The translations under genes and the position numbers were made by a program. This document shows positions 1-64,000 of a DNA stretch of 64,000 nucleotides, in pieces. The notes below the pieces were generated by a model. It was not told where the DNA came from, did no database searches, and saw nothing but the letters and a program-made list of their open reading frames with translations. Every line of letters begins with the position of its first letter. Position 1 is the stretch's first letter. Source of the DNA: Dioscorea cayenensis subsp. rotundata (taxonomy: Eukaryota; Streptophyta; Magnoliopsida; Dioscoreales; Dioscoreaceae); contig NC_052481.1 in the NCBI RefSeq assembly GCF_009730915.1, positions 1,364,001 to 1,428,000 of the forward strand, in the 5' to 3' direction.

Positions 1-116
1 GGAAAGTTTAATAAATATAACAAATTAAATGGTCTAGGGATGGAATAATCAAACTCAACCCATGTGTTTTTGCTTTGCATAAGACTTTCTCCTCTCTTCA
101 CTCACAACCCTCCCAT

Positions 117-123
117 TATAAAT
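117..123 (+). promoter_or_regulatory. TATA box of COMT-like gene 1
   Basis: TATAAAT lies 72 bases before the chosen ATG at 195. It is followed by a C-rich leader containing CATCTCTTCA and a CCA repeat. The same order (TATA, CATCTCTTCA, CCA repeat, ATG) is seen at the two other full-length COMT copies in the window, which supports it as the core promoter. The rest of the promoter lies outside the window. Confidence 0.6.
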
Positions 124-194
124 CAACCCTTCATCTCTTCACTCCCTCCACCACCACCACCACCAACATCTCCACCTCCGCCATCATCACCATC

Positions 195-3100
195 ATGGCC
201 TCCTTTTCCAGTGATGCCATCGTCAACAACACCGTCTCTGAAGGTACCGACGAGCATGCATTGCTCCAAGCTCTGCAGCTCGTCAACTCCTCCATCCTCC
301 CCATGACCTTCAAAACAGCCTTCGAACTCAACCTCTTCAACATCATCTCCGCCGCCTCACCCAACCCCCTCTCAGCCACCGAAATCACCACCCTCCTCCC
401 TTCCTCCACTCCTTCAACCCCAGTCATGCTTGACCGCATCCTCCGCCTCCTATCCAGCTACTCCATCTTCACCTGCTCTCTCTCCACCGACCCCATCTCC
501 GGCGCCACCACCCACCTCTACGCCGCCGCCCCCGCCGTCAAATACCTCGCCCAAAACGAAGATGGTTTCACTCTATCCACTCTAGGCCTGATGAACCAAG
601 ACAAGGTCCTAATGGAAAGCTGGGACTATCTTAAGGACGCTGTCCTTAATGGAGGGATACCCTTCAACATGGCTCACGGCATGACTTCGTTTGAGTACCA
701 TGGCACTGATCCAAGGTTCAACAAGGTCTTCAATGAAGCCATGAAGAACCATTCAGGCATCATAATGAAGAGGATTCTGGAGAAGTATAGAGGGTTTGAT
801 GATGTGAAGGTGCTTGTTGATGTTGGTGGTGGTGTTGGTAATACTCTTGCTCAGGTTGTTGCTAAGCATAAGCATATTAAGGGTATTAATTTTGATCTCC
901 CTCATGTTATCTCTGAAGCCCCACTTATTCCTGGTATTTCTCTCTCCCTCCCTGATATATATATATATATATTCTTAATTATTATCTTTTATTATATTTG
1001 TTACCAATATTAAAGCATATGCACATGGAAAGTTAATCTATTCATCTATTCTCACTTTACTTGAGTTGACTCCCCCTATATTAGGAGGCTATAAACATTC
1101 AACATTAGTTGGACCATTTAATAAAATGGCCCTTCTTTTTAATTAAAACCAAATGGACGTAGGGGTATTTTAATCGTCAAAATAAGATTAGGGGACCATC
1201 AGCATCACCACATGGGTGATATGATATCTTGACCCTATGGGCTGACGTGACATTTTTAAATAAAAAAATCCCGATTTTTTTAACTCCCGAATTGCTTTTC
1301 TAATCGATAAGTTGGGCTTTATTCTCGTGGTTTTTTACTAATTTTTTTTAAAAAAAATTTATTAAACTTTTAAAATTTATTAAACTTTTAAATAATTTTT
1401 TTAAAAATATACAAGTGTGTTTTTTTAATTTAAATCCCTTATTTCTTTTATAATTAACAAATTATCTTTTCCCTTTGATTATTTAACCCAAATTTTATTT
1501 GAAAAAATATGTATTTTTTTAATTTATTAAAAAAATTAATTTTAAAGAATATATTTGAATATGAAAACACAAATTTTAAAATTTTAACTTTTAAAATTAT
1601 TAAATCTTTAATGAAACAACTTTTTAAGCAATATATAAGTGTGGCTTTTTATTTGTATTATAATTAACAAAAACTGTTTGATTACTTAACCCAAATTTTG
1701 CTTAAAAACATAATGAATTTTTTTTAATTTATGAACTGAACAGTGTATGAACAGTACATGGAACAGTACTGTTGGGGGAGAGATTTGAACCCATGACCTC
1801 CCCCTTACACTTTGATGTCATACCATTGGGTTATCCAATGGTTTGAAATTATAATTTAATTCTTACTTATCTTCTTCACTATTTCACCCGAGCTCACCTT
1901 AATCAGGTTTTGATGAGTTTGTGCAATCCCATAATGGTTTATTAAGGTTGGGGTGACCCCAAATGGTCTCTTTAATATAGTGGTTTAATGAAACTGTTTG
2001 GTTTTGAAAAATCCACTAGAGAAGTGAAGGATGGTTGAGCAGGCTCCCAAAATGAGGGTGAACTTGTCACTCGGAAGAGAGGATGAAAATTTTAAATAAA
2101 ATTATGTAAGAGTAAAATACTAATTTTAAAAAATTATATATGGATGCCTTCAACATTTTGTTTTAAAAATAGAGATTTATTGGATATATAAAATTTTTGT
2201 AGGAATCTATTTTAAATGTTTTAAGGCACTTGATTTTAATGTAAGAGATCAAATCCTTTTCAGTACATAGTTGAGGTGTACTAATAAAAACTGTATATAT
2301 TTAAGGTGATTTGTTTGCATTGTGAAAAAAAAAAGTTTTAAATGGTTTTTGTTTGTTATGTGTTTTGACAAAGGTGTGGAGCACGTTGGTGGAGATATGT
2401 TTAATAGTATTCCAAAGGGAGATGCCATTTTGATGAAGGTGTGTCTCTCTTTCTCTTCGTTTCTGCATCATAAAAGAAAAAGAAAATATCACATGGGTAC
2501 ATGGATACATATATGTATTTAAGTATTTTATAGGAATATGGATATTTCTGATTGGGTATATTAATATTTACAACTATGCACTGTTATAATAATAAATATA
2601 TAAATTAAAAAAAAACTAAAAACAAGATTATGTTATATGATCAGTAAAAACAAGACTAATTTCAATTAATTTGTAAAATAATATTAATTAATGTTCTTGT
2701 TCTATAAATTATGAAATCTATCAGAATATTTGTACATGTTTTGATTTAAAACTTGCTTGAATTAGTATTTCTGTATAATAATATGTTAACAAACAAACAT
2801 TAGTAATAATATGAGCTTGGAAGTGGATGGAAAACCCTTATCTTTTGTATCTTGTATACATTAAATTATTTAATATGTATATTTAATTAACCAAGTAAGT
2901 TTATGTTCTTTATTATTAATATAAATAAATATTAATAATGTGTTGAATTTTTCAGTGTGTTCTACATGATTGGAGTGATGAGGATGGACTTAAAATACTG
3001 AAAAATTGCTGGAAAACTCTGCCTAAAAATGGAAAATTGATATCGGTAGAATACATACGTCCGACGACTCCTGATAACACAAATATAACACAATATTTGT

Positions 3101-3252
3101 CTAGTTTGGATATAGCCATGTTAGCATATAATCCTGGCGGTAAAGAAAGAACTGCACAAGAGTTTGAATCAATGGCCAAACAGATTGGTTTTTCTTCAAT
3201 CAAACCTAAGTTCAGTTTAACCGGTCTTTGGCTTATTGAACTCTATAAATAA
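195..3252 (+). CDS. caffeic acid 3-O-methyltransferase-like gene 1, three exons
   Basis: Exons 195-933, 2374-2438 and 2956-3252 join through GT-AG introns into 366 codons, the usual length for plant class II small-molecule O-methyltransferases. These cytosolic dimers move methyl groups from S-adenosylmethionine to phenolic hydroxyls in lignin and flavonoid pathways. The N-terminal dimerisation domain covers about residues 25-125. The SAM-binding motif LVDVGGGVG is near residue 207 and INFDLPHVI follows. Catalytic His272 (HDWSDE), Glu300 and Glu332 match alfalfa COMT His269, Glu297 and Glu329 at a constant offset of three. The block from [11 protein letters not shown] to [15 protein letters not shown] is COMT-like, but the position equal to alfalfa Ala162 is Ser. 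An in-frame ATG at 75 lies upstream of the TATA box, so I rejected it. The exact substrate (caffeate, 5-hydroxyferulate or a flavonoid) cannot be read from sequence. Confidence 0.88.
1741..1850 (-). repeat. tRNA-like (SINE-like) segment in intron 1 of COMT-like gene 1
   Basis: Read on the minus strand, this stretch has an RNA polymerase III B-box-like GGTCATGGGTTCAAATC, preceded by an A-box-like TGGTATGACATC. This arrangement is typical of plant tRNA-derived SINEs. It sits inside about 1 kb of intron 1 (roughly 970-2010) that has no counterpart in the paralogous intron of gene 3. No poly(A) tail or target duplication was found, so it is probably a fragment. Confidence 0.35.
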
Positions 3253-3490
3253 ATAGTTTTTATATTATGCCTGTCTATGTCTTTGTTGAGTCTTAAATCT
3301 TATTTTAGTTTAGCCGGTGTTTGGCTTATTGATTTACTCTATGAATAAAATAGTTTTTATATTTTGTCTGTCCATGTCTTTGTTGAGTCTGAAACCTTAT
3401 TTTAGTTTAGCCGGTGTTTGAATTGTTGGTTTACTTTATAAATAAATATTTATTATATTTTGTCTATCAATGCTTTTATTGAATCTTAAT
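3206..3490 (+). repeat. ~100-bp tandem repeat of the COMT C-terminal coding end and 3' UTR, three copies
   Basis: The last coding segment of gene 1 plus its first 3' UTR bases recurs twice downstream, at about 3299-3397 and 3398-3490. Each copy carries TTTAGTTTAGCCGGTGTTTG, a near-copy of the stop region, and the phrase TGTCTTTGTTGAGTCT. The repeats lie after the stop at 3250-3252. Gene 3 has two copies in the same relative place. Confidence 0.75.
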
Positions 3491-4047
3491 TTGAGTTTGT
3501 GATTTAGGTTGTAATAGAATGAGACGGGATGAGGAGCAGTGTTTGCACCTCACCTAGCCCCACCATACCCAAATGGTGGTATTCTAAATACCACAATCGC
3601 TACCTCGGTTTTTCTGTTTTTCTTCATCGCCCGGCGCCATATTTTTTATTTTTTTTTTCAATATATTTATGAAAGTAAAGTTGCAAACAAACAATTAAAA
3701 TTCCTAAAGACATTTATAAACTAAAATTTCTAAAACACATCCTTTATTCCGAAGAATCAAGAGATCCGTATAATATTTATTAATAAGTTAAAATTAAATT
3801 AAAATAAATAAAAATTTAATATTATTTTTAATTAAATCATTAAATATATAAGTATAATCAAAACACACAATTATTAAAATTGAGTGGATATAATCTTATA
3901 TTTTGATATGCAAATTGATAAAATTTAACTAATTCCCCTCGGGGCGACCACAACGGATGGTGTTGTTTCTGAGGTTGTAACTGGACTTGCAACTGTATTG
4001 AAATTTCTGAAATCTTCGGCTTTCTTTATCACGGCTGAAAAAGAAGT

Positions 4048-4861
4048 ATGATAGCTGGTTACATCTTTTACTTTGTCTTCTTTTTTTTTCTTCTGAAATA
4101 CTTGTATAGCTCCCTAGTCAGACGGGTAATTTCATCATCTTCTTCTTTGTCTTCAGTCACAATAGTCTATTGCAACTCTGTCGGCCTTGTTGCTTTAGCT
4201 TTCAGAGCTATATCTTCTTCTCTTCTATTTGGATTCAGATTCATCTCATAGGCTTGTAGAGATCCCATCAACTCATCAAGTCTCATAGTTGTGATGTCCC
4301 TTGCTTTTTCTATTACAGCAACTTTAGCATCAAATCTTCTTGGAAGAGACTTGAGAGTTTTCTGAACAAGTTTTTTATCAGAATACTTCTTACCAAGTTG
4401 AAATACTTGATTTGCTATGTCCATCAGCTTGCTGTTGAATATGGTGATAGTCTATTCTTCTCTCATCTTGAGATTCTCAAATCTAGCTGACAACATCTGG
4501 AGCTTGGAGATTTTCACCAAATTTGTAACTTCATGAATTCTTTGTAGAATGTCCCAAGCATTCTTGGCACACTCACATGTTGCAATATATTTGAACTGGT
4601 TCTCATATACTCCTCCAAAAATAGCATTGAGTGTTTTCACATTAGCATTTGCTTTGAGCATATCTCCAGGACTCTAGTTGCTCTTTATCTTCATGGTCTC
4701 ATTCATGTTTTCATCAACTTCAATCGGGGGAGACCATCCTTCTTCCACATCTGCCCATGCACTCTTATCAAGAGATTTGATGAAAGCCTTCATACATGCC
4801 TTCCAGTATGGATAATTTGGTCCATCGAGCAACGGTGGTCATGTAATGGAAGCTTTTTCTT
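4048..4861 (-). pseudogene. Copia gag remnant (DUF4219/UBN2 type)
   Basis: Translation of the minus strand gives a typical Copia capsid: GPNYPYWKACMKAFI, then AWDILQRIHEVTN and LQMLSARFENLKM, then SYSDKK-type text KKYSDKKLVQKTLKSLPRRF and TMRLDELMGSLQAYEMNL. In-frame stops interrupt it near 4667 and 4450, and the C-terminal lysine-rich part degenerates after about 4166. The start codon region is also damaged. It cannot make capsid protein. The CCHC knuckle expected next is absent because the element is cut off there. Confidence 0.8.
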
Positions 4862-4933
4862 TTCTGACCATCAATGGAACTTGTTAGGACCTTGCCGACT
4901 TAATTTGAAACCAAAACGAACACAGTAACCTAG

Positions 4934-4945
4934 GCTATGATACCA
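4934..4945 (-). other. Copia primer-binding site (initiator tRNA-Met)
   Basis: TGGTATCATAGC on the minus strand lies directly inside the LTR edge at 4948. It differs at one base from TGGTATCAGAGC, the usual complement of the initiator tRNA-Met 3' end in plant Copia elements. It fixes the LTR as the 5' one and the element as minus-strand. Confidence 0.75.
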
Positions 4946-4947
4946 CT

Positions 4948-5932
4948 TGTTAGTCCCATGGTGTGGTTTGTAGATTTAGACAACACTCAAACACTCAAGG
5001 AAATCTCACATAAACCAAACAAAAGAAGACACACGAAATTGGTAACCCAGTTTGGCGTCCACTCGCTTACGTCTGATGGTCCAAGACAGGAGATAAACAA
5101 TCCACTAAAAGAGGTGAAAATAAATGAGTACAAACACTTTGTTACTCATACTCACAAATACAGATCACTACACTTTGTCACTCACACTCACACACAATCT
5201 CAAAGCAAGGTAGCTTATATAGATGCCTCAACGTCCCAAAAATAACCCATATTTCTTTTAGAATCTCCGCGGCTACTAATTTTAAAACATTCCAAAATTA
5301 ACTGTTGCAACTCCTGTTGTAGTACAACTTATCACATGGCCTTGACTCACCGACTTGACTAAGTTTTTAGTTCCGCTTGAAGTGACCTCAAGATCCATCA
5401 ACCTCCCTGTCATGCTGAGTAGGAGTTGATGTAGCCAGATCTCCCGATCCAGACTACCAGCAACTAACCCACCTCCTCAGTTTCTCATCACGCAATCCCC
5501 TTGCATGGGGCACACGACTTTGTGCATCTTCAAGAAACTTTCCAAACTTGATCTTCAATTCACCCCAAGTTTGGCCTTCAAATCTTCCCAAAAAAATATC
5601 TTCAATCAATCATGCCATTCATACCAACAATAGGTATCTCTCCAATTTGGCATGTCTTTAATCATACCTCTAATAGTCTTCAATTAGCTCAATCCATATT
5701 TAGTCTTTAATCAAATCTCCTAAATATGTTATTGATAAGATCTTGCTTTTAAGTTGTAATACATACCAAAAATAGCTCCACCAAGATCTCCCAAGATATT
5801 TGCCTCAAATCTAAGACTCCTTACTACGTCACCAAGGTTCCCATGTCATCATTTATGCCACACCACAAAGGTTGCCACATTACCTTGACTTGGTTTCAAA
5901 TCATGCCAATTAAAGTGCTTTTGAACTAACAA
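4948..5932 (-). repeat. Copia 5' LTR, about 985 bp
   Basis: On the plus strand the LTR begins TGTTAG and ends CTAACA, the expected TG...CA inverted termini. It matches the reverse complement of 31964-33040 along most of its length, for example ACACTCAAACACTCA, GATTGGTAACCCAGTT-like text and GATAAACAATCCACTAAAAG. ORFs inside are chance ORFs. Confidence 0.8.
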
Positions 5933-6953
5933 GTACATAAGCATGACCAGAAATATGAAAAACTAGGGACCTAGTCCTCCTAACACTACTTTCTTAGTTT
6001 TCTTCTATTTTCACGTGGTTTGAGCCCATTCGATTTCAATTTTCCCGACTCTTTCGCCGAAAATCATGCTTCAATGTTTCTTTTTGACTTTGTTGACTTT
6101 GGTCTTCTCATCACATAGTACACCGACACATGATAGCCTGGACTTTCACCTCATTATCAACCAAGCATTCAGACACGCAATTAGATTCAAATAGAAATGA
6201 TTACAATTAAAAAAAATTAAAGCATAAAAAAAATCCAACAACCAATATCAAATGTATAAACCCTAGAGTTCAACTATGTCCAAACAACTACAAATTAGTC
6301 CTCCATTAATGGGGGCAAGCATCCAAGATACAAATAATAGGAGGAAGCATGAAAGTCATGAAAATCCCCTTCTCTATCGTGTCAATAAAGGATCTTCGGA
6401 GAAGCCCCAAGAAAGCTTCAACACATGCCACCAAGGTAAACTTGACGGCTACGATTTTCAATCCCCTTGAATGTTGTATGAACTCCCTTTGAAATCACCT
6501 TTTAAGTGCTGGAGATTCATCTCTTATTTTCCCTAATTTCACCTCTAAGAAGCACCCAAAAGAAAAGTATGGAATGTCCTAATAATCCTTATAGGTTTTA
6601 TTTATACCCGACTGTTTACGGGCTGCCGCACAGAAGATTCGGGTTGGTCGGCGGTGCACCCCTTGAGGGGGATCCCGCCGTTTAGCTTCTTGCGCCTTCT
6701 GGGTTTTTGCGCCCGTCGGCTCGCACTCATGTCAATTATTCCCAAAGTACTGTTTATTCCACAATATCATTCATCAATTATTCCCAAAGTACTGTTTATA
6801 ATATTGTTTGAGTAGGCCCGGTGGGTTCCATATAAGAGGAGGTGTATCTTTTTCTTCCAAAATTGTATAGCACTGAGGATTTATTAGTTTGGTATAATTT
6901 TTATAAATTTTCTGGGCGTATACATGATAGATTTTATTATTCCATTTTTAGTA
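5933..6953. other. intergenic; possible decayed LTR, no gene seen
   Basis: The stretch has no supported gene. At about 6590-6730 it is locally GC-rich, and on the minus strand that part is followed by GGGTATAAATAAAACC, a TATA-like signal of the kind seen in plant LTRs. It may be a decayed LTR of another family, but no termini were found. A 25-bp direct repeat beginning TCAATTATTCCCAAAGTACT occurs at about 6732 and 6774. Confidence 0.3.
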
Positions 6954-7259
6954 GGCGTTTGGTTGAATGTAGTTGAAAATGCAGTGGATTTGTAAATACA
7001 AATCCTTGGATTTGATAATTCAGGAGAGTCAAATCCAGTGTTTGGTTAGATGTATTTGTAATACTGGATCACAGAATATTGTGTTTGGTTGAATGGATTT
7101 GTAAATTTGGATTTAGAAAACATGTGTCTGATTTGATATAATAATTAATATATACATTATAAAATATACATTTAATTTTAAGTAAATATGAATTTAAATT
7201 TAAAATATTATTAGTAATTAATATAATTAATAAAAACTTAATTTATTATAATAAAAATA

Positions 7260-7905
7260 TTATATATTAATTATTTATTAAAAATAAGTAATATAATATA
7301 ATAAATCAATTATATACTATATTACTAATATTAATTACACTATAATTATATTTTATTTAATATTTTTTATAAAATATAATTATAGTGTAATTAATATCAT
7401 GAGTAATTAACATAATTAATATATATTTAATTTATTATAATAAAATATCATATATTAATTATTTTTATATTTAATATTTTATAAAATATAATCAGTGTAA
7501 TTAATATCATGAGTAATTAATATAATTAATATATACTTAATTTATTATAATAAATATAATTTATTAATAATTTATTAAATTAATTAATATAATATAATAT
7601 ATGAATTATATATTACATTACTAATATTAATTACACTGTACTTATATTATATTTCATATTTTATAAAATATAATTATAGTGTAATTAATATTATGAGTAA
7701 TTAAAATAATTAATCTATACTTAATTTGGTATAATAAATATAATTTATTAATAATTTATTAAAATAGTTAATATAATATAATATAATATAATATAATATA
7801 TCAATTATATATTATATTACTAATATTAATTACACTATAATTATATTATATTTAATATTTTATAAAATATAATTATAGTGTAATTAATATTATAAGTAAT
7901 TAATA
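7260..7905. repeat. tandem array of AT-rich palindromes inside MITE copy A
   Basis: A roughly 85-90-bp palindrome recurs near 7321, 7615 and 7818, with a partial copy near 7480. It is built from ATTAATTACACTATAATTAT, a short AT centre and the inverted ATAATTATAGTGTAATTAAT. The copies are joined by TATAATAAATATAATTTATT-like spacers. It is non-coding and would fold into strong cruciforms or hairpins. Confidence 0.75.
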
Positions 7906-7985
7906 TAATAAATATGAATTTAAATTTTGAATATTATAAGTAATTAATATAATTAATATAGTTGCATGTGAGGGATTCATTAGAT

Positions 7986-8028
7986 GGGATTTTGGAATTC
8001 GGTCATTTTGGCCGAATTCCATAATCCC
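7986..8028. other. 43-nt hairpin of MITE copy A
   Basis: GGGATTTTGGAATTCGGTC pairs with GGCCGAATTCCATAATCCC around a central ATTTT (two mismatched positions by eye). It has the same length and the same centre (CGGTCATTTTGRCCG) as the hairpin at 14866-14908, although the outer stem bases differ. Confidence 0.8.
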
Positions 8029-8454
8029 ATGACTTTTGGATTTGGAAATACAAAGTAAATTTAAATCCTTTGAAACAAACAAAGGATTTCTCAAATCCAA
8101 GGATTTTCAAATCCTTTGACTTTCAAATCCACTCAAACAAACACCCCCTTAACGTGTGATCGAGTTAATAAATCTTTAGAGGTAAGTCATCGTAACTAAC
8201 GTACCTCCATACCTATATGAAAAATTTATTTTTATCATGACATGTCTATGAATTCTTCTTCTTTTATGAAAAAAATGAATTTTCATAGCATTATGGTGAT
8301 GGCCTATCGTAATGCACTACTAAATAATATTTGAAGACTAATGTAATAAAAAAAAAAATCAATTTTGGCATGAAGAATAAAGTTAATATTGTGATCAACT
8401 TTCTTTGTGGAATCGCTTTGCTATTAGTGATGTATCAATTTTATAAAAGATGAT

Positions 8455-8480
8455 AACCCTAAACCCTAAACCCTAAACCC
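8455..8480 (-). repeat. short interstitial telomere-like repeat
   Basis: About three and a half copies of CCCTAAA, the Arabidopsis-type plant telomere unit, lie in otherwise AT-rich unique sequence. The tract is too short to be a chromosome end. It could be a telomere-mediated repair scar or a promoter-type telo-box cluster, but no gene starts next to it. Confidence 0.8.
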
Positions 8481-8564
8481 CTAGCGATGAACTATGGGTA
8501 AAAGTATCACTTTGAGTGGCACTAAAATGTTTCAGTAAGTATAACATTATTGTACTACACTGTA

Positions 8565-8760
8565 ATGATGTGTACACAGCTTGCTCGGTCACGCTCATGC
8601 CATAATTCATATTGGGAGTTGTTTCCGGCGAAGATGCTGAGGTGGCCAATTATAGAGCCATCCACATCGGACGCCACCTCAACACCTTCGCCGAAAAAGC
8701 CCCCAAACATGAAATTATGGCTAGTGAGTGCTGACGAGTAACCGTCATGATCAGCATCAT
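8565..8760. other. 196-nt imperfect foldback (miRNA-precursor-like)
   Basis: Arms 8565-8646 and 8673-8760 are imperfect inverted copies around a 26-nt loop. The inner arms (8599-8646 and 8673-8721) match at about 40 of 48 positions, for example GGCGAAGATGCTGAGGTGGC against GGCGAAGGTGTTGAGGTGGC. The outer arms are weaker, and both arms begin ATGATG. It is more GC-rich than its surroundings. Size, mismatch pattern and loop suit a plant pre-miRNA or a young inverted duplication. It could also be a very short foldback transposon. No promoter was recognised. Confidence 0.55.
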
Positions 8761-10625
8761 TCTAAAAACATGTAGTCGCAGATGTTATCTTTACGAAAGC
8801 ATTTGTGCGCGAGTGATCTTTCACTCCCATGAACTATGGATGATCTCGTGTCCATATATCTGCTGGCTCCCACAAACTAGAACCGTGGCCTACCAGCGAC
8901 TCATTTGGGCAAGAAACTGTATAACATTATGATCATGATATGTGCATTAATTCTGGTATGTGGAAATATTTCATATGTGCATTAATTCTTGTATGTGGAA
9001 AAATTGAAATATTACTAGTAATATGACCATGACATGCGTATCAACTCGTTTCTCTTGAAAAACTGAAGTTTTTACATAGTCATGACATGCACGTCAAGTT
9101 ACAATGTAGCAGTCCAAAAACAGTGAAAGCTGGCAAACATCGACTATAAAAGAACATATATAAACTTATAAATAAATCCAAAGTTAATTGTTACACAATG
9201 CAAGTATCTAATAAAAAATGAACATGACTTGTCAAATTGTTCACATTAAACACTTTTCATTAAAATTTGAGAACGGCCTTCGAGTCAACTCAAGCTTGGA
9301 AACTAAAACAAAAATGAGTGATTGTGAATGTCAGTCGGTGCCAGAAACATCACGTTTCTATTTTGTATATAGCTGAATATATGTATGAAACAAAGTCATT
9401 GTAATTTATATGAACACGAAAACTATATTGAAAAGTCTATCACATGTTGTAATACTTTTCAACTGAAAAATCATTAAAAAATTTCTTAAAAGGATTTTTA
9501 TTAGACGAAATTTATTTATTTCACCTCCTTACAATTTTTTTCTTTCTATGAGCAAATGTATACACATGTGCAATAAAATAAAAATAAAAATAACAATAAA
9601 CTAATTAAGATAATTTTTAAAAATCTTTTTATACATTTCAATTCACATATTTTTTCTTGTATATTGGGAAGGAGTTAAACTTCCTTTTATGAAAGTCAGT
9701 TAGAAACCGTTTGGTTATTAATGTGGCAGCCCAAATTTTTTTTCATTTATGGTTAGTAAAAAAATACTTTAATGAACCACAAGAGATTTGGAGTAAATAT
9801 TTGTGTTTAAATGGAATCTAATATAAAGTTTAATGTTTGAAAGGATGGAAACTTTTGACGTAAATAAAATTTTATTTTTCTAATTAATGATTGTTATTTA
9901 TTGATTTTTTAAAATAATAATTAAATATATTTATTTGGCATGATTAAATGTTATAATAAAATAAAATTATGCACATAATGACAATGAATAAAATAAAAAT
10001 AAAATAAAACAATCTTTTACAATTCTCAATATCTCTTCATTAATAGATATTAGAAGAAATTTGATCACGAACAATAAATTAGAGACAAACAGATTGTATT
10101 TGGGTTAAGGTTATGAAATTTTGAAGAACCTTTGGACAAAGGGTAAATATGTTTTTTTTTTTTTAAATAATTATGGGAATTCTAAGTCATATTCATAAGA
10201 CTTCCAAATTCCAGAGATTATTGTTAACAATTAAATTTGGTGAATTTTTACTATCTTCAAATAATAACTATTCTTTTTCTTCTATCTATTCACAACCAAT
10301 CCTACCAACTATGCATTTAGGTAAGTGTGAGGTGGGAGTTAATTGAAAACTTTTGATCAAACTAAAATTTTATTTTTTTAATTAATAAGAGAATTGTACT
10401 GTCTTTGGACATTTGCGTACTCACTAAAAGGTTCTTTTTAAACTTTTGCACTGACCAACAAGTTTATACTTTTACCTACAATTTTGTTTTTGTAATTATT
10501 ACAAACATCAAATTAATTTTTAGAATATTAAAAATGCCGATATTTTTTTTTCTTTTCTTTCACTCAATAAATAAAATGTCTCCAAAGAATTTTCCTTCCC
10601 TCCCTAATGGACCCCACCTCCCCAC
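8761..10625. other. intergenic region upstream of COMT-like gene 2
   Basis: No gene is seen. A block at 9191-9270 is the inverted counterpart of 30138-30215 upstream of gene 3 (shared GTGTTTAATGTGAACAATTT on the minus strand). The rest is AT-rich, with local repeats of CATGACATGCGTATCAA-like text near 8940-9110 that reappear near 15370. Confidence 0.4.
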
Positions 10626-10634
10626 TATATATAA
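10626..10634 (+). promoter_or_regulatory. TATA box of COMT-like gene 2
   Basis: TATATATAA lies 49 bases before the ATG at 10675. It is followed by CCCTCCTCATCTCTTCA and a (CCA)n leader, matching the leaders of genes 1 and 3. Confidence 0.7.
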
Positions 10635-10674
10635 CCCTCCTCATCTCTTCACCACCACCACCACCACCATCAAC

Positions 10675-13399
10675 ATGGGCTCCTTCTTTGATGCCACCAC
10701 CGACATCACCGGCGACGAGCAAGCAGGCATGCATGCCATGCAACTCGTGACCTCCTACGTAGTCCCCATGACCTTGAAAGCAGCCATTGAGCTCAACCTC
10801 TTCAACATCATCTCCACTTCCCCCACCCCTCTTTCCGCCACCGAGATCACCTCCCTCCTCCCTTCCTCCACCCCTTCAACCCCACTCATGCTTGACCGCA
10901 TCCTCCGCCTCCTCTCCAGCCACTCCATCCTCACTTGCTCCCTCTCCACCGACGATCCCATCTCCGGCGCCATCACCCGCCGTTACAGCCCTTCCCCAGT
11001 TGTCAAATTCCTTGTCCAAAACAAAGATGGTGTTTCTTTATCCCCTTTTGGTCTGTTACTTGATAAGGTCCTAATAGAACCCTCGTACTATCTTAAGGAC
11101 GCTGTCCTTAATGGAGGGGACCCCTTCAACATGGCTCATGGCATGACTTCGTTTGAATACCATGCCATTGATCCAAGATGCAACAAGCTATTCAATGAAG
11201 CCATGAAGAGCCATTCAGTGATTGTAATGAATGGAATTCTTGAAAAGTATAGAGGGTTTGATGATGTTAAGGTTCTTGTTGATGTTGGTGGTGGTGTTGG
11301 TGCAACTCTTGCTCAGGTTGTTGCTAAACATAAACATATTAAGGGTATTAATTTTGACCTCCCTCATGTTATCTCTGAAGCGCTCACTATTCCAGGTATC
11401 CTTTCCTCTCTTTTATTATTTGCATGTTTTTCCTTTTATTTTTTTTTTTACTCACTAGTCGAGGATTTTAAACGTGTTCATCTTCTCTGATTCTAAAAGC
11501 AAGGTATTGTTTGAGAGTGAGGTATGAGAGCTTCATAAAAAAATAGATTTCTATGTGTTTTTTATTTATTTATTTATTTATTTATATATACAAAAATTCA
11601 AATTGGAAACTACTCGCTTAAGTGAATTCTTACTCATGCCTTCTCTATCTTTAAACGAAACATTTTTAAATCTCCATCCATTTTCATTCATCATAGTAAA
11701 TAGACTCATTATGTTTATTACACTATTAATGATTTAAATTTGTTTTATATAGTCACAAAAAGCAGATACTTTTTCTTTTCACTTTTTCCACTCACAAATG
11801 AAATTACAACTTTTATAACAGGGCATGGTAGACTAGAAGTAATATGAATAAAATTAGTAATAAATGTTGATGTGTTTGTTTGGTTGTATGTGTTTGTCTG
11901 TTTGATGAAGGTGTGGAGCATGTTGGTGGGGACATGTTTGAGAGTGTCCCAAGTGGTGATGCCATCCTCATGAAGGTTTGATCTTTTTCTTCATTTTTTT
12001 CGTACATTTATTTAAGATAATATTATTTTAATCCATAGAAAATTGCTATGCATTATTATAATATTGAATGAGTTTGGTCAAAGGCTGATTAAAGAAGAAA
12101 AGAAATTTGAATTTTGCTTATATTTTTATATTATATTCAACTAAATGAGATTGTAAGGTTTTTCAATATTTTTTTTTTAAATATGATATTTATTTAATTA
12201 GTTAAAGTTGTGCTGGCATTGGTTATTTATTTCTTTATTATATGGATTTTTTTATTAGATGTCAGGAGCTGTTTGATCATGAACCATATTTTTTTGTGAG
12301 TTGACTGAATTGTTGTTGTAGACTTAATTAGAAATTGGATGAAGACGGGTTAAATTATTTAGTAAATTAGGACTTTTACTTTGTTTTGATCCTTCATAAT
12401 ATATATATATATATATTCTCTGTCTTTGTTTATTTTTTTTTATTTTTTCTTTTTCTATATGAATACTCAAATTTTATTTTTTTTTATTTTTTTATTTTTT
12501 TATTTTTTTAATAAAAGTGGATAAACCACTGATCAAAAGGGAACAAAAGTACAAAGTGCTAAATCCTCTCACCAGAAGTGATTTATCTTCTTTTTTAAAA
12601 TATATGTTTTAATGCATAAACAATAGAAAAAGGGTGTTATAATAGGGAAGAAAAGAGAAAATAAATAAATAGAAGAGGTAAAGCCAATTCAATTTTCTAT
12701 TTTTAATTAAGTCTCTGCAATATCTTTGTTTAAATAAATATACACATCTGTAACTAGGTATATGCATATACACAGTTATGCACATTTACAATAATAATTA
12801 TGTAAAGTAATAAAATAAATAAAAAATAAAAAAAGCATGCAAGATAATTTATTGATTAATTAGTAAAATTATAATATTGATTAATATTTTTGTTTTATAA
12901 GTTGCGATATCTATTAGAATCTAATGCTCATGTATTTATTTAAACCTTCTCAAGTAAACACTTATTTTTAAAAGCTTTTATATATTTAATATATTTAATA
13001 TATTTATTTATTTTTTTGCATTTGCAACATTAACTAAGAAACTAGATATATATCCTTTATTATTAATATAAATAAACATTAATAATGTGTTGAACTTTAT
13101 AGTGGATTCTACATGACTGGAGTGATGAGCATGGACTGAAAATCTTGAAAAAATGCTGGAAAGCTCTGCCTGCAAATGGAAAAATGATACTGGTAGAGTA
13201 CATGCTTCCAATGGCCCCAGAAAGCACACATGCATCACAAACTGTACTTCAACTGGACATGATCATGTTGGCTAATAATCCTGGTGGTAAAGAGAGGAGT
13301 GCACAAGAGTTTGAGTCCATGGCCAAACAAGCTGGTTTTTCAGCAATGAAACCTCATTTCAGTTTTGTTGGTGTTTGGCTTATTGAACTTTATAAGTAG
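10675..13399 (+). CDS. caffeic acid 3-O-methyltransferase-like gene 2, three exons
   Basis: Exons 10675-11395, 11911-11975 and 13103-13399 give 360 codons with GT-AG introns at the same positions and phases as gene 1. The SAM motif LVDVGGGVG, the INFDLPHVI strand, catalytic His266 (LHDWSDEH), Glu294 and Glu326 are intact, so it should still be a methyltransferase. The pocket differs: the [11 protein letters not shown] segment of gene 1 is [11 protein letters not shown], one residue shorter, and DPRFNKVFN is DPRCNKLFN, losing a Phe that lines the alfalfa phenyl-binding pocket. This points to a changed substrate or weaker activity. The ATG at 10675 is chosen because it lies 49 bases after the TATA box; an in-frame ATG upstream (10405) precedes that TATA box. 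Intron 2 holds a LINE tail at 12478-12580. Confidence 0.87.
12478..12580 (-). mobile_element. 5'-truncated LINE 3' tail in intron 2 of COMT-like gene 2
   Basis: The segment is homologous to the last bases of the LINE ending at 40369 (shared GTGCTAAATCCTCTCACCAG and GTGGATAAACCACTGAT). On the minus strand it ends in an A-rich tail of TAAAAAAA units, as expected for target-primed insertion. The matching intron of the duplicate at 39066-39600 lacks it, which gives an empty site. Confidence 0.8.
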
Positions 13400-14127
13400 A
13401 TGGTTCTTATATTTTGTTGTCTATCTATATCTTTACTTTTATCGGTTAATAAAAGAAATTAGTGTTGATTTGCACTAGTGAATATTGATGCAATTTTTTT
13501 ATTCTATATGTTAGTGATGGATGTAGTCCAATATTGTAATGCACTTGTTTGCCTATAATAAAGAATGTTATGCATCTATGCATGGTTAGGTTATGGTTAT
13601 AGATGCCTTCTGTCCTTTATTTCTTGTTTATTTATTTATTTATTTGTTAGTTTTTTTACAATTTCGTCTTTGGAATGTTTGATCATCGGATAAGAGTGTG
13701 AGTGTAAAATAATTTTTTAGTATTGATTAAAGAAAAACTTTGGATTCTCAACACCAAGTTTTTGGTTTAATTTAATTTTTCAAAAAAATATTTCTTTGAA
13801 TTTAAGGAACTTTAAGTCCTCAATGGACCATTAACAGGTGTTGTAATATGAGCTCAAATTAACTATAAATACTAAAAAGGCTAGATTACAGTGGAGAGTT
13901 AATTTGCTCTTGAAGCTAAAGCAAAATCAATTCATATATAGAAATTTAATCACATGATGCTATCAAATAAAAAATAATTTTTCTTTTAATAACATTTTTT
14001 ATTATAGTGAAATACTCCCTATCTTCCTTTTGTGGGTATAAGTAGAATAAAAAAGTAATAATAAAAAAGGATTGTTTTACATGTGATTGTTTATTTTCCT
14101 TTTGTTATGACGTTCATTATTAATTTA
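13400..14127 (+). other. 3' flank of COMT-like gene 2, no further gene
   Basis: About 500 bases after the stop are homologous to 39904-40360, for example GGTGTTGTAATATGAGCTCA. They mark the extent of the direct duplication that produced the gene fragment at 39604. The homology stops near 13902, where the other copy meets a LINE. Confidence 0.6.
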
Positions 14128-14339
14128 GGTAGCGTTTGGTTGGATGTAATTCTAAATGCAGTGGATTTCTAGTTACAATTTAACCTGAAATATCTTGGGA
14201 CTTTTCAAAAATACAGTCTTGACGAAATCTGTCATTTAGTTGGATGTAACTGGAATCACTGTATTATAAGATTTTATGTTTGTTTGGAAGGATTTGTAAA
14301 TCTGAAATTGGAAAACATGTGTATAAGTGTATGGATATG

Positions 14340-14362
14340 TCTGCGTATATGTAAATATACAT

Positions 14363-14394
<32 letters not shown>

Positions 14395-14850
14395 GTATAT
14401 GTATATATTTGTGTATATATACATATATATTTATATATATACATATATATGCGTATTTATATATGTAAACATACTATATATAGGTATATCTAGGGAATGT
14501 ATATACATACATGTATGTATATATAAATATATGCATGTATATGTATGTGCATACATATATGTGTATATATGTATATGTGTATGTGTATATGTATAGATTT
14601 ATGTATATGTATATGTATGTATATGTATGTGTATACATATACATATATATGTATATATGTATATGTGTATGTGTGTGTATATGTATATGTGTATATATGT
14701 ATATGTGTATGTGTATATGTATATGTGTATATGTATAGATTTATGTATATATGTATGTATATGTATGTGTATATGTATATGTGTGTATATATATATGTAT
14801 ACGTATAGATTTCTATATATACATATGTATATATACATATGCATATATAC
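14340..14850. repeat. TATATG/TATGTG microsatellite
   Basis: About 500 bases of degenerate TA, TATG and GTAT repeats. Several reading frames stay open here only because of the repeat, and the predicted Tyr/Ile/Cys/Val strings are not proteins. The tract is inside MITE copy B. Confidence 0.9.
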
Positions 14851-14865
14851 TAGTTTTGAACTCCC

Positions 14866-14908
14866 GGGATTTGGTTTTACGGTCATTTTGACCGTAAACC
14901 AAAATCCC
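14866..14908. other. 43-nt hairpin of MITE copy B
   Basis: GGGATTTGGTTTTACGGTC pairs with GACCGTAAACCAAAATCCC around ATTTT. The length (43 nt), ends (GGGAT...ATCCC) and centre equal those of the hairpin at 7986-8028, while the outer stem differs in sequence. Confidence 0.8.
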
Positions 14909-15844
14909 TCAATAATGGGATTTCAAAAGCATATGAAAAATGAAATACATCAAAACAAACACCGGATTTTAAAAAGGTAAGGGATTTGGAGTTACATGTA
15001 ACTCCAAATCCCTTGAAACAAACACTACCTAGGGTAGTTTATAGACCACCATAAGTGGAGTATGATGCAGTTGAAACCAAAAACAAAAGAAGAAAAACAA
15101 GAAAAGAAATTATTGTGTTTAATCTTGAAGTTAATTCTTTTATATTTAGATAAAATTGAATATTTTATTTGAGGATCACAACTAAGAGTTGTTTTTTAAT
15201 TAAATACCTTCTCATAGCATCTTATATTATATAAGTCCACAACATGCCCATTAATTTTTCTCTCTATGGAAAAATTAAATTTTCATATTATTATGGCCAT
15301 ATATGACATATATATGCGTATTAATTTTATTCTGTGAAGCAAAATTTTTTTTTTTTTTATAGTATCATGTCAAAACATGCGAGTTAACTTAACTCTTTGC
15401 GTTAAAACTCAATTTTTTTATAATATAAATATTAATAAAAAATAGTATGAATTCTCAAATGATACACTCATATTCCAATGACTTACAAAATACTATTATA
15501 AATACCACCTCTATATAAATGAAAAAATTAGTATTTTATTTTTCTCCAATCAGCTATATATATAGACAGTTAGACTAATGGTTTATCCACATATTTTATA
15601 ATAGTAAATAAATACATTAATGTCTATTTTTTTTATTCTATTCACAACTAACCATACCAACTTGATAATTCATTGACTTACAATTGACATTGAGTCAATT
15701 TTTTTTCCTTCTTTTAAAATCCAAAAAATCAAAGAAAACTTATGATTAAAACTAAATTATGGCTTATTATTTCAAGATTTTGTTTGTGACCTATTTATAC
15801 TCTTCTTCAATCAATAGAAAATAAACCACAATTTTATCAATTCT

Positions 15845-16480
15845 AAATTCTTATAGTAACAAACGAGGACTTGACGGGCTACGCATTAGAAGTGGTGGTG
15901 GAGATGGACAAACTATAGATGTCCTTGAAGGCATAGGTGGTGGTGGTGGTGGTGGTGGTGGAGGGCAAGGCAGTGGTCTAAGTGGCGGTGTTGGAGGTGG
16001 AATCTGATTTAATATTCCTCTAACCAAACCTGAAATATAACAAGGTGAGGAAGATGAAGTGAACTCATTAAGATAAATGTTAGGTACAGTACCAGGCAGG
16101 TGATGAAGTACGAGCTTGCAATGCAGGTGGGACTGGATTGATTTGAACCATGTTCACCTCTACGTCCCTCTTGCTATCCTGCAAATCTGCTCTGCATTAC
16201 TAACAATCTCTTCTGCCAAAAAAACTCTTCTATTGACCCAACATCCATTTCATTCTCATCTTCAACTATATCTATATGGTGGCATCATATTCAACAACAT
16301 CCAAGTCTGAAAAGAGTGCCTGATTCAGGGATATGAATATGCTTTCAACTCCAATCACATTATGAACAAATCACAAACTAATATGTAAGAAAAACAAGCA
16401 CCTACCACTGCTTTGAAGCCCTCTGAGAGCTGATCCTTAGCATTCCACACTGTGTTTATCTCCTCACAGTATAACCGCAA
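15845..16480 (-). pseudogene. exon debris of an unrecognised plant gene
   Basis: Three minus-strand segments look like exons. About 16380-16480 reads LYCEEINTVWNAKDQLSEGF and ends before a GT. About 16180-16275 reads VEDENEMDVGSIEEFFWQKR. About 15850-16025 follows a TTTCAG acceptor, reads LVRGILNQIPPP and runs into a proline tract of about nine residues. Between them, SKRDVEVNMVQINPVPPALQ lies near 16085-16165. Joining them in one frame fails because of stops and a phase mismatch, so this is probably a fragment or pseudogene. I do not recognise the family. The LINE at 16490-22600 lies directly upstream on the same strand and may have interrupted the gene. Confidence 0.4.
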
Positions 16481-16614
16481 AACATTTGATTGAATAAATG
16501 CAGTGTGAAGAACCTCTCAAACAGAGAAGCTATTTATTAAGAAAAAGAAACAGAAAATACAAAGGCCTAAACAAAAACAGATAATCTAAAACAAGAGAGA
16601 TATACCAAAACAAC

Positions 16615-19600
16615 TTAGAAGTAAAACCCACAACTTAAGATCGATTTCATGATCCAAAAAGGTAATTCTTTCCCGAATAAGAAAAGGTTGAGGTGTTGAT
16701 GTTGAAATCCAAAAGACGCAAGATTGGCAGCAGGAGAACCCCAAGACGATGGAATGATGTGAATACGAGGACAACAACACATGTCCAAAAGGAATTTCAG
16801 ATTACTAATTTGCGGTTGAAATCTCCAGGAGGAAGTGAAATCCGAACTTTGGATAAGATCAAGAATAGCATGATGAGCGCAAAATATATGGTTAACCGGG
16901 ATCCGAAGTTCCAAAGCAGTTTGAAGCGCAACTTCAATAGCAAGTATGTCATCCGAGATGTTGTCCATCTTACTCTGAGAACCACTACCTGCAAGTGAGA
17001 TCTCATACTTAGTGTTTGTAAAGAAAAAAACCAAATGAGCTTACTTGAAGGTTGCGATTATTATCTGCATGAATGAATAGGAAGCCACCGTCAGCAGTAG
17101 TAAAATTATGCAGAATAAGTTTCCTGCCCAGCATCTCATTGGTACAAAAAGAGAAATCACCGACGTGGGCCACAGTTCTGGTAACAATGGAATGGAGATT
17201 TGGATGAACATGTTTAAATATAACATTACAGCGACAAAGCCAAATATGCCATGCGCCAGCCGCAATGAATGCTAGGGTACGCAGTGAATGACCAAACTCG
17301 GTGACCCAATTACCAGAGGAGAAACCGTTAATAAAAGTTATAGGAGTTTTCAGTAAAGAACTAAATTGATCTCATATATCCAAAGTACAAACACACTGAC
17401 CAAAAATGTGGTCAATGGTCTCACGATGGATACCACAGAACACACATGGAGAATCAGGGCCAATGTGAATACTATGAAGATATGCATAAGTGGACAGACG
17501 TCCTCTTAAACAATGCCAAATAAAGTGCTTAATTTTAGGAGCCACAGGAATCAACCAAACCATTTTCCACCCCTCCCACTAATCTGCATAACTATGCTGT
17601 TTGTTCAAAAAATGATAAACTGCAGAAGTAATTTTAGAGGTAGAAGAATTAGGCACCCAAACCCAATGATTGTTTGAAACATGATCAATTGAAGTAAAAT
17701 TCTTATCAGTAATATCAATATGATTTCCAAAGAGAAATTGAAACCCCAGGGGATCCTAGTGATCATCGATAATAAGGTAAGAAAAATTAATTTGATCAAA
17801 ATCAATATCCATGTTGAGAAAAGTAGGCTTCAAAGCAATCAGAATGTCAAACATCCAAGGATCCCAGAACATAGAAGTATTCACTGGATTAACAGAATTG
17901 ATTTTACAGTGATGCCTAAGGAAAGCAGCTGACTTACATAAACCACGAAAAAACCAGGAACACTTAGCAGGGACAGAATCATGCCAAAAATTAATTTTCC
18001 CATATTTATTAATTAAGATCTCAACCCACAAACTCTCATGAGAGTTTAAGTATTTGAAAATGTTTTTGGACATGAGGGAATGCTTAGCAAGAACCAGGTT
18101 TTTGATACCCAAGCCCCCCTCAGACTTACCTTCCATTAAAATATTCCAACTCACATTATGGATGCCCGTTCCATTGCCATTCCTGCTCCAAAAGAATTTT
18201 CGCACAACTTTGGAAATATCAGAAAGAATGAAATCAGGAATAGGATAGACAGTCAGAGTGTAAACTGGGACAGAGAGGAGGACAGGATTAATTAAGATCT
18301 CTTTAGCCGCAGGAGTAAGATGAAATTTGACCCAATTAGAAACACATCTCTTGACCTTGTCAACTATAGGCTGGAAAGTTTGAGAAGCCATTTTTTTTGG
18401 AGAAATGAACACTCCTAAATACTTAAAGGGAAATTGAGCTTGTCTTAGATTCAGAATAGAACAAATTCTAGTTAAAACATGTTTATTAAACCAAGACGGG
18501 AAGAAAACTTGGGATTTAGATAGATTGGGATGCTGCCCAGTGATTCTAGAATAATGAGATAAGCAAGTCTGGATATTTCTAGCAACCACTTGAGAAGCCT
18601 GAGTGATAAGGATCAAATCATCAGCAAACATAAGATGATTGAAATTGTGCTGCAAAGTGCTGTTGAAACCAGGAATCGAGTTATTTTGGAGATTAAAATT
18701 GAGCATAGAAGTAAGAGTTTGGGAAACTAGAATGAAATGGTAAGGCGAAATTGGGTCCCCCTGACGAATTTCTCTGGAAGAAGAAAACCAATCAGTAGGT
18801 ATACCATTAACTAAAAAAGAAAAAGAGCATGACTGAAGACAAGAAGCAATCCAAGAGATCCAAAGAGGAGGAAAGTTCATTTTGGCAAGAATGCCAAGAA
18901 TTGCACTCCAGTTGAGGGTATCGTATGCTTTTTTAATATCCAGTTTTATTATCATCCTAGGGGGACTATGGGTATCATTTTCTATCGAGTGGGCAACCTC
19001 TTGCAAAGCAATAATATTATCCATCGGACATCGATTAGGCACAAATCCCACTTGTTCACGACCAACAAGTTTATGAATAACAATTTTTAATCTGTTGGCA
19101 AGAAGCTTAGTGATAATCTTAAAACAGACATTACACAATGAAATGGGACGAAAATCAGAGACAAGCCTAGGCTTATCAATCTTCGGGATGAGAACAACAT
19201 AAGTTCTACCCCAAGAAGAAGGCAAACAGGAGGTTTTAAAAAAATATTGAATAGCTTCAAAAAGATGATTACCAACCACAAGCCAAAAGATTTTGAAAAA
19301 TTCGACATTGAAACCATCAGGTCCAGGGGACTTACCTGGGGGAAGATCAAGAAGAGATCGATGAACTTCCTCCATTGTAATATCACGATTGAGAATAATT
19401 TTATCTGAATCCGACAGCAAAGGAAGATCAGGAGGAAGAGCTTTGGTAAAGCTGGTTAGATTATTAGTAGAATCACTCCAGAGATTTTGGTAAAAATTCA
19501 TGAAGGCGTGATCAATGCCTGGCGAGTCACTAAAAACATTGCCATTATTATCCCCAATCTGAGAAATAAAATTGGAGTGAGATCGAGTACGACAAAGAGC

Positions 19601-20707
19601 ATGGAAAAAATGAGTGTTCTTGTCTCCATCCAAAACCCACTGTAAGCGAGCACACTGGGCCCACTTAATGCTATTCTGACGCTGCAAGGCAGCAAGTTTG
19701 GCATATAGATTTGTCAGAACAGATTGAAAATTGGGATCAATATCTGATAATTCCAAAGAACCAATATCAGCTTTAACTTTAGAAATGGCAGCATCCAAGT
19801 TATTCACCCCCGACCGAGACCAAAAATTGAGATTAGATCTAGTACGAGAAAGAAAATGAGTAAAAATATGCATGGGATTACCGTGCGGAGAAAAATCCCA
19901 AGCATCACGAACACAATCATGACAACCTAGATAATCAGCCCAGAAATTATCAAACTGAAAAATTTTCTTTTTATAGGTAGAGGATAAATTAATTGTGAGA
20001 AAAAGAGGGGAGTGATCCGAAAAAGAACGAGCAAGATGAGTAAGAGTATAGGATTTAAAAATACCATTCCACTCAAGATTGACTAGGCACCGATCAAGCC
20101 TGGCCCAACGACGAGCAGAGCCGTGTTGATTGTTGCACCAAGTGTAAGAGGAACCGGCGTATTTAAGATCCAAGAGGTTGTTACTATTAATAAAATCGTT
20201 GAAAAAATTTGATTTACGACTATAATGAGTGAAAGGGCCCCCCTTGTGTTCATCTCTGGAAAGAATAGAGTTAAAGTCTCCCAAGATAAGCCACGTGAGC
20301 GCTAAAGAAGAAAGCTTAGAAAGTTCATGCCAATGAAAACGTTGAGAGGAACAGCGAGAAGAGTTATAAACCACCAAAATGAGAAGGGTTTTAGTAAACG
20401 AAGAGGAGACCACTAAATGTAAAACACGACGAGAGACAGCGATAAGCCTAACCTGACCAATGGACGAATTCCAAAGGATAAAGATGCCACCTGAATAGCC
20501 GTTAGTGAGAATCGCAGCCCATTCCCAGAGCCTAGGAATAAACTTGCAGAGACGCTCAACCCGGGTAGAGTTGGTGCGGGTTTCATCAAGGCAAACCAAG
20601 AGGGGCTTAAGCTTTCTGATGAGTCTGAAGAGCCGAGAAGAAGTATCCCGATCGGAGATACCCCTACAATTCCAACAAAGAATTTTAGCTAGATTCATGG
20701 GAAACAA
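16615..20707 (-). pseudogene. LINE 1 ORF2: endonuclease, reverse transcriptase, zf-RVT, RNase H
   Basis: The first 983 codons (20707-17756) are uninterrupted. The apurinic-like endonuclease shows ILCWNCRGI, the position of the catalytic Glu in CLDETRTN, LILGDFNSI and SFSDHSPLFL. The reverse transcriptase shows SPGPDGFNVEFFKIFW, FRPISLCNVCFKIITKLLAN, IKLDIKKAYDTLNW, IRQGDPISPYHFIL and the catalytic FADD (LMFADDLILIT). A stop at 17756 ends this frame, but the same frame continues with only two more stops (near 17573 and 17369) through the zf-RVT finger (PKIKHFIWHCLRGRLST, CVFCGIHRETIDHIFGQC). One of the stops stands where a Trp is expected (TLDI-stop-DQFSSLL). An RNase H-like region (AIEVALQTALELRIP) lies in another frame at 17034-16615. 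Recently inactivated. Confidence 0.87.
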
Positions 20708-20760
20708 ATTATGAAAAAAAAGAAAGATACTTCCTTAAAGAAAGAAGGTGAGATCACAAA

Positions 20761-22497
20761 TCAACAATGACCAGATCCCTCAGGATCCATCCTGCCCTTC
20801 TTAGGCGATATCTCATTTGTGTTTGACCCTTTCCTGATGAGGGCTTCCCGTCTGACCTCCTCCTGATACTGAACCAGCGTCATAGAGTCGTCAGGGCAGT
20901 CCTCGGCTTCATCTGGAATTACATCGTCGTCATCATCAGTTGAACCCTCCTCATCTTCACTGTCTTCCTCCATTTCGCTGGATTCAAGGGCAGAAGAGAC
21001 TTGAAAAACAAGAGAGTTATGCAGGTGACCAGGGGGAGGGGAATGGAGAGAAACATTCGGAACAGATGTACGCATGATAGGAGGAGGGGAGGTGGATCTA
21101 GGAAGGCAGTTCATCTTAGTGGCTCCTCGGGAGTTACGAAAAGTAGTGTTTTGAGTGGGAGGATAGGACGGTGGATTGTCTCGAGAATTGTTTAGAAGGG
21201 TGTTTTAAAATGAAGAGTCATGCAGCATGGGGACTCCGGGATTAGACGAGACAGGAGAATATTGGGAAGGATCAGAAGGGTTGTTTTCAATGCGGTTGGT
21301 GGGGTTCTCCATGCTTAGATCAATGGCTAAATTTGCCACAGGATACTGATCAGTAGGATTTGCAACTGCTTCAGAAATAACGCCATCATGGGATGCGTGC
21401 ATAGTGGAGGGCCGCCCACTGCCAACGACTCAGGAGCCGCCACGTAAGCGGTGCAAGGCGGTGCCTCGGGACTCAGTGTCTTCAGTCTCCGGACCGGCTG
21501 CAGATCTTGAGGTCACGTGAGCAGCATGAATAGCGCCACCACCACGCCCCCGAGCTCAGCCACACCGGCGAGAAACCAGAAGCCACGGCCCGAACTCCGA
21601 TTCCGGGTTATCATCAGCACCAGGGACAAAAATAGGATCAGCAGAGTCCATGCATTGATCAGCGTCATGCGAGACCTGGGAGGTATTCTCTACCGGCTTT
21701 CATGCATCACGAGAGGGCAAAGAAGACTCACCAACCCCAGACGACGGTGATCGATTACAAGACTTACTGCCATGCCCAATAAGCCCACAGTTGTAGCAAA
21801 ATGTCGGTAATCGCTCATACAACACGACAACAAAAACCTTATGAACATCATCTCCGATCCAGAAACCTCTGCAGAGAGGTTTAGATAAGTCTATTTCGAT
21901 GCATACACGAGCATATTTGGACCTTGCCAATGTGGATGTAAAATCATCTATTTTTATAAGATTTCCAAAGTTACTTGCTATATTTTCAATGGTTTCACCA
22001 TCCCAACATTCAACAGGCAAGTTGTGAAACTGAACCCAGATAGCAGCAGAATTAAGCTTAGCAAAGCTTGGTTCAAAGAAGGGTTTCCATGGGGACAATT
22101 GAAGTATAATGCCGTTTATAGACCAGGGCCCATCGAGAAGGAGACGCTGCATCACTTGCTCAGAAGAGCATCTGATCAGTAAAAAACCATTAGGGAGATC
22201 AGAAATGAAAACCTCACCAATATTACTCCATTTATCCAGCAGCGACAACTTGACTTGCTCGAAGGGAGGTGATTTACCAAACAATTTTCCATAGAGAGCA
22301 TATTGGAACTTCATACGACCTCTGTTGATAGCATCTTTATCCAAATGGACAAAGCAACAGGTGGAAGCTTTGAGTTTACTTAAAAGCTGGGCATTATGGA
22401 GTGGGGAATTTTCTAAAGTTTGTGTCATAGAGGAGGCAATTTGAGACCATGATTTGGGACGGGAGGTGGGAGGGGGTGGCTGGCCCCCGCTTGCCAT
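20761..22497 (-). pseudogene. LINE 1 ORF1: DUF4283 and CCHC knuckle protein
   Basis: The first 265 codons (22497-21700) form a DUF4283-type domain (GPWSINGIILQLSPWKPFF, AAIWVQFHNLPVECWD, IASNFGNLIKIDD) followed by a CCHC knuckle (CYNCGLIGHGSKSC). This is the standard ORF1 of plant L1 LINEs, which binds the element RNA. A stop at 21700 and frame changes follow. The C-terminal part, rich in Ser, Asp and Glu (SSEMEEDSEDEEGSTDDDDD), is open again at 21114-20761. ORF2 starts 54 bases further on. Confidence 0.82.
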
Positions 22498-22600
22498 GGC
22501 AAGAGGGGAAGCAGAATGTCAAGAGGAGGGGAGGTTCTATGTCCAAGAAGCAGATTGTGAAGTAGGCACTTAGATAATGTACATACCAAGCGTATCAACC

Positions 22601-23479
22601 TGAACATCATTTCCTCTCACTCAAAATCATCATCCATGTGGATGCACTCAAATACGACATCCTTTTGAATACAAAATCATACATCTATTTTAATAGGCGA
22701 ATTATCTTCCTGGAATCATTTCAAAATCAATGATTTTCCAGTTAAAAAACACACCAAAGATCATTCCTTGCAATAAAGCCTAACCTTTCTCTAATGAGAA
22801 ATTCGTCTAGTGGCCTTTAAAGATGAGAACAAAATCTTAGAGCTTCTATTTGTCTGGGTGTGAAGGAGTCCCGACCGTGAGGCACAAACAATTGGCCTAC
22901 AACCCCTTTATCCATCAAAATTAGGGAACAATTGTAAGAGTAACACAATCCAAAAAAAGAAGTGATTGTTATGAGGAGGCCACTCAAGCCTCGTCTTGAA
23001 ATATACTCGAAGATATCTTAGATGAGAAGGTTGTGGATTCCATGATAACTGTGTCATGTCAAACTTTAAGTTTTTTCGATTTACTTGATTGTTGCATATC
23101 TCACCAAGAATTTTTCAGACATTCACTTTAATTAATGTAAATATAATTAACATATGTAGGATTTTGAAAATGCTAATGTGAAGTCACAAGAAAAGAAAAA
23201 AGCAAAAGCGTATTATACTCAGAAAAACCGATATAATACAAATAAACCTAATATATTACACTGGTACGTATGTATAATGCACAATAAACTGCTCATGAGA
23301 CAACATTTCTTTTTTAACTACATTTGTTGCATTCTTTAAAAATCAGCATTGTACACAAAAACCATTTGAATGTAGCACCATTCTTTAAAATATCAGATTT
23401 TTTTTTAAAAAAAAACATCATATTAAACATCCCCAAAACCGTATGAATGCACATAATACACAAAAACACTAGTCCAATA
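22601..23479 (-). other. non-coding part between LINE 1 and the MULE remnant
   Basis: No gene is supported. From about 23190 onward the stretch carries the degenerate ATTACACA/AATACACA words also found further into the MULE, so at least that part belongs to the element. The left end of the MULE (expected to begin GGGAAAATTA) was not found. Confidence 0.4.
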
Positions 23480-24035
23480 GTTCAGTCTGCTATGATTGTG
23501 TTACACGATCGCCGGTTATGGCCAGGTTCGTAGCATCGACTACAATTTAACTCGCGGGCTTCAAATCCTTGTGACTCGATTCTCTTCATTCGTGGAAGTC
23601 TAGGTCATTTTTTAGCGATCGGGGGACGGATTCGTAGTTCTTGGTGTTCATCACATGGTTTATTGGTGTCAGGGATTGGGTATATAGGTTCAGCATACGC
23701 ACGGCTGTACCATTCCACTATGAAAGTATGAAGTAATCAGCCACGTAACTGTGCATGTTCATGTCTGTTTGCACAATCTCCGTACATGCATGCTTGCACA
23801 GGAGGCCATGGACTTCCCATTTTCTGCAAGAACACTTCCGGTTCCGTAGATTGACAGCATTGCTGTCGTTATCAACTATTTCATAAGTGTCAGACGTTGA
23901 ACGACCCACCCTCAATAACCTGTTATCTTTAATAATCAGTTCAACCTTTTTGTGTATCTCCGGACAAAGATGCGTATCCCACATGTTTGATTGTCCACAT
24001 CTATCAACCATCATATTCATAAGTTTGAACCTGTG
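23480..24035 (-). pseudogene. MULE 1 transposase C-terminus (SWIM and CCHC fingers)
   Basis: After a TTCACAG acceptor the frame reads FKLMNMMVDRCGQSNMWDTH, VELIIKDNRLLRVGRS and the SWIM finger CSCRKWEVHGLLCKHACTEI, then NMHSYVADYF. Further down come RMKRIESQGFEARELNCSRC and a CCHC knuckle, CSRCYEPGHNRRSC, ending at a stop near 23487. Both fingers keep their metal ligands. This is the usual end of plant mudrA-type transposases. A stop near 23616 and the missing catalytic core make it non-functional. Confidence 0.82.
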
Positions 24036-24059
24036 AACATACACGTTAACTGAGTACAA

Positions 24060-24250
24060 ACCTTGTGTGCAGAAAGGATTACAGAGAAAATGACCTGATA
24101 TTACATAGAAAATAAGAATAATACATAGCAATTGCATGATATTACACGGTAAAAAAAATATTACACAAGAAATAAAAATAATAAGCATAAATGGCATGAT
24201 TTAACACAGAAACTCCGAGTAATACACAAAAAGTAGGGAGTATTACACAT
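24060..24250. repeat. degenerate ATTACACA word array in MULE 1 (copy 1)
   Basis: ATTACACA, AATACACA and close variants recur every 12-25 bases among A-rich spacers. A second array fills 24680-24840, and a sparser one lies at 23190-23480. The arrays sit between coding segments, not within them. Confidence 0.65.
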
Positions 24251-25150
24251 GGAAGCTCACCTTATTGAGTGTGCTTCACTTCCGGGTGGACTGTCGTACC
24301 GATACCCCACCGCAAGTGTGCGTCACTTGCATAGTCTTCACTCGGAATGTCTCATCGATCCTCTCTTTAGATGCATGGACACGCCATTGGTAATCCGAAG
24401 AAGCACACCTTACAATCAAGCGAATTCTGTTATTTTTTTATAAATGTGAAGTCAAAATTGTGCCGTATGGCGTGGCTGCACAATGCATCTTTGAACTTAT
24501 TCACACTCTCAAACCGTTGTCCTACTTGAAATGTCGATCCATCAGATGTTTGTGAAAATGAAGCAATACTGAACGCACCTGCAGGAGGATGTTGGGATAG
24601 AAATGTCTCCATGTCCGCATTCATGTTTTTGGAGATTGACTCCTTGTGGATGCCAACGCATAAGGTAGGGAACAAGTCAAGAATAATACACAGTAAAATG
24701 CAAAGTAATACACATGAAATCAATATAATACACATAACACGCGTATAATACACATGAAATGCATATAACGCACATGAAAGATATTGTGATACACATAAAC
24801 ATATACAACTACACAGAAAAGTAGTGATAATACTTAGGATGACACACGACATAATAAGAGTTATCTTTGTTGTTGAATTGCGATAGTGGTAAGAAGCTAT
24901 TAATGGTTGCTTCCGCTGCCCCACTGACTTCTTCAATGATGATGTCCACCACACTCTTCTTAAAAGTGTGGTGTATGTGGCTTTATCGCGTTGGAAATTT
25001 GCATCTGACTTAATTGGGCAAACCGTGCCGTATGAGTCAGGTGTCACAAACTTCACAGTGACCCAAGAAGAGTCCAGTGACCACCGCTCACATATCCCGG
25101 CCCCAACAACCTCCCATGCGATGAGGACCGTGAATTATAGTAGCCGTTCT
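24249..25150 (-). pseudogene. MULE 1 transposase N-terminus (MuDR DNA-binding domain)
   Basis: The minus strand reads VKFVTPDSYGTVCPIKSDAN, then, after an AT-rich spacer that looks like an intron (24680-24840), FQVGQRFESVNKFKDALCSH, AIRHNFDFTFIKK and, one frame over, NRIRLIVRCASSDYQWRVHA and FRVKTMQVTHTCGG. This is the FxVGxxF...C...WRVHAS pattern of MuDR-type DNA-binding domains. A frameshift sits in an A7 run at about 24430-24437. The first segment is matched by VKFITPDGYKTVSPIENDVD in MULE 2, so the two elements are related. Confidence 0.8.
24680..24840. repeat. degenerate AATACACATGAAA word array in MULE 1 (copy 2)
   Basis: AATACACA(TGAAA) repeats about eight times with variation (AATACACATGAAAT, ATAACGCACATGAAAG, GATACACATAAAC). 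It occupies the probable intron between the two N-terminal coding segments of the MULE transposase remnant. Confidence 0.65.
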
Positions 25151-25644
25151 TCGTCTTTGAAATGAGCCACGTCACAAAATGTCTCCATGATGACTAACAC
25201 TTGCGTAAACATTGGAGAAACCCATAGGTTAAAAGAAAAACACACAAAGAGAAAGTAACCAAAACTGAACTACACCCCCGATAAAATTAATGATAGGAAT
25301 GGAGATGTTGCTTACTTGAACAACAGAAAGAAGGAGGCAAAGAAGAAGAACAATGACAAGGAGAAAAAGAACAAGAGACAGAGAATGAAGATGAAGATGA
25401 AGTACTCTAAAAGAGGATGAAGATAAAAGCTTCTGAAATTACTTACCAAACATTTGATATGATTAGCCGGGAGACAAAAGAGAGGGGCAATTCTGCCATT
25501 TGAGAGAAAACTCATTAACAGGTGTCACGACAGGGACTAAAAGCGAAGATGTGTAGAAAGGAGGGACTATATAGGAAGTGCAAATGTCAGAGAGGGATAC
25601 CGAGGATAAATGAAACTTCATAAAGATTTTTAAATAATTTTCCC

Positions 25645-26361
25645 TTATTATTATTATTATTATTATTATTTTGCATTATGGTCCATTTTAGCATCAAATA
25701 TTTTGCTTTATTTTTTTAAAAAAAAATTATATGCACACCCATGGAACAATTTTTGATACACCTCATTAGTCATAAACACCAATATCATTTATGTGTATAT
25801 GCAGTGAAATCTATCATTTAAAAAAAAATATTATATTGTGTTATATTTTAGCAACAGTGTAGTGAAAATATGGAGATAAAATAGTATTTTTTTTAAATAA
25901 ATCACTATATTATTGATTTTCCTTGTGGATACAAAATTATAATTTTTTTAGATAATGGTGTATAGTTAATTATGTATCTTTATATATGTATATATATTCT
26001 AAATTTATGCATTAAAACTTGAATGAATATAGATAAAAATCATAAAATACTTAGTCCTTTAATGATATTTGAGTTAAATTAAAAATTAAAATAATTTAAT
26101 ATACTGAAAATTTGTCGTGTGATAACATTTAATAAAAAATTAAAATAAATATGATTGTAGTTTAAGAACCAGAGTGATAAGTTATTAAAATTCATTAAGG
26201 ACTAAAATAATCATCGGAAATAGTTCAGGGACCGATAGTGGATTTTTTGTCCGTCAAAGATGGCACAAAGTGATCATTTTTTATCCTATCCACCCTGAAT
26301 AGGACAATTTATTTTGTTAGAGAGCAGGGCACGAGACAGAACAAGAAGGGATTCTTTGTTA
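25645..26361. other. intergenic, ATT microsatellite and AT-rich sequence
   Basis: A (TTA)n tract adjoins the MULE end at 25645. No gene, RNA or element terminus is recognised in the remainder. Confidence 0.5.
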
Positions 26362-26901
26362 GGGTAACTTTTTTTAGGAGATCACTGTATTTTGGCCAAT
26401 TTTTACTTTAGACATTATATTTCAATTTGTATCAAAGTGGTCATCATAAATCAATTTCATTTCACTGGGAGGTCACTTTTGGATTTTCCAATCAATTTTA
26501 TCTGATGTGGTAGCCGGAGATGCCACATCACATTAAAAAAACAGTTCTTAATGCCCAGCTGGACAGGACACATCAGCACTAGTCCACATTATGTTAAGAA
26601 AATCTACTTAGCATCAAAGTTAATTTGCTTCCCCTCTTTCATGATGTGGATGCTTAGTAGATTGTCTAAACATGACTTGGACTGAGGCTGACGTGTCTAG
26701 CCCAGGTATGCATTAAAAAATATTTATTTTAATGTGATGTAGCATCTCTGACTGCCACATCAGATAAAATTGACCGAAAATCCAAAGGTGACCTCTTGGT
26801 GAAATGAAATCGATTTATGATGACCACTTTGAAACAAATTGAAATAAAGTGATCAAAGTGAAAACTGGCTAAAACAAAGTGACTACCTCAAAAATTTGCC
26901 C
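26362..26901. mobile_element. foldback MITE with ~190-bp terminal inverted repeats
   Basis: The left arm begins GGGTAACTTTTTTTAGG and the right arm (reverse complement) begins GGGCAAATTTTTGAGG. They stay alignable for about 190 bases through CAATTTTATCTGATGTGG and beyond, around a short unique centre. Flanking TTCTTTGTTA and TTCTTTATA resemble a 9-bp target duplication, so a MULE-type non-autonomous element is likely. Confidence 0.65.
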
Positions 26902-27249
26902 TTCTTTATAAGGAGGGGGTGCGGTTTTGGTTTTACCTTACCTTGCCACACCACACCGGATAAAAATTTATTTATATGTCCATATATATAAATATATATT
27001 TCATTTAGATTTTTTTCAATTTGCATATCAAAATAAATAAGATTATATCCACTCAATTATAATAATTGTGTGTTTTAGAATTTTAGTTTATAAGTTGCTT
27101 TAGGAAAAAAAGAAAAAAATGGCTAAATGAGGCGAGAACAGAAAATCTGTGGTAGCGATTATAGTATTTAGAATACCACTATCTGGGTAAGGTGAGGCAG
27201 GGTGCGAGGTAGACACCACTCCCTGTCCCGTCCCATTGCAAACCTAATC

Positions 27250-27438
27250 ACAAACGCAACTCAATAGTCATAGATAGACAAAATATAATAACTATTTATT
27301 TATAGAGTTCAGTAAGCCAAACACCAGCTAAACTAAAATAAAGTTTAAGACTCAACAAATTAAGACATAGATACACAAAATATAAAAACTATTTATTTAT
27401 AGAGTTCAATAAGCCAAACACCGGCTAAACTAAAATGA
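27250..27438 (-). repeat. two-copy tandem repeat of the COMT C-terminal end, 3' of gene 3
   Basis: Reading the minus strand, TTTAGTTTAGCCGGTGTTTG...CTCTATAAATAAATAG occurs at the true gene end and again about 95 bases further on (GCTGG variant), with the linking text TTGAGTCTTAAAC. This matches the three-copy array after gene 1. Confidence 0.72.
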
Positions 27439-29650
27439 GGTTTCATTGAAGAAAAACCAGCTTGTTTGGCCATTGATTCAAACTCTTGTGCAGTTCTCTC
27501 TTTGCCGCCATGATTATGAGCCAACATGGCCATATCCAAATTAAACAAATATTGTGTCACATTTGTGTTATCAGGAGCCACCGGAAGTATGCATTCTACC
27601 AATATCACTTTTCCATCTTTAGGCAGAGCTTTCCGGCAGATTTTGAGTATTTTAAGCCCATGCTCATCACTCCAATCATGTAGAATACACTGAAAAATTC
27701 AACACGTTATTAATATTTATTTATATTAATAAAAAAGAACATAAGCTTAATTGGTTAAATATACATATTAAATAATTTAATGTATACAAGCTACAAAAAG
27801 ATGAGGGTTTTCCATCCACTTCCAAGTTCAACTTATTACTAATGTTTGTTTGTTAACATATTATTATACAGAAATACTAATTCAAGCAAAGTTTTAAATC
27901 AAAACTTGCACAAATATTCTGATAGATTTCACAATTTATAGAACAAAAACATTAATCAATATTATTTTACAAATTCATTGAAATTAGTACTGTTTTTAAT
28001 AATCATATAATATAATCTTGTTTTCTGTTTTTTTTTTAATTTATATATTTATTATTGTAAGAGTGCATAGTTGTAAATATTAATATATCCAGTTAGAAAT
28101 GTCCATATTCCTATAAAATACTTAAATACATATATTTATCTTTATACCCTTGTGATATTTTCTTCTTTTTTTTTATGATAAAGAAATGAAGAAAGAGAGA
28201 CACACCTTCATCAAAATGGCATCTCCGTTTGGAATATTGTTAAACATATCTCCACCAATGTGCTCCACGCCTTTGTCAAAACACATAACAAATAAAAATC
28301 ATTTAAAACCTGGACAATGTGAACAAATTACCTTAAACATATATAGTTTTTATTATTACACTTCAATTTTACATTGAAAGGGACTTGACCTTTTGCATGA
28401 GAGTCGTGTGCCCTAAACAATTTGGTCATAAAACATTTAAGACTTGTGAATATATGTATATATAGTTTCCAAAACATCAATATTTACTAAAATTATTTTT
28501 GTAAAAAAAATACACTTCTATTATTGCTACATCCTAATTTAATGTGCAAACTAACTATAGGTCGACCTTCAATGTTTTCAATAGGTTCCTACAAGATTTT
28601 ATATATTCAATAAATTTCTATTTTTAAAATAAAATGTCGAAGGCATTTATAGTTTTTTGAATTTACTATTTTATTTTTATATAATCTTATTTGTACTTTT
28701 CATCCTCTTTTTCCAATCTATGAGCCTGTTCAACCATCCCTCAAGTCAATTAGTCTATTGAGTATTGATATCAGGTTCTTTATGTAAAATATTTTATCAT
28801 TTCAGAGAGACAGATTTGAACCTCAACTCAAATAAAAAGTGAGAGCATATTCCTGATGTAATTTATTAATATTGGTAATTAAAACAAACATGAAACTGAT
28901 TAGATCAGCGAGGGAGGGAGAGAGAAATACCCGGAATAAGTGGGGCTTGAGAGATAACATGAGGGAGATCAAAATTAATACCCTTAATATGCTTATGTTT
29001 AGCAACAACTTGAGCAAGAGTACCACCAACACCACCACCAACATCAACAAGGACATTCACATCATCAAACCCTCTATACTTCTCCAGAATCCTCTTCATT
29101 ATGATGCCTGAATGGTTCTTCATGGCTTCATTGAAGACCTTGTTGAACCTTGGATCAGTGCCTTGGTACTCAAACGGAGTCATGCCGTGAGCCATTTTGA
29201 AAGGGATCCCTCCGTTAAGGACAGCGTCCTTAAGATAGTACCAGCTTTCCATTAGGACCTTGTCTTGGTCCATCAGGCCTAGAGCGGATAGAGTGAAGCC
29301 GTCTTCATTTTGGGCGAGGTATTTGACGACGGGGGCAGCGCCGTAGCGGTGGGTGGTGGCGCCGGAGATGGGGTCAGTGGAGAGGGAGCAGATGAGGATA
29401 GAGTAACTGGAGAGGAGGCGGAGGATGCGGTCAAGCATGATTGGGGTTGAAGGAGTGGAGGAAGGGAGGAGGGAAGTGATTTCGGTGGCGGAGAGGGAGT
29501 TGGGGAGGCGGCGGAGATGATGTTGAAGAGGTTGAGCTCAATGGCGGCTTTCAAGGTCATGGGGAGGATGGAGGAGTTGAGGAGCTGCAGGGCTTTGATC
29601 AAGGCTTGCTCGTCGGTGGCATTAGAGACGGTGTTGTTGGCGGTGGCCAT
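27393..29650 (-). pseudogene. COMT-like gene 3, inverted paralogue of gene 1, frameshifted
   Basis: Exons 29650-28931, 28270-28206 and 27689-27393 keep all splice sites of gene 1, but their sum is 1082 bases, one short of a whole number of codons. Compared with gene 1, one base is missing in the C-rich stretch near 29508-29513, after the codons for LFNIISAAS. Beyond it the frame is otherwise open to the normal stop. The catalytic HDWSDEH, both Glu residues and LVDVGGGVG are present. The pocket is altered (FEYHG is FEYQG, with Pro in the preceding TPFEYQ), and NPGGKER is NHGGKER. Introns and 3' flank match gene 1, so it is its inverted duplicate. A single missing base could be a sequencing error; otherwise this is a recent pseudogene. 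Confidence 0.8.
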
Positions 29651-29696
29651 GTTGGTAGTGTTGGTGGTGGTGGTGGTGGTGTGAAGAGATGGAGGG

Positions 29697-29703
29697 TTAT
29701 ATA
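29697..29703 (-). promoter_or_regulatory. TATA box of COMT-like gene 3
   Basis: TATATAA on the minus strand, 47 bases before the ATG at 29650, followed by CCCTCCATCTCTTCA and a CCA-repeat leader as in genes 1 and 2. Confidence 0.7.
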
Positions 29704-29907
29704 GAGTGGAGAAAGGTTATAAGCGAAGAGATGGGGATTTTTAAAAATTATTTTAATTAGTTGATTAAAATTTTATTTTATTGTGATTGGATACGCATTA
29801 ATTTGCTTATATAAGCCAAATTGTGAGGTAAAAATAAATAAATTTTGTTTTAATAAAATTCTTTGAGATTTTTTTCATGATTTTCAGTGGAAAAGTATAA
29901 CTAGATG

Positions 29908-29944
<37 letters not shown>

Positions 29945-31896
29945 TAGAAACAATGGCTCTGGCAAAGACTACCATTGTGAGGTAAAAATAAATAAATTTC
30001 GTTTAATAAGATTCTTTGAGATTTTTTCATGATTTTCAATGGAAAAGTATAACTAGATGCGGTATATATGTAGAAAAGTAGAAACGATGACTCTGGCAAA
30101 GATTACCATTCAAAGTCTTTCATTTGTTTATTTATTATTTTAATGGAAAGTGTTTAATGTGAACAATTTGACTAGTCATATATGTTCATTTGTCATTAGA
30201 TATTTGCATCACGCAACTTTTCTTCCACAAATACAACAAGTGTAGTGGTATGTGATCAAATTGCAAACCCTCTCTTATATTTATGCACAAATACAATAAA
30301 CCCTTATTTACAATGCATTATTCATTGAGCGGGATATATGAACGCCCGATCTTTTGTATGAGAGTGAATACCTTATCTATTGAAAGTAGCCCGATATTGG
30401 TCATAATATAACAATTGACTTTACTCGGGGATTTAATTGTGTATATATATATATATATAATTTTTTTCATCACTATTTCAGAATAGTTTTTAAATTTACT
30501 TTTTGCGAATAGAATAAAGATAGTAGGTATTTGAAGATATAGCGGGAATTTGAAATTTTTGAAAGCTTTATAATAGTTACTTGGTGAATTGAAGATAGAA
30601 ATTAAAGTTGTGATTTACTCCTTCCATTTCATATTAACATATAAGCTTTAGAAAAATATTAAGATTGTCACTAAAGCTCTAAAAATTTTAAAAATACTAT
30701 AATAAAACACTTTTGCCCTATTAAAGTTATTTACTCCCATTAACAAGGACATTTATTTTCTCATCAATAGTAACCATCAACAATGTTTCAAACAATGTTA
30801 TGTACTGTTAAAAATGAGATGAACAATATTGTAATAGTTGCACATTGTAAAGTGTGATATACAATACTTTTACCAGAATCATCTGATCATCATCACCACA
30901 GTACCCGAAAGCAATGACAACCGTCGAAGGCTATTTGCAACCCCTGGAGAAAAAAAATATAAACCAACTAACCACCCAGCAAAGAAAGCAATGTGGGATG
31001 TGCAGTGTCAATAAAATTGGCCACATTGCTCTCTTCGAGAACATTTCATGTTCACGCATATAATGGCCCAGCAAACTGGTATTAACATGGTAAATCATTG
31101 AGTACACATCATCAAATTCTCTTTGAAATCGCCTTGCTACCCTCTAGGTTAACACAAATTAAAATTGAGTGACCAAAATAATATAAATTGAAGTTCGATG
31201 CTCAAAATAACAAATGACCATAATACAGTACCCACTCAAGATATTTACCCGAATATCATGACTATATAAAAACCTCCGTTTTTCTATATAAAAAAGTGGA
31301 TACCCATGTCATTATCATATTACTATTAATTTTTCAATTTTTCCACTGAGAAAAATTAATTAATGCAGACACTAAAATGTTATAAAAAGAAAAGTCGATT
31401 TAAAAAAAAATAAAAAGAAAAAAAAAGAGTTTCTTGCCGAGATGAGAGATTGGTAGGATCATCATGTAACTCGGCTTATTTGTGGGGTCTGCACACATAT
31501 GGGTATAAAAGACTATTTATAGTTCATGCTCATAGCTCTCAGACATGCATCCTCAACCAGCAAATCGATTCTTTACCAATTGCAAAGTGACCTCACCGGG
31601 GACCTGAGCGTCGGTTGACAAAAAGGTCATTGGTAATTTTTCCAAAAACAAAAAAAGGAATAATTCAATTTTGCCACTACTAGATAATATTTGAAGATTA
31701 ATCTTAAAAAAATTCAATTTTACCATAAAGAATAAAGTTAATATACAGGCGATGACCCTAATCCTTTGAAAATTCAATTTTTCTCCAAAGAAGAGAAGAA
31801 TTCATATACATGTGGTGATCGAAATAAGTTTTTCAAAGGTATATAGAAAATAATACTTGGTTGTGATCCATGATATATAAGATATTCATTTTCTCC
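29704..31896. other. upstream region of COMT-like gene 3, no further gene
   Basis: No coding gene is supported. A direct duplication of about 80 bases (GATTCTTTGAGATTTTTTCA region) occurs near 29860 and 30010. The block at 30138-30215 is shared in inverted orientation with 9191-9270. TATAAAAG near 31504, preceded by a GC-richer stretch, looks like an orphan core promoter, but no reading frame of note follows. A block at 31674-31743 is a direct repeat of 8315-8390. Confidence 0.4.
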
Positions 31897-31963
31897 TGTA
31901 AGATAATGTGAGTATTGGCAATCACATTTATTAGGGCAACAACCCAATAAATAGATACAAGAG

Positions 31964-33040
31964 TATTAGTGCAACCGCACTATTATTGGCATGATTTGAC
32001 ACATAGTCAAGATGATGTGACAACCTATATGATGTGGCATGAATGATTACATGGCAAAGTATGGTGACATGGAAAGAAATATTGGCTTGGAGGAAAACAT
32101 CTTCAAGATCTTTGTAGAGCTATTTTTGGCAATGTGTTGCAATTTGAAGACAAGATCATATCAAGACCATATTTAGGTGATTTAATTTGAGACTAAATAT
32201 GGATGGAGCTTAATTGAAGAAATATCTATCAATGGTATGATTGAATACTATTGATGGTATGATTTGAAGAAACCTTAATGAGGATGATTGAAGACTATTA
32301 AAGGCAAGATTTAAAGATATGCCTATTGTTGGCATGATTGAGATGATTGATTGAAGATCTTTCTTGGAAGATTTGAAGACCAAACTTGAGTGAATTGAAG
32401 ATCAAGTTTGGTAAGTTTCGTGAATACGCACAAGGATGTACGCCCCTGCGAGGGGACAGCGTGATGAGAAACTGAGGAGGTAGGCTAGTTGCCGCGATCG
32501 AATCGGGAGATTTGGTCGCATCGACTCGGACTAAGCATGACCGGGAGATTGATGGGTATTGAGGTCATCCGCAACGTAACCAGAACTCAGTCAAGTCAGC
32601 AGTTAGGGCCATGTTGTAATTCATGTTACAACGTGGGAGTCTGCATGACTAATTTTAGAAAGTTTTTTAAATTAGTAGCCGCGGAGATTCTAAAAAGAGG
32701 TATGTGATGTATTTGGGGACGTTAAGGCGTCTATGTAAGCTACTCTGCTCTGAGATTGTGTGTGTCACGTGTGGAGAAGAGTGTGTGAACACTAGATAAT
32801 CTAGCGAGGGTAGTGATCTTCATTGTTGAGAGAGTGAGTGACAAGTGTTTGTACTCATCTATGTTTCACCTCTTTTAGTGGATTGTTTATCTTCGGGCTT
32901 AGCCCTCCAGCAGCGTAGGGTGAGTGGATGCCGAACTGGGTTACCAATCTTGTGTGTCTCCTTCTTGTTTTTGGTTTGTGTGTGCTTGCATGAGTGTTTG
33001 AGTGTTCTTTAAATCACAAACCACATCGGTGGAACTAACA
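31964..33040 (+). mobile_element. solo LTR nested in the 3' LTR of Copia element 2
   Basis: A 1077-bp LTR with ends TATTAGT...ACTAACA is flanked on both sides by AAGAG (31959-31963 and 33041-33045), a perfect 5-bp target duplication. Removing it plus one AAGAG restores a 146-bp LTR. The first dinucleotide TA is a mutated TG. It is homologous to the LTR at 4948-5932 in inverse orientation. No internal sequence remains, as expected after LTR-LTR recombination. Confidence 0.88.
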
Positions 33041-33289
33041 AAGAGTATGTAAAAGTATATATAAACAGATTAATACAAGATATATATACATATATGTTAT
33101 ACATAAAGTTATATTACTCTAACACGCCCTCTCAAACTCACGGGGTCATAAACCCGAGAGTCGGTAACTAGAAACCCGAAATCGAGCGATAGTATGTGCC
33201 TTTAGTGAAAAATCAAGCAGTCGGAGAGGCAACATAATAAAAAAGAATAATGCCAGCAAGATAATGATGACGAACAAAGTGAAGAGAGA

Positions 33290-36200
33290 CCTCAAGATGC
33301 TTCATGCACTCAGAAACACAGGACTGGTAGCAATTTTGATGGCACTCTGGTTATCATAATAGATAGGAGTATAGGCAGATGTGGAGACACCAAAGTCCAA
33401 CAAAATCTAACACAACCAAAGAGCTTCCTTAGCAGTGGAGGATATAGCACCATACTCAGCCTCATCAACGAAAAGAGAAATAGTGGATTATCTTTTCCAA
33501 GAGATAAGTGAATCTCTAAGGAAAAACGCAGGAACTAGTTGTAGATCTCTCGATCAAGAGCATCAATCGCCCTAATCGACGATCACGAGATGCACTCAAC
33601 TTAAGCGAAGACGTGGCAAAAAAAAGTAGAGATCAAGTGATAGTGCCACGGAGGTAACGAAGAACCCGTAGAAGTGCAGCATAATGAGTAGATCGGGGTT
33701 ACTAACAAACTAGTTAAGAATGTGAACATCATACGCAATATCAGGCGAGTGATGGTCAAATAAACAAGCATCCACAAGTACTCAATAGCGGGTAGGATCA
33801 ATAAACAATTCACCATCAGAAAAGGAGAGACGATGATGTAACTCAATAAGAGTAGAAGTAGTACGGAGATCAGTGATGCCAGCTCATCGAAAAATATCAG
33901 AAATGTACTTTTGTTGAGACACCAAATAATCTCGATGAGAATAAGCGACCTCAAGATCTAAAAAGTAACAAAAAGTTCCAAGGTCTTTTATTTGAAACTT
34001 GGTGTGTAACCGTTATTTTAGAGAAAAAATATTATCAGCATCATCACCAGAAATAACCATATCGTCAGCATAAAGAAGAAAAATAATGAGGCCTCGAGGA
34101 GTCTGCCGAGTGAAGAGCGCATAATCATGAGAGCTCTCAGTGAAACAAAGAGCAAGAACCACACAACGAAAATGCTTAAACCAGGAGCGAGGAGCCTGTT
34201 TGAGTCCATAAATAGCCCGAAAAGATGACAAACATGTTAAGGAGGATGAGAGAAACTAGGACGAGGAGTCATATAAACATCTTTAGAGAGATCCCCAGGT
34301 AAGAAGGCATTAGTCACATCTAACTGATGGAGTGGTCAGTGACGAGTGGCTATAATAGCGAAAAAAAAACACGAATAATAGTCAACTTGGGCACAGGAGC
34401 AAATGTCTCCTCATAGTCAATAACATACTCCTAATTGAAACCACGAGGAACAAGACGCGCCTTATAACGCTAAATGCTACCATTAGCACAGGTCTTGACC
34501 CGATGAACCCATCGACAGCTGATATGAGTAACACCAGAATAAAGTGGAACAAGCTCCAGGTATGCATGTGTTGAAGGGCATCGAGTTCCTCCGTTACAGC
34601 CTCGCCGCTCAATGGGGATGAATCATAGCCTTGTGATAATACTGTGGCTTAGAATGGGAGTGAACAGTAGTAAGGAAGGCTTGGAACTCTTGGCAGTAAG
34701 TAGAGGAAAGAGAAAGTCCATACCGGGAAGGAGGACGGCAAATAGGGTTTGGTTAACTACCGGGAGGCATCATGAGCATCTTTAGCAAAAGAGAGAGCCA
34801 CGGGAGAGGAAGCGAATCACTAGAACCATCAGTGCAACCAGAGGATGGATGAATAGAACAAGTGTCATTGGAGATTACGAGAGAGGCACTAAATTGGCAA
34901 TAACGGAAGAACCCGGAATAATTACTGGAGGGTGGAAAGAGGATGCACTAGAGGAAGGCTGAAGAAAAGAAAGGTGTGTCTTCAAGAAAAGTTACGTGAT
35001 GGGAAATACGAAGACGATGAGATAGAGGATCCTAGCAGAGATAGCCCTTGTGTTCAGAGTTATAGCCTAGAAAAATACACTTGACGGAATAAGGAGAGAG
35101 TTTGGTTTATTCAACAGTAGGTAAAAGGACAAAAAAAAGTACAACCAACAGTGCGAAGGTGACCATAAGAGAGAGATTGAGAGTGAAGATGCTCATAAGG
35201 AGTGACAACAGAAAGAGTGGTGGAAGGAGTTCTATTGATGAGATAGACGGAGGTAGGAATGGCCTCAGCCCAAATTGTTTGAGGAACAGTGGAAGAAAAG
35301 AGAAAAGCACGATCAGTGTCCAAGATATGATGATGTTGTGTGTAAGGACATGATTGCTGAGCCAGAGTGTCATGAGTATAGAGTAGCTCGCAAAAGGATG
35401 TAGAGAGATACTCATGTGCCTCATGCCGAACTGAGTATATACAATTTGTGCAAATTGAGAATAAATGACAAAGACCTCAAAGCGAGAACGCAACTGGTAA
35501 AGCCAGGTATAATGGGAGAAATCATCAATAAAGCTAATATAGTAGGAAAAACCTCCAAGAGATGAGAGTGGGACTGGGCCCCAAAAATTAGAGTGAACAA
35601 GGTCAAAAGGAGATTCTAAAAGAGATTCACGTGATGAGAAGGGAAGAGTTGTGTGCTTAGCTAGCTGACAACCCATACATGGATGTAAAGAAGTAGTAGA
35701 AATAGAATTAAGACTACCTGAAGTAGTTAAGAGTTTTAAGCGAGCACTAGACAGGTGACTGAGGCGACTATGCCAACGTTCGAGAGAACACACAAATGCA
35801 ACAATTGCAGAAGGTTGACGAGCGGGAAGATGATGATGGTCTAAGTGATAAAGTCCGCCAATTCTACGCCCGGTCCCAATCCTCTGGCCTATAAGATGAT
35901 CCTCCACAGAACAAGCAGAAGAAGAAAGAGTGACTGTGAGACCATGATCAGTAAGCTGGTTAACCAAGATAAGTTTTAGAGCTAAGCCAGAAACATGATG
36001 GATATCGGGAATATAAAATGAGATGGACTGAATACGACCGCACTGCGTGATAAGGTGAATGCTCCCATCAGCAGTGCGAACATGTGAAATTAGGGGAGGG
36101 GTAGAGATAGAAACTAGGCTAGAGACATCTGCAATCATATGATGAGTGGCACTAAAATCTAAAATCCAGGAAGACATACTAAAAACAACAGTCATAGAAG

Positions 36201-36440
36201 AAGTACGGGACTGCATATCATGCTTCATATCATGGATTTGCTCGGTAAGCTGAGCGACCTGAGAGAGTATATCAGCAGAAAAATCAGGAGCAAAGACTAA
36301 AGCAGCATGGGAGGATGAAGAGATAACAGAAGAAAACGGCCTAGGGCGAGACTACTGCTCTTGCAGTTGTTGAAGCTTAGGACACTGACGCTTCATATGT
36401 CCGTAATCGTTTGCGTAATCGGCACATGACAAAAGATCCT
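33290..36440 (-). pseudogene. Copia element 2 gag-pol remnants
   Basis: In minus-strand order: a zinc-knuckle remnant near 36420 (YGHMKRQCPK, whose second Cys is Tyr); a protease remnant WILDFSATHHM, where WILDSGATHHM is usual; a pre-integrase zinc finger (LERWHSRLSHLS...CMGCQLAKH); an integrase core DLVHSNFWGPVPLSS...SFIDDFSHYTW in which the first catalytic Asp appears as Asn; reverse transcriptase YGLKQAPRSWFKHF and LLYADDMVI near 34050-34200; and an RNase H motif DNQSAIKIA near 33340. The longest open piece is 36228-35107. Frameshifts and stops separate the rest. Most of gag is missing. Confidence 0.85.
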
Positions 36441-36479
36441 AGAGAAGATGAAGAGAAGGCCATGGTGCGAGACACTATA

Positions 36480-37157
36480 GAGAATTGTGGAAGCACTATG
36501 CACAGATAGTGTCACTGTGTGGCAACTGTGCTCGACTTTGTAGAGAACAATGAGTTGTCACTATAGATGATCACTATAGTGTCATTGTTGAGGATTTTTT
36601 AAGTCAAATCAAAAATAAAAATAAATAAATGTTCACATGATGGATTATTTGCCATTAAGCCCTAAAACTCTTGCAAATTATCACGTGATGATGGGGAAAA
36701 AGGGAAAGGTTTTTAAAAATAGGAATTCCCTAGTGTTCACTTTTTTCTCAAGATGTCTGAAAAAAGAGGAAAGAAAAACAAGAGGGGGGAATGAGTAATA
36801 GGCGATGGGAACGATGGGCTAGAGATCGAACCGGCGAGATGGGTAATGGGTTCAGTGATGCGGCGGCAAAAGTGGAGGAAGAGGGGGGAAGGTGGACTGC
36901 GCGCGTGTCCACGGGAGGGTGGGAAGAGCTGCAACGGCTTGGCAAGTTGAGTTTTAATGTTGTTGGCAAGGTAGTTGTGGGTGCAAAAGCGGAAGCTTTT
37001 AGATCCGCAAAAGAAATGACAACAATCCGAATGGAAGTCGGGTGAAAAAGAATAGACCGCTCGAAAAGGCAAAAAGCCGAGCAAAAGATTGGCAAAAATC
37101 TCGGACTTATAACAATTGGGATGAAGTTCGGCGAGAACACGGCATGATTGTCGCATG
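36480..37157 (-). other. non-coding leader of Copia element 2, GC-rich insert
   Basis: Between the primer-binding site and the zinc-knuckle remnant there are only about 700 bases, and none translates into UBN2-type capsid. Part of it (36780-37050) is clearly more GC-rich than the element and may be unrelated captured sequence. A direct repeat of TCACTATAG lies near 36558-36580. Confidence 0.45.
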
Positions 37158-37169
37158 TCTCTGATACCA
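37158..37169 (-). other. primer-binding site of Copia element 2
   Basis: TGGTATCAGAGA on the minus strand directly follows the 5' LTR. It matches the initiator tRNA-Met complement TGGTATCAGAGC except for the last base. Confidence 0.8.
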
Positions 37170-37315
37170 TGTTAGATAATGTGAGAATTGACAATCTCAT
37201 TCATTAGAGCAACAACCCACTAAATAATTACAAGAGTATGTAAAAGAATGTATTAACAGAGAAATTCAAGATATATATACATATATGTTATACATAAAGG
37301 TATATTACTCTAACA
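37170..37315 (-). repeat. 5' LTR of Copia element 2 (146 bp)
   Basis: TGTTAGATAATGTGAGAATT...TATATTACTCTAACA. It pairs base for base in length with the split 3' LTR at 31897-31963 and 33046-33124. Confidence 0.87.
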
Positions 37316-37528
37316 TCTCAAAATGTAAAAGAACGATTTTAAAATTAGGAATAATAATTTTTTTTATTTATTTTGAAGATTTGAAGTTTCTTAAGTTCAA
37401 AAAAACATTTACTGAAAGCTTAAAGGAAATAAAAAATATTAAAAATAGCTTCAAAATCCACAACTTTAAAATTAAGAATAAATATTTTTTATCTTTTATT
37501 TTTTATTTTTACGATTTGAAGTCCCTTG

Positions 37529-38229
37529 GGGCCCGTTTGGATGCAAGTAATAGGAATAGGAGTATGGGGATGGGGATGGGGATGGGGATGAGGATAGGTG
37601 ATTGGAGATAGAAACAAAAATAATGTTTGATTAGAGGGAATGAATATAAAAATAAGAGAGGGTATAAGGGAAAATTTTAGTAAAATTATTTTTGTGCCAT
37701 CTAATATTTTAATCAAATAATATATCTTATTATAAAAAAAATAATTATTAAATGGCTTTAATTTCTACCTCCATAATAAGTATTATCCATATGAAATATT
37801 TTTTTAATTAAATATTTAACCTTAACTTATTGATGTATCCATTTTTTTCAAATTAATTTTTAAATTTATACATTTTTAATTGAAGAATACGATTTAATTA
37901 TTTTTTTAACTAAAAATAAACAAAATGTCCAACTCAGAAGTTTTGACTTGAATTTTATTTTTAGATCAATAAAATTAGGCATTATGGGTAATTAAATAAT
38001 TAATATATATCATGTCATTTCTTTATTTGTTAAGGGTATAAGAATAATTACCTTAGGCATGCTAAATTCCCTCAAAATAAAGGGGATGAGTATGATGGGT
38101 TTGAGAGGTATGTACTCCCTATTTATTCTTTTCCCATGTCATGTGGTGCATGTCTAAACATGGACATGTATATGCCACAAGGAGTGATCCCCATTCCTCC
38201 GGGATCAATGTTTGCATCCAAACGGTGCC
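37529..38229. mobile_element. MITE with 18-bp terminal inverted repeats
   Basis: GGGCCCGTTTGGATGCAA at the left and GGCACCGTTTGGATGCAA (reverse complement) at the right match at 16 of 18 positions. A (GGGGAT)n tract follows the left end, and CCCCATTCCTCCGGGATCA precedes the right end. The interior is AT-rich and non-coding. The target duplication is not clear. Confidence 0.65.
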
Positions 38230-38278
38230 TTACCACTTTGACAAATCGCCTTTGGTTATCATGTTTATATTTGTTAGT

Positions 38279-38280
38279 GA

Positions 38281-38316
<36 letters not shown>
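38279..38316. repeat. (ATT)n microsatellite
   Basis: About twelve ATT units directly after the MITE. The open frame reading poly-Tyr or poly-Leu here is an artefact of the repeat. Confidence 0.9.
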
Positions 38317-38318
<2 letters not shown>

Positions 38319-38510
38319 GGTGCGTGGATAGGAATGGCTGGATGTTGATGCGGGAAGAATGAATTGAGCTTATCCAAAAAGTTATGAATGTTTGACTATG
38401 ATAGCTGAAAATGTGATGGGTAGATTAAATTTTAATATTAATTTTTATCTGAAATAAATTATATGTGGACGTTCGTAGGAATATGTGTAGGTAAGCACAG
38501 TACTAATTAA

Positions 38511-38935
38511 GATGCTACAATGAGACATAATGAAGGGTTAGTTGGCTTGATTAGTTTAGTTTTAGTTTTTAAAAGTTTACTGTAGGTCTAGTAGAAATAT
38601 GGTTGGACAGCAGTTGAGATTTGTTCATATGCTGTGCACAAATTGATTGAATGGTTCATATTAAATTACTGTGCATCCCACTTTTCACCGTGCTACTTAA
38701 GGTGCTACAGTGAGACATAATGAAGGGTTAGTTAGGTTGATTAGATTAATTTTGGTTTTTAAAAAGTTTATTGTGGGTTTAGTAGAAATAGGTTTTGACG
38801 GTTGAGATTTGTTCATATTCTGTGCATAAATTGATTGAACGGTTCAGATCAAATTACTGTGTATCCCAATGTGCTACTTAATGAAGGGTTAATTTGGTTG
38901 ATTAGCTTTGGTTGTATCCCACTTTTCACTGTGCT
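38511..38935. repeat. 190-bp tandem repeat, two full copies and a partial third
   Basis: GATGCTACAATGAGACATAA at 38511 recurs as GGTGCTACAGTGAGACATAA at 38701, and the copies stay alignable to the end (GTGCATCCCACTTTTCAC). A shortened third copy starts near 38869. A small hairpin, GTTGGATT...AATCCAAC, follows near 38982-39008. It is non-coding, and no known family was recognised. Confidence 0.75.
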
Positions 38936-39061
38936 ACTATTTATAAGTATAGTAAGACCATTTATGTAACAGTGACGAACCGTTGGATTACGGATCGCAA
39001 TCCAACAGTTGATAGCAACGTTCGTAGATTTCAATTTCGAAAACGTCCCATAGATGATTGT

Positions 39062-39065
<4 letters not shown>

Positions 39066-39093
<28 letters not shown>

Positions 39094-40360
39094 CTATCTA
39101 GATTATTTATTTATTTCTTTCTTTTTCTATGTGAATACTCAAATTTATCCTTTTTTTTAAAATATTTTTTAATGAATAAAAAATATCAAAAAGAGTGTTA
39201 TAATAGGGAAGAAAAGAGAATAAATAAATAGAAGAGGCAAAGCGAATTCAATTTTTTTTTTTAATTTACTACAATATCTTTGTTTAAATAAGTACACACA
39301 TTTGTAGCTAGGTATACCCATATACTACAGTTATGCATATTTACAAAAATAAATATGTAAATAAATAAAAAAAATTACATGCAAGATTATTTATTGATTA
39401 ATATTTTTTGTTTTATAAGTTGTGAGATCTATTAGAACGATTGCTCATGTACTATTTAAACCTTTTCTTAAGTAAACACTTTTTTTCTTAAATCTTTTAT
39501 ATATTTAATATTTTATCTCATTTGCAACATTAACTAGGAAACTATATATATCCTTTATTATTATTGATATAAATAAACATTAATAATGGGTTGAACTTTA
39601 TAGTAGATTCTACATGACTGGAGTGATGAGCATGGACTGAAAATCTTGAAAAATTACTGGAAAGCTTTGCCTGCAAATGGAAAAATGATACTGGTAGAGT
39701 ACATGCTTCTGATGGCTCCAGAAAGCATACATGCATTACAAAGTGTACTACTTCAGCTGGACATGATCATGTTGGCTCATAATCCTGGTGGTAAAGAGAT
39801 GAGTGCACAAGAATTTGAGTCCATGGCCAAACAAGCTGGTTTTACTGTAATGAAACCTCATTTTAGTTTTGTTGATATTTGGCTTATTAAACTCTATAAG
39901 TAGATAGTTGTTATATTTTGTCTATCTATATTTTTGCTTTTATTAGTTAAAAGAAATTAGTATTGATATGCACTTGTGATTGATGCAAATTTAACTTTTT
40001 TCCCCCTATTTTTTACATAAATTAGTGATGGATATAGTTCAATGTAATGCACTTGTTTGACTATGTATAACAATAAAATGCATCAATGCATGGTTACGTT
40101 AGAATTATGGATGCCGCCTGCTTTTTTTTGTTTTTATTTTTAAAATTACAATTTTGTATTTGGGATGTTTGATCATCCGATAAGAGTGAGTGTAAAAGAA
40201 AACTTTGGATTCTCAACACCAAGTTTTTGGTTTGATTTAATTTTTCAAAAAATATTTCTTTGAATTTAAGGAACTTTAAAACTTCAATGGACCATTAACT
40301 GGTGTTGTAATATGAGCTCAAATTAATTATAAATACTAAAAAGGTTAGATTACAGTGGAG
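39066..40360 (+). pseudogene. COMT fragment: exon 3 duplicate of gene 2
   Basis: The stretch 39093-40360 is a diverged copy of 12417-13902: most of intron 2, exon 3 (39604-39903) and the 3' flank of gene 2. Exons 1 and 2 are absent. The first codon of exon 3, TGG in gene 2, is TAG here directly after the acceptor AG. HDWSDEH and the first Glu are kept, an extra Leu codon lies in SVLLQLD, and GGKER is GGKEM. The left homology limit falls in a (TA)n tract (39066-39092), matching a (TA)n tract at the same place in gene 2; the right limit is the LINE at 40369. It cannot make a methyltransferase. Confidence 0.85.
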
Positions 40361-40368
40361 AGTTAATT

Positions 40369-43300
40369 AATAAAAGTGGATAAACCACTGATTTATTAAA
40401 AGGAGAACAAAAGTATAAAGTGCTAAATCCTCTCACCAGAAGTGAGGGGAACAAAGTACAGAAGAGAAAGCAAAGATGCAGAAAGTAGAAGAAAGTCTAA
40501 GCAGGCTAAAGACACCGTCTAGCATCTCAGGCCTATTTAGAGATGTAGTAGAAGCAATTATGCCGGAGCAGTGTCGTGGTCAGGATCGCCAGTAGGATTT
40601 GAGGCTCTAGCGCTGTAGAAGTTGAGTGAGCGCTTGATTGATTGTGATGCTCCATTGAGACTTTGTTGATATCTGTCGGCTGCTGTTGAGAACCAAGAAA
40701 GAAGCATGTTAGCAATTTTATAAATAATATTGAGATGCAAAGATGCAGTCAATTGAAAGATGCGATTGTTTCTTTCTAGTCAGATATTCCACAAGATTGC
40801 ATAGGACGTGAGGTCCCAGAGGATTCGGTGCTGAGGGACTAAGGATGGTATCCAAGTGGTCCACAATGAGGGAATTGTCTGTGGTAGAGAGTTTGCTTCT
40901 AAAATTTGTGAAAAGAGTGCCCAGATGCGTTTAGAGAATTCATAGTCGATGAAGAGGTGTTGAAGATTTTTAGATGAATTGTGGCAAAGGACACAGGTGT
41001 CGGTGGAATTTTGAAAATTGTAACCTTTCTTGAAGAGATTTGTGAGAGTGAGGATTTTGTCCTCCCCAGCAAGCCAACAGAAAAGAGTGGTTTTGCTTGG
41101 GCAGTGATTTTTCCAGAAAAGAGGATAAAGCGGGCTGCGTGTTCCACCATCAATGAGAAAATTATAAAAAGATTTAATAGTGAATGTGCCACTTTTATCA
41201 AGGGTCCAAGTGTGAACATCATCTTGAGTATGGGTGCAATCAGGGATAATTTCAAGAAGAGCAGATAACATGTCGGGGGTGGAAGTGGGAAATAAGAATT
41301 CAGGGTTGTTTAGAAACTGAGTGAATTGTCTGATGGTAATCCATGGAACAGTACAATCATTGAAAAGATCGGGCCAGCAATCTTTGAGACGAAGTCCAGC
41401 ATGCCAAAGATCAGACCAAAGTGAAGTGTTAGAACCATTTCTGATAGATTTCGTGATACATGATCGGAAGGAAAATAATGTGGAAGTCACACCTACCCAA
41501 AAAAAGGACTTATTTCTGGGTGGGATATGAGAAAGGACTCCGAATGTGTCACTTATGAAATAATTAGCGTGGATGATTTTGGCCCAACTGCTATTTGGAT
41601 TGCAAGTTAATTTCCACCACCACTTTCCAAGTAAAGCATTATTGAAGGTCTGAAGGTTAAGGATTCCCCAGCCTCCCATTTCCCGCGGTCTAGTGATTCT
41701 GTTCCAGGAAATCAATCTGACTCCTTTGGGTCCCAGATTGGGGCCTTTACAAAGGAAATCTCTCTGGATTTTATCAATATCTTTGATCACCCAAGCGGGG
41801 AGCTTGAAGACTAACATCCAGTAAACAGGGACGGTTGAGAGAACAGAGTTAATGAGCGTTAAGCGCCCACCAAGTGATAAGTAATTCGCTATCTAAGCAG
41901 TGAGCCTGGAGCGAACCAGATAGAGGCACTCCTAAGTAGGTGATTGGGAGACAGCTACGTGAACAGTTTAGGATTCTAGCTGAGGAGTGATGAGGTTGAT
42001 AGCCATAGTTAGAGGAGTACAGGCAGCTTTTTGAATAATTGATGGTTAAGCCTGAGGAACCCTCATAAAGATACATGATAAGTTTAATGATATGAAGATC
42101 TTCTTGTCCTCCAGTAGAGAAAATTAGAAGGTCATCAGCATATTGGAGATGGCAGATGTTATCAGAATGATTCAAAGGAACCCTCACCAGGACTTTGGAT
42201 TTGAGAGCGTGGGAGAACATAGCGCTCAGTACATCAGCGGCGAGGGAAAAGAGCAGTGGAGAGAGGGGATCGCCTTGCCTCAGACCTCTTTTGCAAAGAA
42301 TGTAACTCTGAGTTGATCCGTTGATAATGAATTGGGCCTTGGCAGTGCTAAGTATGGAATGAACCCAGGAGATCCATTTAGGTCCAAAGCCTCTAGCAGC
42401 AAGAATTTCGAGAAGGAAATTCCAATCAAGAGAGTCGAAGGTTTTAGCGAAATCCACTTTAAAGATGTGTCCAAGACGTTTATGTTTTTGTAAGTTGAAA
42501 ATGATTTCTTGTGCAATGACAATGTTGTCCGCTATACATCTGCCTTTAATAAATCCGGATTGTGATTCATCGACTAGCAAACTGATAACAGTACTGAGGC
42601 GATTAGCAAGTATTTTTGGAGATTATTTTTACAAGTGGAATTGATAAGACCGATGGGTAGAAAGTCCTTCACATCACCAGCGTATTATTTTTGCAATAAG
42701 AGCAATATGTATCCGAGTTGATGCGCTCAAGGTTGATGGTGCCTTCAAGAAGTCCTCATAAAGTTTAACAAGGTTGTCTTGTAGGATGGTCCAATGTTTT
42801 TGGAAGAAGAAAATAGGGAATCCATCCCCGACCCGAGAGCTTTGTCGGGGTTAAGGCTAAACATAGCTTGTTTAATTTCTTCGATGAGTGAAAGGTAGTT
42901 CAAGCTGGGAGAAATCAATTCTTTTCTTGTAATCAAAAAGAAAATACCAATCCAGGAGAAATCTATTTGGCAAAGGAGTGCCAAAGATAGAGCGATAGTG
43001 ATCAGTGAATATTCTACCAATTTGAACATTATCGTCAAACCAGATACCATTATGAAGAATACGAGGTATGTGATTTCTATTTCTCCTGCCATTTGCAACT
43101 TGGTGAAAAAATTTAGTGTTGGAGTCCCCTTCTCTAAGCCAAGTAATCATGGAGCGTTGTTTCCAGTAAATTTCTTCCTGGTTTAAAATGTTATAAAGTT
43201 CAGAGCGAATTTGGGAGAGTCGGTTGGATTCTTCCTCTGAGAGGGGTCTACTTTCAACAATAATGTCAATGGAATGTAATTCTTCGAGAAGACTGCTTTT

Positions 43301-44372
43301 GAGGATCTTAGAAGCGCAAAAATTGTTCTTGGACCATGTGCAAAGATTGGATTTTAAATGAGCAAGTTTTTTGGAAAGGATGAACGCACCACAGCCAACA
43401 GGGCTTGAATCCGAGCACTATTCTTGAATAAGATTGATGATATTAGGGTTGGTATACCAGAATTTCTCAAATTTGAAGATTCGGGATCTTTTAAGGTGTA
43501 GTCCAAAATCGAGATAGATAGGAGAATAATCCGATCTAAATCTGGGAAGATCAAATTAAGATGTTCTGGGATATAAGGAGGTCCAATCATGAGAGTAAAA
43601 GGAGTCGATTAAATCGGACCCTAGATAGGGTTAGATTGTCCATTGGACCGGGTAAATCTTCTTCCACTAATTTGGGAGGGTCAATAAAAAAACCGAGTTC
43701 ACTTAGAAGGCATTGGGATACGGTGATATCTCTAGGATTAGAAATACAGTTATTTTTTTGTCTTCTAAGGAAAAAAATCGTATTGAAATCGCTACAAATA
43801 ACCCTGTGGAGTTGAGATGAGATTTTTTTAGGGTTACGAGTTCATTCCCAAATCGAGGCCTAATGGATCCGAGTTTGGCCCATAGACGCTGGAGCAAGAC
43901 CAAGTGGAGTTATCAAGACGATTAGTGAATTTATCGGAAATGGTAAAGGATCCCTTATAAATTAAATATCCAATAAGTTGCGAGTCTGTCCCCAAGCAAG
44001 GATAATACCTCAGGCAGAACCTTGGGCCGATAAGAATTCAAAAGAGTCAATGCGTTTGCCTCCGATTAATCTCCATAGGGAGCTATGGAGGTTTTGAAGT
44101 TTAGATTCTTGGAAGCAAATAATATCAGCTTTGCAATTTAGAATAACTTCTTTGACTAAGTGACATTTAGAGGGTCTGCCTAGACCTCTAACATTCCAGC
44201 ATAAAATTTTATCTAGCCATTTAGATTTATGAGAGGGAGATCCTAGGAATTTAATGCCACAAGAATTACTGTATTTAAGAATTTGAGCATCAATCGAAGA
44301 AGAAAATACTGAATTAATAATAGGGGCGTACCTTCTCTTAGATCTTCAGGGACTTTTTTCTTGGAAGATCGC
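40369..44372 (-). mobile_element. L1-type LINE retrotransposon 2, decayed, runs into gap
   Basis: On the minus strand ORF2 runs from the endonuclease start near 44220 through reverse transcriptase and zf-RVT to the 3' end at 40369. ORF1 would lie in or beyond the gap. The 3' end is defined by homology with the tail inserted at 12478-12580. Only a short A/T tail (TTTATTAATTAA) is visible at 40361-40372. It differs in sequence from LINE 1 and belongs to another family. Confidence 0.85.
40540..44220 (-). pseudogene. LINE 2 ORF2 remnants
   Basis: Endonuclease start: KILCWNVRGLGRPSKCHLVK and ADIICFQESKLQN (44215-44095). The rest of the endonuclease is full of frameshifts. Then WLREGDSNTKFFHQVANGRR (43150-42872); reverse transcriptase QSGFIKGRCIADNIVIAQEI, FKVDFAKTFDSLDWNFLLEI, RGLRQGDPLSPLLFSLAADV and the catalytic YADD in LQYADDLLIF (42580-41849); thumb and zf-RVT with NHCPSKTTLFCWLAGEDKIL and CVLCHNSSKNLQHLF (41817-40780). 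The catalytic Asp residues remain, but at least four breaks separate the blocks. Confidence 0.85.
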
Positions 44373-45372
44373 NNNNNNNNNNNNNNNNNNNNNNNNNNNN
44401 NNNNNNNNNNNNNNNNNNNNNNNNNNNNNNNNNNNNNNNNNNNNNNNNNNNNNNNNNNNNNNNNNNNNNNNNNNNNNNNNNNNNNNNNNNNNNNNNNNNN
44501 NNNNNNNNNNNNNNNNNNNNNNNNNNNNNNNNNNNNNNNNNNNNNNNNNNNNNNNNNNNNNNNNNNNNNNNNNNNNNNNNNNNNNNNNNNNNNNNNNNNN
44601 NNNNNNNNNNNNNNNNNNNNNNNNNNNNNNNNNNNNNNNNNNNNNNNNNNNNNNNNNNNNNNNNNNNNNNNNNNNNNNNNNNNNNNNNNNNNNNNNNNNN
44701 NNNNNNNNNNNNNNNNNNNNNNNNNNNNNNNNNNNNNNNNNNNNNNNNNNNNNNNNNNNNNNNNNNNNNNNNNNNNNNNNNNNNNNNNNNNNNNNNNNNN
44801 NNNNNNNNNNNNNNNNNNNNNNNNNNNNNNNNNNNNNNNNNNNNNNNNNNNNNNNNNNNNNNNNNNNNNNNNNNNNNNNNNNNNNNNNNNNNNNNNNNNN
44901 NNNNNNNNNNNNNNNNNNNNNNNNNNNNNNNNNNNNNNNNNNNNNNNNNNNNNNNNNNNNNNNNNNNNNNNNNNNNNNNNNNNNNNNNNNNNNNNNNNNN
45001 NNNNNNNNNNNNNNNNNNNNNNNNNNNNNNNNNNNNNNNNNNNNNNNNNNNNNNNNNNNNNNNNNNNNNNNNNNNNNNNNNNNNNNNNNNNNNNNNNNNN
45101 NNNNNNNNNNNNNNNNNNNNNNNNNNNNNNNNNNNNNNNNNNNNNNNNNNNNNNNNNNNNNNNNNNNNNNNNNNNNNNNNNNNNNNNNNNNNNNNNNNNN
45201 NNNNNNNNNNNNNNNNNNNNNNNNNNNNNNNNNNNNNNNNNNNNNNNNNNNNNNNNNNNNNNNNNNNNNNNNNNNNNNNNNNNNNNNNNNNNNNNNNNNN
45301 NNNNNNNNNNNNNNNNNNNNNNNNNNNNNNNNNNNNNNNNNNNNNNNNNNNNNNNNNNNNNNNNNNNNNNNN
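44373..45372. other. assembly gap of exactly 1000 N
   Basis: The run of N has a round length, so the true distance is unknown. It hides the 5' end of LINE 2, the left end of MULE 2 and anything between. Open frames spanning it are meaningless. Confidence 0.99.
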
Positions 45373-46199
45373 TAGCGGATGTGAGCGGGGTGGAGTTTGA
45401 ATGGACGAAAATGCCCTTGCATGGGGAGTCGTGAAATGGGACTGCGACCATCTCGTGAGTTGAGAGGAAGTGGGGCGGTTTTCCATTAGGAATGCTTGAG
45501 AGGCAATTTATTAGGAGCCGTTTAATTGCTTTTTCGGCTCTCGTCTTGAGCTTTTCCAGTTTAAAGTATGTCTCGAGTTGTCTACCAAAGCTGAAAAGCC
45601 TACGTAATTAGCATTTCTTGACTTTTCCCCTTTCCACGGTATCTCGAAGGAGAAGTCCCATGACTAGTTAGCGTTCGTGAGTTTCTGCGATCTAAAGGTA
45701 TGAGTGTGGTTTATATTAGCATGTGCATTCTGAAAGAGATTTTTCGGTTTTGTTTTGTGCTCTGTTTTTGTTGGAAGATATTGAAGTCTGCGGGGGATTT
45801 CTACAATTTGAGGGGTTTTGTTAGTCTGCTGGGAGATTTCTCGGCTAGGGGTTTTGTTTTGTTTTGCATTTTAGTATGTATCGCTCTCGAAAATAGTTTT
45901 TCGATTATTATGATTTAGTAATATTTATAATGTACGTTTCAGTTTACGTTTGATATAGTTGCGATTTCTGCAAAATGGGGTTGGCGTTTAAGAAATGAGA
46001 TGTTCTGAGTTTAACGTTTGTTGTCTACGTTTAAGTATTCTCGTCTCCATTTAACAAAGATGGGTCTCTGTTTAACATTTTTATATCTACATTTAATAAG
46101 CGAGGTTCTGAGTTTAAAACCTTATATTTCAGCTTAAACTTTTGTATCGTCTGCATGTTGAATGTGTTGTTATTGTCACGAGGCTTGTGATTATGGTGA

Positions 46200-49100
46200 G
46201 TCGACCCTAGTTAATGGGCGTTGCTATTTGTGCCGGTTGTGGAGACCTTGTGAATTGAAAGATTAACATGACCCCTCGACCTTTGGGAGATTATTCGAAG
46301 GAACGCGTTGCGGTTCGATGCTGGTGGAAGCCATATACAAGAGAGGGCCACTTCTTGATTCTCTTTTGCTGAAAGATGCGATGGTCGCACCGATAAATTC
46401 GGGATCGGGGAAAAGCTGCTTTGAGTTTTGAGACCTCGAGATGTGGCCCTCGTTCTTGAGTACTGCGTTGCGATAAGCGGCGGTGGTCTTCGGAAGAAGA
46501 AAAGCGTCGGTGATTCGAGAGGCGGTATCTATCAGACCTCGAGAGCAGCGGAGACTCCGTCGAGGCTGCTGAGTGCTGAACTTGTTCGACGAGAGGGAGA
46601 AGAAGATAATTTTGTCGAAACTCACGATGGTGTACCTCAGTGGGGACGATCCTCTTCCCAAATACATCATGCTCGGTTCGAGCTGGATCGTTGATTACGT
46701 CGATGATCTACCGGCAGTGGGAGGCGATCTGGCGTGGTAGCGAGCTGACGCCTGAGAGTGGCTTATGGAGGATATTCCAGCAATGACCCGCTGGGGTCTG
46801 CAGATAGATCTTTGCAGGAAGAAGACCCGACCACGAGTACATTAAGGGTTTGCTCGGTCGCGTAATGTACAGTTTCTGGTGTGGCGAGCAGGGAAGAAAG
46901 TCCGTTTGCGAGATCCCAAGGATCTTTGTGCTACGGTGAAAGTACTTCTAGGAAAGCGACTGACGGTAGAAACACGAGCTTGTCGTCGCTCGATGGAAAG
47001 AGGTAATAAATCATGGACGATGTTTAACGTAAGTCTTTAATGTTTAAACATTTTATTTAACGTTAACTTTAGTATTTACCGTTTAACTATTATTCATTAC
47101 GGTTTAAATATTTTGTTCTCCGTTTAATTATATTCTATAACGTTTAAATATATAAACACTACTGTTTTAAAATATAGTTTTTATAGTTTAAAATGAATGA
47201 TCTTCTTTGAAATTGTTTTGGTTTACACATATGTTAGTTTCTGAAAATGTGGTTCCGTGAATCTTTGAAGAAGGAAATATTTGTTGGTGCCAACCAAGCG
47301 GATGGATACTCATTGCTCCGGAACCACTTGCTCAAGGCGGGATGAGAGGCGAGCCTACTCGTCATACTTGGCTGGGCCGCGTTCTCCTACTTCCGACCAC
47401 GCGCATCCGTTCCTCGGCCTGGAGGCCACCACCCTAGCGTGATTACAGCAGCCCTACCACGACAGCATGCCGGTCCCCAGACCATGGCGGCCCTCACGGT
47501 AGTGGCGCTCACGGTGACATTAGGCGAAGATGTCACGCGCAACTCTTGTGCAGGGCGTACGGAATATTGATGACCGAGGTTTCCTCGACATCGCTCGTGT
47601 GGAGGCGGAAGGGCGTTACATGGCCATTGCGCCATCCCTCGAAAAAGAAACTGAAGCACCCGGGACGAGCGAGGCGTCGAATTTGATGACAGCGACATCA
47701 TCGGGAAAGGTCGTTCAAAGGCGGCTACATTGAAGAGACTTGCGAAAAAGGAGAACAATCGCCTCTGTCTCGCGAGGGTGACGATGAAAGCAATAGCAAC
47801 ACCATCGGGCGGTGATCACATTCTTGAGTGCACGTCGCCGTCGATGACATGGACATGGCGGTGGAGGACAGTCGTAGATGATGTGGCCGTTGCGCCGGTT
47901 GAGAAGGTGCGTTGACTCTCTTCTCGATGAAATCGTCGACCCGGTGGAGCCATTTTGCCGAGATCGGCGTCGAAAGATGGACACAATCCCTGAAGATCAA
48001 GAACAAGTTAAGGGTGTGTCTCCCAATGATCTCTTTGTTGTCATGGCACGGTTGAGAGAAGATCGTCCGAATCCGTTCTGCAGTGGCCGGCCAGTCTGCA
48101 TGACCAGCGGGAGCCGATCCCACCACAACAAGAACCATGTGAGGAAGTGTGCGGTTGATCTTGTCGCACGTCGTCCCTCATCGAGCCGGACACAATCCCA
48201 CAACCAAGAACAACCATGTAAGGATGTGCTGCGGTTGATCTTGTCGCCATCGTCCCCGCATCGAAGGAGATCGATGAAGACCCCAGCCGAGCAAGGAGAG
48301 ATGATCAGGCAGATCAGAAAATTTGACCCAGAGACGAGCTCGAGCTTTTATTCGAAGAAGAAGAAATGGGTGAGGCCTGAGTTGTCTTAACAGATACGAG
48401 CGAGGGAGTTGATGAGGATCTTTCCTAAGCTGCTCTATGGGACTGGGTAAGTGTAACGTTTTTTATGATATTGTTTAAAAGGGGTTTCTTATAGTGTTTA
48501 ACTATTTCCTAATAGTGTTTAATACCTTTATGTTATCATTTAAGTTTTCTACTTATCGTTTAATTATATATAATATCATGTAACAATTGATAATATCATT
48601 TAAATATTTAATATGGTCTTATTATATACTGATTATCGTTTAACCTCAAGACTTTATCGTGTGGAAGAATGCCAGCCCGCATCGCCGCATGACAGGGATT
48701 ATACATGCTTGAGGGGAAGGAGATGGTCATTTGATGATGTGATGGACGCTTTCAGTGTCATGATACTAGTCGGCGACAAAGAGCCATATCCTTACAGAGG
48801 CGCCTCCAGTCACCCGGAGCCGCTTCATTTGATTTATAGTCAGCGGGGACTGACGCCACGCGGCAATGTATGGCGCTATGATCGGGATGCTGCGTCACAG
48901 ACTCCGATGAAGTTCAAATTGTCGTCCTCCCGATAATCATGAATGGCCACTTCCATGTCGATCGTCTCGGACGATGATAAACAAGAATACTGAGTTTATT
49001 CTTACGTGTCCGGGAGTACGATAAGAGACAGCGTTGGACATGGTAAGTTCTTTAATTATGTCCAGATTAATATCATTTGGTATTTAAATCGGTATTCTAA

Positions 49101-49360
49101 TCTCGACTTGCATATCTCGGCAATGGAATCTATTCGACCTTTGTGTCGATATGGAGTTAAGCGAGTCGGCGACAACAAAGTACCCGCTCGTGCGACCACG
49201 GAAAACCCCACGCCAAAACAAGGAGCGTCGATTCTGGCAAAGTCTACGTCGTCACGGTTTATCGAGCGATTCATGGGGTGAGAGATTACTGCTACCATGA
49301 GCGGGCGTTCCTTACCTCGGTTACGGTATGTTACCCGCGATACTTAAGGAGGGAGGGCGT
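46200..49360 (+). pseudogene. ULP1-like cysteine protease gene remnant carried by MULE 2
   Basis: Plus-strand pieces resemble the ULP-like genes of MULEs. Near 46620-46740 the text KYIMLGSSWIVDYVDDLPAV is like a DUF1985 segment. Near 48930-49030 IIMNGHFHVDRLGR resembles the region around the catalytic His (normally NxHWxLxV). Near 49200-49280 a Gln is followed by SVDSGKVYVVTVYRAIHG, aligned with the D-C-G-V-F-V block of SUMO proteases, so the nucleophile Cys would be Ser. Stops and frame changes are many. The family members cleave SUMO or SUMO-like tags; this copy is dead. The match is by eye and is the least certain gene call here. Confidence 0.45.
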
Positions 49361-49877
49361 GAGCGTCCATGACAAAGGGGTCGTCACAGCGGGTTAAAAT
49401 TTTTGTTTTGAATAACATGTCACATGTGATCGATTTGTCGATTTTGTTTTCAAATGTAAATCTGGACAAATTCAATTCATTTGTTTTCGTGTTCGAAGAA
49501 CATGACTTGTATATCTTAATGTAAATTTTGTTTGTTTTTGAATTGTAAAGCGGTTAAATTCCATTCGGTTTTATTTCATTGTTTAATTTACGTTGTAATT
49601 GTGTACATTTCACTTTCGTTGTTTAAATATACTATATATCGTTTAAACATCGAGTTTTAAATATTTCAAATTTCGATGTACCCGTTTAAAAAATAACTCT
49701 GTTTCGCTAAATAAATGCACTCATTGTTTAAACATCGGGTTGAAATATTTCAAATTACAGTGTATCCGTTTAAAATAACAATGTCTCTGTGTAAATACAT
49801 TCAATTCGTTGTAAAGAGTAAGAGTTTTAAATGTAGAAAGGTTCCCATCGATACACTGATGTTTCCACATCATCGTC

Positions 49878-52380
49878 GGTTTATTAACAATGCCTAGTCG
49901 GCGACGTTTCATTGCAAGATCGATCGATTGTGACGGATCCTTGGCGGCTAGCTGCAATGTAACTCGCGGACATCAAACGCTGCACTCGATCCTCTTCGTC
50001 TAGGCACGCCCGGTCGCCTTCTAATCAGCGGTGATGAAGCAAGCTCACGATTTCCGTCGAAGGCCCTGTCATCGTCGGGTATAGGGGAATATAGCTTCCC
50101 TTATACGCCCGAGTTTGTAATTGTCGGCAGGTGAAGTACCCGCTAATAAATCGATGTACGTTGGTGTTTATGCTGCATTGTTAGCTGAGCAAAGCATGTT
50201 TGCGAGGATACCATAAACTTGCCACCTCGACGTGAACAAGTTACGATGGCGAGATCCGACGAGTTCGCTGCATTGGTCGATCAGCCAGTAGCGATCATCG
50301 ACCTGACGACCAACACGAAGATTTCGGTACGTCCTCAACAATGATCTCTAACCCGAATGTATGTACGGGCATAAGTAGGTCTCCCATTTGAGTCGCTTGC
50401 TCACGCGGTTACATAACATGCGCGTCGACTTGAACACGGCAAATAAGGTTAAACAAAAGCGATTGATGGTTAAATAATTCGTCAACATGTTTAAACATTA
50501 TTGTAATTATTTAAAGCGAAATGATTAATATTTAAAAGTCGACAAGTGTAATTAAACAAAGATTGAGAATGTTTAAAAGGGTAATACTAAATGTTAAGTG
50601 TAAACCAGCGTTCATGCAGACCTTATGGAGTCGACCATTTTCGTCAGCGGTAAATGGCGAGCTTCCTTGATCCAAGCATTGAGCGACTCACGACGTTCGA
50701 GATACATCTCACCCAACGATCACCTCCGAGCAGATAATTCGACCAATGTGCCATATCAGGTTTATTAATCAACGGTGATGAGCTTGGGTGATATGGCTGC
50801 GGTTCATTCACGGTATCGTCGAAATCTTTAGCCGTGGATGCCCGCGCAATCGCGGAGCATATAGACCGGCGACTCCTCCCTCGATGCCTTCCCAAGTCGG
50901 CATTGGCTTTCGTAAAATTGGCCTCCAAATGTCGAAGGCAGATGCGCGTGTGGCGAAGAGGGAAGACTCTCGCAATTGCGCTCACAAGGCCCTTGGACTG
51001 TCCGACACGAAGGTAATTATCTCATGATAATCTCCAGCCTCGTATAAAGGCATCGCCTAACTTAGATATGAACCAAGTCGATTGGCGTCGGTCTAGTTGT
51101 CGACTATACCGAAGGCGACGTGGAAAAACCATTGTTACCATCTTTCCTGTGGCGCCGATGAGTGTACCCGATATTTTTCCAAGGAGGTGGGTACCATCGA
51201 GAAAGCAATGACGACTGCAAGCCCTCTTGAATCCCATAATACACGCTAGAAAGAAAGAATGACGCGTTTAAAAGCGATCACCGTCTCTCTCCCAGCGATC
51301 GCTAGCAGCTGGCGGAGTTTGTCTCGGCCCACCTTATCCACGTACCAAAGACAAGCAGTCATAGTTTGGAGATGTCGACTGCAGTCGAGGACCACAGGCG
51401 TACTCTTTTCCCAACCAAGCTGCTTGATGGTATGTGGACACCATGTTCCCATAGCATGTCCTCACGAATGTCGATGGCCTTGTCTGAGGGACGGTCGCTT
51501 GAGCTTCAGATCACTCGTCGCTAACCCGTTTTTGGACGCTTTCGGATGTGAGCCTTGAACCTATGACCACCTGCAAGTGTGTGCCGGGTTGATTGTCTTG
51601 ATTCGAAAGTATTTTTGTTATACTCTTTTTGATGCATGAAGGCGCCAAACGACAACCATCAGCGCATTCCACGATCACTGCGATGTTTTTCGTTCTTTAT
51701 GAATTTGAAGTCGAAAATTCCTTTTTGATTGCATGATTTGATACATCCACTGAAATGTTAGACAGCCGTCAAAAGCGTTGTCGATATCCAACGACAACAC
51801 TTTGGGAATGATCGGCGAGGAAGGAAGACATCCCACACGCGCCGAGGTCAGCCCATAGGGATGAATGGGAGCACTCGCGAGACTCAATTCTACCGACACT
51901 TGAGTCGAATGAAAAGATCAATATGTTAAGCGGAGAGTATAATGTTTAGCGATAATGACAATAGTTAAAGCGTTAAATTAAATACTTAAGCAATTAACTA
52001 ATAACGTAAAGGACTAGTAAAAATATGTTAACCGAGTGATCGGACATATTTAAACAATAATGACCCCGAACTATTTGGAATAATTAAAAGAAAAGGAACT
52101 TCTAACGAGTAAACCTCATTTTCATTAGGATTACAATGATGGCGCATTTTTACGTCTCGACGACAAGATCGACTACGACATTTGAAGATGGAGTGGGACG
52201 TGACACATCATTGGAAAGTCGACATCATTTTCGATTGGGCGAAACCGTTTTATATCCATCCGGTGTGATGAACTTAACCACGATGAGAGAAACTTGGAGA
52301 CCCCGTAGCTCACGTATCTCATCTAACACCAACTCCCCAAGAAGTGCGAGCAGTGAGCATTAGCACTCTTCCCTCCCCGT
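49878..52380 (-). pseudogene. mudrA-like transposase remnant of MULE 2
   Basis: Minus-strand order: VKFITPDGYKTVSPIENDVD (about 52290), homologous to MULE 1; a region like the FxVG DNA-binding domain with SNHAIKKEF (about 51740); catalytic-core text MGFKRACSRHCFLDGTHLLG and KISGTLIGATGKMV (51237-51130), containing the first Asp of the DDE triad; VFPLRHTRICLRHLEANFTK, ARASTAKDFDD and DMAHWSNYLLGGDRW (50970-50690); SWIM-like RWQVYGILANMLCSA with TYIDLLAGTSPADNYKLGR (about 50200-50100); and a CCHC remnant near 49900. Frames change repeatedly. It is the complete order of a plant MULE transposase, beyond function. Confidence 0.82.
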
Positions 52381-54424
52381 TGAATCTAGCAATACCACAA
52401 AACTCTCCATAATATATCGGTCGAGAAAACCAGATCGATGACAGACCAAATGAAATGAAGAACAAAAGAGACGAAGAAGAAGAAGTAGAAGATGTAAAGA
52501 ACAAATGCGAGTCGAGAAAGAGACAAAAAGTGCAGGGTTGTATGCATGGGGTTAGACTAGGCGTGATGTGATTGGGCGGTATTTTTTCCCTCCATCCCAA
52601 TGGCAAAAAGGAAATATATGTCATCTGTCGCGAGGAAGACATATTGTCGTCGTTCGAATGAAAGTTCTCGACTCAACATGAGTCTGCGTAAAGCGTCGAG
52701 CTTTTTTTATGTTTAAAGCAGGATACATATAGTGTTTAAAAAAGGGTTAATTGTTTAACTAAAAGTCTATATCATTTAAATAATATGTTATTGTTTAAAT
52801 TGAATGCTTTCATGACATCGCATTGAAGATGGGTACCTCTGGGTCATTGTTTAAACATCTTTACGTATTTTTCTTACACTGGGTTGTCGTTTATTTAAAG
52901 AGTAACTTGAGTAGTGTTTAACTTTTTCTATTGTTTACACCGTTGTCATTGTTTAAAGAGTAACTTTTTCTTAAACACCGTTGTCATTTGTTTAAACATA
53001 TTTTCACGTATTTTCTATTATTTACAATGACGTTCTTTTTGTTTCCCACTTTGTTTGTTTTTTACTAGAGTCTATGTTTAAATTTGGGAAGTTCGCGATC
53101 GAATAAAGCTTGTTTCGTTTTATTTATAAAAGATTTACAACATTTACAACATTTACAACGTCAGCTCGGACTTTGGACACTCACGACTCGACCCTCAGTA
53201 TAGCGAAACAAGTGTCCATGACATTCGAGATGCTCACGTGTTTGCATAACATGCGCATCGACTTGAACTGCACTGACGTACAACATTAAAAAGGTTAAAC
53301 AACACACATTCATGAAAAGCGACTATTAATCAATGTGTCAGTGGTCGGGACTTAAAGCGAAGATCACGATAGTTAAACACGAGCGTAATAGTTGTACATC
53401 GGCGTAATGTTCTTAAATGGTATGAGAAAGTCTCGAGTGATAAATATCAACCCCGTCTTAAAGGATGTTTTCACGATCTCCTCCTCAGAGAATCCTCCGT
53501 AATCACGAAATACGTGAAAAATTTCTTTTCTTACCCAAGTCGAAATGCTCGCAATTGCTTGCACTGTCATCCACGTCGAAGAATCCTCTGCGATTCGAGG
53601 CGATTATGAGAGCATTTCGACTGCAAACGAAAAAGATAGTTTAACTGTTGCGTGATTGCGGCTAAATGATTCTCAAGATAAGGGAAGAAGGTTCGCGAAA
53701 CATCCTTTCGAGATAGAGTGGTTGTCCAGTGGGAAGAAGGAGGGGCGAGGAGGAGCGAGGAGGAGGAGGAGGAGGATGATGAGGGACGGCGAGGAGTGGT
53801 TGTCCGTGGGGAGGGTTCTTTCTACGGTTATTTATGGTGTGAATTCCACGAGCGGTGACTCTTCAGTATCAGGAAAAAAAGTTAAAGCGTACGATTGGTC
53901 GAGCATTGGTGATGAGCAGAGCGGGTGTTCGGAAGAATTATATTCTGGTCAGTAAATTTTTAATGCCGTCATTAATTCTTATCGCGGGATACCACTAACC
54001 TTGCCACACGCTATCGTGCCACTGCCCAGTGATTCGGGATCGAGCGAAAAAGATCAGCGTTTCTGCGAGACTTTTGAGAATTTACACGTTAATATGAATA
54101 GTTATACATGTAAAGATAACGTTAAGCGGAGATGGGAAGTATTACACGGATATGATAATTATTAAACATATTAGTAAAATATTTAAAGCGTTAAACCAGC
54201 GAAAGCCCTTCGAAAAGGTTGAACATGATGTGATTTAGCGCTTTTTCTTTCCCACCATTTTCGGGGCTAAAAATGGGATTTCACGACATGGACCCATTTG
54301 AAGTGAGCGGTGGGGGGTAAAAGGGAAGTTAAACACTAACGGAAGAGTCATCAGGGGTGTGCAAAAGTATGAGGGGGTTTTTGGGAAGTTTTGAAAATTA
54401 CGAGGGGTGAACAGTAATTTTCCC

Positions 54425-54727
54425 TTAATTATTATATTATTACACCATTAAATATTGTTAAGTATTATAAATTTATTGTTAATTACTGTTATGTATTATA
54501 TACAAATTAATAATTATTATTAGATGTATATTTAAGAATACTGAGTGTCTCGATTTCTAATTTAGATAAGTTAATAAAGAACATATTCTCTATTAATATA
54601 TACATATATATATATATATATATTTCAATAGTTTTTACTTATGGGTACTTATATTGTTGTGACAAAAACATTAGTTTAATTAGCAATGTGGACCAAGAGT
54701 TACATGTGACTCAGCCACAATAATTTT
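54425..54727 (+). repeat. ~300-bp block duplicated at 60651
   Basis: TTAATTATTATATTATTACA onward matches 60651-60934 in the same orientation to about ACATGTGACTC...CCACAATAAT. It begins exactly where the MULE 2 terminus ends. It is AT-rich and non-coding and may be part of a dispersed element. Confidence 0.8.
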
Positions 54728-54734
54728 GAGTATC

Positions 54735-54912
54735 AGCCTCTCCCAATCCTGTTTATGAGGGCTTCTCCATGAGATTAGAAGCCCAAGATAGGTGATAGGA
54801 AAAGAACCCACCACACAATTAAGTGTTTCCTCAGCTATATCCCGGGGTTTTCCTTAGCTCTTTATAATATAAACAAGTTTTTGAGAAGTTGACCTCCAAA
54901 CTAGAAACACCT
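54735..54912 (-). mobile_element. LINE reverse transcriptase fragment
   Basis: The minus strand reads DIAEETLNCVVGSFPITYLG and LLISWRSPHKQDWERLI, a LINE reverse transcriptase thumb segment (compare GSFPxxYLGLPLS). It has no ends and one stop. It is an isolated relic unrelated in position to LINEs 1 and 2. Confidence 0.65.
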
Positions 54913-55245
54913 TAAAAAAAACATACAATTACCACGGGTGGCTTGGCAGTCAAGAATCCAAACAAGAATATTAGGCACATTTTTGACAAACATGTGTATT
55001 ATTTTTCAAAAAAAAAATTTTTTTAACAAAATTTTAAAAAAAATTAATATTAATAGAGAGAAATGTATATATAATCAATTAAAAAATAATTCTTAAATTA
55101 AAATAAATATTAAGGAAAATCAAACCACCAAAAAGCCAAAATCTTTGATTTAAGATCCTAGTGTTGATGTGATCTAGACCGTCCACGTTTTCTGGATATA
55201 AACGTAATTTTAAAGTTCTTACAGGGGTATCAAGGTCCAAAATCC

Positions 55246-55252
55246 TTTTTTA
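55246..55252 (+). promoter_or_regulatory. possible TATA box of the rps11 gene
   Basis: TTTTATAAG lies about 68 bases before the ATG at 55316 in AT-rich sequence. The spacing suits a plant core promoter. The signal is weak on its own. Confidence 0.35.
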
Positions 55253-55315
55253 TAAGCTAGGTTTTGCCAATTAGTGGTTATCTCTGTTCTCAAGCTCGAG
55301 CATTCCCAGAGAACA

Positions 55316-58179
55316 ATGGCGATGCTGCGCGCTGCTTCGAGATCGATCCAGCTCTCTCTCCGCTCCTCCCTCGCCCTCAATGAATCTCTTGCCTCTTCGC
55401 CCGCACCCCTTCCGCTTCTCTTCGCTCGCCACTTCAGTGGCAGCCGCTTCCGTGATGACTTCCCTCCTTATCGGTGAGAAATCCTTGAAACCCTAGATTT
55501 ATTCTAGTTTTTTTTCATTGTTTTTGGTGCTGATTTGATTTCCGGGAGACGTTATTGCTAGGGTTGAGCCGACGACATTGCCGATGAACCGGGGGGTCCG
55601 AATCGTGCCGGAGAAGAAGACGTTTGTGGTGGAGGCTTTTGAGGAGAGGGCCACGCTCAACGAGAACATTGTGGTGAGACTTTTAACTATAGTATCATTT
55701 GAAGTTTTTTTCTAGTATTGTTTTATTTGATGGTATGTGTATTTGATTTAGTAATTGCAGTTCAGGGTTTTTCTTTTAAGTATATATCTATATGATGGTT
55801 CTCCATTTGATGAGCTGAGAAATTCTGAACTTGTGTTTCTGATCTATTTCTGAATTGAGAATGCTAATTAGATGCAGCAAAACCATTTGCAATGATAGAA
55901 AATGTCAAGTGTTAGGAGCCTGTGTTGTTGTATTGTGTGCAGATAATGACAATAGGGTAAAATATACCAATCTGGTCTAGTTCACTTTTCAATAACCTAA
56001 TGAATTGGTTTTTGGTTGGATCCTTGGTAAACATAAATTAGAGCTGAGGGAATCCTCAGGGGAGGTTTAGAATTAGTTGTCAGATAATGATTTTTATAAC
56101 AATGATTTATATTGATCAGTGTTGTTAAGGCGCTCCCTAGGCCGCAGGCACAGAGCTAAACCTTCTTAGTGCCTCCAATGGTCTAAGGCAAGGCACTTTT
56201 AGTCAAGTGAGGCTTTTTTGCGTTTTTTTGCGTCTTTTTAAGCCCAAGGTGTAAAAAAAGTGCACATGCTTGAAAAACTGTTAGTTTTTTATTGTTTAAA
56301 AGAGTTTTTTATTGTTTAAAAGAGCCATAATTTACTAGGCATTAGTATTTGAAAAGTCTATAAGTCTATTAATAGAGTAGAATTTAATAATTAAGCAATA
56401 AACATTTCACTACTTTATACAAATCCTCATGGATGACTATAATTCTGAATTAGGAAAAGAAGATGAAAACATGAATTTAGAGTTTGACATTAATGATGAT
56501 GATTATTAGCTGCTTATGATTTTAGGAATAGAATTTTGACTTTAAGATAAGAAAAGTTTGTTAATATTAAAGTTTAAGGCTTTGATACTTATATTTGTCT
56601 ATGACTCTTATGATATACCGTATATATCTATATATATATTCTTTATGTGTATGTAGCTTACTTCAATTAGGCGCTCATTTTTTTTTACGCCTTGCGTCTC
56701 GGGCGATAAAAGGGTCCTAGTGCCTCGGGTGTGTCTTGCGCCTTTAACAACATTGATATTGATGTGACACAATCAATCGCAGTTATTGATAATTATCTTT
56801 TTTTTTTTTTCTCTCTCGGTATTTGTTAAGAGTAAATATGCCTTATAGCAACTTATATTATGTGATTTTAAATCATTGAGAATGGTTTGGGAATAGCTAT
56901 CTGCATTATAACATATTTGCACAACTTATTCAGTGGGATAAGCATAACAAAACTGGTAGCTAGGGGGGTGTGTGTTTGCAAGTAAGATGATTTTCATGAG
57001 CTTGAGTTCAAGTGTGTTTATTTGGAGGTAGGATGACTTTTGGAAACAGAGTTCATATGCTTTGTTGGTTGTATTGGTGGAGGTTTGGTAACGACTGCAT
57101 GTCTGGTGCGGTTTTATTATTTGTTTAGGGCTTCTTACATGTATATTTTCTAAAAACCTGAAATTTCATGTGGACTATCAGAAACTTTATTTCAATTTGT
57201 ACACCTAAAATTTGAAATTCTTAGATATTTATACCCTGAAGTCCAATTAACTACCAATTATAATTTAATAATGATAGATTAAAATAGGTGAAATATCTCT
57301 TAGAACCTATATATATACATCTATAAACATTTAACTTTTTTATATAACTATATAGGTTATATATTTACCTTTTGCATAAGGTTCTATTGATATTTTGAGT
57401 TATAATCACGTATAAAAGCAAATTTATGCATAAACAGATACTAAATTTATCAATATGATTACTATATTTAATTCTTTATGCACCTAAACAGATACTTAAG
57501 AGAATCTAAATTTCAATTATTAAGTAGGGTAAAAACAACTTGATACTCTAGTGCAATAATCCATGCTTACCTCCCAAAGGAGTATGTATGTATAATCTTG
57601 AATTTCAGGGCCATATATACAAGGAGACATTTTTTGTTGGTATATTTATAATTTTGGGTTTTTACATGGATATATATGCCCCAGGAAAAAACAAGGGGCG
57701 AGACTGAGAGGCTTGGGCTTGCCGGTGCGGGCAGTTTCAAATCCATGAACTTCGTACAGAGCATCTTGCTCTCGGAGAAAGATGAGCAATATTCACGGAA
57801 AAAGAACACAGATTTTGTCCATGTCTTACTGAAAAAAAATAAGACCTTCGTGACCGTGACAGATGCTAGGGGTAATAAGAAGACTGGGGCCTCCGCAGGT
57901 TGTTTGGAAGAAAGAAAAGGGCGGTCTCGTCTTTCTCGGTATGCTGCTGAAGCAACTGCGGAACATGTCGGGCGATCCGCCAGAAAGATGGGTTTGAAGT
58001 CAGTTGTCATGAAAGTGAAAGGATCTACTTTTATCAGGAAAAAGAATAAAGTGATCTTGAGCTGGAGAGAAGGTTTTCAAGGTGAAGGAGTAAGAGATCA
58101 ATCTCAAATTATGTACATCCACGATGTGACCCAACTTCCACATAATGGATGCCGACTCCCCAAAAAACGTCGTGTTTAA
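55316..58179 (+). CDS. rps11: nuclear gene for mitochondrial ribosomal protein S11, with stomatin-like presequence
   Basis: Exons 55316-55473, 55562-55673 and 57685-58179 join by GT-AG introns into 254 codons without a stop. Exon 1 encodes an Arg/Ser/Leu/Ala-rich N-terminus, nearly free of acidic residues, ending FARHFSGSRF, a typical mitochondrial presequence with a likely peptidase site. Exon 2 continues MNRGVRIVPEKKTFVVE and FEERATLNENIV, both motifs of mitochondrial stomatin-like proteins (SPFH family). Exon 3 (164 codons) is a complete bacterial/mitochondrial-type S11: TFVTVTDARGNKKTGASAGC, SRYAAEATAEHVGRSARKMG and YIHDVTQLPHNGCRLPKKRR. S11 sits on the small-subunit platform near the mRNA exit. 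The gene looks like a mitochondrial gene moved to the nucleus that took its targeting sequence from a stomatin-like gene. Intron 2 holds a MITE. Confidence 0.87.
56120..56752. mobile_element. hAT-like MITE in intron 2 of the rps11 gene
   Basis: The ends TGTTGTTAAGGCGC and, inverted, TGTTGTTAAAGGCGC bracket 633 bases. Subterminal GAGGCACTA- and GCCTTGCG-type motifs occur near both ends, and the centre is AT-rich. Flanking TTGATCAG and TTGATATT could be a decayed 8-bp duplication. It is non-coding. Confidence 0.65.
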
Positions 58180-58289
58180 ATAGGGGAGTACTTATCTTAT
58201 ATTTCTTTCTATTGAGTATAGATCTTCTCTTTTCTCTCCCAATGCGGGGGGAAGGTTTCTCTCTTCAGCACAACACTCAATGGTGATGC

Positions 58290-58893
58290 ATGACTTCATT
58301 ACTTCATCCTTTCACTTACTTTTTTTTTTCTATAACGAAAAAGCGGTTATGTGGATATGAGCTACCCAAAAAAGAGAAGCTCAGCAAGCCAATGGCTCAA
58401 TGGTTCTCACCAACCTTGAAGAAGAGTCCAGAGAGGGGTGTAGAAAAGAAGAAGGTTCACAAAGATGGTGTCTGGTCTGGATTCTTTGGTCATCTTCTTG
58501 CCTTGGAATACATTATACATGACCTGCCATATTGTAGTCTACTTGTTCTATCTTCTGTGAGCTATGATGGGCTAGTGGTATAAGTTTCATGGTCATGGTC
58601 TTATAATTTCTTCAATGAAGCGGACGGGAAATGCTAGCCTTCGTTCAACTGCTCTAGCCAGGAAGAACTGAGAAAGTTGGTAGTTGAATCTAATAACAAA
58701 GTTGAGGGTGAAGTAGATCTTGTTAATCTTAAAAAACACTGAGATGCAAACTGACAATGTTCAAGAGCCAACGAGTACAACAACAACAACAGATGTTGTG
58801 GCCTCAGAAGAAGCAGAAGAAGAAGAAGAAGAAGAAGAAGTGAATCCTGAATCCAAATCAACTGAAGAGAGTAAACTAGAAGAACAAAATTAA
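58290..58893 (+). other. coding-like segments downstream of rps11, not recognised
   Basis: Three plus-strand pieces read like protein: LPKKEKLSKPMAQWFSPTLK followed by GVEKKKVHKDGVWSGFFGHL (58360-58500); SSQEELRKLVVESNNKVEGE (58660-58735); and MQTDNVQEPTSTTTTTDVVA followed by a run of Glu and KSTEESKLEEQN, ending at a stop (58742-58893). They lie in different frames, with stops between. They could be the decayed 3' exons of an older gene at this site or part of a long 3' UTR. I do not recognise the family. Confidence 0.35.
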
Positions 58894-59068
58894 CATAGTT
58901 TTTATACTTATATCTGCATGTTAGTGTGTGTGTGTGTGTGTGTCATTGCCAATATTTGCTTTGCATGAATGTTGTTGCACTATTGAGACAGTGAAGGAGG
59001 GGAATGAATTATGTCCTGCATGTGCACCTGAAGTTCTATCATTTTATAATTAATGATTTTCAACTTTT

Positions 59069-59099
<31 letters not shown>

Positions 59100-61870
59100 T
59101 AGATCAAACGCATTTAATATAATTTGGATTTTCTTTTCCTTATAAAACTACCAGAGATTATGATGCTAAATAAATCAACTACTATAATAAAGAAGAGAGG
59201 AGACATTTATATGCATGCTACTTAGCCTACTTACAAGATGCAAAATAAATTTATAATATGAAACATCAGGTAAAGCAACAAAAGATAGAACTTTTGGTAT
59301 CACACCCAAAAATAGGAAATGGGAAAGTTATGGGTCAATTTTACAAATAATTTTTTTGTTTAAATACCAGATTTTTTTTATGTAAAGTGTTCGTGTTCTT
59401 GCTTAAAATATAAATATAAATTTTATCTTATTTATATAAAAACACTGATAAATTGAAATATTAATTCTTGATATCTATTTACATTTGTCAAAAATTTTAC
59501 TTGGATATGCAAGCAATCAATTTACGTTTCGCTTCGCTTTAACCTACGGTAAATATTTATATAAAAAATCTTTTTACTTTGAACAGCTAGAAGGTAGAAA
59601 CTTCATATAATACACAAATAATTTCATGATTTTACAACACATGCAAACAAATCTTTTTTTTTTTATTAAACAATAACACTACTTTCCAAAACAAGTCTTA
59701 TATGAAAACAGCTGGTTTTTTTTTTCTCTTTTTTTTTTTCAACATACAAACAAATAAAAATACAATAAAATATTATCCACAGAAACACTAGTGAAGAAGA
59801 CAAGAGCCAGACAGAAAGAAAGATCTGGATTTTTTTTAAATGAAAAAGAAATTAAAAAAAAAAGAAAGAAAGAAAGATGTGGCAAAGAGTGCTGTCCATG
59901 TGGTTGTGTGACTTGTGTCCCCTAATGCTCACTATCTATCCCTGCAAATTATTAAGCTGTTCACATGCTCTTCAGTCCTTTCTTTAACCCCTGCTTTTAT
60001 TTATTTATTTATTTGTTAAAGAAAGAAATAAATTTGAAACTTTCTATAATAAAAACAATTGGTATAGTTTAGTTTTAAAAAATCTAATAAATATTTATTA
60101 TGCAAATAAATAAATATAATTAAATTTTTTTTGTTATTAATAATATATTTAATATAAACAAAATTTAAATATAATAAAAAATATTTAAATTTTTTAAAGC
60201 ACTCTAATAATAATAGATTATATATCTATTTTAATATTATGTAATCATTTTAAATTTATTGGAAACATAATTTGAATTAAAACCACTTTTTTTTTAACTA
60301 ATTAATATTCTTATAATATTGAGTACGGGTAGTAAAGTTGTCCCATGCTTAATGATGATAGTTTTTGTAATTCTAATTGTGGCTCTTGCTTCAAGAGAAA
60401 AATAATCGCCTTGCTTTTTAATCTATTTCAATTCACTCATATTATCACATTAAATTAAGACCTACCTTTCCCTTGTTTATTTTAATTCTTTACCCCAACA
60501 AGCATCATGATGATATATTGATATTAGTATTTTTTTTTTCTGCTTACAATTTTTTTTAGTTTTTTAATATTTAAAAATATTTTATGATAGTCATTAAATT
60601 ATAATTTAATATTATTATTTATTATTTTTGATGATATGAAAAATTTATTATTAATTATTATATTATTACACCACTAAATATTGTATTGTAAATTATTGTT
60701 AATTACTGTTATGTATTATATACAAATTAATAATAATTATTAAATGTACATTTAAGGATTATAGGTGTCGCAATTTCTAATTTAGAGATGTTGATAAAGA
60801 ACATATTCTCTATTTATATATAAATATATATATATATATTCAATAGTTTTCACTTTTGAGTACTTATATTATTATGGCAAGATTAGTTTAATTAGCAATG
60901 TGGACTCAGAGTTGCACGTGACTCCACAATAATATTGGGGCCATGCTTCAAAACATTACACTTTTGCTTCCATTATCAAAGCACATCATCTTTATATTTA
61001 TCATTTAATAAATGGTATATATTATTTCTATGTAATAGATATTGTTTTAAAAATGAATCTAATCTTACCCAAGGTGTAAATTATTGAAAGTAATAGTATC
61101 TAAAAAAAATTTTAACACTAGAGTAGTAGCATATATTGATGTTTAAATTTAAATCACCTTGACTTAAGTGCACAAAGATAAAGATATCTGCATAAACAAT
61201 TATGCAAATTATGTAAGAACACAATATATTTTATATAATTATTATAGGTTAAAATCCCAACCAAATATATTATATAGGTTTAATTCAACCAGAAATTTAA
61301 ATTGATAAAAAGAAAAACCTAAGTTAGTATATTTATATTTATTTTTTTAAAATTAATTAATGTGAGGCTATAGATTATTCTAACAGGTGAGTTTTGATAC
61401 ATACTAATCTATTAGATTTAATTAGATGAATTTTTTATAATATATATTTTTTTAGCAAATATGACAAGAACATATATTACTAGGGGCACACGCATAAACC
61501 TTAAAAATAATAGTAGTTTTTACATATGCTCTCAAGACTGACATAAAAATTAAATTATAAATCTACTCCCTTAAACGCTAGGCACCATTAAGTGCGGTTT
61601 GTTTTAAACCATTGCAATAAAACTTTTGCAAACCAAACCTTATCTAATAGGACAATAGTGCTAAACCAAAAGCAATTTGGTTCCTCTTTATAACAACAAC
61701 CTAACTCATTAATTTAGTGACTACAAGATTTTTAAAAACAACAAACAACAACAACTGATCAACTTTGCCAAAACCTTGTCCCGAATATACATCATCCATA
61801 CAGTCTCATAATCTCATTCCATGATTAACAACACAAACACCCTCACAAACAACAAAACAACATCATAATC
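58894..61870. other. AT-rich intergenic region
   Basis: No gene or RNA is supported. It contains a (GT)n tract near 58924-58942, an (ATT)/(TA) tract near 59070-59098 and the second copy of the 54425 block at 60651-60934. Poly-A, poly-T and short AT repeats make up much of the rest. Confidence 0.5.
60651..60934 (+). repeat. second copy of the 54425-54727 block
   Basis: Same orientation as the first copy. Shared stretches include TGTTAATTACTGTTATGTAT, AAAGAACATATTCTCTAT and TTAGTTTAATTAGCAATGTG. Left of 60651 the sequence differs from that before 54425, which is MULE 2. Confidence 0.8.
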
Positions 61871-61875
61871 TCATT

Positions 61876-61876
61876 C

Positions 61877-61919
<43 letters not shown>
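61876..61919. repeat. (TAA)n microsatellite
   Basis: About 14 units directly after the stop codon of the PMEI-like gene, in its 3' UTR. Confidence 0.9.
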
Positions 61920-62531
61920 CTAAGTCTGAATCCTATTAACAAGAGCGAGAGCATTACTAGTGACTTGAGCCACTTCAACAACCTTCTTCCTAACAGCGGC
62001 TCGAAAGCCGGCTTCATCGGCGGCGGCTCGGCGAGGCAATTCATCAAGACAAGTGTTCTCATCAGTGAGAGCAGCACTAACCCAAGTCTGAACGTTACTA
62101 AGGTGCCAGCTAAAGGCTTGGCTTCCAGCTCGGCCCATATGGCTCATCTCTTTCATAGAGCTACGTAGCCTGTCAACACTGTCGGCTAGGGTTTCAATGC
62201 AGTCTTTAATGGCGCCGGATTGGTGGGAAGGAAGGTTGGTGGAGGAGATGAAGGAGGAGACGGCGTGGGCACGGTCGGAGCTGACGGAGAGAGCGGCGTT
62301 AGCTAGCTGGCGGTGGCTGTGGTGGACGGTGGTGGCGAAGGTGGAGAGGCATTGCATGCAGAGATCTGGGTAACGTGTGGTGCTGCATGACTTGCGGATG
62401 AACTCTGTGTCTTTGCATGATGATGATGATGATGATGGGTGTTTGATGGCATTAATGGTGGATATGGAGAAGATTAGGAAGAGAAGAAGGAGAAGATGGA
62501 GGAGTGATGATGGAGATTGAGATGATTTCAT
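61920..62531 (-). CDS. plant invertase/pectin methylesterase inhibitor-like protein
   Basis: A single uninterrupted frame of 203 codons on the minus strand, the usual length and intronless form of this family. Residues 1-28 form a signal peptide (LLLLLFLIFSISTINA), so the protein is exported to the cell wall. The PMEI four-helix domain follows: the conserved hairpin with two Cys in FIRKSCSTTRYPDLC, then LSTFATT, and the second Cys pair in IKDCIETL and ENTCLDEL, then QVTSNALALVNRI at the end. Such proteins inhibit pectin methylesterase or acid invertase; which one cannot be told from sequence. The leader before the ATG has a CCA repeat. Pro-to-Ala and similar pocket differences were not assessed. 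The frame looks intact and functional. Confidence 0.88.
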   Translation of the reverse strand: MKSSQSPSSLLHLLLLLFLIFSISTINAIKHPSSSSSSCKDTEFIRKSCSTTRYPDLCMQCLSTFATTVHHSHRQLANAALSVSSDRAHAVSSFISSTNLPSHQSGAIKDCIETLADSVDRLRSSMKEMSHMGRAGSQAFSWHLSNVQTWVSAALTDENTCLDELPRRAAADEAGFRAAVRKKVVEVAQVTSNALALVNRIQT

Positions 62532-62621
62532 GGTGGATGGTACTGGATGATGGTGGTGGTGGTGGTGGTGGTCTCTATGTTCTAATTAAAAGGGAAAGAG
62601 AGTAATGGAGAGAAAGATTGT

Positions 62622-62692
62622 TATCTATATATATATATATATATATATAAAGGAAAATGATATTGGAAGTATATATATATATATATATATAA
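62622..62692. repeat. two (TA)n tracts in the promoter of the PMEI-like gene
   Basis: Two TA runs of about 20 bases, about 100-160 bases upstream of the ATG at 62531. TTTATATATA-type text on the minus strand may serve as TATA box, but the repeat prevents a precise call. Confidence 0.5.
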
Positions 62693-64000
62693 AGTAAGGT
62701 GGGGAATGGTTGATTTAATTTAATTTATTAAATTGAGCTGTGTTTCTTTTAAGTGTTGCCAAGTTTGGTTGATGATAATTTATTTTTATTTTTAATTTTT
62801 AATTTTATTTTTTACAATTGTTTCGTGTGTGTATAAACTAATAATATCTTAGTCTATTAATATTAGATTTTTTACAGATAATATTATGTTTTGTAAAAAA
62901 AAAAAATTTGAACTACTTTTGCAATTGACATCACAAATGTGATAAGTGATTAATTTCATGTTTTATATAGTTCTTTTTTAAGAATGGTTTATTATATTGT
63001 TAATGACAGTTTTTATAAATGAATGCAATCAATATTGTCCTTAAAAAGTTTTGATAACATTTCAATAAAAAAGAATATATATTAAATTATCAAAAGCAAC
63101 AATGAAGGCTTTCTGTACCATTTGCCGACATATTCCTTATCTTAAATGCCTCGTGATTCGCACTCAATATCAAGTCTAGTGAAAGAGTATGGTAAATAAT
63201 TAAACTCAAACTATATATGGCTAATGATTCATAAAAATAATAATAATAAATAACATTAAATTGCATATATATATTTCCCCTTGAAAATCATAATTTTATG
63301 AATTTAAAATAATATACATTTTATTTTATTCTGAAGTGAGAGAAGCAAGACCTTCTCAATTCATTGAGAACAAATGCCGTATTTTAATATTTTCTAAATA
63401 ATAATAATAATAATAATGCATTTTTGTTGAGAATAATACATTAAATGTAATCTCATTTTTTATTTATTTTCTTGGTTATTACTTTTTTTTATATATATAA
63501 TAAGTTAATGATCATGTGCTGTAATCCATGGTTAACTGAAAAAAAAAAGAAAAAAGAAAAAAAAAATACACATACACACATATATATATATAGGGGGTCA
63601 TTTGGATCAGCATTATGCATCGGTGTCACTGAAAATAATAAGTAATTCATATTACTTATAACATAAATATTATGACTTATTCATTATTAAAAATAAACTT
63701 ATAAAATTACTGTTAGGAATTTAAATAATAATATTTAACAATGTTTCTTTAATTTGAAACGTATGAAGTTATTATTCAGTCAAGTATTTTACAGTATCAC
63801 TTATTTTTATCTTACATTTTAAAAATAATCAATGCAATTTGTGTATATTAGAAATTTTATTTATTTTTTTCTCCATCAATATTGATAAGTCTCAAATAAT
63901 TTATGGTCTTAACTCTTACATACATGAATTTTATTATGTGATTTGTTATTTACATGGTAGTTTAGGTCAATGGCAGTGATGAGGTGGCCAAATTACCAAA
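62693..64000. other. AT-rich upstream intergenic region
   Basis: No gene, RNA or complete element is recognised. GGGGGTCATTTGGATCAGCA near 63593 looks like the start of a MITE terminal repeat, but no partner end lies within the window. Confidence 0.4.

Follow-up and report, generated by a model that had tools for sequence, protein, structure and literature searches.

The window analyzed here, the whole 64,000-nucleotide stretch G000:C11:1364001-1428000 from Dioscorea cayenensis subsp. rotundata, carries at 55316..58179 of its plus strand a chimeric gene in which exons of a stomatin-like gene are joined to rps11, which encodes the mitochondrial ribosomal protein uS11m. The intact mitochondrial-type frame lies in nuclear DNA: contig C11 is 22.8 Mb long, and the window contains nuclear-type genes and transposons. 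The gene is preceded by a 5' flank (55095..55315), copied with the stomatin-like gene, that comprises a putative promoter and 5' UTR. Exon 1 (55316..55473) encodes the mitochondrial presequence of the stomatin-like donor and is followed by an intron of 88 nt inherited from the same donor (intron 1, 55474..55561). Exon 2 (55562..55673) begins as donor exon 2 and continues, in the same frame, as the last part of donor exon 3 (FEERATLNENIV). The 5' part of intron 2 (55674..57675) is copied from donor intron 3, and it is followed by the first three codons of rps11, ATG CCC CAG (57676..57684), which are now intronic and of which CAG provides the AG of the splice acceptor. Exon 3 (57685..58179) runs from rps11 codon 4 to the stop at the conserved KKRRV end. 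All of these features are on the plus strand.

The spliced exons amount to 765 nt, or 254 codons, with no internal stop. The two junctions read TCG|gtgaga...gctag|GG and GTG|gtgaga...ccccag|GA, and the 56 nt directly upstream of the second acceptor AG contain no other AG. Pfam places Ribosomal_S11 at residues 135-253 of the 254-aa product (E 7e-17) and gives no Band_7/SPFH match in it. The product is 100% identical to a database protein, P0001, '30S ribosomal protein S11-like [Dioscorea cayenensis subsp. rotundata]'; thus an independent annotation has the same gene model. The three exons, canonical splice sites and open 254-codon frame proposed in the first-pass annotation are therefore as stated there. 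Exon 3 had also been described as a complete S11: it is indeed of mitochondrial type, but it is incomplete, its codons ATG CCC CAG being intronic. Chance or mis-joining of exons is ruled out by the matching structure of the parent gene and by the identical annotated protein. A structure prediction of the product, with a mean pLDDT of 47, was not used in the argument. Scans of viral contigs and genome contigs gave no plant relative.

The stomatin-like parent gene

A genome search with the D. alata stomatin-like protein gave at least 14 matches. Seven of them together form a single full gene at C11:1248434-1256206, which lies on the same contig about 163 kb ahead of the chimera. Two matches each fall at C11:1094723-1095068 (minus strand), at C11:1419316-1419670 (within the window) and at C515:36827-37182, and the remaining match is a fragment on C7. 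The first-pass annotation had named a stomatin-like gene as presequence donor and proposed looking for its full-length version elsewhere in the genome; that version exists, and a block-by-block match bears out its role as the donor.

Counting donor positions from G000:C11:1246934 as position 1, window positions 55095-55634 equal donor 1229-1836 at 85.2% identity (5' flank, exon 1, intron 1 and the start of exon 2), and 55633-57675 equal donor 2222-4255 at 90.9% (the last part of exon 3 with some 2 kb of intron 3). The gap between the donor blocks means that about 385 bp are missing within chimera exon 2, with the junction at about 55633/55634, and donor exons 4 onward are absent; no stomatin exon was found in the window after 55673. 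Donor sequence returns on the plus strand at 58670..59122, which equals donor 10209-10631 (84.9%) and corresponds to flank about 0.9 kb beyond the donor's stop, and a further piece of the 3' flank lies at 59666..59821 (donor 10621-10773, 91.7%). Exons 1 and 2 are thus stomatin-like as the first-pass annotation had read them, but exon 2 is more than a simple "SPFH start": it unites pieces of donor exons 2 and 3 on either side of the deletion, and no SPFH domain is present.

The boundary of exon 2 and intron 2 in the chimera is the boundary of exon 3 and intron 3 in the parent gene, after NENIV. The donor has the same exon end, AACATTGTG|GTGAGA, and its following exon starts AAAGCAATCA behind CAAACAG. 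The shared exon end together with this next donor exon shows that the second splice donor of the chimera is genuine and inherited. Homology to the donor stops at 57675, one base ahead of the rps11 ATG (57676). In donor intron 3, a segment of about 112 bp or more occurs twice in direct orientation (donor about 4144-4255 and 4595-4706); both units run past the point equivalent to 57675, and the insertion site therefore lies in a repeated segment. Within intron 2, the stretch 56118-56760 appears by eye to be flanked by inverted ends (GTTGTTAAGGCGC ... GCGCCTTTAACAAC), as a small DNA transposon would be.

The predicted targeting sequence is recognized by homology, the N-terminus of the product being homologous to proteins named stomatin-like protein 2, mitochondrial. 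Exon 1 is 85% identical to the D. alata stomatin-like protein over 60 positions and 88% identical to that of D. rotundata over 58, gap included, and its residues 1-43 are identical to the D. rotundata paralogue P0122. Used as a query, the presequence retrieves 17 proteins, namely the product itself and 16 proteins with a Band 7 domain, Dioscorea on top. The amphipathicity of the presequence is not above that of shuffled sequences (p=0.15). Exon 1 also contains RHF|SGS, which we take to resemble a processing motif.

Relative to its sources, three coding indels were seen in the chimera (15 nt, about 285 coding nt and +6 nt), and all three keep the frame. The 15-nt indel may be an expansion in the donor, as judged from P0124, which is also without these nucleotides. 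In the full donor gene (L020-L023, L028-L030, L035) single bases appear to have been added in exon 2 and close to where exon 1 ends, through either assembly error or real damage, and the donor's database protein is marked low quality. In D. zingiberensis, P0124, P0125, P0126 and P0128 are short Band 7 proteins encoded on 50,744,574-base contig(s). In Dioscorea, duplications of the stomatin-like locus thus seem to arise easily.

Mitochondrial-type rps11 and the source of exon 3

Mitochondrial relatives, among them P0002, P0003 and P0012, have MPQEKT at the corresponding position, and 57676-57684 is thus read as the mitochondrial ATG CCC CAG. A search of the genome for S11 gave at least 15 matches, seven of which are the window copy, a copy on C515 and five other mitochondrial-type copies. 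These five nuclear copies of mitochondrial DNA (NUMTs L010, L011, L012, L015 and L016), located at C9:14.27 Mb, C16:17.24, C16:14.54, C9:10.97 and C9:13.85, were fetched with 10 kb each. The other eight matches are on C2249 (probably chloroplast), C1022, C20, C5 (two), C10 (two) and C12; L002, L003 and L004 are the ones among them that were compared further.

The five NUMTs have at least 1.4 kb in common with one another around rps11. The homology of the window copy to them covers only about 57692-58182, at 96.1, 96.1, 93.5, 91.0 and 90.8% identity. A plain NUMT is rejected as a description of the locus, since no flank is common to it and the five NUMTs and the sequence upstream is donor intron up to 57675. 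L012 has a piece of bacterial-type LSU rRNA nearby, which fits mitochondrial DNA. L010 and L016 correspond to each other along almost their entire length, a snoR71-like match included (L010 8181-8287, L016 8557-8662); some rps11 NUMTs therefore seem to have arisen by segmental duplication within the nucleus, and the five are not all independent.

The ancestral 5' end of rps11, ATGCCCCAGGAAAAA, is absent from all five NUMTs, which have unrelated sequence instead. The 5' end of the window copy is thus older than that of the mitochondrial DNA from which the NUMTs came, hinting that the 5' end of rps11 may have recombined in yam mitochondrial DNA. In L011, ...LIVLARAETERLG stands in place of the first rps11 codons, and 216 open codons lie between one stop and the next. 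Apart from its 5' end, the NUMT frame is open and contains an internal ATG (MNFVQS) that is the start of an annotated Dracaena protein, P0029; an rps11 frame of the NUMT type could start there.

An in-frame insertion of 6 nt, two Leu codons at 57766..57771 (plus strand), is present in all three copies of the chimera and in none of the five NUMTs. The stop codon of rps11 is TAA in the window copy versus CAA in the mitochondrial-like copies, and this is the sole C-to-T difference from the NUMT proxy within the frame; the transfer may have been RNA-mediated or DNA-mediated. Beyond the stop, a segment of 490 nt (58180..58669, plus strand) is likewise found in all three chimera copies and has no match in the donor locus or in the fetched NUMT stretches; it is possible that it is older mitochondrial DNA. 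A protein-level search for mitochondrial flank homology around rps11 was negative; the DNA comparison with the NUMTs, which supersedes it, gave a hint of resemblance over some 15 nt beyond the rps11 stop. The segment contains an open frame of 97 aa, and P0137 is the same frame on a 1,272-base contig.

The mitochondrial genome itself is not part of the assembly GCF_009730915.1, in which cox1 has seven matches, all fragments and none complete; the absence of an intact mitochondrial rps11 there is therefore uninformative. The D. rotundata mitochondrial genome has been assembled elsewhere in 76 scaffolds (LC219374-LC219449; PMC5604175). A report on D. opposita gives rps11 as present in the mitochondrial DNA (PMC12837428), and one on Trichopus zeylanicus, of the same family, does not list it (PMC12293161).

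Residues 1-95 of the product have no match in the other 119 S11 proteins among the best 120 of 368 (best E 0.15), and a presequence common to other plants' nuclear rps11 was not found among these 119. In a tree, the S11 core groups with mitochondrial-type sequences of monocots, outside the grass clade, with weak support. The first-pass annotation had set this acquisition apart from those of rice, and the stomatin-like donor, the unrelated N-termini and, weakly, the position of the S11 core agree with it.

Sister copies and sequence change in exon 3

At least three copies of the chimera exist, the genome searches scoring best candidates; the window copy is intact and the other two are broken. 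The C515 copy matches the window over 55248-59036 at 96.2% and may be an allele or a paralogue of the window copy. It has lost 20 nt, among them the acceptor and the first codons, and a single additional A at about 57831 shifts the frame. All 12 acceptor offsets that were tried run into a stop. With an AG six bases into the exon as acceptor, however, the reading frame would be preserved as far as the additional A, so that the verdict of a broken C515 copy depends on this single base, within a run of A. The frame of the copy at C11:1.09 Mb is broken four times, once by a deletion of 8 nt and three times by an indel of one base; its S11 was not among the matches of the genome S11 search and was found with the stomatin-like query. 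Indels of a single base should be treated with caution in this assembly, given the doubtful single bases of the donor gene and its low-quality protein. Between the window and C515, 6 of 158 positions differ in exon 1, versus 23 of 1980 in intron 2.

Change in the rps11 frame was measured against a mitochondrial-like proxy consisting of two NUMTs that are identical over rps11 and may be related by duplication; an earlier conservation test, in which a monocot consensus mixed changes before and after the transfer, is superseded by this one. Over 157 codons, the window copy differs by eight nonsynonymous and four synonymous changes, no stop and one 6-nt in-frame insertion. There is no synonymous excess (8 versus 4, p=0.36). 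Seven of the eight replacements, however, are to residues seen in homologues, versus an expected fraction of 0.39 (p=0.007), the residues accepted at each column being those of 91 further S11 proteins, drawn from the 119 that accompany the product among the best 120 of 368. In three older NUMT controls, each with one stop, accepted replacements number 5 of 8, 7 of 18 and 10 of 19 (p=0.16, 0.59 and 0.16), and these controls look neutral. Four of the eight replacements match grass-type nuclear S11 (expected 0.11, p=0.007), compared with 2/8, 2/18 and 2/19 in the NUMTs; the grass-type set is 12 nuclear proteins, 11 from named grasses and P0042, which was taken as one. These p-values rest on eight changes.

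The proxy has the residues of P0002 at the eight replaced positions, and thus the changes are on the nuclear side. Eleven of the 12 changes are also present in the other chimera copies where these are readable, and therefore predate the copying. After copying, exon 3 of the window acquired one change, which is synonymous. C515 acquired two synonymous changes, besides those at the deletion edge and the breaks, and the C11:1.09 Mb copy acquired five nonsynonymous and one synonymous, plus its breaks. The sequence comparisons thus offer modest evidence, resting on few changes, for constraint on the line of the window and C515. Two observations argue against constraint: F207I in the window copy alters a position where 91 of 91 homologues have F, and exon 1 has diverged strongly between the window and C515.

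Origin and status of the gene

The alignments show a partial stomatin duplicate with an rps11 frame in its copied intron 3, an in-frame loss of about 385 bp, the later exons gone, and three copies of the whole. It is proposed that a stomatin-like gene whose presequence was already present was partially duplicated, and that the rps11 frame arrived in intron 3 of the duplicate, starting at its own ATG. An in-frame deletion and the loss of later donor exons, with deletion and arrival in either order, would have been followed by further copying. The donor promoter would drive the transcript, and splicing would connect the donor's site after NENIV to the AG in the third rps11 codon. Import into mitochondria would be directed by the stomatin presequence, and cleavage near RHF|SGS would leave S11 with an N-terminal extension. 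Such an extension should be tolerated, as solved mitochondrial S11 chains have long N-terminal parts, the match beginning at residue 189 of 314 and 180 of 304.

The event looks like a young, independent transfer of rps11 with a stomatin-like presequence. We lean slightly toward a young nuclear uS11m gene at the coexistence stage, a redundant second source beside mitochondrial rps11; coexistence is preferred to completed replacement because mitochondrial rps11 is reported to be kept in a congener. For the function of the window copy, the chances appear about even. The open frame, the splice sites, the identical P0001, the bias to accepted residues and the synonymous nature of the window's later change were counted in favor of a functional gene. 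Counted against it were the two broken copies, the lack of a synonymous excess, F207I, the divergence of exon 1, the amphipathicity of the presequence (p=0.15) and the D. opposita rps11. The first-pass annotation had taken the open frame as an argument for function. The frame is open, but this is weak evidence by itself with two sibling copies broken, and exon 3 is still stop-free 38% of the time after 25 random substitutions.

It is quite possible, if somewhat less than probable, that the locus is a chimeric pseudogene, with rps11 sitting in a dying stomatin duplicate, the window copy merely unbroken as yet and the mitochondrial gene at work. Two of three copies are broken, no significant synonymous excess is found, and the D. 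opposita mitochondrial DNA is reported to contain rps11. An rps11 frame is also open over 216 codons in a NUMT, L011, and the genome has at least five other mitochondrial-type copies with flanks. This reading has to contend with replacements biased to accepted residues, unlike those of the three NUMT controls, and with coding indels that all keep the frame, though the 15 nt may be a donor expansion. The splice acceptor and donor sites are intact and the annotated protein P0001 is an exact match; moreover, the break in C515 hangs on one extra A in a run of A, in an assembly whose single bases are doubtful.

A more specific version of coexistence is rather doubtful in our judgment: a gene caught mid-move, with an imported nuclear uS11m and the mitochondrial gene side by side, a mixed family of copies, and replacements converging on the grass-type nuclear S11. 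If true, nuclear-made uS11m would adapt along a repeatable path, four of eight replacements being grass-type residues.

Completed replacement, in which D. rotundata no longer has a working mitochondrial rps11 and the chimera is the only source of uS11m, seems improbable. It draws on the replacement of the ancestral 5' end (ATGCCCCAGGAAAAA) in five of five NUMTs and on the Trichopus zeylanicus mitochondrial DNA, for which no rps11 is listed. The NUMT frame is otherwise open, though, and could start at MNFVQS like P0029, and the D. opposita mitochondrial DNA is reported to have rps11. One old monocot transfer common to the grasses, with the presequence swapped later, is very improbable: the four of eight grass-type residues would suit it, but the 96.1% nucleotide identity to Dioscorea NUMTs, the weakly supported position of S11 outside the grass clade and N-termini unrelated to those of grass nuclear S11 all speak against it.

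The kind of transfer is already known. In the grass sdh2-rps14 gene, rps14 lies in an intron of nuclear sdh2 and an upstream exon provides the targeting sequence by splicing; the host remains intact, both products are made by alternative splicing, and expressed mitochondrial rps14 pseudogenes persist long after the transfer (PMC1543663). Similarly, the host of yam rps11 is the copy of a gene whose product is mitochondrial, the rps11 frame occupies one of its introns, and its upstream exons are the predicted targeting sequence. Unlike sdh2, this host is a duplicate that lacks the later exons and about 385 bp, and the parent gene is still present at another place on the contig. A model in which an intact host is spliced as in sdh2-rps14 is rejected, since no stomatin exon follows 55673 and donor flank resumes past the stop.

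The presequence of rice rps11-1 seems to have been copied from atp2 (PMC2631504); of the rice precedents that the first-pass annotation had named, this one is borne out, and one from coxVb is unconfirmed. The same gene has thus moved in grasses and in yam, each time with a borrowed presequence, but the yam event is independent, has another donor and is younger (96% identity to mitochondrial-like copies). The presequences of carrot rps10 and Arabidopsis sdh3 come from hsp22 and hsp70 genes (PMC2631504), and these were likewise gained by copying an existing targeting signal, whereas the yam donor is stomatin-like and the signal was acquired by a frame arriving in an intron of the copy. The chimera's rps11 comes from the same source DNA as the NUMTs, five of which share at least 1.4 kb around rps11; unlike them, the window copy matches over the rps11 frame only. 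No report of a stomatin-like presequence donor was found in the open-licence literature, and this donor looks new within the literature searched.

The locus suggests that a moved organelle gene can gain a promoter, a presequence and splice sites at once if it arrives in an intron of a copied gene whose product is mitochondrial, its own third codon doubling as the splice acceptor. The assembly of the gene can be read stepwise because the parent, other mitochondrial-type rps11 insertions and two broken sisters are present in one genome. Yam is a staple crop with sequenced relatives, in which the coexistence stage and its resolution are testable.

Elsewhere in the window, pieces of O-methyltransferase genes (Methyltransf_2, Dimerisation) lie at 75-1013, 10405-11490 and 28905-29650. 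LINE-type reverse transcriptases, a gag/pol remnant and a MuDR-type fragment occupy 17756-20707, 40780-42580, 35107-36228 and 24430-25056. A run of 1000 N covers 44373-45372, and an open frame for a pectin methylesterase/invertase inhibitor (PMEI) is found at 61920-62531 on the minus strand.
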